This document shows, piece by piece, positions 1 to 64,000 of a stretch of 64,000 bases of DNA (position 1 is the stretch's first letter; every line of letters starts with the position of its first letter). The DNA is from Pseudophaeobacter arcticus DSM 23566 (GTDB lineage Bacteria > Pseudomonadota > Alphaproteobacteria > Rhodobacterales > Rhodobacteraceae): positions 1,841,945-1,905,944 of the forward strand of contig NZ_KI421507.1 in the NCBI RefSeq assembly GCF_000473205.1, in the 5' to 3' direction. Below the pieces are notes generated by a model. That model was given only the letters and a program-made list of their open reading frames with translations. It did no database searches and was not told where the DNA came from. A program made the translations under genes and the position numbers.

Positions 1-65
1 ACGTCACGGTTAATGCCACCCTAACGGTCCATCGCAGCCCCGAAGAAAACTAAAGGAGTATACCA

Positions 66-833
66 ATGACACAGACCATCAATCTTAGCGGCAGAACCGC
101 TCTCATCACTGGCGCGAGCCGGGGTATTGGCGAGGCAACCGCCCGTCATTTCGCAAGCCTTGGAGCGAATGTGGTGCTTGCCGCCCGCTCCACCGACACT
201 GTTGCCACCATTGCTGATGACATTGGCGCAAACGCCCTCGGACTGACCTGCGATGTGTCGGATTGGGGGCAAGCGTCGAACACCGTGGAACGAGCAACCG
301 AGGCGTTCGGTGGTGTCGATATTCTCGTGAACAACGCGGGACTGATCGACCCCATCGCACGGATAGAAGACGCCGACCCTTTTGCATGGGGCAAAGTTGT
401 GGACGTGAATGTGAAAGGTGCTTTCCACATGCTACGCGCCGTCTTGCCGGGAATGATCTCCGGCAGGTCAGGTCTCGTCGTGAATATCTCTTCCGGAGCT
501 GCAACGTCGACGCTCGAAGGATGGTCGCACTACTGCGCCACCAAGGCAGCACTCTTTAGTTTGACGGGCACTGCACAAAAAGAACTCGGCCCGAAAGGCG
601 TAAATGTGATTGGCTTATCGCCCGGAACTGTCGCCACTGATATGCAGCGCAGCATCAAGGCATCCGGCATCAACCCGGTCAGCCAGCTCGATTGGGAGCG
701 CCATATTCCGGCAGACTGGGTTGCGCAGGCAATCGCCTGGCTCACCACCGATGCGGCGCGGAAATACGATGGGACTGATTTTTCGCTAAAGACTGATGCA
801 GGTCGCCTTGCGGTTGGCCTTCCGGCGGATTGA
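66..833 (+). CDS. SDR-family NAD(P)-dependent oxidoreductase
   Basis: A 255-residue classical short-chain dehydrogenase. Near the N-terminus it has the glycine-rich cofactor loop TGASRGIG (about residues 16-23). The structural NNAG motif (about 90-93) follows, then the catalytic Ser (SSG region) and Tyr/Lys in YCATK (about 155-159). The length is normal for the family. The ATG is preceded by AAAGGAG at a good distance, so the start is well supported. The substrate cannot be read from sequence; SDRs of this class reduce or oxidise small carbonyls, sugars or acyl-ACP intermediates in the cytosol. The C-terminal quarter (after SPGTVATDM) keeps the usual PG motif. The gene stands alone: 65 bases are visible upstream, and downstream lies IS debris. 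Confidence 0.85.
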   Translation: MTQTINLSGRTALITGASRGIGEATARHFASLGANVVLAARSTDTVATIADDIGANALGLTCDVSDWGQASNTVERATEAFGGVDILVNNAGLIDPIARIEDADPFAWGKVVDVNVKGAFHMLRAVLPGMISGRSGLVVNISSGAATSTLEGWSHYCATKAALFSLTGTAQKELGPKGVNVIGLSPGTVATDMQRSIKASGINPVSQLDWERHIPADWVAQAIAWLTTDAARKYDGTDFSLKTDAGRLAVGLPAD

Positions 834-840
834 TAGACGA

Positions 841-1040
841 CTTACGGAAGTGCGAACATTCGTGCGCTGTGCAGCATTGGTGGGTGTGGGCTCTCACCCG
901 GCTTTCGCTGCAGGCTACATGAAAGGCCGCTGTTGGGAAATGGATCAAACTTTGCAAAGCCCACTCCCTGCGCATAGCCGCAGTTGCCCATGCGCCGCGA
1001 TGGTCACGTGATCCTTCAAAGGCGGTGGATGACTGCTGTC
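841..1040. repeat. Copy of a degenerate dispersed intergenic repeat
   Basis: This non-coding stretch shares blocks with other intergenic parts of the window. ACTTTGCAAAGCCC, then about 6 bases, then CTGCGCATAGC recurs near 27040-27075 (same strand) and, more degenerate and inverted, near 27305-27345. ACATTCGTG...TGCAGCAT recurs near 23115-23140 and, partly, near 28795-28815. No convincing reading frame is present. It looks like one member of a decayed repeat family. Confidence 0.5.
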
Positions 1041-1058
1041 AGCCCGAATGAGGTGCCC

Positions 1059-1265
1059 CTAGCTACCGGTGCACTCAACTCCGATACGTTGTAAGTCTCC
1101 GAATGATCGCATCCAAGCCAGCATCAGCTTGTAGCCTTGCCGCGTTGTGGCAAAACTATGCGTTCCCAGCACCTGATCGTTCTGGTCAACAACAGCAGCG
1201 ACGTGCAAATCTTTGTGAGTATCGACGCCACCGACGACGGGTGAGGTTTGTGAGGGTTTGGCCAT
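1059..1265 (-). pseudogene. N-terminal fragment of an IS110-family transposase
   Basis: The product starts MAKPSQTSPVVGGVDTHKDL, the N-terminus of IS110-family DEDD transposases, where the Asp of GVDTHKD is the first catalytic residue. It ends after about 68 residues at IGVECTGS, where the rest of the roughly 330-400 residue protein should follow. The missing part is not seen nearby. I chose the ATG at 1263-1265 because AAAGGA lies at the right distance before it; an upstream in-frame start would add 13 unlikely residues. It is a truncated, non-functional remnant. Confidence 0.75.
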
Positions 1266-1600
1266 GCTGTCATCCTTTCCAGCTTTCGATTGAACGAACT
1301 TCATCGGAAAGAGTGCACGGACAGGACAGTCACGAGACCAAGCGGTCAGGCCCTTCTTGGGTCACGCGGCATCTTCGAGACAAAGCCTCACCGCAAGGCG
1401 TTCCCGGGCGGTCGACAGGTCCATCTCCGCATCAAACCAGATCGACAGCGAACCACGCTGCTTCAGGGCTCTATTATAGTGTGACCAGTTTTTGGTCTTG
1501 TAATTCGTAGAGGGCCAGCTGCTCATGGACGCCAGCTATCACGCTGGATTCATGTGGTGCATCCTAGGGGCACGATTTGTGCAACAAAGCCCTACCAGGG
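1266..1600. other. IS debris: IS110 5' non-coding region and an IS5-like terminus
   Basis: About 200 bases upstream (minus-strand sense) of the IS110 fragment are what would be the 5' non-coding region of that element, the part that in IS110-type elements normally encodes the bridge RNA. From about 1568 the sequence GCACGATTTGTGCAACAAAG resembles the terminal repeat of IS5-family elements, which begins GGGCTTTGTTGCAC in reverse. A related but diverged end lies near 8243-8263. No intact IS can be assembled here. Confidence 0.4.
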
Positions 1601-1716
1601 GACATCGCAAATACTTGGTGGCTCAATTCGTATAATTCAGGCATTGTCGCCCACGTGGATGATAAAGTCGTGTGTACGATTGAGCTCTCCTTCCCAAACT
1701 ATGATGACATACCAAG

Positions 1717-3132
1717 ATGACCAACTTTTTGCTGAAGAGCCCACGCTTAGTTTTTGTCCATCTGCCAAAGACTGGAGGGACTTCAGTACGAAAGGCTTTG
1801 GGTGGGGGCGTCGAGAGAAGGTTCTTTGGACATCTCCCCGATAGCTTTAGACACTTGTCCAGCTTTGCGGTCACTCGAGAGCCTAGAGCCCGTTTCCTCT
1901 CCGCTTTTCGGATGTTCAAGTATGGCAACAAGTTGGAACGAGACTACTACTCAGAACCGCGCTGGCCGGATCTGACCGTAACTAAAGCGCTGGATGTGAT
2001 GGAGGATTCTAAGGTCGGGTTCGACCGCAGTCAGAGAAGTTTAGCTTGGAATCTTAAGCATCATTTGCTTCCCCAAACTCACCCCTTCAATTGCCTGGAA
2101 TTTGCCAAAACGATACTCCGTTTTGAAAGTCTTGATAGCGATTTTTCATGCTTGTGTTCGGATTTAGGTATCACTGCTGAACTTCCACAGCTTCGTCGTT
2201 CTAATGGGAAGCAGTTCCCGGAAGAGCCTTGGGTTCCTGAAGACATTGATCGCTTTTACAACCTGTTTCAGGAGGACTACCTCCAGTTGGACTACAAGCC
2301 TGTAGCAACACCTCGAAAAAGCACTCCCTTGGTGGCCAAAGCAAGTATGCAACGATCTACTGACCGGACTTTATATACCCTCTGGCCGACCTATTTTTCC
2401 GATCAATCAGTCTTTGCGAATAATGCTGCAGAATCTTTGCCTGCAGTCGACTGTGCCTTAGAGCCATTTGCTGCCGAAGTTATTCCTGGTGATCAGAACG
2501 GCACTTGGGCGGGACGGTCGAAGGATTTGATCGATCACTTTCATAAGTTGCAACCTGAGTTCTCAGGGATGTCACGCCTGTCACATTTGCTAGCTTGTAC
2601 AATCGTTGTGCTTCGGAGGGACGAGGCCTGCGAACCAGCCAGAAAGCTGTTTTGGAGGATTTTGGATGAACGGTTTGATGATATCCGTTCCGAGCTCTCT
2701 CTCCGGTGGCTCGTTTCAATTTCCGATACTATGGCTGATTTTGGGAGATCTTCAGGCGAGCGGGCGGTTGGATTGAATGCGAGTGTCTTTGCAAATAGCA
2801 CAAAACTACACGAAAGTGAACTTAAGGTCTTCTACCCAAAGAGACCATGGCCTCCTAAAAAAAGGATGACTCCAGGTGGCGAACTGTTTGATGGTATGAT
2901 CACTTTTTGGACAGAAAAAGGCGATTTAATTGAGAATATGTTTGCTCGATCTTTGAAAGTTGCCGAGTTGGAACCCACGGCAGGAAAAATTCTGGTTGAA
3001 GTTATCGATCGGTTAAAAAGGGGGCCAACTGTCTACCGAAGGTTCACTCGCATCGCGGGCAAAGAAACCGTCCCGATTCTCGAAGAAGAGGTGAGAAACA
3101 GAATTCGGCGCATAATGTCGAAAAAGCTCTAA
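1717..3132 (+). CDS. Sulfotransferase-family protein with long C-terminal extension
   Basis: A 471-residue protein whose N-terminal half looks like a PAPS-dependent sulfotransferase. VFVHLPKTGGTSVRKAL (about residues 12-28) is the 5'-phosphosulfate-binding loop. FAVTREPRARFLSAF (about 50-64) matches the 3'-phosphate-binding motif with its Arg. The C-terminal 250 residues are not recognised. It is the first of a tight same-strand group (1717-5234) that is visibly AT-richer than the housekeeping half and has IS remnants on both sides, which suggests horizontal acquisition. The acceptor is unknown; surface polysaccharide or lipid is plausible but inferred. The ATG has only a weak ribosome-binding site. 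Confidence 0.65.
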   Translation: MTNFLLKSPRLVFVHLPKTGGTSVRKALGGGVERRFFGHLPDSFRHLSSFAVTREPRARFLSAFRMFKYGNKLERDYYSEPRWPDLTVTKALDVMEDSKVGFDRSQRSLAWNLKHHLLPQTHPFNCLEFAKTILRFESLDSDFSCLCSDLGITAELPQLRRSNGKQFPEEPWVPEDIDRFYNLFQEDYLQLDYKPVATPRKSTPLVAKASMQRSTDRTLYTLWPTYFSDQSVFANNAAESLPAVDCALEPFAAEVIPGDQNGTWAGRSKDLIDHFHKLQPEFSGMSRLSHLLACTIVVLRRDEACEPARKLFWRILDERFDDIRSELSLRWLVSISDTMADFGRSSGERAVGLNASVFANSTKLHESELKVFYPKRPWPPKKRMTPGGELFDGMITFWTEKGDLIENMFARSLKVAELEPTAGKILVEVIDRLKRGPTVYRRFTRIAGKETVPILEEEVRNRIRRIMSKKL

Positions 3133-3156
3133 GAATTTCCCGGAGAGACAATCAAA

Positions 3157-4056
3157 GTGATTACTTACGAATATAAGTTTTACTTGGGACCACATTCGCC
3201 TTTGTCCCTTCAGTTGCAGCGACTTCTTGCTTCCAACTCGGATCGTTTGGTTGAAGTTGATTCAGAATACCCAGCCGCAAAAATGCATAGAGAAGTTCTT
3301 GCGGAGTTTTTGAAGCTGCCAGCAAGTCAGCTGGCAGACGAAAATACCCACCAGATGTACGTTGACACCGTTCTAGAACACGACCGCACTAGGCGGGTCA
3401 TCTACAATTTCGATGCTTTCTTGGGGAGTCGAAAAAGCTCTCTAGAATACGCGACTGCATATCCCAGTCTCGAAAGAAAGGTTTTCCCTCTACGGCATCT
3501 AACAAGTGCACAAAACGTCACGATCTTCATATGTCTCCAGAGCTATGCACAGTTCGTTGATAAAGAGTTGGAAGGTCATCCTGAGTTGCGCGAGCGGCTG
3601 TATTCTGACCCATACAACCTTACGTTTTCTTGGGTTCCGTTTGTTTCCCGCCTCCAGGAAGCTTGGCCAGAAGCAAACATTGTAATCTTTGACAGTCAGG
3701 ATCTGGCGCCTAAATGGGCTGCTATTGTTGCTATGATATCGGGACACCCATTGGCTCACTTCTTCGCAAATATCACCGATTTTCCCTCCACATGTATGAA
3801 CAGGAAAGGTCGCATAGCGTATCGAAGGCATATGGCAGTGGCTCCCTCGCAATCTCTTAGGGACTGGGTCGAAGCAACTTCCTTTTTCTGTCAGAATTAC
3901 GGTTCCGGAAGTCATGCTCCTGCTCACAGCTGGGAAGAGACTTGGACGCCGGATCAACTAGCTTATTCTCGACAAGTACTTGAACAAGACTTTGAGAAGT
4001 TGCGGGTCCTAAAGAATGTTTCTTTGGCCAACGAACTCATGGTGAACTTGAAATGA
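3157..4056 (+). CDS. Hypothetical protein of the sulfotransferase cluster
   Basis: A 299-residue cytosolic-looking protein lying between two sulfotransferase genes. It starts 24 bases after the upstream stop and overlaps the next start by 4 bases (ATGA), so it is probably translated with it. Its layout (N-terminal beta-rich segment, NVTIFICLQSYAQFVDKEL in the middle, then EANIVIFDSQDL) resembles the later strands of a sulfotransferase fold. I see no PAPS-binding P-loop at the N-terminus. It could be a degenerate sulfotransferase or an accessory protein. Function is not assigned. Confidence 0.6.
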   Translation: MITYEYKFYLGPHSPLSLQLQRLLASNSDRLVEVDSEYPAAKMHREVLAEFLKLPASQLADENTHQMYVDTVLEHDRTRRVIYNFDAFLGSRKSSLEYATAYPSLERKVFPLRHLTSAQNVTIFICLQSYAQFVDKELEGHPELRERLYSDPYNLTFSWVPFVSRLQEAWPEANIVIFDSQDLAPKWAAIVAMISGHPLAHFFANITDFPSTCMNRKGRIAYRRHMAVAPSQSLRDWVEATSFFCQNYGSGSHAPAHSWEETWTPDQLAYSRQVLEQDFEKLRVLKNVSLANELMVNLK

Positions 4057-4892
4057 CATCTAAGCGGACACCGGATATTGTTTGTATTGGCGCTCAAAAA
4101 GCTGGAACCTCGTGGTTGCACGAGGCTCTGTCCACGCGACCTGATGTGTGGGTGCCCCCTTTCAAGGAACTACACTTTTTCGACCATAAGTTTATCGAGG
4201 AGTGTCGGCAGTGGGCGCCTTGGCATGTGAAGAAGGGCGTGAAACAAGCGCGGGTTTACTATCAATCCCAATTGACCAGGCACGACGACTCTTACCTGGA
4301 GTACCTAGATCGACTGGTTGAAAAGCCTTTTCTGAATGGCACCTGGTACAAATTTGTATTCTCGCGGGCAGGAGTTCACCAAAAATGTTTGGATGTCACG
4401 CCAGAGTACTCTTGTATTCCAGAGGATGGGGTAGACTTCTTCAGACGGTTCCTACCCGGCGTCAAAATTGTCTACATCATTCGGCATCCTATGGACCGCC
4501 TTAAGTCGCAACTGAGAATGACAGCATTTCGTCGGAAAGCCCTCCCATCATCAAAGGCTGAGTGGCTTGATTTACTTGACTTTCCTGCCCTGCAAACAAG
4601 AGGGGACTATTTGAATATAGTTCCACGATGGGATAGTCACTTTTCAGACGATCAGCTGCTATACCTACCATTTGGCCAAATCGCAGCAGATCCAGTGGGT
4701 TTCTTACGGACTGTAGAAGAGCATTGCGGGTTGCCGCCCAGAGAGTACAAGAAGGCGCACCGCCGAGTTCACCAAACGCAGAGTCTGGAGCTTCCGGATT
4801 TTGTACTCAAGCATTTGGAAGACATGTCCGCTCCACAATCTGAGTTCATCCAGGAGCGTTTTGGCCAAAAATTTTATATGTCGACGACATAA
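4053..4892 (+). CDS. Sulfotransferase (PAPS-dependent)
   Basis: A 279-residue sulfotransferase of the heparan-sulfate-type bacterial family. The N-terminal GAQKAGTSWLHEAL (about residues 12-25) is the 5'-phosphosulfate loop, with Lys and Thr-Ser. KELHFFDHKF follows. VKIVYIIRHPMDRLKSQL (about 141-158) is the 3'-phosphate-binding motif with the conserved Arg and downstream Ser. The length is normal. It would transfer sulfate from PAPS to a hydroxyl or amino acceptor, most likely a saccharide (family-level inference). It overlaps the preceding gene by 4 bases, and AT content is higher than in the chromosomal half. Confidence 0.8.
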   Translation: MTSKRTPDIVCIGAQKAGTSWLHEALSTRPDVWVPPFKELHFFDHKFIEECRQWAPWHVKKGVKQARVYYQSQLTRHDDSYLEYLDRLVEKPFLNGTWYKFVFSRAGVHQKCLDVTPEYSCIPEDGVDFFRRFLPGVKIVYIIRHPMDRLKSQLRMTAFRRKALPSSKAEWLDLLDFPALQTRGDYLNIVPRWDSHFSDDQLLYLPFGQIAADPVGFLRTVEEHCGLPPREYKKAHRRVHQTQSLELPDFVLKHLEDMSAPQSEFIQERFGQKFYMSTT

Positions 4893-4913
4893 ATCCATAG
4901 GAAGGCAAGACCC

Positions 4914-5234
4914 ATGAAGGTAGATACTTCGATCTCTTCAACAAACGTTACATTGGATGCATCCAATATACACGAGGAAGCAATACCTTCGGTCTCTGCG
5001 CTGGTGACTTGTTTCAGCTCAGCCATCCAGTCTCTTGGCAACGCTATAGAAGACCTCTACGAGGATAGTGAAATTGAGGACGGGCGCCGCAAAGCGATGA
5101 TGGCTTTGGTTCTGAAAATGGAAATTCTTTCTGACACGCTTAGTTCTCAATCAACAATTCTCGAACAGCTGAGATGCAACGAAGTTTCTCCCCTGGAAGT
5201 TGGCTTCCCTGAGTTCGAACACACGAGTTACTAG
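4914..5234 (+). CDS. Small hypothetical protein
   Basis: A 106-residue acidic protein starting 21 bases after the sulfotransferase stop, with AGGAAG before the ATG. It is Ser/Thr-rich at the N-terminus and has one long predicted helix (AIQSLGNAIEDLYEDSEIED and on). No signal peptide, membrane segment or known domain is visible. It shares strand and AT-rich composition with the sulfotransferase genes and probably belongs to the same transcript. It may be cut short by the IS5 insertion just downstream. Function unknown. Confidence 0.45.
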   Translation: MKVDTSISSTNVTLDASNIHEEAIPSVSALVTCFSSAIQSLGNAIEDLYEDSEIEDGRRKAMMALVLKMEILSDTLSSQSTILEQLRCNEVSPLEVGFPEFEHTSY

Positions 5235-5294
5235 TCGAAAGCTCCTTAGCCTGGGCGATCCAAGTCCTATGTCAGTTGCCTCAGAGCCTAGCTT

Positions 5295-5507
5295 TTGTCT
5301 GACATCCGCGCCGTGGAATTCACTCCCAGCAGCGATGGTGACAGTCCTATCTTGCCGGAACTGCTCAACCAGATCCCCGAGGGCGAAGAGATCGGCACCG
5401 TGACCGCCGATGGGGCGTATGACACACGCCGTTGCCACGCCGCCATCATCGACCGTCAGGCCACGCCGATCATCCCTATCCGCAAAAACGGGCGGCCGTG
5501 GAAAGAT
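5295..5507 (+). pseudogene. IS5-family transposase, 5' half (interrupted by IS66)
   Basis: This codes for the middle of an IS5-family transposase: IRAVEFTPSS..., then EEIGTVTADGAYDTRRCH with the DDE-type Asp, then IRKNGRPWKD. The N-terminal third is missing, so the copy was already 5'-truncated. The frame runs without a stop into the IS66 insertion at 5508 and resumes at 7959. Removing IS66 plus one copy of its 8-bp duplication restores the uninterrupted reading WKDGCPAA. It is therefore a doubly broken gene. Confidence 0.85.
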
Positions 5508-5523
5508 GTAAGCGGTGCGCCGA

Positions 5524-7059
5524 TCACACGTCTGCGGTGTAACTCCAGGGCATCAGGCTGCTGATGTTGGACTGCTTATGCCCGTTTGCGATGGCGGTCA
5601 GTGTTCGAGTGAGCCAGGCGTGCGGATCGACGGCGTTCATCTTGCAGGTTTCGATCATCGACGCGAGGATTGCCCAGTTCTGGGCACCGGCGTCATGCCC
5701 GGCAAAAAGAGCGTTCTTCCTATTCAGAGCTATAGGTCGGATTGTCCGCTCGACGGAATTGGAGTCCATTTCCACGCGGCCGTCGTCGAGGAACTCGGTC
5801 AGGCCTGCCCAGTATTTGGAGATGTAGTTCAGGGCCTCGCCGATGGGGGATTTGGCGGAGACGCGGGCGCGGTTTTCCTTGAGCCAGTTCTCCATTTGAC
5901 CGACCAGCGGTTTTGAGCGCTCCTGGCGTGCCGCTTTTCGATCCTCCGGACATTGGCCCCGGATGTCCTTTTCGATGCGGTAGAGGGCCTGGATCTGGAT
6001 CAGGCCATCGTCAGCAATCGGAGTGGCTTTGCCGGATTTGGCAACCTCGAAGAGTTTGCGCCGGGCGTGTGCCCAGCAATGGGCTAATCGGATCGTGTTC
6101 CCCTGACGCTTGAGCAGGCGGTTGTAGCCTGCGTATCCGTCTACTTGCAGGGTGCCGGCGAAGCCTTTCAGAATGTCTTCCGCGTATTGGCCGGACCGCC
6201 CCGGCGCATAGGTGAAGGCCACACCCGGCGGGTCGTCCCCGCCCCATGACCGGTCATCGCGGGCAAGCGCCCAGAAGTAGCCGGTTTTGGTCTTCTTGCG
6301 ACCGGGGTCGAGCACTGGGGCAACCGTTTCATCCATAAACAGCTTGCCCGAGCGTTTCAGGTCAGCCATCAGCGCGTCAAAGACGGGACGCAGCTCAAAG
6401 CCCGCACGACCCACCCAGGCCGCCAATGTGGAGCGATCCAGATCGATGCCCTGACGGCTGTAGATTTGTGCCTGGCGATACAATGGCAAGTGATCGGCGT
6501 ATTTGCTGACGATCACATGGGCAATTGTCGCCTCGGTCGGCATGCCGCCGGGGATCAGGTGTGCCGGAGCGGGCGCCTGGGCAATCCCTTCCTCGCAGGA
6601 CCGGCATGCATATTTCGGACGGCGGGTTACGACCACCCGGAACTGGGCCGGAATGACATCGAGCCGCTCGCTGACATCTTCGCCAATCACATGCCGTTCC
6701 GCACCGCAGCCGCAAACCGTGCTCTCTGGCTCGATCACCTCTTCGATACGCGGCAGGTGCTTGGGCAGCGCTCCACGATTGGCTTTGCGCGGACGGGGTT
6801 TGCCCGTTGCCTGCTGGTCGTCGGCTTCCTCTTCTGCCTGGATCGCCTCCGTTGCCGCTTCGATGTCTTCCAGCGCCAGCTCAAATTGTTCAGGATCAAC
6901 CCGTTCGGATTTTGATCCGAAGAGCACGCGCCTGAAGTCGGCCACCAGCTTTTCCAACCGGACGATACGGTCCTGATGACGCTGCTCACGCCCGTCTGAC
7001 GCGATGATCATCGCCTTCAGAGCTGCCACATCGTCGGGAAGATCAGCCGCATCAATCAT
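5524..7059 (-). CDS. tnpC: IS66-family transposase TnpC
   Basis: A 511-residue transposase of normal IS66 length. An N-terminal helical region (IASDGREQRHQDRIVRLEKL) is followed by an acidic linker, then a zinc-finger-like segment with CGCGAERHVIG and YACRSCEEG. The DDE catalytic core contains LFMDETVAPVLDPGRK (first Asp), QVDGYAGYNRLL (second Asp) and VEMDSNSVERTIRPIALNRK (Glu). The usual C-terminal IS66 domain ends the protein. It starts 54 bases downstream of the tnpB stop, in the same transcript. Confidence 0.95.
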   Translation of the reverse strand: MIDAADLPDDVAALKAMIIASDGREQRHQDRIVRLEKLVADFRRVLFGSKSERVDPEQFELALEDIEAATEAIQAEEEADDQQATGKPRPRKANRGALPKHLPRIEEVIEPESTVCGCGAERHVIGEDVSERLDVIPAQFRVVVTRRPKYACRSCEEGIAQAPAPAHLIPGGMPTEATIAHVIVSKYADHLPLYRQAQIYSRQGIDLDRSTLAAWVGRAGFELRPVFDALMADLKRSGKLFMDETVAPVLDPGRKKTKTGYFWALARDDRSWGGDDPPGVAFTYAPGRSGQYAEDILKGFAGTLQVDGYAGYNRLLKRQGNTIRLAHCWAHARRKLFEVAKSGKATPIADDGLIQIQALYRIEKDIRGQCPEDRKAARQERSKPLVGQMENWLKENRARVSAKSPIGEALNYISKYWAGLTEFLDDGRVEMDSNSVERTIRPIALNRKNALFAGHDAGAQNWAILASMIETCKMNAVDPHAWLTRTLTAIANGHKQSNISSLMPWSYTADV

Positions 7060-7113
7060 GGGGGGAGTTTACCATTTCCACCCATTGAGCGCCCTCGCAA
7101 AGCGGGGTCCGAG

Positions 7114-7467
7114 TCACTCCGCCGCAGTTGGCGGGCGCGCCGCCAGAGCCTTCACCTTGCGCCAGTCGAGCCCGGCAAACAGCGCCTCAAACTGGGCGTG
7201 ATTGAGCGACATCAGCCCGTCCCTGATCGCAGGCCAGGTGAATGTCGTTTCCTCCAGCCGCTTGTAGGTCATCACCAGCCCGGTGCCGTCCCAATAGAGC
7301 AGCTTCAACCGGTCGGCCCGCTTGGAGCGGAACACAAACACGGTCCCTGTGAACGGCTCTTTGCGCAACTCGTTTTTCACCAGCGCCGCCAGCCCGTCAT
7401 GGCCTTTCCGGAAGTCCACCGGATTGGTCGCCACCACGATCCGCACCCGGTTCGACGGGAAGATCAT
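7114..7467 (-). CDS. tnpB: IS66 accessory protein TnpB (Orf2)
   Basis: A 117-residue protein with the hallmark IS66 Orf2 sequence: VRIVVATNPVDFRKGHDGLA near the N-terminus, then FVFRSKRADRLKLLYWDGTG. It is needed for transposition in IS66 elements, though its biochemical role is not settled. Its start overlaps the tnpA stop by 4 bases (ATGA), which implies translational coupling. The C-terminus ends RKVKALAARPPTAAE. It is full length. Confidence 0.95.
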   Translation of the reverse strand: MIFPSNRVRIVVATNPVDFRKGHDGLAALVKNELRKEPFTGTVFVFRSKRADRLKLLYWDGTGLVMTYKRLEETTFTWPAIRDGLMSLNHAQFEALFAGLDWRKVKALAARPPTAAE

Positions 7468-7877
7468 GAGACTCCATTCAAGGCATGAACAATTTCTGCG
7501 ATCCGGCCCGGTGGTGTCTCCGCATCCAGCCGCACCATGGTCGCCCCGTGCGTAATCTCGACAGCTTGAGCGGATGCAGTCACCGGTTTCGCCGCTTCCG
7601 GTTCGATCACCACAGGAGCAAATTCAACTCCCGCCAAATCCGGCACCACCAACTTGCCCTCCTTGGCCAGACGCCGCCACGACGACAGATGGTTGGGGCG
7701 CAGCTCGTGCCGCTCAGCCACCTCGTTCACGGTCACACCCGGAACCAGCGTCTCGGCAACAACGCGCCCCTTGTAAGCATCGCTCCAGCGCCGCTTGCCA
7801 GACGGACCGACAATGACCTCCAGTCGGCCAATGTCCTCCATATGGTGCTCAATATGTCCTACCAAAGCCGTCTCCAT
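7464..7877 (-). CDS. tnpA: IS66 accessory protein TnpA (helix-turn-helix)
   Basis: The first gene of the IS66 element, about 137 residues. RRWSDAYKGRVVAETLVPGV plus VNEVAERHELRPNHLSSWRR forms a helix-turn-helix of the IS3/IS66 Orf1 type and probably binds the element ends. The C-terminal part is a variable Ala/Val-rich region. The start is uncertain: ATG at 7877 leaves 73 bases to the IS end, while ATG at 7841 (MEDIGRLEVI) fits many homologues equally well; neither has a strong ribosome-binding site. Confidence 0.85.
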   Translation of the reverse strand: METALVGHIEHHMEDIGRLEVIVGPSGKRRWSDAYKGRVVAETLVPGVTVNEVAERHELRPNHLSSWRRLAKEGKLVVPDLAGVEFAPVVIEPEAAKPVTASAQAVEITHGATMVRLDAETPPGRIAEIVHALNGVS

Positions 7878-7958
7878 TCCAAATCTACATGTGGAAACGG
7901 AATCGCAGATCAAGCATCCATCAGGAAGGTGGGGTTAAAGCACCGGATACGGAAAGAT

Positions 7959-8210
7959 GGCTGCCCGGCGGCAATCACCCGAAACGAAACCCTTCGCGCC
8001 ACCCGGCACTATGGCAGGGCGTTCTGGAAGCGGTGGACCGGATACCATGTCCGGAGCCGGGTCGAGGCGAAAATGCGGTGCCTCAAGGCCTTCGGCGAGC
8101 GCATCGCCGCAAGAGACCCGGACCGACAAACCGCCGAAATCCAGATCCGCATCGCCCTCATCAACCGTTTCAATGCGCTCGGCACCGCTGAGATCGTCCG
8201 CGTGGCATGA
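7959..8210 (+). pseudogene. IS5-family transposase, 3' half
   Basis: This is the C-terminal part of the transposase split by IS66. The product GCPAAITRNETLRATRHYGR..., RSRVEAKMRCLKAFGERIAA and FNALGTAEIVRVA matches the end of IS5-family transposases, including the final catalytic Glu in RVEAKM. It is in the same frame as the 5' half. About 30 bases after the stop, GGCATGAGTTGCGCAACAAT resembles an IS5 terminal repeat, which puts the element's right end near 8264. Confidence 0.85.
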
Positions 8211-8423
8211 CGTTGACGGGGAAAGGGGCAATCATGCCTCAGGCATGAGTTGCGCAACAATGCCGCTGGTAGCCGTCATTGATGCGGACTGGCTAAATAG
8301 TCGGCAAACCTCAATATAGCGCTCCTTGCTCCCCTCTCGCCACAGGCGCCCTCCCCTCGTTTTGGGACAGGTGCTTCTCCTTCTACTTTGTTTAGAACTA
8401 GGACCAGACAAACAAGAGGCCGC

Positions 8424-9005
8424 TTACTGCCCAAGCTGCAACTGCGTGGCCATTGCACAGTAGGGCTTACCAGCATAGCTGCAGTCCGGCCCCAAGATTT
8501 TGGTCGCGTATCCCAAGCGATTGAGGATCCCTGCGAAGCTTTTCCTGGTAAAGGTTATTGTGGATCTTGCTCCAACGGACTTGAGATATCTATTGGCGAC
8601 CTCAAAGAGAGCCTCAAGGTTACGGCGATCATTAGCCTCAACCCTCGTCATTTCCCAAACTTCTGATGATACTGGCGCAGCCACACCGCTCAGGATGCCT
8701 GTTGGAATGCCAGGCAAAAGACCCGCTTCGGCATCTTTGACCAAATAACTAAATCCCGCTGTTCCATATCGCGTTTGGGCGGTGGTCGGCAAAAGCCTCG
8801 CATAGCCGGAAAGAACTCCATCTTCCTCCAGAAGGATGTAGACCGTCTCAGCACGATCATACTGGTCCCTCTCAATTCTTGTGGACCGGGGGATATCCCA
8901 CCCCAAGTTTTCAGCGAAGAGTTCATATCGCCTCTGAAACTGGGCCTGCAAAAGCCCTCCATAAAGACCAGAGTTCTTTTCATCGACGACAATTGCATTG
9001 ATCAT
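8424..9005 (-). CDS. LuxI-family acyl-homoserine-lactone synthase
   Basis: A 193-residue autoinducer synthase making N-acyl-homoserine lactone from S-adenosylmethionine and an acyl donor. The invariant residues are visible: R26, F30, W36 (RRYELFAENLGWDIP), D47 and D50 (ERDQYDR), the Arg of LSGYARLLPT, and Glu/Arg in EVWEMTRVEA. I chose the ATG at 9003-9005 because GGAG sits 6 bases upstream; a TTG four codons earlier is also in frame. It follows luxR by about 65 bases on the same strand. The pair lies between IS5/IS66 remnants and the Mu-like early region, so it is probably mobile cargo. Acyl chain length cannot be predicted. Confidence 0.92.
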   Translation of the reverse strand: MINAIVVDEKNSGLYGGLLQAQFQRRYELFAENLGWDIPRSTRIERDQYDRAETVYILLEEDGVLSGYARLLPTTAQTRYGTAGFSYLVKDAEAGLLPGIPTGILSGVAAPVSSEVWEMTRVEANDRRNLEALFEVANRYLKSVGARSTITFTRKSFAGILNRLGYATKILGPDCSYAGKPYCAMATQLQLGQ

Positions 9006-9070
9006 GTTCAGCTCCAACGTGTTTACGCGGCAGACTATGCGCGTTTCACGTAGGGTCTGTGAGTGATTTA

Positions 9071-9712
9071 TTAGTCTATAATTCGGTACTTATATGCCGA
9101 GAGCAACGCTGTCGCTAAGGTCGGAGCGGAGAGCTTGGCCATGACCCTTTCACGCAGAGCGCTAACTGCGCGTTGGGAGACCCCCTGGCGCTCTGCAATC
9201 TCTTTGTCTGTCAACCCTTCAGAGACTAGCTGTAGATACCTGCGGCCCAGCTCTGAGATCTCGGGGCCAGCCTTCCTCTTTTCGCACTCAATACACATCT
9301 TAGCCAGTAACCCGAAGAGCTCAAGCCGGTCGGCCTCAGAAAGTGACCTTTCATAGTGGGTTATACCAATGATTGCTCGGGTTCTGTTTACCGATATCGA
9401 AAGCACAGAACCGTTCACCATCCCTGAGGACCTAGCTGCCGAAATCACATCAGGCATGTTAGCCGGATAGAGTTCTAGCAGCTCATCCCAATTTTTGAAT
9501 CCCTCATACTGGCTCCCCCATATGACCACGGGATCGCTGAGAATGTAGCTATTGGCCTGATACTCTTCCAACCAACTGTTTGGGAATGTCGTGATGATCT
9601 CGCTTGGGATACCCTGAATGAAATCAAAGCCTGCGGTGAACCCATGACTATCTACACGTTGACCGTAGGAAGATAACTCTCCCTTGAGTTGTTGCCATGC
9701 TCCAGAATTCAT
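9071..9712 (-). CDS. LuxR-family quorum-sensing transcriptional regulator
   Basis: A 213-residue regulator with an N-terminal autoinducer-binding domain. Within SWLEEYQANSYILSDPVVIW it has the conserved Trp, Tyr and Asp-Pro of AHL-binding LuxR proteins, and a later Trp lies in FKNWDEL. The C-terminal LuxR helix-turn-helix contains LTDKEIAERQGVSQRAVSAL. It lies directly upstream of luxI on the same strand and presumably responds to its product. Its 5' side abuts 121 bases of non-coding DNA before the phage repressor. No lux box could be identified with confidence. Confidence 0.92.
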   Translation of the reverse strand: MNSGAWQQLKGELSSYGQRVDSHGFTAGFDFIQGIPSEIITTFPNSWLEEYQANSYILSDPVVIWGSQYEGFKNWDELLELYPANMPDVISAARSSGMVNGSVLSISVNRTRAIIGITHYERSLSEADRLELFGLLAKMCIECEKRKAGPEISELGRRYLQLVSEGLTDKEIAERQGVSQRAVSALRERVMAKLSAPTLATALLSAYKYRIID

Positions 9713-9833
9713 GCAAATGTTCCAATATTATACAAATTTATCGAAAAAGTATCAAATATGAACAACGATCCACTCTATGACTTGGCCATCAAAATTCTAA
9801 ATAGCAGCCCGCGAGACGCTGCTCGGGTCGTCA

Positions 9834-10178
9834 TTATTTGTCAGATTCTTCGCCGCTCTCGGAAGACAAAGGCTGGGCCTGTAAATGCTTGTGGAGAAAC
9901 TTCAGCTCCTCCTGGGTCAGCTTCGACATCTCGTTGATAACCCCATCATAAATGGGTTCCTCTCGACGCCCCGTTAGAACGTAAGATATTGAAATTCCAG
10001 CAGCTTTGCACAAGACAATCACGTCTTGCATACCTGGGTTGCTACCCGGCTTCGTCATCCGGGATACCCGATCCCGACTCCACCCTAGGTCCTCAGATAG
10101 CTGAGTCACATAGAAAGCCCCAGCCGCCTTCTTAGCGGCAAGTTCAGCTTTCAACCTAGTACGCCAGTCTTCTTCCAT
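9834..10178 (-). CDS. Phage repressor-like XRE helix-turn-helix protein
   Basis: A 114-residue protein. A helix-turn-helix (about residues 22-45, YVTQLSEDLGWSRDRVSRMT) is followed by an Asp/Val helix pair and a polar C-terminal tail. It diverges from the Ner-like gene across a 118-base gap with a strong promoter and repeated half-sites. That is the position and orientation of the c repressor in Mu-like phages. It would hold the transposition operon silent. The short size means it lacks the autoproteolytic domain of CI-type repressors. Confidence 0.8.
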   Translation of the reverse strand: MEEDWRTRLKAELAAKKAAGAFYVTQLSEDLGWSRDRVSRMTKPGSNPGMQDVIVLCKAAGISISYVLTGRREEPIYDGVINEMSKLTQEELKFLHKHLQAQPLSSESGEESDK

Positions 10179-10210
10179 CGTTTCTCAAACCAAGCAGCAT
10201 TAAGCGCGAC

Positions 10211-10276
10211 AGTACGACTTATTAGTCGAATTGACAATGCGCTTTTAATCGCGATAATGCTCACTATAAGTCGAAT
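10211..10276 (+). promoter_or_regulatory. Early promoter and operator region of the Mu-like element
   Basis: TTGACA at 10231-10236 and GATAAT at 10253-10258 are separated by 16 bases and point toward the Ner-like gene, forming a near-consensus sigma-70 promoter. A palindrome CGACT-TATT-AGTCG (10215-10228) lies just upstream of the -35 box. The half-site AGTCGAAT occurs at 10224-10231 and again at 10269-10276 downstream of the -10 box. This is the expected layout for repressor and Ner binding. Confidence 0.65.
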
Positions 10277-10296
10277 ACATGCGGTTTAGGAACGCC

Positions 10297-10548
10297 ATGA
10301 CAGAGCAAAAGAAAAACGAAGTCGAGCGCAAGCGCATGGTCGCATCTTGCGAAAAGCGCCGTCAGAATCTGGAAATTTCTTTGCGGGGTTTCTCTAAAGA
10401 GGCTGGGCTAGAACCCTCCTACTACGGCCACTGGGTTGCGGGGCAATTCATGTTTCCCTCAGCACAAAAGCTACGAAAAATCCACGCCGCATTTGAGCGC
10501 CTAGAACAACTCGAAGAGTTTCGAGCCAGATTGGCTGAAGGAACTTAA
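10297..10548 (+). CDS. Ner/Cro-like small DNA-binding protein
   Basis: An 83-residue basic protein. The region FSKEAGLEPSYYGHWVAGQF is compatible with a helix-turn-helix, and the protein is the first gene rightward from the early promoter, as Ner is in Mu. I chose the ATG at 10297 because AGGA precedes it; an upstream in-frame ATG at 10279 lies almost in the promoter. It probably down-regulates early transcription. Identity rests more on position than on strong motif match. Confidence 0.6.
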   Translation: MTEQKKNEVERKRMVASCEKRRQNLEISLRGFSKEAGLEPSYYGHWVAGQFMFPSAQKLRKIHAAFERLEQLEEFRARLAEGT

Positions 10549-10549
10549 A

Positions 10550-10837
10550 ATGGCGAGAAACTTGGACACTCCCACGCTCAACCGTGCTTCATCCGAGGCC
10601 TGTATGCGGTTGAGCCACTACCCCAGCGATGCCGTGGATGCGTCGCTGGGGGCTTTTGACACCCCACGCCCGCTCACGGCGAAGACCGGCCCCGGCGCAG
10701 CCCTATTTTGGCTGAACCGGGGCCACATTATCCACCTGCCCTGGGCAAACTTTTCTGAGTTTTGGGACGATCTCATTGGCGGTGTTTGCGTCTGCATCTT
10801 CCCCCTGCTTCTTTTGTTTCTGGAGTTTGTGAAGTGA
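10550..10837 (+). CDS. Small protein with C-terminal membrane segment
   Basis: A 95-residue protein starting one base after the Ner-like stop, with GGAA upstream. The first 70 residues are polar. The last 20 (DLIGGVCVCIFPLLLLFLEF) form one strongly hydrophobic segment, so it may be tail-anchored in the inner membrane. It overlaps the next gene by 4 bases. No known family is recognised. Confidence 0.5.
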   Translation: MARNLDTPTLNRASSEACMRLSHYPSDAVDASLGAFDTPRPLTAKTGPGAALFWLNRGHIIHLPWANFSEFWDDLIGGVCVCIFPLLLLFLEFVK

Positions 10838-11136
10838 CCGAAGAATTTAAAACCCGGCGCACGTCCCTGGCCCCCATAGCCGCCGCACTAGCGGGTGCGA
10901 CCTCTGAGTATGCGGAACGCCGCCAGGAGGTCCAAGACGTCCATATGGATCTGTGCAGTGCCCGCCTGTGGGGCGCCCCCAACCTAGGCGAAATTTCGGC
11001 AAAATCTGATGCCGCCGTCGAAGCCATGAGCGCGGCACAAGAGAAGGTCGCCGACCTGATGGCCACCCTGCAGTCCACAGGCGCCCTCGCCAATTTCTAC
11101 GCCTTCGTCTCAACCCAAGACCGGGCTGCAACCTGA
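10834..11136 (+). CDS. Hypothetical 100-residue protein, GTG start
   Basis: Starts with GTG overlapping the previous TGA (GTGA) and ends with a TGA overlapping the next ATG by one base, so coupled translation on both sides is likely. The product (VTEEFKTRRTSLAPIAAALA...) is helical and Ala-rich with no recognised domain, signal peptide or membrane segment. Its place in the operon suggests an accessory early function. Confidence 0.5.
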   Translation: MTEEFKTRRTSLAPIAAALAGATSEYAERRQEVQDVHMDLCSARLWGAPNLGEISAKSDAAVEAMSAAQEKVADLMATLQSTGALANFYAFVSTQDRAAT

Positions 11137-12152
11137 TGCCCGGCGCGCAGATCATAGAGGGTCGTTTCCCGGCCCCAGAGCGCGCCGAATTTGCCGGTCA
11201 CGCCGCACAGAACGGCGGGCCTTCTTCAACTGAACCCAAGTTAACTGGAGCATCCACAATGACCCCTCCAAATTGGCAGAATGTTCAATCCCTGCCGGTC
11301 GCAGATATTGAAATAGAAGAGCGCCTGCGCATCGCCTCCGACACGGCAGTCGCCAGTATCGTTTCATCCATTCAGGAAGTCGGCAGCATCCTGCAACCCT
11401 TGTTGGTGCGCCGGGTCAAAACCGGCTATCGCCTGATGGACGGGCTGCACCGCCTGACCGCCGCGAAGCAGGTCGGCCTGGAAGAAGTACCGGTCAAAGT
11501 GAGCGATTGTACCAATGACCAGGCCATCCGTATTGAGGTTGATGCCAATGTGGCTGGTGCCCCGCTTTCGGCACTGGATATGGCGGTATTTCTTGCTGCC
11601 CATAAGGAGCTCTATGAGCGCGAAAACCCCGAGACGAAGCGAGCTTTCAAAGCCAACCAGGCAAGGCGTGGCGATTGTACTGACATAATGTCAGTACAAT
11701 CATTTGCCTCCAACGCTGCAGAGGTGTTTGGCAAGGGTGAACGCCAAATCTTCCGCCTGATCAGCGTGGGCGAGAAGCTCTCCAGAGAAGAAATCACCCT
11801 CCTCCGCAAAGCCCCAAAGAAGGTGCAGTTCAAAGACCTGGAACACATCGCCAAATGCGGCGAGCCAGAAGACCGGAGCGCGATCTGCATGGCCCTGGGC
11901 ACCGGAGAAGCCAAATCAGCAAAAGAGGTGCTGGACCGCAAAAAGGCGGCAGGCGCGCAGGTACAATCCACCACGGGGCAGCAGGTCTCAAAGCTCAAAG
12001 ACGCCTATTCCCGCGCCAAGAAGGCCGCCCGGAAAGAGTTTGTCAGACTGCATTGCGATGAGCTGATCGAGCTGATCCACGAGATTGCCTTTGAAGAAGA
12101 CAAGGCGGCCGAGGTTGTCCCCTTCACCAGCACGCGTGAGGCGGGGCAATGA
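11136..12152 (+). CDS. ParB/Srx-like nuclease-domain protein
   Basis: Up to 338 residues. The ParB N-terminal domain is seen in DIEIEERLRI, then SIQEVGSILQPLLVRRVKTG, then YRLMDGLHRLTAAKQVGLEE, which carries the GxHR-like box II (DGLHR). A helix-turn-helix-like middle part and a Lys-rich C-terminus follow. Such proteins occur next to MuA in several Rhodobacteraceae Mu-like phages. Two starts are possible: ATG at 11136, coupled to the previous stop, or ATG at 11259 (MTPPNWQNV), preceded by GGAG; the 41 extra residues look unstructured, so 11259 may be the true start. A perfect palindrome lies inside the gene at 11673-11701. Confidence 0.75.
   Translation: MPGAQIIEGRFPAPERAEFAGHAAQNGGPSSTEPKLTGASTMTPPNWQNVQSLPVADIEIEERLRIASDTAVASIVSSIQEVGSILQPLLVRRVKTGYRLMDGLHRLTAAKQVGLEEVPVKVSDCTNDQAIRIEVDANVAGAPLSALDMAVFLAAHKELYERENPETKRAFKANQARRGDCTDIMSVQSFASNAAEVFGKGERQIFRLISVGEKLSREEITLLRKAPKKVQFKDLEHIAKCGEPEDRSAICMALGTGEAKSAKEVLDRKKAAGAQVQSTTGQQVSKLKDAYSRAKKAARKEFVRLHCDELIELIHEIAFEEDKAAEVVPFTSTREAGQ
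11673..11701. promoter_or_regulatory. 14-bp-arm perfect palindrome inside the ParB-like gene
   Basis: GATTGTACTGACAT, one base (A), then ATGTCAGTACAATC: 28 of 29 bases pair. This is far longer than chance expects in coding DNA. It encodes DCTDIMSVQS. It could be a centromere-like site for the ParB-like protein, an operator, or a cruciform. Function is inferred only. Confidence 0.5.
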
Positions 12153-14302
12153 GCGTGGATATCACCCCTGATCAGGAATGGTGGTCTGCAGAGCAGATAG
12201 CCGAGGCGCGCTTTCCTGGTCTGCCTGGAACGGCGCGAGGCGTGAACATCTTCGCCATGCGCGAAGGCTGGCGCGGTGCACCAGGGGCGATCATGCGTAA
12301 GCCCGGGCGCGGCGGTGGTCTGTTTTATCACTGGTCCGTGCTGCCCTTTAACGCCCGTTTAAAGCTGATTGAACGGGACGCAGAACGTAAAATTGAGCAC
12401 CCGGAAGAGAGCCTGGATCGCGGTCGGGCCTGGGCGGAATACGAGAGCACCAGCCAGAAGGCAAAAGACACGGCTGCTGAACGGCTGGATGCGCTCAACA
12501 AAGTAGAGCTCTTGCACCTGAGCGGTGCGACCCATGTCGTGGCTGTTGAAGTGATCGCAAAGGAAAAGGATGTCAGTGCCCGCACGGTCTACAACTGGTT
12601 GGCAATGGTTGAAGGCGTAGCAGATGCGGACCGCCTGGCCTATCTGGCACCTCGCGCGCCAAAGAAGCGGGTCAAGAAAGAAGACCGTGCGCAGTACCTC
12701 CCCTTTATGGACTGGCTGCAAAGCGCCTTTCTGCGGCTGGAACAGCCGACCTTCGCGCAAAGCTATCGCGCCGCCACTCGGGAAGCAAAGCGACAGGGCT
12801 GGGACTACCCGATCCTGAAGACCGCCAAACGCTGGGTGGACGCCGAGGTGCCGCGCACCACGCAGGTGTTCAAGCGCCAGGGTATGAATGGCCTCATGCG
12901 CTGCTTCCCGGCGCAGATCCGCGACCGGTCCTCTCTATCTGCCCTGGAAGCGGTCAACGCCGACTGTCACAAGATCGATGTCTTCGTGAAGTGGCCAGAT
13001 GGCACGGTAAATCGCCCTCAGATCGTGGTGTTCCAGGACCTCTACTCAAACAAGTTCCTGTCCTGGCGGGTGGATCACGACCCCAACAAGGTCATGGTAA
13101 TGGCAGCCTTTGGTGAGATGGTAGACAAATGGGGCATTCCCAAACGCTGCCTGTTTGATAATGGCCATGAGTTTGCCAACAAGTGGATGACAGCCGGGGC
13201 CCCTACGCGCTTTCGATTTAAAGTCCGTGAGACCGATCCAGTTGGCGTGCTGCCACTCCTGGGCATTAAGATGCATTGGGCGACGCCAGCGCATGGGCAG
13301 GCAAAGCCAATTGAGCGAGGCTTTCGTGACATTGCCAGCGACGTGGCAAAGGATCCGCGCTTTGCCGGTGCCTACGTTGGCAACCGACCCGAGGCCAAGC
13401 CGGAGAACTACGGCAGTCGTGCCATCCCGCTGGAAGAGTTTCTTGAGGTTCTGGAAGAGGGCTTTGAAGAGCACAACGCCCGCCTTGGGCGGCGGTCTGA
13501 CACTGCAAATGGCCGTTCCTTTGATGAGACCTTTGCCGAGAGCTACGCCAAAACCACGCGCCCAAGGGCAACAGAAGAACAGCGCAATCTCTGGCTCATG
13601 GGACAAGACACCAAGAAGCTGCACAAACAAAACGGCAGCCTCACCTTCCACAAGAATATCTATCACTGTGCCTGGATGAGCCAGGAAGCGAACAAGAATG
13701 TAGTTGTCCGCTTTGACCCTGAGGATCTGCACAGCGGCGTCCATATCTACGCGCCCTCCGGCGAATACATGGGCTTTGCTGAGTGTCAGCAAAAGATCGG
13801 CTTCTTTAGCCATGAAGACGCCAGGGCGACCGCTAAGAAGAAGCGCGCGATTGTGAAGGCAGAGAAGAAACTGGCAGAGCTGCACGCACCCGTTTCTCCG
13901 GAACAGCTCGCAGAGGATCTGAGGCAGACCCGCGCCCAAACCAAGGTCACGCCCTTGGTAGAAGCCAAAGTCGTGTCCCCAGTCTTTGCCAATCGCGTAT
14001 CCGCCTCCAACTTCCGGGACCACAACTCCCCGGCAGCCGAGGCCGCACAGGATGCCCTCATTTTTGAGATGAGCACGGCCAAACAGAGACGCAAACCCAA
14101 AGCAGCACCAACAGAGAAGTTCGCAGTGGCGAAAGATCCGGATGCGCGCTTCCACCAGGCGCTGGAAATCCAGGAACGGCAAAACGCGGGCGCTCCGGTG
14201 GGCGAGCGGGAGGCGAGCTGGCTGGACGGGTATCAGACCCACCCGGAATTTGAGGCTCGCATTGAGCTTCACAAGAGCTTCGGCAGCAACGACGCCGGAT
14301 AG
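12149..14302 (+). CDS. MuA-like DDE transposase
   Basis: A 717-residue transposase, slightly longer than MuA (663). The N-terminal Mu-type DNA-binding domain is seen in EWWSAEQIAEARFPGLPGTA. A second DNA-binding region contains KDVSARTVYNWLAMVEGV. The DDE core has D272 (VNADCHKID), D337 (LFDNGHEF) and E389 (KPIERGFRD), almost the spacing of MuA (269, 336, 392). A Mu-type beta-barrel follows (VVRFDPEDLHSGVHIYAPSG). The Lys-rich C-terminus probably contacts MuB. It catalyses strand transfer of the element. It overlaps the ParB-like stop by 4 bases. No frameshift is visible, so it appears functional. Confidence 0.93.
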   Translation: MSVDITPDQEWWSAEQIAEARFPGLPGTARGVNIFAMREGWRGAPGAIMRKPGRGGGLFYHWSVLPFNARLKLIERDAERKIEHPEESLDRGRAWAEYESTSQKAKDTAAERLDALNKVELLHLSGATHVVAVEVIAKEKDVSARTVYNWLAMVEGVADADRLAYLAPRAPKKRVKKEDRAQYLPFMDWLQSAFLRLEQPTFAQSYRAATREAKRQGWDYPILKTAKRWVDAEVPRTTQVFKRQGMNGLMRCFPAQIRDRSSLSALEAVNADCHKIDVFVKWPDGTVNRPQIVVFQDLYSNKFLSWRVDHDPNKVMVMAAFGEMVDKWGIPKRCLFDNGHEFANKWMTAGAPTRFRFKVRETDPVGVLPLLGIKMHWATPAHGQAKPIERGFRDIASDVAKDPRFAGAYVGNRPEAKPENYGSRAIPLEEFLEVLEEGFEEHNARLGRRSDTANGRSFDETFAESYAKTTRPRATEEQRNLWLMGQDTKKLHKQNGSLTFHKNIYHCAWMSQEANKNVVVRFDPEDLHSGVHIYAPSGEYMGFAECQQKIGFFSHEDARATAKKKRAIVKAEKKLAELHAPVSPEQLAEDLRQTRAQTKVTPLVEAKVVSPVFANRVSASNFRDHNSPAAEAAQDALIFEMSTAKQRRKPKAAPTEKFAVAKDPDARFHQALEIQERQNAGAPVGEREASWLDGYQTHPEFEARIELHKSFGSNDAG

Positions 14303-14319
14303 ATAATCAAAAAGAAGAA

Positions 14320-14352
14320 GCCGTCGCCTGGCTTGGACCCCGTGGCGACGGC
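14320..14352 (+). other. Hairpin between MuA and MuB genes
   Basis: GCCGTCGCC (14320-14328) and GGCGACGGC (14344-14352) form a perfect 9-bp stem with a 15-base loop in the 72-base gap before the MuB-like gene. No U-run follows, so it is more likely an RNA-processing or attenuation element than a terminator. Confidence 0.4.
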
Positions 14353-14374
14353 AACCGATGGAATAGGAGCGAGC

Positions 14375-15118
14375 ATGTCACAGCAGATGGAAATCGGCAA
14401 CAGCGTCCAACCCCTGACCAATGTGGCGGCGATGGCCACTTTGGTGAAGGAGTTGCAGGGCCGGACCTTTGGAATGCCAGGTCTTGGGGTGTTTTATGGC
14501 TATCCCGGCTATGGCAAGACCTTCGGCGCGATTTACTGCGCCACCACTTTTGACGTCATTCACATCTCCATGCAGGGGGATTGGACCAAGAAGACCTTCC
14601 TGGAACGTCTCTTGATGGAGCTCGGTGTGCCACCAAAGCGCACTATCCCGGATATGGTGTCGCAGGCCTGCGAAGAGCTGGCCATCGACGGGCGCACCTT
14701 GATTGTCGACGAGTCTGATTATGCCTTCCGGCGCGGCATCATTGAGCTGATCCGCGATCTGCACGACGGCTCTGACACCCCCATTGTCATGATCGGCATG
14801 GAGGAGTTTCCACAGAAGCTCCAGAAGTACGAGCTGATCCATAGTCGCGTGATGTCCTGGGCGGCTGCTGAGCCTGCCATTCTGCGCGACGCCAAGCTTC
14901 TGGCCTCAGTCTACGCAGAAGGCGTGGAGATCAGCGAGGACCTATTGGACGCGATTATGGTCCGCAACACCGGCAATGTGCGCCGCATGGTGGTTGATAT
15001 TGCTCAGGTGAAAAGCGAAGCCCTGGCACAGGGTGTCGATGCAATGTCGCTGGAGGATTGGGGCGGGCTACAGTTCCGCCGCAAGGATGCGCCGTCTCCA
15101 CGCCGGGGGCTGAAGTAA
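14375..15118 (+). CDS. MuB-like AAA+ ATPase, target-DNA activator
   Basis: A 247-residue ATPase. Walker A is GYPGYGKT (about residues 43-50). Walker B is LIVDESD. Sensor-like GNVRRMV lies toward the C-terminus. MuB binds target DNA, stimulates MuA and gives target immunity. I chose ATG 14375 because AGGAG lies 5 bases upstream; an in-frame TTG at 14333 falls inside the intergenic hairpin. The stop overlaps the next ATG by one base. Confidence 0.9.
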   Translation: MSQQMEIGNSVQPLTNVAAMATLVKELQGRTFGMPGLGVFYGYPGYGKTFGAIYCATTFDVIHISMQGDWTKKTFLERLLMELGVPPKRTIPDMVSQACEELAIDGRTLIVDESDYAFRRGIIELIRDLHDGSDTPIVMIGMEEFPQKLQKYELIHSRVMSWAAAEPAILRDAKLLASVYAEGVEISEDLLDAIMVRNTGNVRRMVVDIAQVKSEALAQGVDAMSLEDWGGLQFRRKDAPSPRRGLK

Positions 15119-15918
15119 TGCCCCTTTTGCCGCGCACACCTCGCGATCCATCGGAACAGAAGATCCTGGAGTATATCTGCGCCCAAGACCGCTTCACCTA
15201 CTCAGATGTGGCTGAGCATTGCGACACAAGCAGCTGGGCGCGTAGGGTTTTCCTGAAGGAGCTGCAACGCCAGGGAATGGTAAAGCCCTGCGCGCGTGAA
15301 GGTAAAGTCCAGTATTTTTCGGTTGTTCGAGGCAATGGCCAACCACCTCAGTCGCTCATTGAGCTTCCCCCGATCCAACCCAATGGCACAGAAGAAAAAG
15401 CCATTTGGGCCTATATCCACGGTCACGCCTACTTCACTTTTGAGGACATAGCTCGGGTCTGCACTGTCGGAGCCATCCGCACCCGGTTTATGGGACGGCT
15501 GCGTAAACATGGCATCATTCGTGAATGGAGCCGCAGCCAGGGCAAGATCTTCTACACGGCAAAACAGCCTGAAGACCTCAGGGACCAGGCCAAGGCCGAG
15601 CGTGCATCGGATGAAGGCGCGATCTGGACCGCCATTCGCCATCAAAAGAAGTTCCGCCCCGTTGATCTCTTTGCAGCTCTTTCCCCCGCCCGCCCTGACA
15701 TCACCCAGGGTGACATCCTGAACTACTGCCGGATTTTGAGAACCTCCGGATATCTGCGCGCAAGTGCCCGCACCCGAAGCCGCAAGATGGGCCCGGATAC
15801 TTCCCTTATTCTCACCCGAAACACCGGCCCCTTGCCGCCTCAGCAAAAGCGCATGACCGTCGTCATCGACAGCAATAAGGACAAGATCATCTACGCCTCC
15901 GGAGGTCGCCTTCAATGA
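15118..15918 (+). CDS. Hypothetical protein with repeated winged-helix-like segments
   Basis: A 266-residue protein. Three successive stretches have the same plan: EQKILEYICAQDRFTYSDVA, EEKAIWAYIHGHAYFTFEDI and EGAIWTAIRHQKKFRPVDLF. Each is followed by a basic helix and a hydrophobic/Arg-Gly turn, as in small winged helices. It may therefore bind DNA through tandem winged helices. It overlaps both neighbours (TAATG before, ATGA after). The family is common in Rhodobacteraceae Mu-like operons, but its role is not known to me. Confidence 0.6.
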   Translation: MPLLPRTPRDPSEQKILEYICAQDRFTYSDVAEHCDTSSWARRVFLKELQRQGMVKPCAREGKVQYFSVVRGNGQPPQSLIELPPIQPNGTEEKAIWAYIHGHAYFTFEDIARVCTVGAIRTRFMGRLRKHGIIREWSRSQGKIFYTAKQPEDLRDQAKAERASDEGAIWTAIRHQKKFRPVDLFAALSPARPDITQGDILNYCRILRTSGYLRASARTRSRKMGPDTSLILTRNTGPLPPQQKRMTVVIDSNKDKIIYASGGRLQ

Positions 15919-16292
15919 GCAGCGATAGAGAAGTCATTGCCCTGGACGCCTGGGGCGACACTCTGCCCGACTGGATCACCGTGCTGGTGCAGGAATGCGA
16001 CCGGTCTTCGCAGAACGCTGTTGCGGCGAAGATCGCCTTCAGCCCGGCCGTGGTCAGTCAAGCCATCCGCAACCGCTACAGCGGGAACATGCGCAGCATT
16101 GAAAGCCGGGTGCGGGAGGTCTTCATGAGTGCCCCGGTGCTCTGCCCCGCTCTAAAAACCAGGATCGAGAGTGCTGTCTGCCTGCAATATCGCCGCCGCG
16201 CTGAGACCTGGACCCATGGCAGTCCCTTCCGCGTCAAGATGATCCGCGCCTGCCGGGCCTGCCCCAAGTTCAACAAGAGTGATGAAGAATGA
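15915..16292 (+). CDS. XRE-like helix-turn-helix protein
   Basis: A 125-residue protein. The middle contains a lambda-repressor-like helix-turn-helix (SQNAVAAKIAFSPAVVSQAI). The C-terminal part has four Cys (CPAL, CLQY and CRACP), which might bind metal. It overlaps genes on both sides by 4 bases in the early operon. It is probably a regulator of phage or host transcription; no target is evident. Confidence 0.65.
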   Translation: MSSDREVIALDAWGDTLPDWITVLVQECDRSSQNAVAAKIAFSPAVVSQAIRNRYSGNMRSIESRVREVFMSAPVLCPALKTRIESAVCLQYRRRAETWTHGSPFRVKMIRACRACPKFNKSDEE

Positions 16293-16372
16293 AACCAGAT
16301 CTTTCGCTCAAAACCAAGTTTGCCATCTGGCTCCGCAGACTAGCCGACCGGCTGGATCCCACCGGAGCCTGA
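16289..16372 (+). CDS. 27-residue microprotein
   Basis: A short frame, MKPDLSLKTKFAIWLRRLAD and seven more residues, overlaps the preceding stop by ATGA, the pattern used throughout this operon. It encodes one basic amphipathic helix. The coupling and codon choice argue for translation, but the size leaves doubt. Confidence 0.4.
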   Translation: MKPDLSLKTKFAIWLRRLADRLDPTGA

Positions 16373-16431
16373 CACCCCAGCGCCATTGAGCGCACAACCA
16401 ACTACCAACTACCAACTAAAGGAAACACCCC

Positions 16432-16719
16432 ATGTCAAAGAAGATCACCAAACAGGACCTGATCCGAAGCATTGCAGAAGAGCTGGGTCAGACCCAGGAA
16501 GCCGTTGGCGCAACAATCGAAGCCCTCATTGGTCAGATCACCAATGCCGCAATGGCCAGCCAGGAGGTCAGCTTGCATGGCTTTGGCACTTTCAAGCGGT
16601 CTGAACGCGCAGCGCGGGCCGGGCGCAACCCCGCAACAGGTGTCTCCATCCAGATCGAGGCGTCTTCGTCTCTTGGCTTCAAGCCTGCCAAGGCCGTGAA
16701 AGACAAGCTGAACTCCTGA
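16432..16719 (+). CDS. HU-family histone-like DNA-binding protein
   Basis: A 95-residue HU/IHF fold protein. The N-terminal helices (KITKQDLIRSIAEELGQTQE) lead into the beta saddle and arm with GFGTFKRSERAARAGRNPAT. That is the HU signature, including the Pro that intercalates into DNA. HU bends the Mu left end during transposition, so its presence inside the operon fits. Three ACCAACT repeats lie just before its ribosome-binding site (AAAGGAAAC). Confidence 0.95.
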   Translation: MSKKITKQDLIRSIAEELGQTQEAVGATIEALIGQITNAAMASQEVSLHGFGTFKRSERAARAGRNPATGVSIQIEASSSLGFKPAKAVKDKLNS

Positions 16720-16732
16720 CCCAAGCGAAACC

Positions 16733-16778
16733 CGTTCGGCCTAGCCGGACGTGGTCACCAGGGCGCGGCGGCCCTGGT
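16733..16778 (+). terminator. Tandem hairpins after the HU gene
   Basis: Hairpin 1 is CGTTCGGC-CTA-GCCGGACG (16733-16751, one G:T pair). Hairpin 2 is ACCAGGGC-GCGGCG-GCCCTGGT (16757-16778). Neither has a U-run, so partial termination or RNA stabilisation is more likely than full termination. Confidence 0.4.
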
Positions 16779-16814
16779 CTGATGAGCAGCCAATCCACTG
16801 GAAAGGACACAGAC

Positions 16815-16976
16815 ATGGCACCATTCATTCTCGGGGCAGTCCTCTTAGTTGTCGGCGCTGTTCTGACCGCTGCCGAGGCACGGGCCTGCGCCTATGAGCG
16901 CAAAAACATCGGCCCAATCCTTGCCCTTGTCGGCGTCGGTTTCCTGGTCGGCGCTGGTATCGACACTCTTTTCTAA
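16815..16976 (+). CDS. Small two-helix membrane protein
   Basis: A 53-residue protein with two membrane segments (FILGAVLLVVGAVLTAA and LALVGVGFLVGAGIDTLF) joined by a charged loop. The ATG at 16815 is preceded by GGAAAGGA. It lies in the early operon between HU and DUF3164. No family is assigned. Confidence 0.55.
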   Translation: MAPFILGAVLLVVGAVLTAAEARACAYERKNIGPILALVGVGFLVGAGIDTLF

Positions 16977-17013
16977 AGCTTCCTCCCTCCCCCAATTTTG
17001 AAAGAAACCACCC

Positions 17014-17691
17014 ATGACCAACGCCCAGAATCCGACTCCTGAAACGGCATTCATGCCCGCCAAGATCCCCGATGGGATTGTCGTAGTAGACGGCAAGAAT
17101 TACCGTACCAACGCCAAAGGGTCTCTAGTGCCCGTTGAGCTGGTCAAAGCGCAAGACGCGCTCCAGGACGAAACCGTCCGCAAGATGATTGGCCATGGGA
17201 AGGCCTTGAGCGAGCAGATTGCCCGGTTCAAAGCCCATACCTTCAACGATATCGGCGCGTTTGAGGCACTACTAGCCCAGCAATACGAGGCCAAAATCGG
17301 TGGCAAGAAAGGCAACAAAACCCTGTTCAGCTATGACGGGTTGTACAAGGTCCAGGTGCAGATCGCTGAGGCCTTTGACTTTGGTCCCGAATTGCAGATC
17401 GCCAAAGAGCTGGTTGACGAGTGCCTGAACGAATGGGCAGCAGATTCCGGCCCAGAGCTGCGCGCCATCGTCACCAAAGCGTTCAACACCGACAAAGAAG
17501 GCCAGATCAACCGCTCTGAAATCTTCATGCTGCTGAACCTGGACATCTCTGATGAGCGCTGGAAACGGGCGATGCAGGCAATCCGCGACGCCATGCGCGT
17601 GGTCGGCTCCAAAACCTATGTTCGGTTTTATGAGCGCCCCTCCCAGACCGCAGCCTGGGAAGCCATCACCATTGATCTTTCAAAGGCATAG
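17014..17691 (+). CDS. DUF3164 family protein (Mu-like early gene)
   Basis: A 225-residue protein typical of Mu-like phages. The N-terminal DGKNYRTNAKGSLVPVELVK is the DUF3164 signature. It is followed by a long helical region and a C-terminal part ending in FYERPSQTAAWEAITIDLSK. It is cytosolic and of uncertain biochemical function; its conservation next to HU and GemA suggests a role in early replication control. It ends 12 bases before the next gene. Confidence 0.88.
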   Translation: MTNAQNPTPETAFMPAKIPDGIVVVDGKNYRTNAKGSLVPVELVKAQDALQDETVRKMIGHGKALSEQIARFKAHTFNDIGAFEALLAQQYEAKIGGKKGNKTLFSYDGLYKVQVQIAEAFDFGPELQIAKELVDECLNEWAADSGPELRAIVTKAFNTDKEGQINRSEIFMLLNLDISDERWKRAMQAIRDAMRVVGSKTYVRFYERPSQTAAWEAITIDLSKA

Positions 17692-17703
17692 GAGGCGGTC
17701 GTC

Positions 17704-17961
17704 ATGGCAATGTCAGAAGACGAGATCCGCGAGGCAATGCGGAAGAGCTTCAGCGCTTACACCACCAAGATGCGGCGGGCCTCCCTAGTGCTGGGCAGCA
17801 ACTTGTCAGTGCTCAAGGGTGAAGCAAATCTGGCAAAGCTCGAGGGCGGTGCCTTTGGGCGGATTGCCCGCGAGGAAATGAGCGCCGCAGATCAACGCAT
17901 GACAGCGGATGCGGCGACCTTCCACCCAACCGTCCCCTTTATCAACGAGGTGTCCGGATGA
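17704..17961 (+). CDS. Hypothetical early-operon protein
   Basis: An 85-residue, mostly helical, acidic protein (MAMSEDEIREAMRKSFSAYT...). GGAGG lies before the ATG. Its stop overlaps the GemA start by 4 bases. No domain is recognised. Confidence 0.55.
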   Translation: MAMSEDEIREAMRKSFSAYTTKMRRASLVLGSNLSVLKGEANLAKLEGGAFGRIAREEMSAADQRMTADAATFHPTVPFINEVSG

Positions 17962-18410
17962 GCCGCGCCCTGCAACGCAAGATCCACGTGGGCTGTAAGG
18001 AGCTAGGCCTGGACAGCGACGCCCGCAAAGCGCTGCAGCTTGTCGTCACCGGTAAGGCTTCCATGACGGACATGACAGAGGCCGATTTAAACGCAGTTTT
18101 AAAGCGCCTTAAACAGGACGGCTTCAAAGCCAGCGCCGGTGCGAAGAAACACGCCAAAGCCTCTCGTCCGGATCTGCGCCTGATTCATGTTCTTTGGCGC
18201 AAGCTTGGCGAGGCTGGTGAACTGCGCGATGCAAGCCGCGCCGGTCTGAACAAGTTCATCCGCGCCCGGTTTGAAAAGACCTGGCACAACGTGCCCGCTG
18301 ATGTGGACATGATGCGAGACCACGCCGAGATCGACCAGGTCATTCAGGCCCTCAAAAGCTGGGGCAAGCGCGTCGATATCGACTTTGACTGGTCGGATCA
18401 TCGCAGATGA
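17958..18410 (+). CDS. GemA/Gp16-like protein (DUF1018)
   Basis: A 150-residue protein matching the Mu GemA/gp16 family. The N-terminus is MSRALQRKIHVGCKELGLDS. The middle has DLRLIHVLWRKLGEAGELRD, then a C-terminal helix. In Mu, GemA changes host gene expression through DNA supercoiling. It overlaps its neighbours on both sides by ATGA and has the normal family length. Confidence 0.88.
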   Translation: MSRALQRKIHVGCKELGLDSDARKALQLVVTGKASMTDMTEADLNAVLKRLKQDGFKASAGAKKHAKASRPDLRLIHVLWRKLGEAGELRDASRAGLNKFIRARFEKTWHNVPADVDMMRDHAEIDQVIQALKSWGKRVDIDFDWSDHRR

Positions 18411-18802
18411 GTGGTGAGTTTAAGCCATGTCTCCCCGGTGTTCTGGCCCTGATCGCTGATAACATCAGCGTTGAGCTCGCTGTGCGCCTTGCCAAGCAGC
18501 GTGGCGGGCGCGAAGTCTATATCGCCAAGAACCCTGCCCCCGGCAGCTCCATTTCTAAAATCGTCGGGCAAGCCAATGCACAAAAGCTCTACAAACTGCT
18601 GGGCAGCGGCAAGATGCTGGTGCCTGCCGGAAACATCAGCGGACAAACCGGACGCCGCCAGCGGATCGCCATGCTCCTGGACCAGGGCCTGAGCCATTCG
18701 CGTATTGCAGCCGAAGTGGACGTCCACGTCCGGACAGTGGAACGCGTATCCGCCGAGCTGCGCTCCCCTAGGGAACAGCGGCAATCCGATCTGTTCCTAT
18801 AA
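18407..18802 (+). CDS. Mor-like middle transcription activator
   Basis: A 131-residue protein of the Mor/C family. VYIAKNP-like beta strands (EVYIAKNPAPGSSISKIVG) are followed by the C-terminal helix-turn-helix RQRIAMLLDQGLSHSRIAAE with VDVHVRTVERVSAEL. Mor dimers activate the middle promoter in Mu. It is the last gene of the overlapping chain. In Mu its target promoter lies just downstream; here the next 345 bases are non-coding. Confidence 0.82.
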   Translation: MSGEFKPCLPGVLALIADNISVELAVRLAKQRGGREVYIAKNPAPGSSISKIVGQANAQKLYKLLGSGKMLVPAGNISGQTGRRQRIAMLLDQGLSHSRIAAEVDVHVRTVERVSAELRSPREQRQSDLFL

Positions 18803-19147
18803 ATCCGGATCGGCCAATTGGTGGCAAACCGCAAAAACTCCCTCCACCTGGAACCTCATTGTTCATTTTTCTGGCTGGATTTTGCCCAATCCACCCTCTT
18901 TGCCCCCGCCAGCTGAAAATCGCAGGGAGCAAGTGTTCTGAGGATCGCCGTTAAATACCACTTAAACGGGGTACAGACGCGCTTGTGGAAATTTCCGACC
19001 CGGAGTAGCGTTCACGAGAAAACTGCGCTCAGCGGCCCGCAAATTGAGCCACGCAGATCTCCCCAAATTCCCAACTGATGCGTTTTGAGCGACCTCCCGA
19101 CACGTGACAGGGAGTTATCGGCCGACCGATGTCGGCATCACAGTCAC
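18803..19147. other. Gap between the two Mor-like genes; no gene seen
   Basis: No convincing reading frame. By analogy with Mu this would hold the middle promoter activated by Mor, but I could not recognise a -10 box or a Mor palindrome with confidence. Confidence 0.3.
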
Positions 19148-19567
19148 ATGACAGATACACAAACAAAACCAAACCTCCTCACCTGTGACGAAATGATCGA
19201 TCTCGGGATGAACGTACCAGAAATGCTGGAAGACCTGGAAGACCACCTTGGTCCGGAGGCCGTCTGGAAACTGACAAGCCTTTTTGGCGGTATTGAGGCC
19301 TACATCCCTCACCCGCATAAGAAGGCGCAATCACTTGCAGCCCAGCAACTTGGTGATCCAATCACTGATTGGATCTACAAAACCTATGGCGCAGGCCGGA
19401 TCAACATCCCAATGGGGCCACAATCAAGCCGGGCAGTGAAAATGGCAGCGTTTCGGGTGGCCCTGCTCAGCGGCAAATCGCAACGGATCATCGCTCAGTC
19501 TCTCGGCTGCAGCATTCGCACCGTTGAGCGCGCCAAGCGCGAGCTGGTAGACGCTGGGTTTTTGTAA
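19148..19567 (+). CDS. Second Mor/C-like activator
   Basis: A 139-residue protein with the Mor/C layout. Beta-type residues (AGRINIPMGPQS) precede the C-terminal helix-turn-helix KMAAFRVALLSGKSQRIIAQ with SLGCSIRTVERAKREL. It could be the late activator C, with the late operon now missing, or a diverged second Mor. The start is uncertain: ATG 19148 has no clear ribosome-binding site, and a TTG at 19085 would add 21 residues. It is the last recognisable phage-type gene. Confidence 0.72.
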   Translation: MTDTQTKPNLLTCDEMIDLGMNVPEMLEDLEDHLGPEAVWKLTSLFGGIEAYIPHPHKKAQSLAAQQLGDPITDWIYKTYGAGRINIPMGPQSSRAVKMAAFRVALLSGKSQRIIAQSLGCSIRTVERAKRELVDAGFL

Positions 19568-19657
19568 GGAGCTTGGGGTTTAGGTCTCTCTGTAGTCCTG
19601 AATCTCACCCGGTTGGTGGGCGTCAGAAGTTTGCAGGTCGTCCTGGCCCTCTCTGTA

Positions 19658-21040
19658 TTAGTCACGGGCTCCGGCATCACTCAGAAGCATCTTGAAGAGC
19701 GCCTGCTGGGTCAGATTGAGGCCGCTGATAAATGCCCTTTGGCGGTCTTCCAAATTGCGTTTGCGCCTCGCGTCGGTTGCGCCATGCACGATCGCCGAGC
19801 GAACGTCATAGAACTGCTTGATTGCAGCTCGTATGTCGTCCTTATGTGTTTCATCGACACCCAGCAATTCAGCCATCCCATCTTGGAGTTTTTGGCTGAT
19901 CCGACCGCCTTTAGGCCTAAACATCAATTCCAACGATTGCGAAATGTCCAGAATTTGATCGTTGGCACCAAAACGCCCCAAACGCGCCAGAGCTTCTGAG
20001 AGCCGATGAATGATTGGCGCAAGGCGTTCAAATTCCTCGTCTCTTCGTTTGATATAGGCTTGTTTGGCCAGATTGATCGAGCTGTTCTGAAGCTGTGGAG
20101 GGGCTCGAAAAGGGTCGTGCCGACGTCCGACTTGACGGATCGGTTGGGAACCACCTTGACTGTGAGCCAAGCCCAACAAGCTATGTGCGGATCGATGCAC
20201 ACACCCGTGCATCAACATGAAAGGTAAGATCGGCGTTTGGTTCGCAATGGACAGGATTTCCAGAAACGTGAGAGCGTCATCCTCAAATCTTGGCGGCCAA
20301 CTGGGCCGCTCCTCCCGATAGTCAGTCTTCCTCCGAAACACCGGTCGCCAGTGGAACGGCCGCACCACAGCGCCAATCTGCCGCCAATCACGTCGATCCA
20401 TCTCTTCTGGCACAAAATCCCGGATCCATTCGCGATCCAGATAATCAGAGAGGACGGCAGCAGGTTTGACGATTAAACCCTCCTGAATCTCAAATTCGTT
20501 GCGAATTTCGGGACCATGGAAGAGCAGTAGATCGTAGCCCAGACCGAGCCCGTTTGGAACATCGATTTCTAAGGTCGTCGAACTCAGGTCAAGGACCGAT
20601 CCAAGTTCGTTCGCAGCTTTTTCAAACCCGCCGTCGCCATGGGCATGGGCGCGCTCCAGTAGACCGGCCACGATCTGTGTCAGCCAGGTGAGCGATGTCC
20701 CGTTCAAAATTTTGACGTGAAATTCGTCATTTCCGATACGCGTCCCAAGCGCCCTGGCGAGTGTTGGGTGTGACCTCAGGATACCTCTTACCGGGTCAAG
20801 CGCTTCGCGAAGCGGCTTGTAGTATTTCTTCTCAATAGATCGTGTTGCAGAGCGCGCGAGATCATAGAGATGGGCCAAATCATCCTTTGGAAAGGGCGTT
20901 TCATCTTTGCCGTTGAATGACAGGCGGGGCGGGTAAGAACTCGCCTTCCAATATGCTTCAAGAAATGGTTCTTGAACTTTGGCGAGATGGCCCAGTGATG
21001 GCGCCAGGCGGGCGCACCATGAATTCAATGAGTATGTCAT
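19658..21040 (-). CDS. HEPN-domain (Apea-like) protein, possible defence effector
   Basis: A 460-residue soluble protein. Near the C-terminus, YDVRSAIVHG (about residues 410-420) contains R-S-A-I-V-H, the Rx4H motif of HEPN domains. HEPN domains are frequently RNases in toxin and phage-defence systems. The Apea-like subfamily matches the (D)xRSxxVHG form. The N-terminal 350 residues are not recognised. It is AT-richer than the housekeeping genes, faces the Mu-like operon tail to tail, and lies about 200 bases downstream of a HEAT-repeat gene on the same strand. The defence role is inferred from domain and context. Confidence 0.65.
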   Translation of the reverse strand: MTYSLNSWCARLAPSLGHLAKVQEPFLEAYWKASSYPPRLSFNGKDETPFPKDDLAHLYDLARSATRSIEKKYYKPLREALDPVRGILRSHPTLARALGTRIGNDEFHVKILNGTSLTWLTQIVAGLLERAHAHGDGGFEKAANELGSVLDLSSTTLEIDVPNGLGLGYDLLLFHGPEIRNEFEIQEGLIVKPAAVLSDYLDREWIRDFVPEEMDRRDWRQIGAVVRPFHWRPVFRRKTDYREERPSWPPRFEDDALTFLEILSIANQTPILPFMLMHGCVHRSAHSLLGLAHSQGGSQPIRQVGRRHDPFRAPPQLQNSSINLAKQAYIKRRDEEFERLAPIIHRLSEALARLGRFGANDQILDISQSLELMFRPKGGRISQKLQDGMAELLGVDETHKDDIRAAIKQFYDVRSAIVHGATDARRKRNLEDRQRAFISGLNLTQQALFKMLLSDAGARD

Positions 21041-21247
21041 CAGACCTATCTAACTGAAAATATAGGAGATGACATCGGCCCATAAGAGACATTCGTCTGG
21101 CCAGGCCGCTCCGCGATGCAGCTTCACCGAACCAGACTTTCGCCGCGTGTGCAAAATCCGACGGTGGACGAATTCCCGCTCTGCGGACAAAGCGCCATTT
21201 CGCTGCGGTTGCGCCAACGTCCGTAATGGACAGAGTATCCAACAAAC

Positions 21248-21859
21248 TCACCATTTTAAGGAACGAAGCTTAGAAACGTTGGTCATCAGGTGGTGTCGGC
21301 CATCTTGTTCAGCCAGTTTCAGAAAATGTACAAGTTGACTTGAGCCTATGTTGCTTAGCGCATGTAGCGCCCCGATCCTTTGATATAATTGACCGGATTC
21401 CCATGCCAACACTGCCAATTTTTCAGTCTCTTGAGAACCAATAACAGACAGGGCATTGAGCGCGCGCCGACGAACATACTCATCGGAATCTTTGACAAAA
21501 GACAGTAGTAAAGGTTCAGCAACTTCAAGCTCAGCTACGCATCCTAGATATTCCGCAATCTGCCATTTCGCTTGGGTTTCGTCCGATTTTACAGCTTTTT
21601 GTGCAAGGCTTACCAGAACAGGCACATCTTCAGAAATTTTGTCGATGAAGTTTTCACACTCGTTGTCTCGTGCAACAGCGTAAAGCACATCATCCCAAGT
21701 TTGCCGATCCCAATTGGTGCTATCTGTCTCATTCAAGAACGCGAAAAATGAAACCTCAAAGCGAGGCCAATCTGGATACTGCAACTCCCATTCTGCGGTC
21801 TCGTGCAACGAGCGGCTTGCCCAGTCTTTGAAGCGCTTGATTTCATGTTGAAATTCCAT
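21248..21859 (-). CDS. HEAT-repeat protein
   Basis: A 203-residue protein. Consecutive helical repeats are visible from about residue 90: AKWQIAEYLGCVAELEVAEP, SDEYVRRRALNALSVIGSQE, and YQRIGALHALSNIGSSQLVH. This is the HEAT/Armadillo pattern used for protein-protein contacts. No enzyme motif is present. The IS3 element lies only 17 bases upstream of its start codon, so its native promoter has been displaced. It may form a unit with the HEPN gene 207 bases downstream. Confidence 0.7.
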   Translation of the reverse strand: MEFQHEIKRFKDWASRSLHETAEWELQYPDWPRFEVSFFAFLNETDSTNWDRQTWDDVLYAVARDNECENFIDKISEDVPVLVSLAQKAVKSDETQAKWQIAEYLGCVAELEVAEPLLLSFVKDSDEYVRRRALNALSVIGSQETEKLAVLAWESGQLYQRIGALHALSNIGSSQLVHFLKLAEQDGRHHLMTNVSKLRSLKW

Positions 21860-21915
21860 GTGTCATATAATGCCTTGGTAATCCCCCCATTTTTAATGGG
21901 GTCCAGCCGTAGAAT

Positions 21916-22718
21916 TCATGCGGCTGTTTTCAGTTTCATAGCGGGGGTCATCCCACCGATGCCCATGTTGGGTCGCTCGTTGTTGTAAGTCCAGAGCCAT
22001 TCGGTTGCCTGGTCCTGTGCCTCCTCGATGGTTTCAAAGATGTATTGCCCCCCAGCCATTCGCCACGAACGGTGCGGTTGTAGCGCTCGATGTAAGCGTT
22101 CTGCTGCGGCTTGCCGGGCTGGATGTATTCGAGCCGAACGTTGCGTTTCTCGGCCCACTCCATCAGCTTTCCACTGACATATTCGGGCCCGTTGTCGACG
22201 CGAATTACCTGAGGTTGACCACGCCATTCAATGATCTGGTTCAAGCTACGCACGACCCGCTCTGCAGGAAGCGAGAAGTCCACTTCGATGCACAAACCTT
22301 CGCGGTTGAAGTCGTCCAGAACGTTCAGTGTTCTGATCGAACGACCATCCGCAAGCTGGTCTGCCATGAAATCCATCGACCAAGTCTCATTGGGCCTGTC
22401 AGGCACTGCCAGCGGTTCCGGCTTGTCGCGCTTCAGCCGTTTCTTGGGCTTGATCCGCAGGTTCAGCGCAAGCTCGCAGTAGATCCGGTAGACACGTTTG
22501 TGGTTCCATCCATAGCCCTGGACATTGCGCAGATACAAAAAGCACAGGCCAAAGCCCCAGCTACGTTTGTTGGTGGTCAGGCGTTCCAGCCAGTCCGCAA
22601 TCTCTTCGTTCTCATCGCTCAAAACAGGGGTGTAACGATAACATGTCTCGCTAATCTGGAACGCCCGGCAGGCCAGAGCGATGCTGATCCCATATTGCGC
22701 AACCGCATTCATGGCCAT
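21916..22718 (-). pseudogene. IS3 OrfB (DDE integrase domain) with a second frame break
   Basis: The integrase core is present: [13 protein letters not shown] (first Asp), [14 protein letters not shown] (second Asp), and [20 protein letters not shown] (Glu). At a run of six G on the minus strand (about 22050) the frame breaks. The expected C-terminus ([20 protein letters not shown], then [15 protein letters not shown]) continues in the -1 frame to a stop at 21916. Either a one-base deletion inactivated it or a sequencing or slippage event at the G run explains it. Everything else is intact. Confidence 0.8.
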
Positions 22719-22738
22719 CTCTCGCCTATGAGACGGCC

Positions 22739-23005
22739 TTAACGCTTTTTTCCAAGCGCTTCCTTCAGCAGGTCGTTTTGCATGCTCATCTCGGCATACA
22801 TGCGCTTCAGACGACGGTTCTCTTCCGCCATATCCTTCATCTCAGAAATCAAAGACGCGTCCATGCCGCCAAACTTGGCCCGCCATTTGTAAAAACTCGC
22901 GCTGCTCATCCCGTGCTCGCGGCACAGCTCAGAGACCGGCACGCCACCCTCTGCCTGCTTCAACACGGCCATGATCTGTGCGTCGCTGTATCGTCCGTTC
23001 TTCAT
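22739..23005 (-). CDS. IS3 OrfA (transposase N-terminal part)
   Basis: An 88-residue helix-turn-helix protein: [40 protein letters not shown], then the leucine-zipper-like [20 protein letters not shown]. The ATG at 23005 has GAGGAG upstream. Near its end the minus strand reads A6G (bases 22751-22745), the classical IS3 slippery sequence, and orfB is in the -1 frame. An OrfAB fusion transposase by programmed frameshifting is thus expected. Confidence 0.9.
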
Positions 23006-23076
23006 CGCAAATCTCCTCAGATATCTTGCCGAGAAAATTCTACTTTTGAACACCACTATTTTTAGGGGGGATTACC

Positions 23077-23540
23077 CCTTAAGCGCGCCGAGTTTCAATT
23101 GAAATGAAGGAGCAGACATTCGTGAACGATGCAGCATCGGGGAGTCTGGACTCAGAGCCGCCTTGCGGCGATGCGGCACCTCGATTCCGGCCCGGCAGAT
23201 CCTTGCACGGGCCACGGGATGACCGCAGGCAGCCCAAAGCAGTCAATCAAAAATCCAGCATATCACCAGGGCAGCCTAAGCAATTTGGCGAAAAGCAAAA
23301 ACTCTCTGTTCGATATTCCATGCTCAGCCCGAGCTACAAAACAGTCATCTGATGTAACTGTCGTACTTTTGATCGAAGCTAATGCAGTTAAGTTGGCAGC
23401 TTGCGACACCGAAACAACCGTTGCGATAGTTGCTCAGATGCACGTGCTCAAGCAATTGAATGCTGACTGAGGAAAAAATTTTGGCTCAAGTATGGCAGAT
23501 GTGCGAGGCACTTTACGGTGTACTTTTGATCAGGGAAACA
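23077..23540. other. Non-coding stretch after the IS3 element
   Basis: Short frames here overlap one another and show no homology or ribosome-binding support. Near 23115-23140 the blocks ACATTCGTG and TGCAGCAT link it to the dispersed repeat family seen at 841-1040. It also holds whatever promoter serves the large membrane protein downstream. Confidence 0.4.
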
Positions 23541-26500
23541 ATGCGTAGAAATTTCAAAAACACTGTTCGTCAAGTCTTGCTGCTGTTTGCTGTCATTCGC
23601 GACCTCTTTCAGCCTGGTCTTGCAAAAATCGTTAGTGACATCGTCGCGCGGCACCTGGGAAGAAATCCTGAGTTCAGTGTGAACAGATATCCTCCGCTAG
23701 TTCGTGCAATGAGATGGGTAGTCAGCAATCCTTTTCGCGCTTTAGCACTCATAGCCTGTCCGTATCTCGGTATCCTGATCGCGACGCATTTAGGTTGGGT
23801 CGATGACATTGATCCTGCCGCAAACAACAATGTAACCGTCCGCGACTATTGGACCCTCAATTTGGGTGTATTTGCTGTTCAGGCAGCGCTTATTGGTGTG
23901 GTTTTTCCGCTGGTAATCGCTTTCGTAGGCTTGCTCAATCAGGGCCGCGCATCTTTCGCCTCACGCCTTACAATCTACATCGATTCTTCGGGTGCTTTGT
24001 TTGTGGGTCCTAGTTCGCTACTTTTATGCATAGCAATTGCAGTGCAGCTTCCGTTTGGAGAGAAGTTTGTCAATGTTAGTTTGGTAGTGACTCTTTTGAA
24101 TATTGCGTGGTTTTCAGTGAATGCGCTCGCTCTGGGTTATTTCGTACTGCGTACAATTGCGTTTCTACATCCGGCACGAAGAGCGCCCATCATGCGCAAT
24201 TACGTTGCAAACGTGATCTGGCCACGTGAGTTAATCGCTGCGGTCACTTCCAACCGTTGGGACAATGTCATTGAATACAAACATCTCCCTGGTGGCGACA
24301 AGGTTGACCCATTCGCAGCTGGCGCACGTTCAAGGGTGTGGTATTCTGCGCTCTGGGTCGGTGGAGAGCCACGCGTAAGCCGTCGTCTTCATGGGAAAAA
24401 GAGGCTGATAGATGTTCGCTTTGGGGTTCTAACGGCAGTTGTTAATTCTTGGTTGGAACAAGCACCCGAGCTGGATGAGGAGCAAGTCCGAGATTTCGTT
24501 ACCCCCCTTCAACCAGGTTGGATCTATGAGGGAAATTGCGTGCTAGCGCGTGCGACGTCTTCTTTAAGTCCCATTGAATGCTTTGCGATCAAGAAGTCGT
24601 TCAAGTTCGGCACGGCGCCAGTCGAGAACGGCGCGATTAGTGCGACCAGCAAGATCTTAGAGGAGATGATTGCTGACCTGATCGCTCTCATCGACAGCAA
24701 TCAAGCTAACGAGTTCGGGGACCAGCTTCGCGAAGTGATCAAGTTTCACGCATTCCTCTATCGATTGGCGCAAAACAAAGATGAAGGCTTTAATTATTCC
24801 CAGCTGGGGTCTGGGCAGTCCATTTTCAGCAACGCATTAAGTGAGGATTGGGCGAAAGCCTACCGCGACGTGATCCGCCGTATTATCAAACGTTTGCCGG
24901 ATGAACCTCAATTCATGCGATCGATGGTTTATGCGCCCTCAAATCTATACCAGCGTGTATCAAGCGAGGTAACACCGGCAGCGCTCTCACCTATCCTGGG
25001 GTTGGCCGAGAGCCTCGCTTATGACATGACCGAATGGGCACTTGGAGAACATCGCGCTGAAAAAGATTCAGGTCTTGATGACGGCCGGGCATTTTCTCTA
25101 ACGCGTCGAGGTGAAGTCTATGCCGGTGCTTGGCGCGAGCAAGTCGCGGGTTGGGAGAGCCTTCTAACAGCAATTGCCAGCGCGCCTGACCGACGCAATC
25201 GAGGAGATCGAACTTGGCAAGACTTCACTTGCATATCTGAAAATATCGCCAAACATCTGCGCGCTACGACAAAAATGACGGCTCGCGCCGTCTGGCTTGG
25301 CGACACCTTAGCAACGAGCTGGACAGGTGATTTACTGCTCCATTGGTTGCCCCAAGCCGAACGCGGATGGAATCCACGCAGTACTTTTCCGATTAGACGA
25401 TCCGAAGCCCTGACACTTGAAGTGTTGCAGCTAGATTGGGAAGCGGTCGAGAAACTAATGCTCAAGCCGAGCGGAGAGGCCGCCAGCGCTTCAAGCATTT
25501 TCAGCGCAGTTATGAACAATGTATGGCGGGACCACGTGTTCATCCTCGCGAGCGTTTGCATTCACTGGGCGATCTACCACGGTGCCAGCGAAACGGCGCC
25601 TAAAGCGGCACACATGCTCCTTCACAGAAAGCCACATGATCGTGGAGACACAGGCCTCCGGGCAACTCGTGATTTTTCCGGAGTTGATTTCTTAATTTCA
25701 GCGCTAAGAATTGTCGGCTCTGGAGAACATTTCTCCGATCAGAGCTACGTTGGGAGTTTTGACCATTTGCTTGAAGGGCTCGGCCGACTTGAAGAAGAGG
25801 TCAAAGTGTCGATGCGGATCTACAGCTCGAGTGGGGGCCTTTCTTTCTCGTCACTACCAATAGCCCAAGCAATTGCGCTTATGGTTACGACTTCAAGCCC
25901 GCAGGGTATCAATAACGACTTCCGTCATTTTCTCACTCATTCCGTTGATGATATACTTCGTCGTCGTGAGGAATTTCTCACTAGGTTGATTGCCGCATTC
26001 GACGAAATCAGTGCTGACGAACATGAGGAACTGCTCACAAATTTGGTACGGCCGGGCGATGCACTTTCGTTTGATGCGCGGCGGGATCATTCGCGGCGGC
26101 TGGTTGAACAATCTCTCGACGAACTAAAAGGATACCGTGCAGCCGCCGTTGTAGATGCGCCAATCGACAACACGCGTATGGCAACCGTGACGGCTGCGGC
26201 GGCTTCCGAGGCTTTTTCGAAGGCCGGATTTCCGCGCCAACTCTTCGACGAAATTACAGAGACGGATCAAACCCTGAGCGAGTTCACCATGAGTCTTAGT
26301 GGAGTAAGTAAGGGGGAATTCACTGACCCTCCGATGGGGGCGCCCGTACTCAACGAGGAGGACTGGTGGCGACAAACAATGTCGAACCAAGTAGCCGTGG
26401 TGATTTGGTCGGACATCATAGGCAAAACAAAATTTTTAGACATCCAGAGCCAGACGCCAGACGATTTCTGGCAAGTGGTCCGCGAAGGCAGCGCCAAACT

Positions 26501-26921
26501 TCGCGACGCTGGTCTCGATCCACTCCTGGTGATTGGCAATACTTTCAATCCCGATTGGTGGTTCGACTGGGTATGGCCAGAATCTCACGGTGGCACGACA
26601 CGTCCGTCAGACTTAGTCATCACCACCGAAGAAGGACAACTTGACTCCTATGAGTGTACGATGAACGACATACCAGTTTACAGGGCGCAGACTGAAGAAG
26701 GGGTAGCATACCTAATTCCTTCACAGCTCTTCAGTAAACTGCGCTTCCACGACTTTGGAGGCGGGTCCTCGGTGGCATTGCACTTTGAGTCCGATCCTGA
26801 AAACCCGTGGTCAGGGACAATGCATGCAACCTTCCAGAGAGAAGTTGAACTGGCCAACGTTGAGAGTTACCGCGTTAGATGGGCTCAGGTAAAAGATATG
26901 CCATTGGCGAGCGAAGACTAA
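23541..26921 (+). CDS. Very large membrane-anchored protein of unknown function
   Basis: About 1126 residues. Four hydrophobic segments occur in the first 240 residues: ALALIACPYLGILIATHLGW, VFAVQAALIGVVFPLVIAFV, LFVGPSSLLLCIAIAVQLPF, and VVTLLNIAWFSVNALALGYF. About 880 soluble residues follow, mostly cytosolic by the positive-inside rule, with no enzyme motif I can name. I prefer the ATG at 23541 (AGGGA 4 bases upstream) over an in-frame ATG at 23460. It stands alone between IS3 and a repeat/IS1111 cluster. The architecture (membrane N-terminus, huge cytosolic part, island location) recalls defence sensors or effectors, but this is inference only. Confidence 0.7.
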   Translation: MRRNFKNTVRQVLLLFAVIRDLFQPGLAKIVSDIVARHLGRNPEFSVNRYPPLVRAMRWVVSNPFRALALIACPYLGILIATHLGWVDDIDPAANNNVTVRDYWTLNLGVFAVQAALIGVVFPLVIAFVGLLNQGRASFASRLTIYIDSSGALFVGPSSLLLCIAIAVQLPFGEKFVNVSLVVTLLNIAWFSVNALALGYFVLRTIAFLHPARRAPIMRNYVANVIWPRELIAAVTSNRWDNVIEYKHLPGGDKVDPFAAGARSRVWYSALWVGGEPRVSRRLHGKKRLIDVRFGVLTAVVNSWLEQAPELDEEQVRDFVTPLQPGWIYEGNCVLARATSSLSPIECFAIKKSFKFGTAPVENGAISATSKILEEMIADLIALIDSNQANEFGDQLREVIKFHAFLYRLAQNKDEGFNYSQLGSGQSIFSNALSEDWAKAYRDVIRRIIKRLPDEPQFMRSMVYAPSNLYQRVSSEVTPAALSPILGLAESLAYDMTEWALGEHRAEKDSGLDDGRAFSLTRRGEVYAGAWREQVAGWESLLTAIASAPDRRNRGDRTWQDFTCISENIAKHLRATTKMTARAVWLGDTLATSWTGDLLLHWLPQAERGWNPRSTFPIRRSEALTLEVLQLDWEAVEKLMLKPSGEAASASSIFSAVMNNVWRDHVFILASVCIHWAIYHGASETAPKAAHMLLHRKPHDRGDTGLRATRDFSGVDFLISALRIVGSGEHFSDQSYVGSFDHLLEGLGRLEEEVKVSMRIYSSSGGLSFSSLPIAQAIALMVTTSSPQGINNDFRHFLTHSVDDILRRREEFLTRLIAAFDEISADEHEELLTNLVRPGDALSFDARRDHSRRLVEQSLDELKGYRAAAVVDAPIDNTRMATVTAAAASEAFSKAGFPRQLFDEITETDQTLSEFTMSLSGVSKGEFTDPPMGAPVLNEEDWWRQTMSNQVAVVIWSDIIGKTKFLDIQSQTPDDFWQVVREGSAKLRDAGLDPLLVIGNTFNPDWWFDWVWPESHGGTTRPSDLVITTEEGQLDSYECTMNDIPVYRAQTEEGVAYLIPSQLFSKLRFHDFGGGSSVALHFESDPENPWSGTMHATFQREVELANVESYRVRWAQVKDMPLASED

Positions 26922-26984
26922 CTCAAGTCCTCATTGGAAATTCCATCGAAAATCGTTTCCGTGCATCCTAAGTAACGAAAACAG

Positions 26985-27380
26985 GTCAATCCGCCCTTAG
27001 GGTGCATAGCGGAGTTCGACTTTTCGGGAAGAAATCCGCACTTTGCAAAGCCCGCAACCTGCGCATAGCTGCCACTTGCCGATAGTGCAGCACCGACGCA
27101 GTGATCAAAGGGGCGATGAATGGCCGCTTTTTCCTGTCTGGCACGGAACCTTCGCAGCTGCAGCGAATTTCCGGTTTCCGCCCTTATCTGCATGTACTGG
27201 ATGCCCGGCTGCTTACCTGGGATGAGTGCGCTTTGAGCTGAGAGCCGACCTTCCGGCACTTCTAGAGTTGATCACTGACCAGGCGGCCCGCCTTGGGTCG
27301 GCGTTAACGGCAGCTATGCGCAGAAAGCGAAGTTTGCAAAGTCGTGGTCAGCGGGTCACCTTGAAGCCGTGACGGCCCAC
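26985..27380. repeat. Repeat cluster with an inverted pair upstream of IS1111
   Basis: ACTTTGCAAA...CTGCGCATAGCTGCC occurs on the plus strand near 27040-27074 and inverted near 27305-27345. Block TGCATGTACTGGATGCCCGG with GGGATGAGTGCGCTTTGAGC (27188-27240) recurs as a diverged copy at 32018-32071. No gene is supported here. The IS1111-type element starts just downstream. Confidence 0.55.
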
Positions 27381-27467
27381 ACCGGATGAGGTGGGTGGCT
27401 CCTGCTCCACCGGCATCGAATGTGCCAAAGTGCAATTATCATCAACTGCTAGGAAAGGAGCCACCCA

Positions 27468-28487
27468 ATGACAGTTAAGACAGTCGGCCTAGATTTGGCC
27501 AAGGATGTTTTTCAAGTTCACGGTATTTCCGAGAATGGTCGCGTGATCTTCAACAAGGCGATCAAGCGTGCGAAGCTATTGGCGTTCTTCGAGACGCTGC
27601 CGCCTTGTATGGTCGGAATGGAGGCCTGTGGATCAGCGCACCATTGGGGGCGCACACTGCGCAAACTTGGTCACGATGTCAGGTTGATGCCTGCGAACTA
27701 TGTAAAGCCTTATGTCAAACGCGGAAAGACAGATGCGGTGGACGCGGAGGCAATTTGCGAAGCCGTCAGGCGCCCGACGATGCGCTTTGTCGAGATCAAG
27801 ACCGAGGATCAACAGGCTATTCTATCGATCCACCGCACGCGGGATCTGGCAGTCCGGCAGCGCACCCAGCTGGCCAATATGATCCGCAGCCTGTTGCGCG
27901 AGTTCGGGCATATCTTGCCTATCGGGATCGAAGCGGTAACGGCCTTTGCGAAGCGCCACCTTGACGGTGATCACCCGGACATGCCTGAGATCGCGAACGG
28001 GATGCTCGGGATACAGTGCTACCAATTCATCGGCCTGAACGAACGCATCTCTGGCTATTCCAAGATGATCGAGCAACATGCTCTGCTAAATGCTAATGCG
28101 CGCAGATTGATGCGCATGCCAGGAATTGGGCCAATAACAGCATCGGCCATTGTCGCTACGATCGGGGACGCAAAACAATTCCGCACCGGGCGCGATCTAG
28201 CGGCTTGGCTGGGGCTGACCCCGCTCAACAAATCCAGCGGCGGCAAGGAGCGATTGGGCAAGATCACAAAGGCTGGCGACCGCTACATTCGCAAGCTTCT
28301 GGTCGTGGGCATGACGTCTCGCGCCGTAATGGCGAAGCGCTCACCTGAAAAAGTCGATCTGTGGACGGCGAAGATCATCGCGGAGAAACCGTTCCGGCTG
28401 GCAACCGTCGCGATGGCGAACAAGGCAGCGCGTTCCATCTGGGCGATGCTCACAAAGAAACAGGAATACAGGCAGCCCGCGTTCTAA
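27468..28487 (+). CDS. IS1111-type transposase (DEDD/Tnp_20)
   Basis: A 339-residue full-length transposase. The N-terminal RuvC-like DEDD domain begins VGLDLAKDVFQVHG (first Asp) and includes KRGKTDAVDAEAICEAVRR. The C-terminal Tnp_20 domain has MRMPGIGPITASAIVATIGD, then LAAWLGLTPLNKSSGGKERL with the candidate catalytic Ser, and RYIRKLLVVGM. The ribosome-binding site is itself part of a third copy of the subterminal repeat (AGGAGCCACCCA, 27456-27467). IS110-family enzymes are guided by a bridge RNA from their own element. Confidence 0.95.
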   Translation: MTVKTVGLDLAKDVFQVHGISENGRVIFNKAIKRAKLLAFFETLPPCMVGMEACGSAHHWGRTLRKLGHDVRLMPANYVKPYVKRGKTDAVDAEAICEAVRRPTMRFVEIKTEDQQAILSIHRTRDLAVRQRTQLANMIRSLLREFGHILPIGIEAVTAFAKRHLDGDHPDMPEIANGMLGIQCYQFIGLNERISGYSKMIEQHALLNANARRLMRMPGIGPITASAIVATIGDAKQFRTGRDLAAWLGLTPLNKSSGGKERLGKITKAGDRYIRKLLVVGMTSRAVMAKRSPEKVDLWTAKIIAEKPFRLATVAMANKAARSIWAMLTKKQEYRQPAF

Positions 28488-28721
28488 CCGCGCCGACTGC
28501 CTACCAGATGCAAGACGTTGAAGTAATGATGCGGACTTAAGTCAACCAAGAGCAAGGACACTCCGGGAATGGCTGCGGCCCTCTGAGGTCGATAAGCCGA
28601 TTGGAACCTCGCTCGCGGAATTCATTAGGGCCAGTGGAGGCAATGCCAAAACATAAACAGGCCGGACAGACGACAGTACTGACGAAAATGACCGCAAATA
28701 CCGACAGAAAACGCTTGCAAT
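28488..28721 (+). ncRNA. Candidate bridge (seek) RNA region of the IS1111 element
   Basis: The region between the transposase stop and the right subterminal repeat is where IS1111 elements encode the structured RNA that pairs with donor and target DNA. It has no reading frame. I could not fold it or map the guide loops by eye. The call rests on position and family knowledge. Confidence 0.5.
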
Positions 28722-28736
28722 GCAGGAGCCACCCAC

Positions 28737-29386
28737 AGAAGCCATTGGCCAGAGATCCAAGCGCTGCGTTGCAGCTTCCCCGAAGCAGCCGTTCAACACA
28801 TTGTGCAGCATTTTTGTTGGCCATAGGCAGCAGTGCGGGACTTAGCAGCCCTTCTCTTTCTGCAAATCAGTACCTGCTTTGACAGTAAGATCGATAAGTT
28901 CTTTCCAATAAATCGTCACGAGAGGAGGGCGACTGAAACAGAAGAAATTTTTGACCTTCGGACAAAAGGCTTTGTTTAGGAGTAAGCGTCACGATGGCCA
29001 ATAGATTGAAGGAAGAGGCTTCCTGTGCAAATGTGTCGGGTGAATAAGCTTGCCGTCAAACCGCGCAGATCCCTGATCTCGTTCCTGATGGACCAACGCT
29101 AACGAGGTGGACCGGACAGCGCCAGTCATGTTATTCCTTCAAGATCTGGACACAGCTGGAGCGAGGGACTGATGCATTTCTGACATGCCTGGCACCAGTA
29201 CATTAAATATTGCATATTTCATTTACCTGCCCAGAAACACGCCATAAGAGCATCCCCCCCCGTTGGTGCAGCTTGTGAATGTTTGTTGAGATCAAAAGGT
29301 ATATTTGAAGGACATCTTAGGGAGTTATTAAGCCCCTCAAGTGCTGAAATGCGTTGATTGACGATTTCGCTTTGGAGCTTTTAACG
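28737..29386. other. Non-coding region between IS1111 and the chemoreceptor gene
   Basis: No supported gene. Around 28795-28815, CACATTGTGCAGCAT resembles the dispersed repeat seen on the left side, so IS1111 may have inserted into a repeat copy. The 100 bases before the chemoreceptor are AT-rich and likely contain its promoter. Confidence 0.35.
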
Positions 29387-31570
29387 ATGACACTACGCCG
29401 ATATATTTTTGCGCTTATAGCGATTCCCTTTGTTGCCTTGCTAATAGAGGGAGGCGCGAAGGGGAAAGATGACTTGCTCCGCTATATAAATGCCGGGCAC
29501 ACGCAGGTCGAGATTGGCGAAGCGGTTTTCCTATCTGGCATGGCGCATTTGGTGCAGGAAGAACGGGGGCTCACCGCTGGATTTCTAGAATCAAAAGGCA
29601 CAGATTTTCGCGACGAGCTGCAGGAAATCCGGCACGAACTGGATGAGGCCGTCAAAGCCATACCGACTGCGATCATTGAGATGCAAAAACAGTTTGCCGA
29701 TCTGAAGGCAGTGCGGGGCACGGTTGACCAACAGAGCGTCGGTACCAAAGAGGTGAGCAGCTACTACACCAAGATCGTCACAACCATTTTGGACGCCGCG
29801 GATGAGGAAATGCTGCGGCAAAACAATGCGGAGATCGTCCAGATTGCCTCCGGTCTGGTCTCTCTGAGCGCCGCCAAGGAGGCGGCTGAGCTTCAGCGCT
29901 CGGCGGGTCTACATGGCTTTATTGAGGGCCATTTCGATTTGGCCGTTTACCGTGAGTTTTCAGAAGAATGGGCCTCAGAAACGCAGTTCCTGCATGTTGC
30001 CCATATTGTGCTGGCCAGTCACATGCCGGACCTCGATTTCGAACACCGGCTGAACGAAAGCGGATTGCTCCAGATCCGTGAGGCCGTGATCGCCGCAGAG
30101 CCGGGTGGTTCTGTGGCCGATGTGACTGCTGAGGACTGGTTCAGCCGGTCTTCAGACTGGATTTCCTATCTGCACAAGGTCGAATTAGAAGCCGCAACAG
30201 AAATGACTGACCTGGCAAAATCCGATGCCAGCAGCGCGCTGATCACCCTGTTGACAACGCTGGTTATTGTAACGATTTCGATCATAGCAACCGTCGGCAT
30301 TGGGCTGCGCCTGATCCGCATCTTCGACACCCAGTTCGGTGCTTTGCAGGAAGATCTGGACCGGCTGTCGCATAAGGATTTTGATTTCGAGCCCGCCTTC
30401 ATTGACTCGGAAACCGAAATAGGTGAGCTGAACCGCGCCATGGATAAAACCCGTGTTGCGCTTCAGGAGGCAGATGCCAATCTTGCCATGACAGAAGCAG
30501 ACCGGACCTCGGTTATCAGTTCTCTGGACGCGCACCTAAAACGCCTGGCGGACCGGGATCTTGATTGCGCGATCACGACTGTTTTCCCCTCAGAATATGA
30601 ACAATTGCGCAGCAGTTTCAATACAACTGTGGCAACGCTCAGCGCCACTGTTCAGCATGTGATTGATGCGACCCAGAGTATCCGTGCCGGCACTGTGGAA
30701 ATCAGCCAGGCTGCGGATGACCTGTCGCACCGAACGGAAAGCCAGGCCGCGACGCTGGAAGAAACCGCCGCTGCCATGGATGAGTTGACCGCCAGCGTGA
30801 AAAACGCCGCCGAAAGTGCCCGCAGTGTTGAAAGCATCATGGCCGAGGCCAAGCAAGAAGCGCAAAACAGTGGAACTGTTGTTGCAAATGCGGTTTCGGC
30901 GATGACCGAGATCGAAAACTCCTCGACCCATATTGCGCAGATTATCGGCGTCATCGACGACATCGCGTTTCAGACCAACCTTCTGGCTTTGAACGCCGGG
31001 GTCGAGGCCGCCCGCGCGGGTGAATCCGGTCGCGGATTTGCGGTTGTTGCCTCCGAGGTGAGGTCCCTTGCACAACGGTCCTCCGATGCGGCAACGGAAA
31101 TCAAAACGCTGATCAGCAAAAGCTCCACTCAGGTGGAGCGCGGCGTGGATCTTGTCGGCAAGGCCGGTGGGGCACTGCAAAACATTGTGGAACGGGTCAA
31201 CCATATCTCTAAACTGGTGACCGATATCGCCGAGGGCGCCGTGGAGCAGTCTACCGGCCTGGGCGAAATCAATACCGGTGTTGTGCAACTGGACCAGGTA
31301 ACCCAGCAAAACGCTGCCATGGTAGAGGAGACGACAGCGGCTGGGCATACGCTGAACAATGACGCCAACGTCCTTGCTGAGCTGGTCGCTGTCTTCAAGC
31401 TGGCTGGCGGGTCGGTGATGAAAATTTCGCCGCAGTCTCCAGCCCACAAGACTTCCGCCGAAGCGTCAAATGTTCCCCAGGCCCACGGAAACGACTGGGA
31501 CCAAGAGGCCTTCACTCCGCCCCGCGCGGCTGCGAGCGGAGCTGGAGCCGGAACGTGGCAGGATTTTTAA
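29387..31570 (+). CDS. Methyl-accepting chemotaxis protein with nitrate-sensor-like (NIT) domain
   Basis: A 727-residue chemoreceptor. A first hydrophobic helix ([18 protein letters not shown]) leads into a periplasmic NIT-like domain whose hallmark is [21 protein letters not shown] second membrane helix lies at about residues 278-307. Two HAMP-like segments and the signalling domain follow, with the hairpin tip [20 protein letters not shown]. The last residues, TWQDF, fit the CheR-tethering pentapeptide. I prefer the ATG at 29387 (GGAG upstream) over an in-frame start at 29354. Nitrate or nitrite is the expected ligand class, by family only. Confidence 0.88.
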
Positions 31571-32422
31571 ATCAGAACTGGTTTTCAAACTGGTCCACAC
31601 GTCTCCGTCGGCCGCTTGCTCTCAACCAAATCTGACCTGGCGGACCGGGCAAGGCCGGTCGTAAGCCGCACCCTCCACCAGAACTGTATGGCGCAACAAT
31701 AGATCGCGGTTCACATCTGCGTCGCACAACCGTTTGTTGAAATCAAACTCAGGCCTGAGTGCAGGCGAGTATCGGCATCGTTTCAAGATAAATGCCCTGA
31801 AAATGGAGCAAAGTGCATACACGCAGCCACGCCTCTCACGGCTGCCTCGGCCCGCTACCAAAGCGGACCATTGCAGATAGTACAGTGAATGACCTGTTTC
31901 CTAAACAACTGCCCCAGAATAAGACCGGCCAGAATTTTTGGCCTTGAAGGTCCGCTTGGACGGCTTAGCCAAATATTTGCTGCAGACGCAGCTAACGGCA
32001 GCTCTCCGCCCGACATGCATGTACTTGGGGTCCGGCTGCCCTCCTGGCATGAGTCCGCTTTGGGCTGCGAGCAGCCGCTAGCACCATTTGGGACTGAGAT
32101 GTCGACACTCGTCGCGAGCCCGTCCAAAGAAGTATAGCGATGCCCATTTTGAAACCTGTCCGGGAGAGCGCCGCCCGCGTTCTGTGTAAGTTGGAAGTCC
32201 TTGAACCAAAACACAATGGAGGGGGCGCCCATGTGGCGCTCTTTCCTCCCGGAGGTCGGCGCAGCTCTGAGGGCAATGCTACGGCCCTGAAGTTGGGAAG
32301 AATTGAAGGGCGTGCCCTAAGAGCTCGGCTCCGAGCACTTTAAAGCCTCTTCAAACGACCTTTAAAGAACTCGGCAGACGGACATTTTAAACGGTTCGGG
32401 ATGCGCTATAACCGAGTTTGAA
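31571..32422. other. Long non-coding stretch with a repeat copy
   Basis: Frames here are short and unsupported. Bases 32009-32085 are a diverged copy of the repeat at 27180-27255, sharing CATGTACT, CCGGCTGC and GCGAGC/GAGAGC blocks in order. Otherwise nothing recognisable. Confidence 0.4.
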
Positions 32423-32634
32423 ATGGGAAGTGTCCCTTACTGCAATGCGAAGTGTCCCAAACTCACCTCGAAATTGACACCAAAGGTGGGTGGCCTCGGG
32501 TCCAGTTCTGGCATAGAAAACAGGGCGTTCGTCTAGAAAAATTTGCTGCAATGGGAAGTGTCCCGCACTGCAAAACGAAGTGTCCCGCTACAATGGGAAG
32601 TGTCCCGCACTGCAAAACGAAGTGTCCCGCTACA
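32423..32634. repeat. 42-bp tandem repeats with GGGA/TCCC palindromes
   Basis: A 42-base unit, ATGGGAAGTGTCCCGCACTG... to ...CGAAGTGTCCCGCTACA, occurs twice in perfect tandem (32551-32592 and 32593-32634). A diverged copy lies at 32423-32460. Each unit holds GGGA-AGTG-TCCC, a 4-bp inverted repeat, and a second AGTGTCCC. It lies about 115 bases upstream of the valine-degradation operon. It is not a CRISPR: only two units and no spacers. Confidence 0.8.
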
Positions 32635-32749
32635 CCCGCTACACTTATTCTTGCAACACCACTTTGCACCCGCGCTGCTTGCTCTTGGGGGCTGGGCGCG
32701 CTATTAAATAAACGACCGTTCAATTCATACACGCCAGGGAGGACAGGAC

Positions 32750-33895
32750 GTGGATTTTGCTTTGACCGAGGAACAGACCGCGATTTTTGATATGGCTCAT
32801 GCATTTGGCCAGGAAAACATTGCGCCGTTTGCACGCCAGTGGGAAGCCGAGGGCACCATCCCCAAAAAGCTGTGGCCACAAGTGGGCGAACTTGGCTTTG
32901 GCGGGCTTTATGTCAGCGAAGAAACCGGTGGCTCGGCGCTGACCCGGCTGGATGCCACTTTGGTGTTTGAGGCCCTGTCGATGGCCTGCCCTTCAGTGGC
33001 GGCCTTTTTGTCGATCCATAACATGTGCGCCAAGATGCTGGACAGCTTTGCCAGCGACGAAATGAAGGCGCGGATCATGCCGGATGTTTTGTCACTGAAC
33101 ACCGTGCTCAGCTACTGCCTGACCGAGCCGGGCTCTGGTTCTGATGCGGCAGCGCTGAAAACCCGCGCCGACAAGACAAATGAAGGCTACACGCTGAACG
33201 GCAACAAGGCCTTCATCTCGGGGGGGGGCTATTCCGACGCCTATGTCTGCATGGTGCGCACCGGTGAAGACGGTCCCAAGGGCATTTCCACCGTCTATGT
33301 CGAAGACGGCACCCCGGGCCTGTCCTTTGGCGGGCTGGAAGAAAAGATGGGCTGGAAAAGCCAACCCACCGCCCAGGTGCAGTTTGACGATTGCAAGATC
33401 CCGGCCAACAACCTGGTCGGCGAAGAGGGCAAGGGGTTCAAATACGCGATGATGGGCCTGGACGGCGGACGTCTGAATATCTCCTCCTGTTCGCTGGGCG
33501 CCGCGCAGACCGCGCTGAATCTGACGATGAAATACATGTCCGAGCGCAAGGCCTTTGGCAAATCCATCGACCAGTTCCAGGGGCTGCAGTTCCGCCTTGC
33601 GGATATGGAGATTGAACTGCAGGCGGCACGTGTCTTTTTGCGTCAGGCAGCCTGGAAGCTGGATCAGGGCGCACCCGATGCCAGCAAACACTGCGCCATG
33701 GCAAAGAAATTTGTGACCGAGGCGGGATCCAGGATCGTTGATCAATGCCTGCAGCTGCATGGTGGCTACGGCTACCTGGCAGATTACGGTATCGAAAAGC
33801 TGGTGCGGGATCTGCGCGTTCACCAGATCCTTGAGGGCACAAACGAGATCATGCGAGTGATTGTTGCGCGCCATTTGCTGGCCGAACACAGCTAA
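32750..33895 (+). CDS. Acyl-CoA dehydrogenase, probably isobutyryl-CoA dehydrogenase
   Basis: A 381-residue FAD enzyme starting at GTG with GGAGGA 7 bases upstream. SYCLTEPGSGSDAAALKTRA is the acyl-CoA dehydrogenase signature. SERKAFGKSIDQFQGLQFRL and LHGGYGYLADYGIEKLVRDL are the flavin and tetramer motifs. The catalytic Glu is in ILEGTNEIMRVIVARHLL. It would oxidise isobutyryl-CoA to methacrylyl-CoA in valine degradation. That specificity is inferred from the two downstream genes, hydrolase and mmsB, which act later in the same pathway. Confidence 0.88.
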   Translation: MDFALTEEQTAIFDMAHAFGQENIAPFARQWEAEGTIPKKLWPQVGELGFGGLYVSEETGGSALTRLDATLVFEALSMACPSVAAFLSIHNMCAKMLDSFASDEMKARIMPDVLSLNTVLSYCLTEPGSGSDAAALKTRADKTNEGYTLNGNKAFISGGGYSDAYVCMVRTGEDGPKGISTVYVEDGTPGLSFGGLEEKMGWKSQPTAQVQFDDCKIPANNLVGEEGKGFKYAMMGLDGGRLNISSCSLGAAQTALNLTMKYMSERKAFGKSIDQFQGLQFRLADMEIELQAARVFLRQAAWKLDQGAPDASKHCAMAKKFVTEAGSRIVDQCLQLHGGYGYLADYGIEKLVRDLRVHQILEGTNEIMRVIVARHLLAEHS

Positions 33896-33991
33896 GCCCG
33901 GTACTATGCGCCTGTCGCAGCCGGTATCCCGTCCCCACTCCCAGGGCGACAGGGTGCCGGGTGTTTGACCCGCGCCAACAGCGAGGAACCT

Positions 33992-35032
33992 ATGAGCGAT
34001 ATCAATATCCGTGTGATCGGTCAGGCCGGTCGCATCACCCTCAGCCGCGGCAAGGCCCTGAATGCGCTGTCTTATGATATGTGCATGGCCATTGACGCCG
34101 CCCTGCGCCAATGGGCAACCGATGATGCGGTCAAACTGGTGGTCATTGATGCCGAGGGCGAAAAAGCCTTTTGCGCCGGCGGCGACATTGCCGAGCTGTA
34201 TGAGACCGGCACCGCAGGCGATTATGCCTATGGGCGCAAGTTCTGGAGCGACGAATACCGGCTGAACGCCCTCATTTTTGAATATCCCAAACCGGTGGTC
34301 AGCTTCCTGCAGGGGTTCACCATGGGGGGGGGCGTCGGCATTGGCTGTCATGGCACCCACCGGGTGGTTGGCGACAGCAGCCAGATCTCCATGCCCGAAG
34401 TTGGCATTGGCCTGTTGCCCGATGTGGGTGGCTCTTTGATGCTGGCCCTGGCGCCGGGGCGTCTGGGCGAATACCTCGGCCTTACCGCCACACGCATGAA
34501 GGCCGCAGACGCCATCTATGCGGGCTTTGCCGATTTCTACATCCCCGAAAGCTTTTGGCCCGTGTTGATCAACGGGCTGCAAAAAGATGGTGATCCAGCG
34601 CTTTTGGAGGTGGCGTCACAAAAGCCGCCAGCGGGCACATTGGAAACCCAGCAGGCTGAGATCGATCGCTATTTTGCCGGCGAAACCCTGACGGATATCC
34701 TGACAGTGCTAAAGGGAGAACCCAGCGATTTTGCTGAAAAGACCCTAAAGGTATTGGGCCGCAATGCGCCGCTCTCGATGGCCTGCACGGTCGAGCTGTT
34801 GCACCGGTTGCGCGCCAGCAGCCTGAGCATTCGCAAGGCGCTGGAGTATGAATACCGCTTTACCTATCGCGCCATGGACAAGGGTGATTTTCTCGAAGGT
34901 ATTCGTGCCCAGATCATCGACAAGGACCGCCAGCCCAAATGGCAATATGCAGAGCAGGATGTTCCCGCTACCGCCGTCAGCCAGATGCTGATGCCGCTGG
35001 GCGCGGACGCCTTGGTTTTTGAGGAGGAGTAA
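33992..35032 (+). CDS. 3-hydroxyisobutyryl-CoA hydrolase (enoyl-CoA hydratase family)
   Basis: A 346-residue crotonase-fold protein. The oxyanion-hole and acid residues are visible in KAFCAGGDIAELYETG and in GFTMGGGVGIGCHGTHRVVG, then MPEVGIGLLPDVGGS. The C-terminal extension (about residues 260-346) separates the hydrolase from plain hydratases. It releases 3-hydroxyisobutyrate from its CoA ester in valine catabolism. Start ATG 33992 is supported by GAGGAA; an upstream in-frame ATG at 33965 is not. It is followed 3 bases later by mmsB. Confidence 0.85.
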   Translation: MSDINIRVIGQAGRITLSRGKALNALSYDMCMAIDAALRQWATDDAVKLVVIDAEGEKAFCAGGDIAELYETGTAGDYAYGRKFWSDEYRLNALIFEYPKPVVSFLQGFTMGGGVGIGCHGTHRVVGDSSQISMPEVGIGLLPDVGGSLMLALAPGRLGEYLGLTATRMKAADAIYAGFADFYIPESFWPVLINGLQKDGDPALLEVASQKPPAGTLETQQAEIDRYFAGETLTDILTVLKGEPSDFAEKTLKVLGRNAPLSMACTVELLHRLRASSLSIRKALEYEYRFTYRAMDKGDFLEGIRAQIIDKDRQPKWQYAEQDVPATAVSQMLMPLGADALVFEEE

Positions 35033-35035
35033 CAC

Positions 35036-35908
35036 ATGAAAATCGGATTTATTGGTCTTGGCAACATGGGTGGCCCGATGGCTGCCAATCTCGCCAAAGA
35101 GGGTCACGACGTTCTGGGCTTTGACATGGCCAGTGTCACAGTCGAGGGCGTCACCATGGTCAGGTCGGCCGCTGAGGCTGCAGCCGGGGCCGATGTGGTG
35201 ATCACCATGCTGCCCAATGGTCAGATCCTGCGCACCGTTGCCGCTGAGCTGCTGCCCGCCATGCAGGCCGGAGCAGCCCTGGTGGATTGCTCCACCGTGG
35301 ATGTGGACTCGGCCCGTGCGGTTGCAGAACAGGCCGCTGCGGCGGGTCTATTGTTTGTGGATGCGCCCGTGTCCGGCGGTATCGGCGGCGCTGCAGGCGG
35401 CACCTTGACCTTTATGGCCGGCGGTAGCGCCGAGGCCTTTGCCAAGGCAGAGCCCCTGTTTGACATCATGGGCCAGAAGGCCGTGCATTGTGGCGAGGCC
35501 GGCGCCGGCCAATCCGCCAAGATCTGCAACAACATGATCCTGGGCGTGACGATGATTGCCACCTGCGAAGCCTTTGCTCTGGCCGACAAACTGGGTCTGG
35601 ACCGGCAGAAAATGTTCGACGTGGTTTCCACCTCTTCGGGCTATTCCTGGTCGATGAATGCCTATTGCCCGGCCCCCGGCGTTGGTCCGCAGTCGCCTGC
35701 CGACAACGATTACAAACCGGGGTTTGCCGCGGAACTGATGCTGAAGGATCTGCGGCTCAGCCAGCAGGCCGCCGTCAGTGCCGATGCCGACACCCCAATG
35801 GGCGAGCTGGCACAGGCGCTTTATGCCAAGTTTGTCGAAAACGAAGACGGGCTTGGCATGGACTTTTCCGCCATGCTGCCCCGCTTTGAAAAGCGCGGCC
35901 GCAGCTAA
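35036..35908 (+). CDS. mmsB: 3-hydroxyisobutyrate dehydrogenase
   Basis: A 290-residue beta-hydroxyacid dehydrogenase. The N-terminal NAD loop is GFIGLGNMGGPMAANLAKEG. The substrate motif is DAPVSGGIGGAAGGTLTFMA. The catalytic Lys lies in GAGQSAKICNNMILG. The C-terminal helices are complete. It oxidises 3-hydroxyisobutyrate to methylmalonate semialdehyde. The start follows the hydrolase stop by 3 bases with an excellent AGGAGG, so it is the last gene of a three-gene valine operon. The dehydrogenase acting next (mmsA) is not in this window. Confidence 0.93.
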   Translation: MKIGFIGLGNMGGPMAANLAKEGHDVLGFDMASVTVEGVTMVRSAAEAAAGADVVITMLPNGQILRTVAAELLPAMQAGAALVDCSTVDVDSARAVAEQAAAAGLLFVDAPVSGGIGGAAGGTLTFMAGGSAEAFAKAEPLFDIMGQKAVHCGEAGAGQSAKICNNMILGVTMIATCEAFALADKLGLDRQKMFDVVSTSSGYSWSMNAYCPAPGVGPQSPADNDYKPGFAAELMLKDLRLSQQAAVSADADTPMGELAQALYAKFVENEDGLGMDFSAMLPRFEKRGRS

Positions 35909-35946
35909 ACCAAACCTCTGGCGCGCCCCTGCCGAACGCAAGGCTT

Positions 35947-35996
35947 GCCCGGCCCAGAGGTGTCTCTTTCGACCAAGAGACACCTCTGGGCCGGGC
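35947..35996 (+). terminator. Strong intrinsic terminator after mmsB
   Basis: Perfect 22-bp stem: GCCCGGCCCAGAGGTGTCTC and two more bases (35947-35968) pair with 35975-35996 around a 6-base loop TCGACC. TTCTTTG follows the right arm. It ends the valine operon. Confidence 0.85.
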
Positions 35997-36193
35997 TTCT
36001 TTGTGCGCCAATGGCGCGATCCAACCAGCACTTCCGCCCCTGACCTGCTGCGTTGAAAAATTCGGAATTTGTTCAATTTGATTAAAATTCAGAAAATGGG
36101 CACCGGGTTTCCACATTTCAGTCCAAATTCGCAGCGACACCTGAGGTCGGGCCACAGAAAATTTGCGGCCTCCCACAGGGTGCAGGAACTCAC

Positions 36194-37780
36194 ATGGCTA
36201 CGGCGACAGAACTCGATATCAACACCTCCGCCACCGCCGATCAGATGGCGCAGGAGATTTTTGGCGACGGAACCACCGTTGTCAGTGCCAGCTATTCCGG
36301 TGATGCTGCCTCCTCTGGTATTTACTCCGGTGCCGATACAACTGTGGCAGGCGTCGCCCCCGCCGATAGCGGCGTCATCCTGTCCACTGGCCACGTAGAT
36401 GATTTCACCAATAGCTCTGGCACCAGCAATACCAACACCTCCGGCAATACCAGCACCAATACCAGCGGCATCAATGGCGACAGCGACTTTAACACCATTG
36501 CTGGTTCCGCCACCTATGACGCCGCCTTTATGGAGATTGACTTCATTCCCGACGGCGATGTGCTGACGCTGGACTTTGTGCTCTCCTCTGAGGAATACCC
36601 CGAGTTCTCCAGTTCCCAATACAACGACGTGGTTGGCGTTTGGGTCAATGGGGTACAAGCACAGGTCACCATTGGCGATGGCTCTGCCTCTATTGGTAAC
36701 ATCAACCAAAATGAAACCGAAAACATCTACGTCGACAACACCGGCGATCAGTACAACACCGAAATGGACGGGTTCACCATTACCCTGACCTTTACCGCCC
36801 CGGTGACTGCAGGTGAAGTGAACACGATCAAGATCGGCGTCGCAGATGTTTCTGACAGCAATTATGACACCAATCTGCTGGTGGCAGGCGGGTCGGTCCA
36901 GACCGCCTTTGTTGCCCAGGACGATCAGGTCGATCTGAGCTTTAACACCTCAAAAACATTGGATGTTCTGGAAAATGACACCAGTTCAGCTGGCGGCACG
37001 CTGACCGTCACCCACATCAATGACATTGCGGTCTCCCCTGGGGATACGGTGACCCTGGCAACCGGCCAGCAGATCACGCTGAACCCGGACGGGACGCTTG
37101 AGGTTCAGTCCGACGGCGATGATGAGACCGTCTATTTCAACTACACCACCGAAAACGACAGCGGCGACAGTGACACCGGACTGGTCGAGATCAATCAGGC
37201 CCAGGCCTGTTTCATGGGGGGAACCCGGATTGAGACCGATCAGGGCCCCATCGCAATCGAGAACCTGACGGCTGGCATGATGATCCAGACCTATGATCAC
37301 GGGTTTCAGCCGCTGCGCTGGATTGGCCACAGCAGGGTTCCGGTGACCGCGATCACCGCACCGATCCGTATTGCCAAGGGCCAGTTTGGTGCTGAGGCGG
37401 ATCTCTGGGTCTCCCCCAACCACCGAATACTGATCACCGGCCAATTTGCCGAACTGCTGTTTGGCGAAGACGAAGTGCTGGCCAAAGCCAAGGATCTGGT
37501 CAACGACGCGAGCATCCGCCCCGATCTCAGCCTTGAGACGGTCGATTACTATCACCTGCTGTTTGACCAGCACGAGATCCTCACCTCGCATGGGGTATTG
37601 AGCGAAAGCTACCACCCCGGCCCGCAGACAACTGCTGGTTTTGACGCCGAAACCCAGGCTGAACTTTTTGCCCTGTTTCCAGAGCTTTGCCCGCAGACAG
37701 GGGCTGGGTATGGCTTTGCCGCGCGCCTTGCCCTGCGCCAGTATGAGACCCAATTGCTAAACCACTGCCTGTCGTCCTAG
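36194..37780 (+). CDS. Secreted Hint-domain protein with choice-of-anchor L-like region
   Basis: A 528-residue acidic, Thr/Asn/Ser-rich protein. The N-terminal 230 residues match the choice-of-anchor L style: VILSTGHVDDFTNSSG, ITLTFTAPVTAGEVNTIKIG and DSNYDTNLLVAGGSV. A cadherin-like or VCBS-like linker follows. The C-terminal part is a Hint (Hedgehog/intein) domain starting at Cys in QACFMGGTRIETDQGPIAIE, with WVSPNHRILITG and ILTSHGVLSESYHPG. No classical signal peptide is seen; in roseobacters such proteins are usually exported by type I systems, which is inference. AGGA precedes the ATG. Confidence 0.82.
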   Translation: MATATELDINTSATADQMAQEIFGDGTTVVSASYSGDAASSGIYSGADTTVAGVAPADSGVILSTGHVDDFTNSSGTSNTNTSGNTSTNTSGINGDSDFNTIAGSATYDAAFMEIDFIPDGDVLTLDFVLSSEEYPEFSSSQYNDVVGVWVNGVQAQVTIGDGSASIGNINQNETENIYVDNTGDQYNTEMDGFTITLTFTAPVTAGEVNTIKIGVADVSDSNYDTNLLVAGGSVQTAFVAQDDQVDLSFNTSKTLDVLENDTSSAGGTLTVTHINDIAVSPGDTVTLATGQQITLNPDGTLEVQSDGDDETVYFNYTTENDSGDSDTGLVEINQAQACFMGGTRIETDQGPIAIENLTAGMMIQTYDHGFQPLRWIGHSRVPVTAITAPIRIAKGQFGAEADLWVSPNHRILITGQFAELLFGEDEVLAKAKDLVNDASIRPDLSLETVDYYHLLFDQHEILTSHGVLSESYHPGPQTTAGFDAETQAELFALFPELCPQTGAGYGFAARLALRQYETQLLNHCLSS

Positions 37781-37789
37781 GTACAGATG

Positions 37790-38563
37790 TCAAGCAGTGG
37801 GGCGGAACAGGGCCAACAGGGCTTGTTTGGTCTCATGATCAACCGGGAACATCATCTCCAACCTCAGCTCTGACATCGCCAGATCCCCGGTCGAGGTGAA
37901 CTGCGTCAGGGTTGAAAACAGTTTCAGATCCAGTCCGTTAAACCGATAATGAGTTGGGATCACCGCTGGCATTTGCTCCAGAACGGGACGCGAATGTGCA
38001 GCCACCCGGCGCTGCAACTGCTGCATCGCCTGCTGCAAAACCGGCGCCTTGCCAAGATGGGACAGCTCATTGCGCAATCGCATCAAAGTCAGCGCTTCGA
38101 CCTCTTCCAGATTGACCAAGGCACCGCGCAGAGCCTCGTTTGCGCACAGGGCATCAATCAGGCTGTCGTCGAGCTGCACTCCAACAGAGGTCAACAGGGC
38201 TGCGGCAGGGGGATTCATCGCTTTTAGAATCCAGTGATGATCAATCGCAATTGCCGGAAAAGGCGCGTGACGCTCCAGCATCCATTCAACCGCCTGCGCC
38301 AAGGGCGCGCGATCCTCGTCTTTCAGTTCACCGCCACCAAAGGCTGGGGCAAATCCGGCTGCAAGCAATAGCTGGTTGCGCGCCGCCAGTGGCATTTGCA
38401 GCTCTTCCCCCAGCCGCAGTGCCATATCACGACTGGCGCGGGCGCGTCCGGTCTCCAGAAAAGAGACATGCCGGGCAGAGACCTGTGCCGAAAGCGCCAG
38501 GTCAAGCTGGCTCATGCGGCGAATGCCCCGCCATTCTTTCAACAGCGCTCCAAAGCCACTCAT
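37790..38563 (-). CDS. XRE-family regulator with MmyB-like ligand-binding domain
   Basis: A 257-residue regulator. The N-terminal helix-turn-helix is in GALLKEWRGIRRMSQLDLAL followed by VSARHVSFLETGRARASRDM. The C-terminal domain (PFPAIAIDHHWILKAMNPPA...) is the MmyB-like ligand-binding type. I chose ATG 38563 (MSGFGALLKE) because family members start there; earlier in-frame starts exist at 38578 and 38635. It diverges from a small membrane-protein gene and probably controls it. Its 3' end abuts the Hint-domain gene. Confidence 0.85.
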   Translation of the reverse strand: MSGFGALLKEWRGIRRMSQLDLALSAQVSARHVSFLETGRARASRDMALRLGEELQMPLAARNQLLLAAGFAPAFGGGELKDEDRAPLAQAVEWMLERHAPFPAIAIDHHWILKAMNPPAAALLTSVGVQLDDSLIDALCANEALRGALVNLEEVEALTLMRLRNELSHLGKAPVLQQAMQQLQRRVAAHSRPVLEQMPAVIPTHYRFNGLDLKLFSTLTQFTSTGDLAMSELRLEMMFPVDHETKQALLALFRPTA

Positions 38564-38707
38564 CTTGCCCATCCTCATCTGCGGTTCTTCACCTGCGGTC
38601 TTGGCCAGCCTATTCGCTGTGTACAGGGATTTCACCTACCTCTGAGGTAATTGTTTTCCTGTCCTCCGCGCGGGATGCTCAGGACATCACGCAACAGGAG
38701 ACCACTG

Positions 38708-39145
38708 ATGACACATGACACCGCCACCAAGGCGCTCAAACTTGCAGCCCTCGGCACGGTTCTTTTTGGGCTGGGAATGGTTCTCGCCCTGGTATCGCCG
38801 CTTCGGGTTGCCCTGGAGCTGTTTCTGGACCTGGTGCATTTTCCGCTGGACGGCCAACAAGCACTGGACAGCGATAGCACCCATGTGCTGGCTGCGATTT
38901 CAGGCGGGCTGCTGGTCGGCACCGGCAGCCTGATCTGGGGCATCACAACAGAAGTCTATAGCAAGGCCCCAAAGATCGGCGGCCGCATCATCCTGACTGG
39001 TATCCTGGCCTGGTACCTGCCCGACAGCTTTGGCTCCTATATGGTCGGAGCCTGGTTCAACGTGGTTCTGAACACTGTGTTTCTGGCGATGTTTGCCGTG
39101 CCAATCCTGCTGTATCGCCCGGTCAAACAGCCCGTAACCGCCTGA
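38708..39145 (+). CDS. Small integral membrane protein
   Basis: A 145-residue protein with about four membrane segments (LAALGTVLFGLGMVLALVSP, VLAAISGGLLVGTGSLIWGI, IILTGILAWYLPDSFGSYMV, and VVLNTVFLAMFAVPILLY). The ATG 38708 has AGGAG upstream. It diverges from the XRE regulator. No family is recognised. Confidence 0.75.
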   Translation: MTHDTATKALKLAALGTVLFGLGMVLALVSPLRVALELFLDLVHFPLDGQQALDSDSTHVLAAISGGLLVGTGSLIWGITTEVYSKAPKIGGRIILTGILAWYLPDSFGSYMVGAWFNVVLNTVFLAMFAVPILLYRPVKQPVTA

Positions 39146-39171
39146 CCGGTGAGCCCCCTTTTGGAATAGGA

Positions 39172-39194
39172 TTGGCCGGAACAACACCGGCCAA
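39172..39194. terminator. Bidirectional hairpin between a membrane-protein gene and uvrA
   Basis: TTGGCCGG-AACAACA-CCGGCCAA, perfect 8-bp stem, in the 53 bases between two convergent genes. It can serve both, although neither side has a long U-run. Confidence 0.55.
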
Positions 39195-39198
39195 CCGC

Positions 39199-42057
39199 TT
39201 ATTCTGCCGCGACTTTCTTATTTGCCAGCATCTCTTTCAAATAGCGCCCTGTATGGCTGAGGGGTTCTTTGGCAATGGTTTCCGGCGTGCCGGTGGCGAC
39301 GATCTCACCACCGCCATCGCCGCCTTCGGGGCCGATATCAATGATCCAGTCGGCTGTTTTGATCACATCAAGGTTGTGTTCAATCACCACCACGGAATTG
39401 CCCTGATCAACCAATTCATGCAGCACCTCGAGCAGCTTTTTCACATCCTCAAAATGCAGCCCCGTGGTGGGTTCATCCAAAATGTAAAGCGTCCGCCCGG
39501 TCGAGCGTTTGCTCAGCTCCTTGGAGAGTTTCACCCGCTGGGCCTCACCACCGGACAGGGTGGTGGCCTGCTGGCCGACCTTGATATAGCCCAGACCAAC
39601 CCGCATCAGCGCGTCCATCTTGTCGCGGATAGTGGGCACGGCCTGAAAAAACGCCTGGGCGTCTTCGACTGTCATATCAAGCACATCTGCGATGCTCTTC
39701 CCCTTGAAACGCACCTCCAGTGTCTCGCGGTTATAGCGCGCGCCTTTGCAGGTTTCGCATTCCACATAGACGTCCGGCAGGAAATGCATCTCGATCTTGA
39801 TGACCCCGTCCCCCTGGCAGGCCTCGCAGCGGCCCCCCTTGACGTTAAAGCTGAACCGCCCCGGTTTATAGCCGCGCGTCTTGGCCTCGGGCAGGCCGGC
39901 AAACCAGTCGCGGATCGGGGTAAAAGCGCCAGTATAGGTGGCGGGGTTTGATCGTGGCGTGCGGCCAATGGCGCGCTGGTCGATGTCGATCACCTTGTCC
40001 AGATGCTCAAGCCCCTTGATGCTTTCGCAGGGCGCTGGGGTCTGGCGGGCACCATTGAGCCGCATCGAGGCGGTTTTGAACAGGGTTTCAATGGTCAGGG
40101 TGGATTTACCCCCGCCCGAAACCCCGGTCACACACAAGAATGTGCCCAGTGGGAATTCCGCCGTGACATTTTTCAGGTTGTTGCCAGTGGCCTTGACCAC
40201 CTTCAGCTTTTTCTTGTTGCCCTTACGCCGTTTCGCCGGAACCGGGATCTCGCGCACGCCAGCCAGATACTGGCCGGTAATTGACGCCGCATCGGCGGTG
40301 ACCTGCGCCGCAGTGCCGTGGCTGACCACTTCGCCGCCATGCACACCGGCACCGGGGCCGATGTCAAAAACATAGTCGGCCTGACGGATCATATCCTCGT
40401 CATGTTCCACCACGATCACCGTATTGCCCTGATCGCGCAGGTTTTTCAGGGTGGTGATCAGCCGGTCATTGTCGCGCTGGTGCAAACCGATCGAGGGCTC
40501 ATCCAGCACATATAGCACCCCTGTCAGGCCCGAGCCAATCTGGCTGGCCAAACGGATCCGCTGGCTTTCGCCCCCCGACAGGGTGCCACTGGCCCGCGAC
40601 AGGCTCAGGTATTCCAGACCTACGTTGTTCAAAAAGCCAAGCCGCTCGCGGATCTCTTTGACAATGGCGCGGGCGATTTCTTGTTTCTGCTTGGTCAGAT
40701 GGTTGGGCACATCCTCGATCCAGGCCAGCGCCTCGCGGATGGATTTCTGCACCACCTGCCCCGCATGTACCCCGGCAATCTTGACCGCCAGGGCCTCTTC
40801 GCGCAGACGATAGCCGCCGCAGGCGCCACAGGGGCGATTGTTCTGGTAGCGTTCAAACTCTTCACGGATCCAGTTGCTGTCGGTTTCGCGGTAGCGCCGT
40901 TCCATATTGGGAATGACGCCTTCAAAGACGCGGGTGACCTCATAAACCCGGCCACCTTCGTCATAGCGGAAGGGGATTTCTTCCTCACCAGAGCCGCGCA
41001 GGAACACCTGCTGCACCTTGGGGTCCAGGTCTTTCCACTGGGTGTTCTTGTTGAACCCATAGTGTTTGGCGATGGCCTCAATTGTCTGCAGGAAATAGGG
41101 CGATTTGCCTTTCCGCCAGGGCGCCAGGGCACCATCATAGATTTTCAGGCTTTGGTCCGGAACCACCAGACGTTCATCAAAGAACAGCTCGACCCCCAGC
41201 CCGTCGCAGACGGTGCAGGCGCCAAAGGGCGCATTGAACGAAAACAGCCGGGGTTCGATCTCGGGGATGGTAAAGCCGCTGACGGGGCAGGCAAAATTCT
41301 CGCTGAAGGTCAGCCGTTCAGGATCACCTTCGCGCGGTGCAGTTTCCAGAATGGCAATGCCATCGGCCAGATCCAGCGCGGTGCGCAGCGAATCTGCCAA
41401 CCGGGTCTCCAGACCCTCGCGCACCACCAGACGATCCACCACAACATCAATGTCATGACGGAACTTCTTGTCCAGGGTCGGCGGCTCATCCAGTTCGTAA
41501 AATTCACCGTCGACCTTGACCCGCTGAAAGCCCTGTTTGCGCAGCTCCAGCATTTCCTTTTTGTACTCGCCCTTGCGGTCGCGCACGATGGGCGCAAGCA
41601 AAAAGCCACGGGTGCCCTCCTCCAGCGCCATCACCCGGTCGACCATATCCTGCACCTGCTGCGCCTCGATGGGCAGACCGGTGGCGGGGCTAAAGGGCGT
41701 GCCGGCCCGGGCAAACAGCAGCCGCAGATAGTCATAGATCTCGGTCACGGTGCCGACAGTGGAGCGCGGGTTTTTCGAGGTGGTCTTTTGTTCGATCGAA
41801 ATTGCCGGGCTGAGGCCGGAGATATGATCCACATCCGGCTTTTCCATCATGTCGAGGAACTGCCGGGCATAGGCTGACAGGCTTTCGACGTAGCGGCGCT
41901 GGCCCTCGGCGTAGATGGTATCAAAGGCAAGCGAGGATTTCCCCGATCCAGACAGGCCGGTGATCACCACCAGCTCATCGCGAGGGATATCCACATCAAT
42001 GTTTTTGAGATTATGTTCGCGTGCGCCGCGCACCTCGATGGATTTCAACTCAGCCAT
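39199..42057 (-). CDS. uvrA: UvrABC system protein A
   Basis: A 952-residue ABC-type ATPase that recognises bulky DNA lesions and loads UvrB in nucleotide-excision repair. First Walker A is [13 protein letters not shown] (about residues 34-46). A zinc-binding region carries the CPVSG and CTVCDGLG cysteines. ABC signature 1 is in [20 protein letters not shown]. Second Walker A is [14 protein letters not shown] zinc hairpin has CEACQGDG and [12 protein letters not shown]. Signature 2 is [20 protein letters not shown]. The length is normal. An SOS box before the gene was looked for but not found. Confidence 0.97.
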
Positions 42058-42240
42058 ACTGCCCTCGTGCCAAATACTCTGGCCACCACGGGATCAATCC
42101 GCTGCCAGTCTTCGACCTACAGATAGGCAATGTGGCGCCAGACTCCAATAGAAAAGTGAGAACGTTAGTGGAACATTTTCCTGCATTTTGGCCAGGAAAC
42201 GCCAAATATGGTGGCTTGGTCTATATCGTGGCGCGACCGC

Positions 42241-43416
42241 TCAATAGGACAGATGACGGCGCTTCAGGGCCAGAACCTGATGGACGAGAAAACCACCCAG
42301 AAACAGCAGCAGCAGAACCGCCATCAGCCCCGAAAACCCGGCAAGACCAAGCGAGAGCACCATCAGGGGCGTGCCAATGGTATTGCCGAGATTGCCGGCC
42401 TGGGCCAGGACACCGCCCGCCTGGGCGCGATCCTCATCTTCCAGGTTCAGCTGCGGCACCGAAGCAAAAGACCCCCCCTGTACCAGCCCCATGGCAGCAG
42501 CCAGGGCGATACAGGCCAGCGGGTCGCCGGGCTGCAGCCACAGCCAAAGCACCCCGCCGGCAGACAGCACAAAGCCCAGTTGCGCCACCTTCACGGCTGC
42601 AAAATGACGCAGCAAAAAGACCCCCAAGCTGAGGGAGGTGGCAATACTGGCCAGCGGCATGGCGCCCAGAACATAGCCGCGCTGCTCTGCCGCGATATAG
42701 GGCGGGATCACCGTCAGGATGGAGACAAAACAGCAGGTATAAAACAGCCAGCCCGCCGCTGGCGCCACCTTCCAGGCGGAACGATAGACCGGCACATGCA
42801 GCCCCGGCAGGCTGCGCAGGGCGGGAAATTCGGTGCGCGGCGGTACTGGCACATCCCGCAGCGCCCTGCCGAGCCACAGCGCCAACCCCACCATGATCAG
42901 CGCATGGGCGGCAAACAGCGACAACAGGCCAAAGCGCGCGACAAGCGGCAGCCCAAACCAGGCAAGCAGGGTAAAAGCGACGCCAAAAAATGTGCTCCAC
43001 AGGGTCATGGCCAGCCCACGATCCCGGTTGGAGCAGAGCGCCGCAATCAGCGTTGGCCCGGCCACCACCACGCCCAGATGCGACAGCCCTTCGATCAGGC
43101 GACTGACAAGAAACAGGCCAAAGGGCAAATGCAGCGCCTGCAGGGCAGACATGCAGGCCCCAACCCAAAGCGCGCCAACCAGGCTACGCCGATAGCCAAA
43201 GGAGCTGACAAACAGCCCCGCCACCAGCCCAAAGAGGATGCCAACACTGCCGACCAGTGACACGGCAAAGCTGAGCGATGCCCCGGCATCCGGGTAAAGC
43301 TGATCCATACGGTCAAAAATCACGCTGATTTTACCGTATTGCGCCGCAACCCCCAGGCCAGCAGCCCAGATGGTAAAAATCAACGGCCAACGCGTTGTGA
43401 TCGGGTCTGTGGCCAT
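42241..43416 (-). CDS. Major facilitator superfamily transporter
   Basis: A 391-residue inner-membrane protein with about 12 hydrophobic segments. The loop 2-3 motif is seen as GLVAGLFVSSFGYRRSLVGA, and ARFGLLSLFAAHALIMVGLA lies near the sixth helix. I chose ATG 43416 (MATDPITTRWPL) because GGGAG lies 4 bases upstream; a longer frame begins in low-complexity sequence. The transported compound is unknown. It lies between uvrA and lpdA on the same strand as both. Confidence 0.82.
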   Translation of the reverse strand: MATDPITTRWPLIFTIWAAGLGVAAQYGKISVIFDRMDQLYPDAGASLSFAVSLVGSVGILFGLVAGLFVSSFGYRRSLVGALWVGACMSALQALHLPFGLFLVSRLIEGLSHLGVVVAGPTLIAALCSNRDRGLAMTLWSTFFGVAFTLLAWFGLPLVARFGLLSLFAAHALIMVGLALWLGRALRDVPVPPRTEFPALRSLPGLHVPVYRSAWKVAPAAGWLFYTCCFVSILTVIPPYIAAEQRGYVLGAMPLASIATSLSLGVFLLRHFAAVKVAQLGFVLSAGGVLWLWLQPGDPLACIALAAAMGLVQGGSFASVPQLNLEDEDRAQAGGVLAQAGNLGNTIGTPLMVLSLGLAGFSGLMAVLLLLFLGGFLVHQVLALKRRHLSY

Positions 43417-43705
43417 TGCTCCCTGCCCCTTTGGTTGAGAGCAGCTCTGTGCCCTGCCCCTGGACCTCACCTTTAGACTGGCCCACCTCAGAGTGCCAGC
43501 GTCGCAGCAGGGCCATTTTGTCGAAATGGGATCGCCTGGACAGGCCCAGAACCGCAAGAGCCCTGGACAGGGTCTTGTTCAACACTCGTTCCAGGCCAGC
43601 AGGCGCGCGCGGAAACCTGCCTCATTCACTGTCTCACTCCCCCGCATATTCCCGATGTTTTCCCAAAGGGTTGAGGTGGATTTTAACGCTGTCTTGATGC
43701 CACAC

Positions 43706-43733
43706 AAAAACGCACGCCCCAGGGGGACGTGCG
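43706..43733 (-). terminator. Intrinsic terminator of lpdA
   Basis: Read on the minus strand: CGCACGT-CCCC, loop of two, GGGG-CGTGCG, then TTTTTG (43710-43705). One bulged base lies in the stem. It sits about 90 bases past the lpdA stop. Two 11-base direct repeats (AGGTCAGTAAT, 43782 and 43794) lie between. Confidence 0.75.
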
Positions 43734-43822
43734 CGGTAGACAGTGCAGTGGACCATCAGGACGACTATCTGGCCAGTACTCAGGTCAGTAATTAGGTCAG
43801 TAATCAGGCCAGATGTACCAGG

Positions 43823-45217
43823 TTACATGTGAATGACACGATCAAAGGCGTCGAGCACGCTTTCATGCATCATCTCGCTGAGGGTGGGATGCGGGAAGAC
43901 GGTATTCATCAGGTCTTCCTCGGTGGTTTCCAACTGGCGACCCACCACATAACCCTGGATCAGCTCGGTAACTTCGGCGCCAACCATATGGGCCCCCAGC
44001 AGCTCACCGGTTTTGGCGTCAAACACGGTTTTGATCAAGCCTTCGGGCTCGCCCAGAGCGATGGCTTTGCCATTGCCGATAAACGGAAAACGACCAACTT
44101 TGATGTCATAGCCCAGCTCTTTGGCCTTGGCTTCGGTATAGCCAACGCTGGCCACCTGCGGCTGGCAATAGGTACAGCCCGCGATGCTTTCGGGTTTCAC
44201 CGGATGGGCGTGTTTGCCACCGATCAGATCCGCAACCATGACACCTTCGTGGCTCGCCTTATGGGCCAGCCAGGGCGCGCCGGCGATATCGCCGATGGCA
44301 TACAGCCCCTCAACCCCGGTGCGGCAGAACTGATCCGTCACCACATGGGTGCGGTCAAGCTTGACGCCAAGCGCCTCCAGCCCCAGACCCTCGACATTGC
44401 CGACAATGCCGACGGCAGAGATCACGGTGTCGAACTCTTGCTTTTCGACCTTGCCGCCAACCTCGATATGGGCGGTGACCTTACCCGGCGCCCGGTCCAG
44501 CTGCTTGACCATGGCTTTTTCCATGATCTTCATGCCCTGTTTGACAAAGGCCTTCTTGGCAAAGGCGGAAATCTCGGCGTCTTCTACTGGCAACACCCGG
44601 TCCATGACCTCGACAACGGTCGTGTCAGCACCCAGCGTGTTGTAAAAACTTGCAAATTCGATGCCGATGGCACCGGAGCCAATGACCAGCAGCTTTTTGG
44701 GCATGCGTGGCGGCACCAGCGCGTCGCGGTAGGTCCAGACCAGATCGCCATCGCCTTCCAGCCCCGGCAGCTCCCGCGCCCGCGCGCCGGTGGCCAGGAT
44801 GATGTTCTTGGCGCTCAGCTCCTGCACGCCCTTGTCGGTTTTGACACTGACCTTTCCCTTGGCGGGCAGTGTCGCTTCGCCCATCACCACTGTGATCTTG
44901 TTCTTCTTCATCAAATGACCAATGCCCGAGGACAGCTGTTTGGCCACCCCGCGTGAGCGTTTGACAACCGCATCAAGATCATAGGTGATGTTATCCGCGC
45001 TCAGGCCAAATTCCTTGGCCCGCTCCATCAGGTGGAACACCTCGGAAGAGCGCAGCAGCGCCTTGGTCGGGATACAGCCCCAGTTCAGACAGATGCCACC
45101 CAGGTTCTCGCGCTCGACAATCGCAGTCTTGAGCCCCAGTTGCGCCGCCCGAATGGCGGCCACATATCCGCCAGGGCCTGCGCCGATTACGATCACGTCA
45201 TAGGATGCTGCGGCCAT
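43823..45217 (-). CDS. lpdA: Dihydrolipoyl dehydrogenase (E3 of 2-oxoacid dehydrogenases)
   Basis: A 464-residue flavoprotein that reoxidises dihydrolipoyl groups with NAD. The FAD loop is VIGAGPGGYVAAIRAAQLG. The redox disulfide is in GGICLNWGCIPTKALLRS. The NAD loop is LVIGSGAIGIEFASFYNTLG. The C-terminal catalytic His-Glu lies in VFPHPTLSEMMHESV. The length is normal. It stands apart from pdhABC but shares an upstream palindrome with it, so it probably serves the pyruvate dehydrogenase complex. GAGGGAA precedes the ATG. Confidence 0.95.
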   Translation of the reverse strand: MAAASYDVIVIGAGPGGYVAAIRAAQLGLKTAIVERENLGGICLNWGCIPTKALLRSSEVFHLMERAKEFGLSADNITYDLDAVVKRSRGVAKQLSSGIGHLMKKNKITVVMGEATLPAKGKVSVKTDKGVQELSAKNIILATGARARELPGLEGDGDLVWTYRDALVPPRMPKKLLVIGSGAIGIEFASFYNTLGADTTVVEVMDRVLPVEDAEISAFAKKAFVKQGMKIMEKAMVKQLDRAPGKVTAHIEVGGKVEKQEFDTVISAVGIVGNVEGLGLEALGVKLDRTHVVTDQFCRTGVEGLYAIGDIAGAPWLAHKASHEGVMVADLIGGKHAHPVKPESIAGCTYCQPQVASVGYTEAKAKELGYDIKVGRFPFIGNGKAIALGEPEGLIKTVFDAKTGELLGAHMVGAEVTELIQGYVVGRQLETTEEDLMNTVFPHPTLSEMMHESVLDAFDRVIHM

Positions 45218-45248
45218 TGTGTTCCCTCATGAACAAATATCCAAAAAC

Positions 45249-45266
45249 TAGTTTACCGTTAAACTA
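45249..45266 (-). promoter_or_regulatory. Candidate operator of lpdA, shared with pdhA
   Basis: TAGTTTA-CCGT-TAAACTA on the plus strand; on the minus strand TTAGTTTAACGGTAAACTA. Perfect 7-bp arms, 31 bases upstream of the lpdA ATG. The pdhA leader has TTAGTTTAACACTAAACTA at the equivalent place. Two matching sites before functionally linked genes argue for one regulator. Confidence 0.7.
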
Positions 45267-45515
45267 ATTCCCAACGCACTGCAACAACCGAAGCCGTCCC
45301 GCCCTGAAACGGCACAAAAGCGCGTGCATAATTATCCCAAGACTAACAAGCAAAGACGACAGAACAACAGAAAAATCTCGCTGGAACATCTGGAGCCTTG
45401 GTTATCCTACGCCGCAACCAGCAGTTTCGGCTGATGATGATGCTTGCCGCGAAAATGTCGCGCCGATAGGCTGGCAGCTATCAGAGGTTTCAATTTCAAA
45501 CAGGAAATTTCGTTA

Positions 45516-45974
45516 ATGAGCCAAACACTTCAGCCACCTGAGGAACACGCCGTCCTATGCTGGCTGGCCACATCGGATGCCGACAACAGGCCCAATGTGT
45601 CCCCCAAGGAAATCTATGCCGAGCTGGACGCCGAGCGGCTGGTCATCGCCGATATCGCCTCTGCTCGCAGCGTGCGCAACATCCACGCCAACCCGGCGGT
45701 CTGTGTCAGCTTCGTCGACGTCTTTCTGCAGCGTGGTCACAAGGTTGAGGGCACCGCGAAAATCATCGCCCCTGATGCCACCGAATTTGCAGAGCTGGCG
45801 GCGCCCCTTCTGGCGATGACCGGAGAGGCCTTTCCTATCCGCAACGTGATCTTAGTGCACATTTCGCGCCGTTCGCCCATTTTGGCACCAAGCTACCTGT
45901 TCTACCCGGACCGCAGCGAGGCCGAGCTGCGCGCGGATGCATATGCCAGCTACGGCGTCGCCCCACGTAGCTGA
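45516..45974 (+). CDS. Pyridoxamine-5'-phosphate-oxidase-like flavin-binding protein
   Basis: A 152-residue split-barrel protein of the PNPOx-like superfamily. The N-terminal AVLCWLATSDADNRPNVSPK, then ERLVIADIASARSVRNIHAN and AVCVSFVDVF, follow the FMN-binding barrel pattern. It lacks the C-terminal dimerisation extension of true PdxH, so the role is not vitamin B6 synthesis; such proteins bind FMN, F420 or heme and often detoxify. I chose ATG 45516 (AGGAAA upstream). It stands alone. Confidence 0.75.
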   Translation: MSQTLQPPEEHAVLCWLATSDADNRPNVSPKEIYAELDAERLVIADIASARSVRNIHANPAVCVSFVDVFLQRGHKVEGTAKIIAPDATEFAELAAPLLAMTGEAFPIRNVILVHISRRSPILAPSYLFYPDRSEAELRADAYASYGVAPRS

Positions 45975-46055
45975 CCCCCCGTGCTGCCGACAAGACGGCA
46001 GGCAAGGCACAGCCTGTAGCAAGGCACCGCCTCTGCCCATAAGCCCTGCGGGCTG

Positions 46056-46634
46056 TTACCCAATGGCCCGCAGGCGGCGCAGCGTTTCGCCGTAGCCACC
46101 GGATTCGACATAGGTCTTCTCGGGTGCCGTGCTGTGGCGCGACAGCACGGCGTTGCGATAGGGAAAGCGGCCAAAATCGCGGATCACTTCACGGTGTGCA
46201 CGGGCATGGAACAGATTAACCGCGCCGGTTTCGGGCATCCGCTGCAGCATCAGCCGCACACAGCGCTCCTGATCGCACAGGTTCTCGGAATGCATCAGTG
46301 GCATGTAAAAGAACTGTCGGCCTGGCTCGTCGATCTTCATGTCCCATTTTTTCTGGATCGCGTTCTTGGCAGCACTGAGCGCCATACGGTCCGAGTGAAA
46401 GGCCTCGCCTGTTCCCCGGAACATGTTGCGCGGGAACTGGTCCATCAGAATGATATAGGCCAGAGTACCGGAGGGATAGGTCAGCCACAGGGAAAACTTG
46501 CCCTCACAGGCTGCCTTCCAAGTGTCCAGAAAACGCGTGCGGATGGTGTCATCCAGCGCGTCATCGCTGAGATACCAGCCTTTTTCTCCAACCTCATCCA
46601 GCCAGAACTTAAGGATTTCTTCGGGCCCCTGCAT
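46056..46634 (-). CDS. DUF924 family protein
   Basis: A 192-residue cytosolic, alpha-helical protein of the DUF924 family (TPR-like fold). Family motifs are seen: ILKFWLDEVGEKGWY at the N-terminus, IILMDQFPRNMFRGTGEAFH in the middle, and FFYMPLMHSENLCDQE, FGRFPYRNAVL toward the end. Function unknown. It lies on the strand opposite to the preceding PNPOx-like gene, convergent with it. Confidence 0.88.
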   Translation of the reverse strand: MQGPEEILKFWLDEVGEKGWYLSDDALDDTIRTRFLDTWKAACEGKFSLWLTYPSGTLAYIILMDQFPRNMFRGTGEAFHSDRMALSAAKNAIQKKWDMKIDEPGRQFFYMPLMHSENLCDQERCVRLMLQRMPETGAVNLFHARAHREVIRDFGRFPYRNAVLSRHSTAPEKTYVESGGYGETLRRLRAIG

Positions 46635-46773
46635 TGGTCCATCTCCACGTATTAATACCGAAGTTTAGTTCAGACCATTTTACATAGCGTTTACAAGTGA
46701 CGCGGGGTCACTATTTGCAACATTTTTGGCATTTCGATGAAATATTCCTCACAACCCCATTGGGTTAGCGCAA

Positions 46774-48048
46774 TCACCCGGCCTCACTGGCGGCTTCCTG
46801 CTCCTCAATCTCGGTTTCAATGGCATATTCCTGGGCAAATTCCACCACCACAGGCGAACCGCTGGGCGTCATTGGCGACATAATCCCGGTTTCGTCAGCG
46901 GGAATCGATGCCCGCTGGGTGGTACGATAGAGCGCGTAGACGGCCAGGGCGATCAGCAATACCGCCATGAACAGAAAATACCCCGAAGGACCAAAGACTG
47001 CATCGCTCATGATCCAGCCGGTGATCAGCGGACCGGCAATGGCGCCCAGCCCGTTGATAAACACCAGCCCGCCAGAGGCTGCCGCCATATCATCGTGCTC
47101 CAGATAGTCATTGGTATGGGCGATCAGCAGGGAATAGAGCGGGTTGGACATGCCGCCGATAAAGAAGGCCGCCAGCAACAAAAAGCTATAGTCCCCGCCC
47201 ATCACCATCCCCATGAGCGCAGCGCCGCCCCCCAGGGCAGAGACGGCCAGAACCAGAACCCGGCGATCCATCCAGTCTGACATCCAGCCCAGCGGAAACT
47301 GCAGGACAACCGCGCCAATGTAGAAGGTGGCAATAAAGATCGAGATCTGTGACAGGCTGAGCCCTGCCTCGGCGGCATAGACCGCGCTCATACCAAACTG
47401 AGCCGAAAACACCCCGCCCAGCAGAAACATGCCGACACAGCCAAGCGGCGAGACATTCATCAGCTCGCGCAGCGACATTGGCTTGGTGGTTGCAAAGGCC
47501 GGGGTGGGTGAAATCGACAGCAAAATTGGTGCAAAGGAGACCGAGACCACCACCGAGGCAATCACAAAGGTCTCATACCCTGCCGGATCCCCCACCAGCA
47601 TCAGCGCTTGCGCCGCCACGATGCCAATGGTCTGCACAATCATATAAAGCGACAGCGCCTTGCCCCGGTTGGCATTGTCGGCCGCGTTGTTCAGCCAGCT
47701 TTCTGCCGTGACATACACCCCTGAAAAGCAAAAGCCGATCAGCGCCCGTCCCAGCATCCATGCAATTGGATTGGCCACCGCAGGATAGAGAATCATTACC
47801 GCCGAGATCAGCGAGGCAAGCGCCGCAAAAACCCGCACATGGCCGACACGTCGGATCATCTCGGGCGCCAGGCGCGATCCGCCCAGAAATCCGACAAAAT
47901 AGGCCGACATCACAAAGGACATCTGCAGGGTCGAAAACCCCTCCAGCGCGCCCCGCACCCCCAAAATGGTGCCCTGCATGCCATTACCGATCATCAGCAT
48001 GCCCATGCCCAAGAGTAGCGCCCAAGCGCTCGACAAAACCTGCAGCAT
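46774..48048 (-). CDS. MFS transporter (YcaD-like)
   Basis: A 424-residue inner-membrane transporter with 12 hydrophobic helices. VMSAYFVGFLGGSRLAPEMI, then IRRVGHVRVFAALASL, is the loop 2-3 motif of this subfamily. A cytosolic acidic tail (EEQEAASEAG) ends the protein. I chose ATG 48048 because AAAGGAG lies 8 bases before it; an upstream TTG at 48075 is in frame. Substrate unknown; YcaD-type proteins are uncharacterised efflux-type carriers. It lies 182 bases downstream of queA. Confidence 0.82.
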   Translation of the reverse strand: MLQVLSSAWALLLGMGMLMIGNGMQGTILGVRGALEGFSTLQMSFVMSAYFVGFLGGSRLAPEMIRRVGHVRVFAALASLISAVMILYPAVANPIAWMLGRALIGFCFSGVYVTAESWLNNAADNANRGKALSLYMIVQTIGIVAAQALMLVGDPAGYETFVIASVVVSVSFAPILLSISPTPAFATTKPMSLRELMNVSPLGCVGMFLLGGVFSAQFGMSAVYAAEAGLSLSQISIFIATFYIGAVVLQFPLGWMSDWMDRRVLVLAVSALGGGAALMGMVMGGDYSFLLLAAFFIGGMSNPLYSLLIAHTNDYLEHDDMAAASGGLVFINGLGAIAGPLITGWIMSDAVFGPSGYFLFMAVLLIALAVYALYRTTQRASIPADETGIMSPMTPSGSPVVVEFAQEYAIETEIEEQEAASEAG

Positions 48049-48230
48049 CGCGATGGCTCCTTTGTCATCGGACAAGCGCCACTGTAACAGGTGTAACAGT
48101 GGCCCCTGCCCGTCTGGTGTTTTTGACGGGGGTGCCTCTGTCGCCAGAGGCAGGTGTCGGTTGAGATTGATTGCGAAGACGTCGTTTTCCGGCTCTCATC
48201 AGTGCGGAAATTACCCGCGCTTGTCTACCT

Positions 48231-49310
48231 TCATTTGCCGCCCTTCTGCCCCCTATTCGTCTCTTGGGGTAATAAAAGCGACCCGTCTCCATAAGAAAAG
48301 AAACGATAGCCGCTCTGTACCGCGTGATCATAAATCTCGCGCACCCGCTGTTGCCCCATGAGTGCAGAGATCAGCATCAACAGGGTGGATTTTGGCAGGT
48401 GAAAATTGGTCATCAAGGCATCGGCCACATGGAAGGTGAACCCAGGGTAGATAAAGATATCCGTCTCGCCCTCCCAGGGCTGCACAGTGCCGCTGCGCGC
48501 CGCGCTCTCAATCAGGCGCAGGGCCGTGGTGCCCACCGGAATGATCCGGCCACCGGCGGCTTTGGTTGCGGCGATATCCGCGGCGGCCTGTGGGCTGACC
48601 CGTCCCCATTCCGCATGCATTTTGTGGCTGGTCACATCTTCGACCTTGACCGGCAAAAAAGTTCCCGCGCCCACATGCAGGGTCACATAGGTGAACTCTA
48701 CCCCCCTGGCCTTGAGCGCGGCCAGCAGTGGCGGGTCAAAATGCAAAGAGGCCGTCGGCGCGGCAACCGCCCCGGAATGGCGCGCCCAAACGGTTTGGTA
48801 GTCTTCTTTGTCCTGATCATCTGCGGCCCGTTTGGCGGCAATATAGGGCGGCAGCGGCATGGCGCCCGCCGCGTTGAGCGCCGCATCAAAATCATCGCCA
48901 GCCAGGTTAAACCGCAACTGCCCCTGCCCGTCAGCCACGCCAACCAGCTCAGCCGACAGGGCCTCGGAAAACACCACGACCTCGCCAAGTTTGACCTTCT
49001 TCAAAGGCTTCAACAGGGCGGACCAGCTGCCATCTGCCTTCGGCTCTAACAGCGTCACTTCGATCTTGGCGGCCATTTTGCCCTGAGCGGTGTCGCGATG
49101 GCGCAGGCCAGAGAGCCGCGCCGGGATGACCTTGGTGTCATTCAACACCAGTCGATCTCCGGGCTGCAACAGGTCCACGAGATCGCCCATATGGCCATCC
49201 GTCAGGGAATCAGGTGTGGCCACCAGCAACCGCGCCGCGCTGCGCGGCGAGGCCGGGCGGGTGGCAATCAGGTCGTCGGGCAGGTCAAAATCAAAATCGC
49301 TGAGTTTCAT
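48231..49310 (-). CDS. queA: tRNA preQ1(34) S-adenosylmethionine ribosyltransferase-isomerase
   Basis: A 359-residue QueA. It transfers the ribosyl part of S-adenosylmethionine to preQ1 in tRNA to make epoxyqueuosine. Family motifs are present: [20 protein letters not shown] at the N-terminus, [36 protein letters not shown] and [20 protein letters not shown]. The length is normal. GGGGCGG precedes the ATG. Other queuosine genes are not in the window. Confidence 0.95.
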
Positions 49311-49387
49311 GCCGCCCCTTTAAGGGGTTTATCGCCGCTTGGCCATGGCTCTTGCAGGGGGCAGGTGTGACCAAGCCCCGGGCCTCC

Positions 49388-52300
49388 TCACCGCTCGCCG
49401 CCGGTGTTACTGTGCAGATGGGCGGGAGGCGGTTGTGTCTCTTCCTCCGGCGCACCTGGAACAGTGGGGGCCTTGCCGCGAAAAATCTCCCTGAACATGC
49501 CAGGAGCCAAGGCCGACAGGGGATTGACGCTGACCTTTGGATCATCCGCCGAGCCCCTGAGCCTGAAGGCAAAGCCAAACAACCCCTCCCCCTTGCGGGA
49601 AACCACCCGGCCAATGGCATTGATAATATAGATGGGCGAGATCACCCCGCGCATGTTCAGCGTGCCGGAGTCCAGTTCATAAATCCCGTCCATCGACAGC
49701 CCCATCGAAGGCCCGACAGCGCTGCTTTCATGCAGGGTCAGATGGGTAGAGCCAAGCCGGAATTTTGCCTCGACCCCGGTAAACAGAATGCCGCCACCGG
49801 ACAATTCATCCACCAGACCAATGACGCTGATCGCATTCAGCAGCGCCGCCATGGAGGGCGCATTTTTGATACGGGTGTTTTTGATCTGGATCTCACCGTC
49901 GTATTCACCCGGTTCCTTCGCCGGAATTAATGTCATGTCAAAGCTGCCGCCCTCACCATGACGCAAAATACCGGCGGCCTTAAAAACACCGCCCGCATCA
50001 TCGGCGCGGATCCGGGTGGCTATGCCCCCCGGTTTTGGCACCACAACCCCAGAGACCGGCGTGGCTCCATTGAGATTACCGGTGAACTGGCCATTTAGCC
50101 CGCCCTGTGTGGAGAACCGTCCCTCGAACCCGGTCAAGGCAATGCTTTCGGTGACACGCAGACGCTCCAGCTGCATGGTGATCGGGCCGGACGGAGCGCT
50201 GCCCCCAGAGCCATTCCCCGTGCTGCTGCCACTTTCACCAGAAAAGGGCGCCTTTTGCAGATCAAGCGTGCCGCTGGTCACCTGGATCTCCGCCAGCCCA
50301 TTGCGCAGGCCAATGAAATTCACAGCGCCCTGCATCCAATTGCCAACACTCACCGCGCTCAGATGGGCCTGCTGCAACCCGCCGCTCTCCTTGGTGGTCA
50401 CCCAGCCCTCAGCCTGCAACCCCGGCGCCTGCAGCCGCAGCCTGTCGACCTTGACCGGCGTGGCCAGGGTGACATCCATATCCAGCTGACCGCGGCTCGC
50501 CGGGGGTTTGCGCCAACTGATCTGCGGGATGCGCAGATCCACCCCTGCCAGATCGGATGTAAACTGCAACTGCGGTGGCTGCTCTGGCACGATATCCAGC
50601 TGATAGCTCCCCTGCCCCTGGCCAGCGACAGTGCCCTTGGGCAGGCCAATTTGCAGGGTGTCTATGGCCTTTGGGCTGATCTCGATCTCGCCGGTCACCC
50701 GACTGGCCGGGCTGGCCTGCCGCCCCACGGCCTGGCTCCAGTTGGCAGTTACGGGGATACCCGACAGGCTGCCTGCACCTGACAGCGCCACCCGCCCCTG
50801 ATCACCGCGCAGCGCCAGTACCGGCGCTGCGACCACGTGGTTGGGAACCAAAGTGGCGCTCCGCACCTCGCTGACGGTGCCCCGGTAGTGATACTTGATA
50901 TCTTCGGGAGCCACCTGGGGCTTTAGCGGCAGCGCCAAAGTGCCAACCACATGCACCCGCCCCTGGGCCAGATCAACAGGCAGATGTGCCTTGTCCAGAA
51001 TGGAAAGCGGCGGGCGATTGAGCAGCGACAGCCCCGCCGTGACAGATCCCTCCGCCACCACCCGAGCAATCCCCGGCGCGCCATCGCGCACCGAGGTATC
51101 CGGAATAATAAAGGAGGTCCCGGCGACCTGCACCGCGCCGCCCTCATCGGCGGTCACCGTTCCCGCAGCAGCAACAACAACCATCCTTGTATTGTAGAGA
51201 CTAAAATGACCGGCACCGCCCGTCACCCGTGGCATGTGTTTTTGGAATTTGACTTCGGCGTTGGTGAAATTGGCATCCAACGCATAAAACGGCTTTGCCC
51301 GCCCCTTGCCGCGCAGGGCAAAATTCACGTCCTGGGCCTGGGCCTGAAAGACGTTTTGCAACACCCACTGGCGTGGTTTTTCCGCCGCCCCGGTCGGCCA
51401 CAGCGATTTCACTTGCGCCAGATCCAGGTGGTCAGAGCGCGCATCCAGGGCATATTCCCAGCCCTCGGGGCCGGTTTCAAACTTGCCGTTCAAACGGATT
51501 TGACGGCCCTCATGCTCGACCAGCATCTCGCCAAGCTGAAAGCGGAAGGGATTGGGCTGCAGGCGAAAATCAACCGTCACACCGGCAAAGACCTGCGGTT
51601 GCGAATACAGCCCGCGCGGATTGAGGGTGAGATCGGTGAACCGCAATTGCCCCACCAGATCGGTCAAACGGCCATCTGAGATCCCTGCCAGCTCAGCACT
51701 GCCCTCCATGGTGCCCGAGCCCCAGCCGCTGTTGATCTTCAGCTCATCAAACTGCAGGCGCTGCTCCAGCGGCAAGAAGGTGAAATAGCTATGGGCGCCG
51801 TGAATGGGGATTGGCAGGGTTTCCGGCGAGGGCTGGATCACCCCTTCGCCAATTTGCAGGCTTGCCGACAGCGGCAACAAAGTGCCCTCGCTGGTGATCC
51901 CGCCGCGTAAAGATCCCGAAATAGAGGCGCGCAGCACCTGCAACCAGCCAAGAGCCGGCGCCTGCACCGCAATGTCTTCGCTGGCGATATCGCTGACCAG
52001 TATCCCAAATTCTGCTGCGGAATCGCCAATATCGGATTTGTAGCTCGCCTCAACCGCGCCCACATCCTGACGCCCGCTCAGCACCGAAAAGCCCGAGGAA
52101 ATGGTCAAGGCCTGGTCCTGCCGGGTAAAGCGCACATTGCCCCCATCCAGGATCCAGACCCGGCCAAGCCGCGCGTCTTCATAGCGCAGGGTCACCCCAT
52201 TGGTGGAAATCTCGGTCAAAGAAGACAGCACCGGCAATTCAAACTGACTGTCCCATTGCTCGATCAGCTGCGGCAGATTGGCCGCCTGGCGCAGCGGCGA

Positions 52301-52738
52301 GCCCCCCTGGGAGAGGCTAAGCGCGATACTATCGGATTCGCGACGCAGACTGGCATATAGCCCACTGAGCGAAATCCGCTTGGGCTGTATCTTGCCCCGC
52401 AGCAAGGGCCGCATTGCCATGGAAATTTCGGCATCAGCCAGTTGCACAATCGGCGTTCCATCTGCTGCGCGCAGGGTGACATCGCGCATCCCGATCCGCG
52501 GTCTCCAACCGTGATTGACCACAAAGTTGAGATCGCCAAACTCAAGCTGCAGCCCATTCAAATCCCGCTCGATGCGGGTCTCCAGACGCTGACGCAACCA
52601 CTGGGGCGCATCCATTTTGGTGCCGATACCAAAATAGACCACCCCGGCCCCCAGAAAGCACAACAAGGCCAGCAACCGGATGGTCCAGCGCAGGGCACGC
52701 AGAGACCGGCGCCGGCGCCGTTGCGCGGGCCGCCCCAC
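49388..52738 (-). CDS. Large AsmA/YhdP-like (DUF3971) membrane-anchored protein
   Basis: A protein of about 1116 residues. It has an Arg-rich N-terminus and one membrane helix (LLALLCFLGAGVVYFGIGT), then a huge beta-rich periplasmic part. It ends with an AsmA-like C-terminal domain (LVDELSGGGILFTGVEAKFR, TLNMRGVISPIYIINAIGRV) and a proline-rich tail. The YhdP/TamB group bridges inner and outer membranes in lipid transport. The start is unsure: GTG at 52738 is the first standard start, but coding character continues upstream (EDLVARQVDELVGRPA) to a stop next to AAAGGA, where only CTG could initiate. Confidence 0.82.
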   Translation of the reverse strand: MGRPAQRRRRRSLRALRWTIRLLALLCFLGAGVVYFGIGTKMDAPQWLRQRLETRIERDLNGLQLEFGDLNFVVNHGWRPRIGMRDVTLRAADGTPIVQLADAEISMAMRPLLRGKIQPKRISLSGLYASLRRESDSIALSLSQGGSPLRQAANLPQLIEQWDSQFELPVLSSLTEISTNGVTLRYEDARLGRVWILDGGNVRFTRQDQALTISSGFSVLSGRQDVGAVEASYKSDIGDSAAEFGILVSDIASEDIAVQAPALGWLQVLRASISGSLRGGITSEGTLLPLSASLQIGEGVIQPSPETLPIPIHGAHSYFTFLPLEQRLQFDELKINSGWGSGTMEGSAELAGISDGRLTDLVGQLRFTDLTLNPRGLYSQPQVFAGVTVDFRLQPNPFRFQLGEMLVEHEGRQIRLNGKFETGPEGWEYALDARSDHLDLAQVKSLWPTGAAEKPRQWVLQNVFQAQAQDVNFALRGKGRAKPFYALDANFTNAEVKFQKHMPRVTGGAGHFSLYNTRMVVVAAAGTVTADEGGAVQVAGTSFIIPDTSVRDGAPGIARVVAEGSVTAGLSLLNRPPLSILDKAHLPVDLAQGRVHVVGTLALPLKPQVAPEDIKYHYRGTVSEVRSATLVPNHVVAAPVLALRGDQGRVALSGAGSLSGIPVTANWSQAVGRQASPASRVTGEIEISPKAIDTLQIGLPKGTVAGQGQGSYQLDIVPEQPPQLQFTSDLAGVDLRIPQISWRKPPASRGQLDMDVTLATPVKVDRLRLQAPGLQAEGWVTTKESGGLQQAHLSAVSVGNWMQGAVNFIGLRNGLAEIQVTSGTLDLQKAPFSGESGSSTGNGSGGSAPSGPITMQLERLRVTESIALTGFEGRFSTQGGLNGQFTGNLNGATPVSGVVVPKPGGIATRIRADDAGGVFKAAGILRHGEGGSFDMTLIPAKEPGEYDGEIQIKNTRIKNAPSMAALLNAISVIGLVDELSGGGILFTGVEAKFRLGSTHLTLHESSAVGPSMGLSMDGIYELDSGTLNMRGVISPIYIINAIGRVVSRKGEGLFGFAFRLRGSADDPKVSVNPLSALAPGMFREIFRGKAPTVPGAPEEETQPPPAHLHSNTGGER

Positions 52739-52911
52739 AAGCTCATCGACTTGACGCGCGACGAGATCCTCATTTTCCCCAACTGGTTCGATCAGTGTTT
52801 ATCCTTTGGCCACGATGGCCTAACTATATCAGACAGCCCTTGCCAAACAGTTCGAGTTCAAACCATTTGGAGCCAACCGTTTGCGACCCACAGGTTCAGG
52901 AGACCACATAA

Positions 52912-53373
52912 ATGCTCGATGCAACTGATCAGGCCCCTCTGTTTTGCCTGCCCCGTGATGGCGGCGGTGAAGTCTCTCTTGCAGAGCTGAAAGGCCAAGC
53001 CGTTGTTCTGTTTTTCTATCCCCGCGATGATACCCCGGGCTGCACCAAAGAATCCATCGGGTTTTCTGCCCATCTGCAAGGCTTTGCCGATGCTGGCGCC
53101 TTGGTTTTTGGAATTTCCAAGGACACGGTGTCAAAGCACGATAAATTCATCGCAAAACACGAGCTGACCACGCCGCTATTGTCCGATGCCGAGGGCAGCA
53201 CCTGTGAAGATTACGGGGTCTGGAAAGAGAAGAACTTGTACGGCAAAAAGCACTGGGGGATTGAGCGTTCGACCTTCTTGATCGACGCTGAAGGCCGCAT
53301 TGCCCGTATCTGGCGCCGGGTCAAGGTTCCCGGCCATGTGGAAGAGGTGCTGGAGGCGGCCCAGTCACTCTAA
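52912..53373 (+). CDS. bcp: Thiol peroxidase / bacterioferritin comigratory protein (peroxiredoxin)
   Basis: A 153-residue AhpC/TSA-type peroxiredoxin. FYPRDDTPGCTKESIGFSAH holds the peroxidatic Cys in the conserved TPGCT motif. The resolving Cys found five residues later in E. coli Bcp is absent (Ile here), so it probably works as a 1-Cys type or uses another Cys (the one in STCEDYG). It reduces hydroperoxides in the cytosol. It diverges from the AsmA-like gene. Confidence 0.93.
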   Translation: MLDATDQAPLFCLPRDGGGEVSLAELKGQAVVLFFYPRDDTPGCTKESIGFSAHLQGFADAGALVFGISKDTVSKHDKFIAKHELTTPLLSDAEGSTCEDYGVWKEKNLYGKKHWGIERSTFLIDAEGRIARIWRRVKVPGHVEEVLEAAQSL

Positions 53374-53580
53374 CCCTGTCTCTCTAGCCCAGTCTCTACA
53401 GCTCTGGCCCATTAGCCTGCGTCTGGAACCTCTGGGTCTGGAACGTCTGGATCTGGGGTTGGCTCTTGTTCTGTGCGGGCTTTGGCGGGGCGCAAGCCTG
53501 CACTAAGCGCCTGTGAGGCCCCGCTGCGCAGCCCTGGTAGGTGCCCTGCTTTTTTGCCCTTTGTCTTTTTAGGAACTCAT

Positions 53581-54420
53581 ATGACCGCTCCCCTCACCCT
53601 CGCACAGATGGCCAATGACGTGTTGACCACCGCTGATGGCGCGGCAAAGGCCGCCCTGTCGCGCCGCCATGCCGCCGCTTGGTTTGCCGCCCGCGAACAG
53701 GACCCCTGTGCAATCGAGATTGGCACCGCCAATCCGCCACTGCACCCGGCCCGCCCGGACAAACCTGAATTGCTCAATCCGCGCGATGTGCCAAAGCGCA
53801 AGCCCGGTTCCGAGGCAGGCCGCATCGCCCTGTTGCATGCGGTTGCCCATATCGAGCTCAACGCGGTGGACCTGCACTGGGATATCATAGCGCGCTTTTC
53901 CCATGTGCCCCTGCCGATTGGCTTCTTTGATGACTGGGTCAAGGCCGCTGATGAGGAATCCAAACATTTTGGCCTGATGTGCGAGTGTCTGGAAAGCCTT
54001 GGCAGTTTCTACGGCGCCCTGCCGGCCCACCGGGGAATGTGGCAGGCCGCCGAAGATACCGCAGAGGATCTGATGGGGCGCCTGGCCGTGGTGCCGATGG
54101 TACTGGAGGCCCGTGGGCTTGATGTAACCCCAGGCATGATAAAGATTTTCCGCCAGGCAAAGCTCACCCAGGCGGTGGAGGCCCTGGAGGTGATCTATTC
54201 AGAAGAGGTCAGCCATGTGGCCTATGGATCCAAGTGGTTCTACTTCCTGTGTGGCCGTGACAATCTGGATCCCAAAGAGGTCTTTCATACCCTGGTCAGG
54301 AAATACTTTCGCAGCTCCCTAAAGCCGCCTTTCAATGAGGAAAAACGTGCCGACGCGGGTATTCCGCCAGATTTCTACTGGCCATTGGCTGACCAGATCA
54401 AACCGATTGCCGGGGTTTGA
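53581..54420 (+). CDS. DUF455 ferritin-like protein
   Basis: A 279-residue helical protein of the DUF455 family. Candidate di-iron ligands lie in HIELNAVDLHWDIIARF, DEESKHFGLMCECLESLG and SEEVSHVAYGSKWF, the Glu/His pattern of ferritin-like diiron proteins. The start at 53581 (MTAPLTLAQM) follows AGGAA. Its substrate is unknown; the family is widespread and uncharacterised. Confidence 0.85.
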   Translation: MTAPLTLAQMANDVLTTADGAAKAALSRRHAAAWFAAREQDPCAIEIGTANPPLHPARPDKPELLNPRDVPKRKPGSEAGRIALLHAVAHIELNAVDLHWDIIARFSHVPLPIGFFDDWVKAADEESKHFGLMCECLESLGSFYGALPAHRGMWQAAEDTAEDLMGRLAVVPMVLEARGLDVTPGMIKIFRQAKLTQAVEALEVIYSEEVSHVAYGSKWFYFLCGRDNLDPKEVFHTLVRKYFRSSLKPPFNEEKRADAGIPPDFYWPLADQIKPIAGV

Positions 54421-54727
54421 CCTCGCCAATCAACAACAGGATGCGACCACCACCATCCTTGATCAGCTATTGGCAGGTTTCCGAATGCCCTGGCAGGACA
54501 GGCACAGGGAGGGGCCACGGGGCAAACACTGGGGCGAACACTGGCTTTGCTACTGGCAACATTTCGCCCAAATACGCCTCCCACCGGAGCAAACCGAAGA
54601 GGGCACACCAAAAAAACCGCCTTCACACTTGCCCACAGGCTGCCGCATGGCTAAAGATTTCGCGCAGAGTTCAGCAGCTGGGGATGGCGGCGGCTCTGCG
54701 ATATAGGGATGGGACAAGGATCGGCTC
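54421..54727. other. Intergenic region before the M23 peptidase gene; nothing recognised
   Basis: About 300 bases without a supported gene. Short frames have no recognised similarity. The M23 promoter probably lies in the last 100 bases. Confidence 0.3.
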
Positions 54728-56059
54728 GTGCGGACACGTCTGGCTATCAGGATACATGCATTTCTGGAACACTACTTTCCAGAACGCCGGGTCTTTTTAA
54801 AATCCGATACAGATACCCGTTTTGTCCGGCTGAGGTCGGGCACACAGCTGATCGCCGTCACCGGGATGGTCGCCTTTGTTGCCTGGGCCATTGTCGCCAC
54901 GGCGATTGTCTTGATGGATAGCATCGGCTCCGGGAACTTTCGCGAACAGGCCAAGCGGGATCAGCTCACCTATCGCGCCCGGCTCAACGACATCTCAAAC
55001 GAACGGGACACCCGCGCCGAAGAGGCTTTGGCGGCTCAGCAGCGGTTCAACGCCGCCCTGGCGCAGATTTCGATGATGCAGTCCGAATTGCTCACCTCCG
55101 AGACCCGGCGCCAGGAGCTGGAAACCGGCATCGAAGTCATCCAGACAACCCTGCGCCAGACCATGACCCAGCGTGACGGCACCCGCGCCGAACTGGAAGA
55201 GCTGCGGCAAAACACCAAGGCAGATTGGGACACCCCCATGGCTGCGGCAGCTGCGCCCTTGCAGATGGATTTTCTCTCTACTGCGCTGTCGGAAACGGCG
55301 ACCGAACGCGACCAGATCGAAACCGATGCCCAGGAAGCCCTGGAACAGCGCGCCGAAATGGAGCTGGAACTGGAGCTGCTCAACGAGCGCAACGACCAGA
55401 TTTTCCGTCAACTCGAAGAGGCGGTCGCCGTATCGGTGGCGCCGCTGGACAAGATGTTTAGAAATGCCGGCATGCCGCCAGATCGTATTCTGGAGCAGGT
55501 GCGGCGCGGATATAGCGGTCAGGGCGGTCCGCTCAGCCCTTTAGCCCTATCCACCCGCGGTGAGGAACCCTCCGCGGATGAGCTGCGCGCCAACCAGATT
55601 CTCAATCAGTTGGACCAGTTGAACCTCTACCGGATGGCAGCGCAGCAGGCGCCTTTTGCAACCCCGGTTAATCTGAATCTGGTGCGTCAGTCTTCGGGCT
55701 ATGGCTACCGGCGCGACCCCAAAACCGGCGGCCGCCGCCTGCACAAAGGGTCTGATTTTGCCGGCAGTACCGGCACCGATATCTTTGCCACGGCCGATGG
55801 CATCGTCACCCATGCCGGCTGGCAATCCGGTTATGGCAAACTTGTTACCATTCAGCATGCCTTTGGGATTGAGACGAAATACGCTCATAACTCAAATCTG
55901 CGCGTTAAGGTGGGCCAAAGGGTCTCGCGCGGGGATCACATTGCTGATATGGGTACGACCGGACGGTCCACCGGAACCCACCTCCACTATGAGGTAAGGG
56001 TTAATGGCAAACCCGTAAACCCGATGATCTATATCAAGGCTGCAAGAAATGTTTTCTAA
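54728..56059 (+). CDS. M23-family peptidoglycan endopeptidase with coiled coil
   Basis: A 443-residue membrane-anchored cell-wall hydrolase. A single membrane helix (IAVTGMVAFVAWAIVATAIV, about residues 38-57) is followed by long coiled coils to about residue 240. A LytM/M23 domain follows, with zinc ligands in RRLHKGSDFAG (HxxxD) and HLHYEVRVNGKPVNP (HxH). All catalytic residues are present, so it is likely an active DD-endopeptidase. The start is GTG with AAGGA upstream. Its stop overlaps the bactofilin start, which points to a joint role in cell shape. Confidence 0.9.
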   Translation: MRTRLAIRIHAFLEHYFPERRVFLKSDTDTRFVRLRSGTQLIAVTGMVAFVAWAIVATAIVLMDSIGSGNFREQAKRDQLTYRARLNDISNERDTRAEEALAAQQRFNAALAQISMMQSELLTSETRRQELETGIEVIQTTLRQTMTQRDGTRAELEELRQNTKADWDTPMAAAAAPLQMDFLSTALSETATERDQIETDAQEALEQRAEMELELELLNERNDQIFRQLEEAVAVSVAPLDKMFRNAGMPPDRILEQVRRGYSGQGGPLSPLALSTRGEEPSADELRANQILNQLDQLNLYRMAAQQAPFATPVNLNLVRQSSGYGYRRDPKTGGRRLHKGSDFAGSTGTDIFATADGIVTHAGWQSGYGKLVTIQHAFGIETKYAHNSNLRVKVGQRVSRGDHIADMGTTGRSTGTHLHYEVRVNGKPVNPMIYIKAARNVF

Positions 56060-56597
56060 AAGCAAAATCAACGAGCCCGGACCTAAACAGGCCGAGGCAA
56101 CCCCTACAGCGGCTCCGGCGGCCTCATCCGCACCTGCTGCATCTGCCAGCGAATACAAGCCCTCTGCCCCAAAGGCAAAGCCGCCCGCATCGCTGCTGAG
56201 CTCGGATCTGCACATCACCGGCAATCTGAAAACCTCAGGTGACATCCAGGTCGAAGGCACCGTCGAAGGTGATATTCGCGCCCACCTGCTGACCGTTGGC
56301 GAAACCGCCACCATCAAAGGCGAAGTGATTGCTGATGATGTTGTCGTCAATGGCCGTGTTGTGGGCCGGGTACGTGGCCTCAAGGTGCGTCTCACCGCCA
56401 CCGCCCGTGTCGAAGGCGACATCATCCATAAAACCATCGCGATTGAGAGCGGCGCCCATTTTGAAGGCTCGGTCCAGCGTCAGGATGACCCACTGACCCC
56501 TGGTGGCAAAAAAGCCATGCCGGCAGCTGCGGCCTCTGCCCCTGCCCCCTCGGCAGCCGTCAAAGCGGCAACAGCCGCTGCCAAGGCCGACAGCTAA
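56049..56597 (+). CDS. Bactofilin (polymer-forming cytoskeletal protein)
   Basis: A 182-residue protein. An Ala/Pro-rich disordered N-terminus leads into the bactofilin beta-helix: LHITGNLKTSGDIQVEGTVE, then TATIKGEVIADDVVVNGRVV, GRVRGLKVRLTATARVEGDI, and HFEGSVQRQ. An Ala-rich tail follows. Bactofilins polymerise under the membrane and direct wall enzymes. The start lies inside the M23 gene (11-base overlap), so the two are translationally coupled, as in other alphaproteobacterial bactofilin/M23 pairs. Confidence 0.95.
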   Translation: MFSKSKINEPGPKQAEATPTAAPAASSAPAASASEYKPSAPKAKPPASLLSSDLHITGNLKTSGDIQVEGTVEGDIRAHLLTVGETATIKGEVIADDVVVNGRVVGRVRGLKVRLTATARVEGDIIHKTIAIESGAHFEGSVQRQDDPLTPGGKKAMPAAAASAPAPSAAVKAATAAAKADS

Positions 56598-56646
56598 CCT
56601 ATCGCCGCCCCGTGCTTTGCCCCCTCGGGACAGAGCAGAGAAATTG

Positions 56647-56682
56647 AACCCGTCGCAGATCGGCTCTGCGGCGGGTTTCTTT
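56647..56682 (+). terminator. Intrinsic terminator of the M23-bactofilin operon
   Basis: AACCCGTCGCAGA-TCGGC-TCTGCGGCGGGTT, a 13-bp stem with one G:T pair, followed directly by TCTTTTT. Confidence 0.85.
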
Positions 56683-56851
56683 TTGCACTATCCGCCCGCT
56701 CGACAACCGGAGGAAAGTTGCACCTGCAGATCGGGTTACCAAGCTGAAAATCCCCCCTCCCCCTCTGCGTGGTGAAGGAATTTTGCTTTCACTGCTCAAC
56801 CTTTGGGAGTACCCTCCGGCAGGTATTTTATGACGTAGTCTGGAGAGAACC

Positions 56852-57382
56852 ATGCCGGTTATTCTTGGTGCAATTGCCGTTTTGGCAGCCGCGTTTTTTT
56901 GGATCCAACGGGCCCGCAATGCGGCGCAGATGGGCCACGATCTGGTGGATGTCGCCAATGACATCCGTCTGGCCGCACGTAGATTTGGCTTTCAGCGCCG
57001 CAGCAATATCCACCCTGCCGAGACCATCGAGGACCCGCAGATTGCCTTGGCGGCCCTCGGGGTCAGCTTTCTGGAGCTTGACGATTATCCGACCGCTGAA
57101 CAAAAAGAAGCCCTGATCCGTGGTCTGCGCGAAGAGTTGAGGATCCCACATCAGGATGCCGAAGAGCTGGTTCTGCTTGGGCGCTGGATCATGACAGAGT
57201 GCGGCGGCCCGCAGCAGGCGATTTCACGGCTGTCACGTCGGCTCTACAAGCTGAGCGCACAGAGCCATTTCAACGTGCTTGTCAGCCTCATTCAGGGCAT
57301 CGCAAAATTTGGCAGCGGCAGCCTGACACAGCCGCAAAAAACCGCGCTGGAGGATGTCCAGCGCGGTTTGAGGATCAGCTAG
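56852..57382 (+). CDS. Hypothetical N-terminally anchored helical protein
   Basis: A 176-residue protein. An N-terminal hydrophobic helix (PVILGAIAVLAAAFFWIQRA) is followed by an all-helical domain with a TerB-like spread (ETIEDPQIALAALGVSFLEL, EALIRGLREELRIPHQDAEE, ISRLSRRLYKLSAQSHFNVL). It probably sits on the cytosolic face of the inner membrane. No enzyme motif is visible; the TerB likeness is weak. Confidence 0.7.
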   Translation: MPVILGAIAVLAAAFFWIQRARNAAQMGHDLVDVANDIRLAARRFGFQRRSNIHPAETIEDPQIALAALGVSFLELDDYPTAEQKEALIRGLREELRIPHQDAEELVLLGRWIMTECGGPQQAISRLSRRLYKLSAQSHFNVLVSLIQGIAKFGSGSLTQPQKTALEDVQRGLRIS

Positions 57383-57390
57383 AAACTGAC

Positions 57391-57419
57391 GGCTCCCCGG
57401 TGAATATTACCGGGGAGCC
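57391..57419. terminator. Bidirectional hairpin between convergent genes
   Basis: GGCTCCCCGGT-GAATATT-ACCGGGGAGCC, a perfect 11-bp stem between the anchored helical protein and the cyclophilin gene. No U-run on either side, yet the position fits a shared terminator. Confidence 0.6.
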
Positions 57420-57425
57420 AAGACC

Positions 57426-57971
57426 TTACTCAGTGACGGTCACTTTGCTCATCATGTCGGGTTTGCCCACAACAGAACCATTGCCGCCGGTGCCCAATTT
57501 GATCGCATCCACCACATCCATGCCTTCGGTGACCTGTCCAACAACGGTGTATTGCCCGTTGAGGAAATGACCCGGCTTGAACATGATGAAGAACTGCGAA
57601 TTGGCGCTATTGGGGTTTTGTGAGCGCGCCATGCCAACGATGCCGCGATCAAAGGGGCGATCCGAAAACTCGGCAGGCAGATCGGCCAGATCAGAACCGC
57701 CCATGCCGGCGCGGCTCATGTCGCCACCCATTTTGCCATACTGAACATCGCCAGTCTGCGCCATGAAGCCATCAATCACGCGGTGGAACACCACCCCGTC
57801 ATATTTGCCCTCGGCTGCCAGCGCGGTGATCTGAGCCACATGTTTGGGGGCCAGATCCTCAAACAGGTCGATCTTGACGGTGCCATTGGCCTCGCCCTCG
57901 ATCTGGATTTCCAGCCCTGCCGCCAGCGTCGAGCTGGCCAGAAGGGAAAATACCGCTGCCAGCTTAAACAT
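57426..57971 (-). CDS. Periplasmic cyclophilin-type peptidyl-prolyl isomerase
   Basis: A 181-residue cyclophilin with a signal peptide (MFKLAAVFSLLASSTLAAG). The fold motifs are VFHRVIDGFMAQTGDVQYGK with the catalytic Arg and the Phe-Met-Gln stretch, then GIVGMARSQNPNSANSQFFI. It catalyses proline isomerisation in the periplasm. It overlaps the preceding cyclophilin gene by 8 bases, so the two are one operon and probably arose by duplication. Confidence 0.92.
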   Translation of the reverse strand: MFKLAAVFSLLASSTLAAGLEIQIEGEANGTVKIDLFEDLAPKHVAQITALAAEGKYDGVVFHRVIDGFMAQTGDVQYGKMGGDMSRAGMGGSDLADLPAEFSDRPFDRGIVGMARSQNPNSANSQFFIMFKPGHFLNGQYTVVGQVTEGMDVVDAIKLGTGGNGSVVGKPDMMSKVTVTE

Positions 57972-58473
57972 CTGCGGCCACCTTGACGCTGATCATGCGA
58001 TCGGGATTTGCGGGGGGCTCGCCTTTGACGATGGCGTCAACGTGTTCCATGCCTTCAATCACCCGACCATAGACGGTGTATTGATTGTTGAGGAAGTGGT
58101 TGTCCTTGAAATTGATGAAGAACTGCGAGTTGGCCGAATCCGGGCTGGCGGAACGGGCCGCGCCCAGGGTGCCGCGGTCATGTGGCAGGCTGGAAAACTC
58201 AGCAGGCAGGTTTGGCAGCGACGAGCCACCAGTGCCAGCCATGCGGATGTTAAAGCCGTCTTCCATATCGCCATTGGCGACATCGCCGGTCTGCGCCATA
58301 AAACCGTCGATAACCCGGTGGAAGCAGACGTTGTCATACTCACCCGCGCGCGCCAGTTCCTTCATGCGCTCGGCATGTTTGGGGGCCACATCCGCCAGCA
58401 ATTCGATGACAACATTGCCATCTTTCAGCTCAATAATGACGGTGTTTTCTGGATCTTTGATATCGGCCATGAG
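57964..58473 (-). CDS. Cytosolic cyclophilin-type peptidyl-prolyl isomerase
   Basis: A 169-residue cyclophilin without signal peptide. The motifs are VCFHRVIDGFMAQTGDVANG and GTLGAARSASPDSANSQFFI. I chose ATG 58473 (MADIKDPENTVI) with GGAGG upstream; a longer frame from 58530 has no support. It is the cytosolic partner of the next, exported paralogue. It diverges from pgk. Confidence 0.93.
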   Translation of the reverse strand, partial: LMADIKDPENTVIIELKDGNVVIELLADVAPKHAERMKELARAGEYDNVCFHRVIDGFMAQTGDVANGDMEDGFNIRMAGTGGSSLPNLPAEFSSLPHDRGTLGAARSASPDSANSQFFINFKDNHFLNNQYTVYGRVIEGMEHVDAIVKGEPPANPDRMISVKVAADV

Positions 58474-58607
58474 GCCCTCCTGTCTGCAAAATTTGCAACG
58501 ATAGTTAAGGGTAGCGCTCGCAATTGCCAAGGGAGCATTGACTGATGGCCAAAAAGCGCTGAAAGAACAGCGTGATTACCCGCGATATTTGCACAGAGGA
58601 GCCTCTG

Positions 58608-59798
58608 ATGGGCTGGAAAACACTCGACGATATGGATCTGAACGGTAAACGCGTCCTGGTGCGCGTGGACATCAACGTCCCTCTTGTTGACGGCGTGGTG
58701 ACCGATTCCACCCGAATCCGCCGCATTGCTCCAACCGTGCGGGACATTCTGGCGGCCGGTGGTCGGCCGATCCTGCTGGCGCATTTTGGCCGCCCCGGCG
58801 GTGAGCGGCGCGAAAACCTGTCGCTGAAGCAGCTGGTCCCCACCCTGGAGCGCGCCTTTGAAACCACTGTGCGGTTTGCGGCCGATTGCGTTGGCGAAGG
58901 CGCCAAGGAGGCCGCAAGCGCGCTGCAGCCTGGCGAAGTGCTGCTGTTGGAAAACACCCGGTTCCACGCGACTGAAACCAAAAACGACCCCGAACTGGCC
59001 GCCGCCATGGCAGAGCTGGGCGATGTCTATTGCAACGATGCCTTTTCCGCAGCGCATCGCGCCCATAGCTCCACCGAGGCCCTGGCGCGGCTGCTGCCCG
59101 CCTGTGCAGGCCGCCTGATGCAGGCAGAACTCCAGGCGCTGGAAAGCGCCCTGGGGGCGCCAAACCGCCCGGTGACAGCGGTTGTCGGCGGCGCCAAGGT
59201 GTCGACCAAGCTGGAGCTGCTGGGCAATCTGGTGGAAAAGGTCGATTATCTGATCATTGGTGGTGGCATGGCCAATACCTTTCTTGTGGCCAAAGGCCTG
59301 TCCGTGGGCATTTCACTGGCCGAGCGGCTGATGAAAGACACCGCAGCGCAGATTATGGCGAAGGCCGAGAAGACCGGCTGCAAGATCATCCTGCCCAGCG
59401 ACATTGTGGTTGCTGAAAAGTTTGAATCGCACGCTCCGCACCAGATCCTGCCGGTGGATCAATGTCCGGACAACGGCATGATCCTGGATGCGGGCCCCGA
59501 GAGCCTGAAGGTGATCAATGAGACCTTTGAACAGAGCAAAACCCTGATCTGGAACGGTCCGCTTGGCGCCTTTGAATTTGAGCCCTTTGATGCCGCCACC
59601 AATGCCGCAGCTCTCAAAGCCGCCGCGCTGGTCCGTGCAGGCCTGCTGACAGCCGTTGCAGGCGGTGGCGATACCGTCGCCGCGCTGAATGCCTCAGGCG
59701 CGGCGGGGGATTTCACCTATATCTCCACGGCGGGCGGAGCCTTTCTGGAATGGATGGAAGGCAAAACTCTCCCCGGTGTTGCCGCGCTGGAAAGCTGA
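58608..59798 (+). CDS. pgk: Phosphoglycerate kinase
   Basis: A 396-residue glycolytic/gluconeogenic kinase. The signature [16 protein letters not shown] is near the N-terminus. The 3-phosphoglycerate site has [15 protein letters not shown]. The nucleotide site includes [29 protein letters not shown] and [16 protein letters not shown]. The length is normal. ATG 58608 has GAGG upstream; an in-frame GTG at 58572 is less likely. A terminator follows at 59853-59889. Confidence 0.96.
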
Positions 59799-59852
59799 GG
59801 CCTGCAGCTTCGGGCCCCGCAACGCCTGATCAAAGCAAGCTCCCCCCAACTG

Positions 59853-59889
59853 ACCGCCGATCCGGAATTTCTCTGGGTCGGCGGTTTTT
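59853..59889 (+). terminator. Intrinsic terminator of pgk
   Basis: ACCGCCGATCC, an 11-base loop, GGGTCGGCGGT (one T:G pair), then TTTTG. It lies about 55 bases past the pgk stop. Confidence 0.8.
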
Positions 59890-60071
59890 GTCTTGCGGCT
59901 ATCCCCTTGGTCTTTGGCTGAAAATATTAACAAACCCTTAATGGTAAAAATTCTATCCCCTTGGAGTCAAAAGGGGATTCACAAAGCGAATCGCTTGTGC
60001 CATAACAAAGACAGAGGCCGGAACAACTGGCCCAACAGCAGACTTGAGCAGTAAACATACAGGCACTTCCA

Positions 60072-60371
60072 TTGACCCGAAGCCACAAGCCTTCCTTAGG
60101 TTCTTTTACCTTTTTTGTCGTCGCATTTGCGCTGGGCGCATATTTTACCTTTGCGGCGGTGCAGGGTGATTTTGGGTTGTTCAGAAGAGTCGAGATCCAG
60201 GCCGAAGCCGATGAGCTTCGCCTGGATCTTGATCGTCTGACCCTGGAAATTGCCGCGATCGAAAACCTCACCCATCGCCTGTCGGATGACTATCTGGACC
60301 TGGACCTGCTGGATGAGCAGGCGCGCTCGGTGCTGGGCCTGCTGCGTGCAGACGAAATCGTCATCCAATAA
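60072..60371 (+). CDS. FtsB/DivIC-like septum formation initiator
   Basis: A 99-residue single-pass membrane protein. A short basic N-terminus and membrane helix (GSFTFFVVAFALGAYFTFAA) are followed by a coiled coil (EIQAEADELRLDLDRLTLEI) and a short conserved C-terminus (DLDLLDEQARSVLGLLRADE). That is the FtsB/DivIC layout, a divisome component that contacts FtsL and FtsQ. The start is TTG. It lies between pgk and pdhA, as in other Rhodobacteraceae. Confidence 0.85.
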   Translation: MTRSHKPSLGSFTFFVVAFALGAYFTFAAVQGDFGLFRRVEIQAEADELRLDLDRLTLEIAAIENLTHRLSDDYLDLDLLDEQARSVLGLLRADEIVIQ

Positions 60372-60583
60372 ACGCTTTTTGCACCCCTCCTGTGGCACAG
60401 CGGACTGATCTGGCTGTTGAACAGGTTTGACCATCATGCAACCATACGGAAAATGCTCTGCGGCGGCAGGCCATTTGGCGTGGCTCTTGGGTCCGCGTCG
60501 GGGTTTTTGCTGTGTCTTTTCTGCGGTGAAATAACCCGAGGTCACAAAAGGTCTCGCCAGCCAGGTCAAATTCAACTATTAAT

Positions 60584-60601
60584 TAGTTTAACACTAAACT
60601 A
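60584..60601 (+). promoter_or_regulatory. Candidate operator of pdhABC, shared with lpdA
   Basis: TAGTTTA-ACAC-TAAACTA, perfect 7-bp arms, 27 bases before the pdhA ATG. Nineteen-base match TTAGTTTAACNNTAAACTA with the lpdA site. The position near the start suits repression. Confidence 0.7.
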
Positions 60602-60628
60602 TCTAGCCTCAAGGGGGAGCCCGCACCG

Positions 60629-61618
60629 ATGGCAGCTAGGAAAAGCACAAAGAAACCAAATGTTTCTGCCGAGGAACTGACCAAGTATTACCGTGACATG
60701 CTGTTGATCCGTCGATTCGAAGAAAAGGCCGGTCAGCTCTATGGGATGGGGCTTATTGGCGGGTTCTGTCACCTCTATATCGGCCAGGAGGCCGTTGTTG
60801 TTGGCCTGGAGGCCGCAGCAGAAGAAGGCGACAAACGCATCACCTCTTATCGCGATCACGGTCATATGCTGGCCTGTGGCATGGATCCAAGTGGTGTCAT
60901 GGCCGAATTGACGGGGCGCGAAGGTGGCCTGTCCAAAGGCAAGGGCGGGTCGATGCATATGTTCTCGAAAGAGAAGCATTTCTACGGTGGCCACGGTATT
61001 GTTGGCGCCCAGGTGCCGCTGGGGGCCGGTCTGGCCTTTGCTGACAAATACAAAGACAACGGTCGCGTGACATTCACCTATTTTGGCGATGGCGCTGCCA
61101 ACCAGGGCCAGGTCTATGAGACCTTCAACATGGCCGCCATCTGGGACCTGCCGGTGATCTTTGTCATTGAGAACAATCAATATGCCATGGGCACAGCGCA
61201 GGCGCGTTCGACCTCGACCCCTGACATCTACACCCGTGGTCAGGCCTTTGGCATCCCCGGTGAAGCCGTCGACGGCATGGATGTTCTGGCCGTAAAGGAG
61301 GCCAGCGAACGGGCCACGGCGCACTGCCGCTCTGGCAAGGGGCCTTATATTCTTGAGGTCAAAACCTACCGCTACCGCGGCCATTCGATGTCGGATCCGG
61401 CCAAGTATCGCACCCGTGAAGAGGTGCAAAAGATGCGCAGCGAACGCGACCCGATCGAACAGGTCCGCGATCTTCTCCTGACGGGCAAACACGCCACCGA
61501 GGAGGATTTGAAAGCGATCGACAAAGAGATCAAAGAGGTGGTCAACCAATCCGCCGAATTTGCCCGCACCAGCCCGGAACCAGCGCTCGAAGAGCTCTGG
61601 ACCGACATCTACGCCTGA
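60629..61618 (+). CDS. pdhA: Pyruvate dehydrogenase E1 component, alpha subunit
   Basis: A 329-residue E1-alpha. The thiamine-diphosphate motif [20 protein letters not shown] ends in ENNQYAMGT (GDG...NN). The E1-alpha phosphorylation-loop-like region has [20 protein letters not shown]. It forms an alpha2beta2 heterotetramer with PdhB and decarboxylates pyruvate, passing acetyl groups to the E2 lipoyl arm. GGGGGAG lies upstream of the ATG. PdhB starts 16 bases after its stop. Confidence 0.96.
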
Positions 61619-61634
61619 GGGGAAGAGAAGAGAT

Positions 61635-63002
61635 ATGGCAACTGAGATTCTGATGCCCGCCCTGTCGCCAACCATGGAGGAAGGCACGCTGGCCAAATGG
61701 CTGGTCAAGGAAGGCGATACCGTGAGTTCCGGCGATATTCTGGCCGAGATCGAAACCGACAAGGCCACCATGGAGTTCGAAGCTGTCGATGAAGGCATCA
61801 TCGGCAAGATCCTGATCTCCGAAGGCTCTGAGGGCGTGAAGGTAAACACGCCGATTGCCGTTCTGGTCGAAGAGGGCGAAAGCCTGGACGCTGCGCCTGC
61901 GGCGGGCAAGGAAGCGCCGGCGGCCGGGGCACCTACGGCGCCCGCAGCCCCCGCCGCTGCTGCCGCGGCCCCTGCCGCACCTGTGGTCGATACCAGCCCG
62001 GACTGGCCCGAAGGCACCGAGGTGGTAAAGACCACGGTCCGCGAAGCCCTGCGCGACGCCATGGCGGAAGAGATGCGCGGCAATGAAAACGTATTCTTGA
62101 TGGGGGAAGAGGTCGCCGAATACCAGGGCGCCTACAAGATCAGCCAAGGCTTGCTGGACGAATTTGGCCCCAAGCGGATCATCGACACGCCGATCACCGA
62201 ACACGGCTTTGCCGGGATCGCCACCGGCGCCGCCTTTGGCGGGCTGAACCCGATTGTCGAGTTCATGACCTTCAACTTCGCCATGCAGGCGATTGACCAA
62301 ATCATCAACTCTGCGGCCAAGACGCTTTATATGTCTGGCGGTCAGATGGGCGCACCTATGGTGTTCCGCGGCCCCAATGGTGCCGCTGCCCGCGTCGGCG
62401 CCCAGCACAGCCAGGACTATGCCGCCTGGTACATGCAGGTGCCTGGCCTCAAGGTTGTCATGCCCTATTCGGCCTCTGATGCCAAAGGTCTGCTGAAATC
62501 CGCGATCCGCGATCCCAACCCGGTGATCTTCCTGGAGAATGAAATTCTCTATGGTCGTTCCTTTGACGTGCCCAAGATGGATGACTTCACCGTTCCCTTT
62601 GGCAAGGCGCGGATCTGGCGCGAAGGCTCTGACGCCACCATCGTTTCCTTTGGCATTGGCATGCAATACGCCCTGGAAGCCGCTGACCAGCTGGCCGCAG
62701 AGGGGATCTCAGCCGAGGTCATCGACCTGCGCACCCTGCGCCCGATGGATCTGCCGACGGTGATCAAATCGGTGATGAAGACCAACCGCCTGGTCACCGT
62801 CGAGGAAGGCTGGCCGCAGGGCTCTGTTGGCAGCTATATCGCCTCGGAAGTGATGCAGCAGGCCTTTGATTACCTGGATGCCCCGGTCATCACCTGCACC
62901 GGCAAGGACGTGCCTATGCCCTATGCCGCCAATCTGGAACGCCACGCCCTGATCACCACCGACGAGGTGGTCGCAGCCGTGAAGCAAGTGACCTATCGGT
63001 GA
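61635..63002 (+). CDS. pdhB: Pyruvate dehydrogenase E1 component, beta subunit with lipoyl domain
   Basis: A 455-residue E1-beta. Unusually for bacteria in general but typical for alphaproteobacteria, it has an N-terminal lipoyl domain (residues 1-78, lipoyl Lys in [15 protein letters not shown]). An Ala/Pro-rich linker follows to about 120. The transketolase-like domain contains [20 protein letters not shown] and the C-terminal domain ends near residue 455. ATG 61635 has GGAAGAG upstream. The lipoyl domain is nearly identical to that of PdhC. Confidence 0.96.
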
Positions 63003-63012
63003 GGCAGGCGTA

Positions 63013-63270
63013 ATGGCAATTTTTGATCCAATTCCTCACGATGGAGGCTATCGCTATAGCATTCGTGATGAAGCTTCTAATAAGATCTATGTCGTTTTTG
63101 TAACACGCGAAATGCTAGATGATGCCGTCGGCGACAATCGCACTGATGAACAGTCAATAAGCTGGATGCGTGAAAATGAGGCGGAGCTCCATAAAGCATG
63201 GAGCGCAAGGGTCTTTGGAGGCCCTAGCATAGCTCCGTTCAATCGCATCTTCGTCCGGGAGGAAAGCTAA
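63013..63270 (+). CDS. Unknown 85-residue protein between pdhB and pdhC
   Basis: A small protein ([20 protein letters not shown]..., [15 protein letters not shown]..., ...NRIFVREES) with no membrane segment. It starts 10 bases after pdhB, and its TAA overlaps the pdhC ATG by one base, so pdhC translation is coupled to it. It is clearly AT-richer than both neighbours, and codon use differs. A weak likeness to small DUF1488-type proteins is possible but not trusted. Either a late insertion or a conserved regulator of the complex. Confidence 0.65.
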
Positions 63271-64000
63271 TGCCCACTGAAATTCTCATGCCCGCCCTCT
63301 CTCCCACCATGGAGGAAGGCACGCTGGCAAAATGGCTGGTCAAGGAGGGCGACACCGTCTCCTCCGGCGACCTGATTGCCGAAATCGAGACCGACAAGGC
63401 CACGATGGAATTCGAGGCCGTGGACGAAGGCACCGTCGGCAAGATCCTGATCGCTGAAGGCTCCGAGGGGGTCAAGGTCAATACCCCCATCGCGATCCTC
63501 CTGGAGGAGGGCGAAAGCGCCGATGATATCACAACAGCTGCGGCGCAACCGGAAGCGGCCGCCGCCGCTGACGCGGGCGCGGCGGCGGCCTCCGGCGGAG
63601 GCTCCGACGCGCCCGCTGCCCCCGCGACGCCGGCTCCTGCAGCCGCCGCCGCCGCAGATGGGTCGCGCATCTTTGCCTCGCCCCTGGCCCGTCGCATCGC
63701 CGCCGACAAGGGGCTCGACCTCAGCGCGCTCAGCGGCTCCGGCCCACGTGGCCGCATCGTTAAGGCTGACGTCGAAAACGCCAGTGCCGCCGCGCCGCAA
63801 GCCGCGGCCAAACCAGTAGCAGCGGCCCCTGCCCCGGCAGCCGCCGCGCCCGCTGGGCCTTCGGCGGATATGGTCGCCAAGATGTATGAAACCCGCAGCT
63901 TCGAGGAGGTCAAACTCGACGGCATGCGCAAAACCATCGCTGCCCGTCTCACCGAAGCCAAGCAGACCGTGCCGCATTTTTATCTGCGCCGCGACATCCA
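63270..64000 (+). CDS. pdhC: Pyruvate dehydrogenase E2 (dihydrolipoyl acetyltransferase), 5' part
   Basis: Runs off the window after about 243 codons. The N-terminal lipoyl domain (residues 1-78, Lys in [15 protein letters not shown]) is followed by a long Ala/Pro linker. The peripheral subunit-binding domain comes next ([32 protein letters not shown]). A second linker and the start of the acetyltransferase domain ([20 protein letters not shown]) are visible. The catalytic His is beyond the end. It forms the complex core that moves acetyl from E1 to CoA. Confidence 0.95.

What the first reader, a model, noticed from the sequence alone, without database searches (positions are those of the whole stretch)
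45249..60601. Same palindromic operator in front of lpdA and pdhABC
TTAGTTTAAC-NN-TAAACTA occurs at 45249-45266 (31 bases before lpdA) and 60584-60601 (27 bases before pdhA), each with perfect TAGTTTA/TAAACTA arms. I noticed no other copy in the window. E3 and E1/E2 of one complex are split over two loci yet carry one site, which predicts a shared repressor of pyruvate dehydrogenase whose identity is not evident here.
Basis: partly seen in the sequence, partly recalled or inferred. Interest (0 to 1): 0.7.

Follow-up and report, generated by a model that had tools for sequence, protein, structure and literature searches.

The report
MarR-family switch for pyruvate dehydrogenase
A short mirror-image DNA site sits just before the pyruvate dehydrogenase and malic enzyme genes in many genera of one bacterial family, and comparison of genomes points to one small MarR-type protein, apparently unstudied, as the regulator that reads it.

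Summary
TAGTTTA-N4-TAAACTA lies exactly at 45249-45266 (31 bp before lpdA) and 60584-60601 (27 bp before pdhA). The genome holds one more copy at <=1 mismatch, 21 bp before maeB (malic enzyme), outside the window. The site occurs in 88 of 120 Rhodobacteraceae genera sampled. Of 107 sites I placed, 92 precede pdhA, lpdA or maeB; two more precede aceE and lipA. So this is a small, conserved pyruvate-to-acetyl-CoA regulon.

The likely reader is a 146-aa MarR-family protein at G000:C6:3780997-3781434. Its ortholog is in 86 of 88 site-bearing genomes, but strong in only 15 (weak in 2) of 32 without sites. Outside the family, 3 of 4 exact sites precede an operon with a MarR gene. A sister MarR with another recognition helix has another operator. 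Site position suggests repression; the effector is unknown and nothing is bench-tested.

The parts
45249..45266 (.). Operator of lpdA: TAGTTTA-ACGG-TAAACTA read on the - strand, 31 bp before the lpdA ATG
   Evidence: same place before lpdA in 25 distinct sites including this one
45256..45261 (-). -10-like TAACGG inside the operator (inferred)
   Evidence: 17 bp downstream of the -35-like hexamer; read by eye
45279..45284 (-). -35-like TTGCAG before lpdA (inferred)
   Evidence: same offset at which 12 of 25 lpdA upstream regions have TTGA
43823..45217 (-). lpdA, dihydrolipoyl dehydrogenase (E3)
   Evidence: ORF; TIGR01350 over cut-off
60584..60601 (.). Operator of the pdhA operon: TAGTTTA-ACAC-TAAACTA, 27 bp before the pdhA ATG
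   Evidence: same place before pdhA in 38 distinct sites including this one
60553..60558 (+). -35-like CTCGCC (inferred)
   Evidence: CTCGC at this offset in 13 of 38 pdhA upstream regions
60577..60582 (+). -10-like TATTAA touching the operator (inferred)
   Evidence: TA at this offset in 26 of 38 pdhA upstream regions; by eye
60629..61618 (+). pdhA, pyruvate dehydrogenase E1 alpha
   Evidence: ORF; TIGR03182 over cut-off
61635..63002 (+). pdhB, E1 beta with an N-terminal lipoyl-like domain, next gene of the operon (start chosen by eye within ORF 61560-63002)
   Evidence: ORF; name by eye, not searched in a family library

Best explanation
TAGTTTA-N4-TAAACTA is the operator of a small regulon, the malate -> pyruvate -> acetyl-CoA route: maeB, the pdhA operon and lpdA; in single relatives also aceE and lipA. 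It is read by a MarR-family winged-helix regulator, in this genome the 146-aa protein at G000:C6:3780997-3781434, encoded between a carbon-nitrogen hydrolase gene and ubiG. SUPPORTED by comparison: the operator, its targets, its conservation, its co-occurrence with the MarR gene, and the joint change of recognition helix and operator in a sister MarR. INFERRED: that a dimer of this protein binds the site and represses by covering the core promoter (spacer and -10 at lpdA, -10 and start region at pdhA), and lets go on binding a small molecule. GUESSED: the effector comes from the pyruvate/acetyl-CoA node, so that the route closes when acetyl-CoA is plentiful or opens on pyruvate or malate.
For: Three genome-wide sites, all before genes of one route. 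Site in 88 of 120 genera. 92 of 107 placed sites before pdhA (38), lpdA (25) or maeB (29). MarR ortholog at E<=2e-45 in 86 of 88 site-bearing genomes; in 32 site-less genomes strong in 15, weak in 2, absent in 15; Fisher 4e-10, or 1e-8 with the weak ones counted as present. In site-less genomes whose pdhA upstream could be read, a degenerate site (<=4 mismatches within 200 bp) in 13 of 14 with a strong MarR, 0 of 1 weak, 0 of 6 without. Three of four exact sites outside the family precede an operon with a MarR gene. Helix and operator change together in the sister MarR. Operator overlaps promoter-like elements at different offsets at pdhA and lpdA, which suits a repressor better than an activator.
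Against: No binding or expression data. No site at <=3 mismatches in the 3.3 kb around the own MarR gene, so no sign of autoregulation. G106 and G054 have sites at <=1 mismatch but no ortholog at 1e-15 (G106 is in 590 contigs; the two sites of G054 have atypical centres and lie away from the three genes). G019 has a strong MarR but no site at <=4 mismatches before pdhA; nor has G092, with a weak MarR. No fixed promoter element was seen before maeB. The profile is not corrected for relatedness beyond one genome per genus label. The two hits in G099 and G109 carry one in-frame stop as the tool reads them and were counted as present. 13 of 107 placed sites are before none of the five genes. A cceR mutant of P. 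denitrificans has less MaeB (PMC11323563, passages), which could be read as CceR acting at maeB.
Confidence: 0.78

Rival explanations
1. The sites belong to the LacI-family global regulator CceR (also GapR; RSP_1663 in R. sphaeroides), which would accept a wider-spaced palindrome at pdh, lpd and mae.
For: [quoted passage not shown] our site is AGTT-N8-AACT. MaeB falls in a P. denitrificans cceR mutant. The own genome has two CceR-like LacI proteins. CpG is the commonest centre, 48 of 87.
Against: Strong CceR orthologs (E<=1e-149) are in 9 of 15 genomes that lack both the MarR and any site at <=1 mismatch; in two of these, G043 and G100, the pdhA upstream is readable and has no site at <=4 mismatches. 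The centre is not CpG in 39 of 87 core sites; a central CpG in LacI-family operators is recalled. No TGTTANCGNTAACA-like site (<=3 mismatches; motif recalled) in the 300 bp before the own lpdA, pdhA or maeB. The words 'pyruvate dehydrogenase', 'pdh' and 'malic' do not occur in the main text of the 2014 GapR reconstruction (PMC4052901; its figures are not held).
Confidence: 0.1
2. Another regulator with a similar distribution, for example another MarR paralog, reads the site; the ortholog found here only travels with it.
For: The own genome has at least five weaker MarR relatives of the G317 protein (E 3e-9 to 4e-3), and only one candidate was profiled.
Against: The candidate was found through out-of-family operons carrying the same site, not by screening for co-occurrence, and then fitted the profile. 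Its helix matches the operator class.
Confidence: 0.08
3. The same protein binds the same sites but acts as an activator, or as both.
For: Direction of control was not measured.
Against: Sites overlap promoter-like elements and lie 15 to 53 bp before most start codons, at differing offsets to the putative -10.
Confidence: 0.12
4. The repeats are chance palindromes.
For: Some sites in AT-rich genomes look like chance: the backwards control pattern totals 56 in 120 genomes against 203 real sites, and G054 has 5 control against 2 real matches.
Against: 0 of 100 shuffles and the same three genes throughout.
Confidence: 0.01

Closest known systems
PdhR regulon of gammaproteobacteria (GntR family)
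   Same: A pyruvate-node regulator controlling the pyruvate dehydrogenase genes (PMC5343134, passages)
   Different: PdhR is a GntR protein; the protein here is MarR by Pfam and gave no GntR hit. Malic enzyme is a constant target here; E3 and E1/E2 are at separate loci
CceR / GapR regulon of Rhodobacteraceae (LacI family; RSP_1663)
   Same: Same bacterial family, central carbon genes, a GTT...AAC palindrome; the same target genes were once predicted for it (PMC4344238)
   Different: Spacer N8 instead of N6, no strict central CpG, and site presence follows the MarR gene rather than cceR
MarR-family repressors such as FabT, HpaR, SlyA, MarR
   Same: Same Pfam domains (MarR_2, MarR); weak NCBIfam hits to these models
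   Different: All NCBIfam hits are far below their curated cut-offs (best 28.5 against 230 bits); database names are generic, once HpaR in the 120 listed; best solved relative 8ylf at E 5e-9
Sister MarR linked to an Acg-type flavin oxidoreductase gene in the same bacterial family
   Same: 37-43% identity, 18-bp palindromic sites with outer TRGT...ACYA, sites just before the regulated operon
   Different: Recognition helix PK[TN][ST]M[ST]H instead of T[RK]GAMTN and inner operator bases NCGA...TCGN instead of TTA...TAA; tandem sites in front of its own operon

Membership tests
MarR family | MarR winged-helix domain | tested here: met
   PF12802 43.5 bits (cut-off 27), PF01047 30.4 (cut-off 24.6)
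MarR family | Palindromic operator overlapping the promoter | tested here: met
   Palindrome met; overlap with promoter-like elements is by eye
MarR family | Control of own or neighbouring genes (common, not universal; recalled) | tested here: inconclusive
   Not met in the own genome (no site at <=3 mismatches in L100); met in G243, G317 and G258
MarR family | Dimer that releases DNA on ligand binding | not testable with these tools
   Structure jobs were not accepted, machine busy; no ligand data
PdhR (GntR) | GntR-type DNA-binding domain in the regulator | tested here: not met
   Pfam hits are MarR_2, MarR and HTH_34 only
CceR/GapR (LacI) regulon | N6 palindrome at the target promoters | tested here: not met
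   No TGTTANCGNTAACA-like site at <=3 mismatches within 300 bp of the three own genes; motif recalled
CceR/GapR (LacI) regulon | Site presence follows cceR presence | tested here: not met
   cceR strong in 9 of 15 MarR-minus, site-less genomes; pdhA upstream readable in two of these nine, no site
CceR/GapR (LacI) regulon | Direct CceR binding at pdhA, lpdA or maeB | not tested
   Primary ChIP paper not held

The most novel reading that the evidence does not exclude
In place of a PdhR-type regulator, Rhodobacteraceae use an unrelated MarR protein that senses a metabolite of the acetyl-CoA node and throttles the whole malate-pyruvate-acetyl-CoA route. A sister of this MarR, tied to an Acg-type flavin oxidoreductase, kept the 18-bp operator layout but changed recognition helix and inner operator bases together, so that the two circuits do not cross-talk.
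Probability: 0.45. Interest if true: 0.62.

Novelty: new member of a known kind. Interest (0 to 1): 0.5.

Why it matters
Pyruvate dehydrogenase is the gate between C3 and C2 metabolism, and many Rhodobacteraceae are abundant marine heterotrophs (recalled). A dedicated regulator for that gate is now named and can be tested with one deletion and one gel shift. It would correct or refine a published prediction that gave these genes to CceR. The MarR pair with matched helix and operator changes is a ready-made natural experiment on how paralogous regulators become insulated from each other.

Tried and rejected
A literature search by sequence words listed 40 of 1,214 papers; by title none concerned this site. 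Topic searches listed no paper that by title or abstract start describes a MarR regulator of pyruvate dehydrogenase in this family; this covers only the held open-access library and capped listings. All papers were seen as passages only (PMC5343134, PMC4344238, PMC12632250, PMC12542648, PMC11323563, PMC5507952, PMC4419725, PMC4052901). The primary CceR paper (mBio 2015) is not held, and the supplementary cluster tables of PMC4344238 were not read, so that its N8 cluster is our site set is my inference. Of the 3-mismatch sites in the own genome only L002 was examined (inside a coding frame); L003-L012 were fetched but not examined. A fold model of the MarR protein was not obtained, so no pocket-based effector guess is offered. 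Whether genomes without PdhA use AceE was not tested. G078 was left out of the pdhA upstream count because its PdhA match starts at a contig end and the script read a wrong stretch there.

The 13 placed sites before none of the five genes: L022 (a threonine/serine dehydratase-like gene, G083), L043, L054, L073, L082, L172 and two in G054 (L175, L182), L189 (between an acetyl-CoA C-acetyltransferase gene and an acetoacetyl-CoA reductase gene, upstream of the latter, G113), L190 (between convergent genes), L195, L197 (inside deoB), L198. I treat them as unproven or chance.
Full report
CHECK. One hundred shuffled windows give none. The whole genome (G000, 5.05 Mb, 6 contigs) holds three sites at <=1 mismatch. 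The third, C6:1150976-1150993, lies 21 bp before a gene for a malic enzyme-phosphotransacetylase fusion, maeB (L001). All three genes act on one short route: malate to pyruvate to acetyl-CoA.

CONSERVATION. In 120 Rhodobacteraceae genomes, each with a different genus label, 88 have at least one site at <=1 mismatch; the totals are 203 real sites and 56 for the pattern read backwards (summed). The list of places was cut, so not all were placed. I placed 70 from 32 genomes: 65 lie before pdhA, lpdA or maeB. I then placed all 30 sites of eight more genomes: six chosen for four or five sites, G054 (no MarR) and G139 (two exact sites); 20 of the 30 lie before the three genes. Seven genomes have four or more sites, and all seven have the complete trio. 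Four more pdhA sites came from the class scan. With the own three this makes 92 of 107 (38 pdhA, 25 lpdA, 29 maeB); 103 of the 107 belong to the 203. Two others fit the theme: a perfect site before aceE, homodimeric PDH E1, in G139 (L095), and a 1-mismatch site before lipA, lipoyl synthase, in G074 (L184) (the aceE score is below cut-off, on a frame cut by the end of the locus). Thirteen sites are elsewhere.

SHAPE. From 87 distinct core sites the consensus is TAGTTTA-(A/G)YRY-(T/C)AAACTA, written towards the gene, with A/T-rich flanks. The central step is pyrimidine-purine in 79 of 87 and CpG in 48. At their best fixed offsets, pdhA upstream regions have TA at -7 (26 of 38) and CTCGC at -31 (13 of 38), which suggests a -10 touching the site; lpdA regions have TTGA at -18 (12 of 25), which would put the -10 inside the site. 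The promoter reading is by eye. No fixed element was seen before maeB.

A scan of 386 Alphaproteobacterial genomes for exact TAGTTTARNNYTAAACTA found ten with a match. Six are the six Rhodobacteraceae in the sample, the own genome included. The other four (of 380) are G243, G258, G260 and G317, in four other families. In G243 and G317 two neighbouring sites, one exact and one with a mismatch, precede an Acg-family flavin oxidoreductase gene followed by a MarR-family gene. In G258 one site precedes a short-chain dehydrogenase-like gene (by eye) followed by another MarR gene. In G260 the site precedes a salicylyl-CoA hydroxylase gene; no MarR gene was seen by eye in the 6.5 kb fetched. The G317 MarR finds one clear relative in the own genome (49% identity, E 4.7e-30; next 3e-9): 146 aa, between a carbon-nitrogen hydrolase gene and ubiG.

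PROFILE TEST. The own MarR protein was searched in all 120 genomes. It is present at E <= 2e-45 in 86 of 88 site-bearing genomes. Of 32 site-less genomes it is strong in 15, weak in 2 (G092 47%, G112 43%) and absent at 1e-15 in 15. Fisher p is 4e-10, or 1e-8 counting the weak ones as present. The exceptions are G106 (590 contigs) and G054 (two sites with atypical centres, away from the three genes). PdhA (E <= 1e-110) is missing from 10 of the 32 site-less genomes, and 8 of these 10 also lack the MarR. Of the 22 with PdhA, 21 have a readable upstream: within 200 bp a degenerate site (<=4 mismatches, mostly 2-3) is present in 13 of 14 with a strong MarR, 0 of 1 with a weak one, 0 of 6 without (G078 excluded). 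The hydrolase gene (E <= 1e-30) was found in 12 of 15 MarR-minus genomes; in four of them (G061, G078, G087, G100) it faces a ubiG-like gene with no MarR between, which argues against an assembly gap there. In the five MarR-bearing genomes compared, the MarR follows the hydrolase gene, with ubiG facing it in three.

SPECIFICITY SWAP. Twelve of the 80 genomes carry a second MarR (37-43% identity) directly behind an Acg-type oxidoreductase gene; ten more weaker hits were not looked at. The helix reads PK[TN][ST]M[ST]H in 11 of the 12 (AKTTMTH in L165) instead of T[RK]GAMTN. The 11 operons with enough upstream sequence have palindromes of the same 18-bp layout but other inner bases, TRGTNCGANNTCGNACYA: best match 0-3 mismatches, against 5-8 for TAGTTTANNNNTAAACTA. 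The two out-of-family operons with TKGAMTN show the reverse (4-5 against 0), as do the three own promoters (4-5 against 0-1). The second motif was derived by eye from the same loci, so this is descriptive, but helix and operator differ together. A quick tree puts the out-of-family proteins nearer the oxidoreductase-linked ones, which would make TAGTTTA the older operator; support is modest.

MECHANISM. Most likely a MarR dimer sits on the palindrome over the core promoter and blocks it, and a small molecule releases it. In G243 one site lies between TTGACA and TATATT and the second follows 3 bp on (read by eye), a repressor layout. The effector is unknown. The targets share the making of acetyl-CoA from malate and pyruvate, so a signal from that node is the natural guess.

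WHAT IS KNOWN. PdhR is a GntR protein (PMC5343134, passages). For R. sphaeroides a 2015 network study predicted that RSP_1663 controls malic enzyme and RSP_2968-RSP_4047-RSP_4050 via [A/G/T]GTT-N6-8-AAC[A/C/T] in two spacer clusters (PMC4344238, passages). The N8 form includes our site, so the gene set was probably glimpsed before, under another regulator. The 2014 reconstruction of the same protein's regulon (GapR) does not use the words pyruvate dehydrogenase, pdh or malic in its main text (PMC4052901). In P. denitrificans a cceR mutant has less MaeB (PMC11323563, passages), which may be indirect. My tests speak against CceR at these sites. No curated NCBIfam model reaches its cut-off for the MarR protein; database names among the 120 listed relatives are generic, once HpaR.

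VERDICT. A real, conserved, compact regulon with a strongly indicated but unproven MarR reader: a new regulon and probably a new role for a member of a well-known family, not a new kind of system.

Noticed in passing
L158-L166, L168, L169, upstream of Acg-type oxidoreductase genes: A sister MarR sits behind an Acg-type flavin oxidoreductase gene; its operon carries palindromes of the form TRGTNCGANNTCGNACYA, often two in tandem.
   Followed up: partly
G016, G042, G049, G061, G065, G087, G093, G114 (genome handles): Eight Rhodobacteraceae genomes lack both the PdhA-type E1 and the MarR, hinting that enzyme type and regulator are lost or replaced together.
   Followed up: no
L098:2950-2967: In G258, of another family, a TAGTTTA-type site precedes a short-chain dehydrogenase-like gene followed by a different MarR gene with helix VTNGNATG.
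   Followed up: no
L197:1623-1640: In G108 a 1-mismatch site with a typical centre lies inside deoB, about 2.8 kb from the maeB site; chance or an auxiliary operator.
   Followed up: no
L083, L084 (own genome): The own genome has just two LacI-family proteins over the Pfam cut-off, both CceR-like (55% identical); one is divergent from a gene that looks like glyceraldehyde-3-phosphate dehydrogenase.
   Followed up: no
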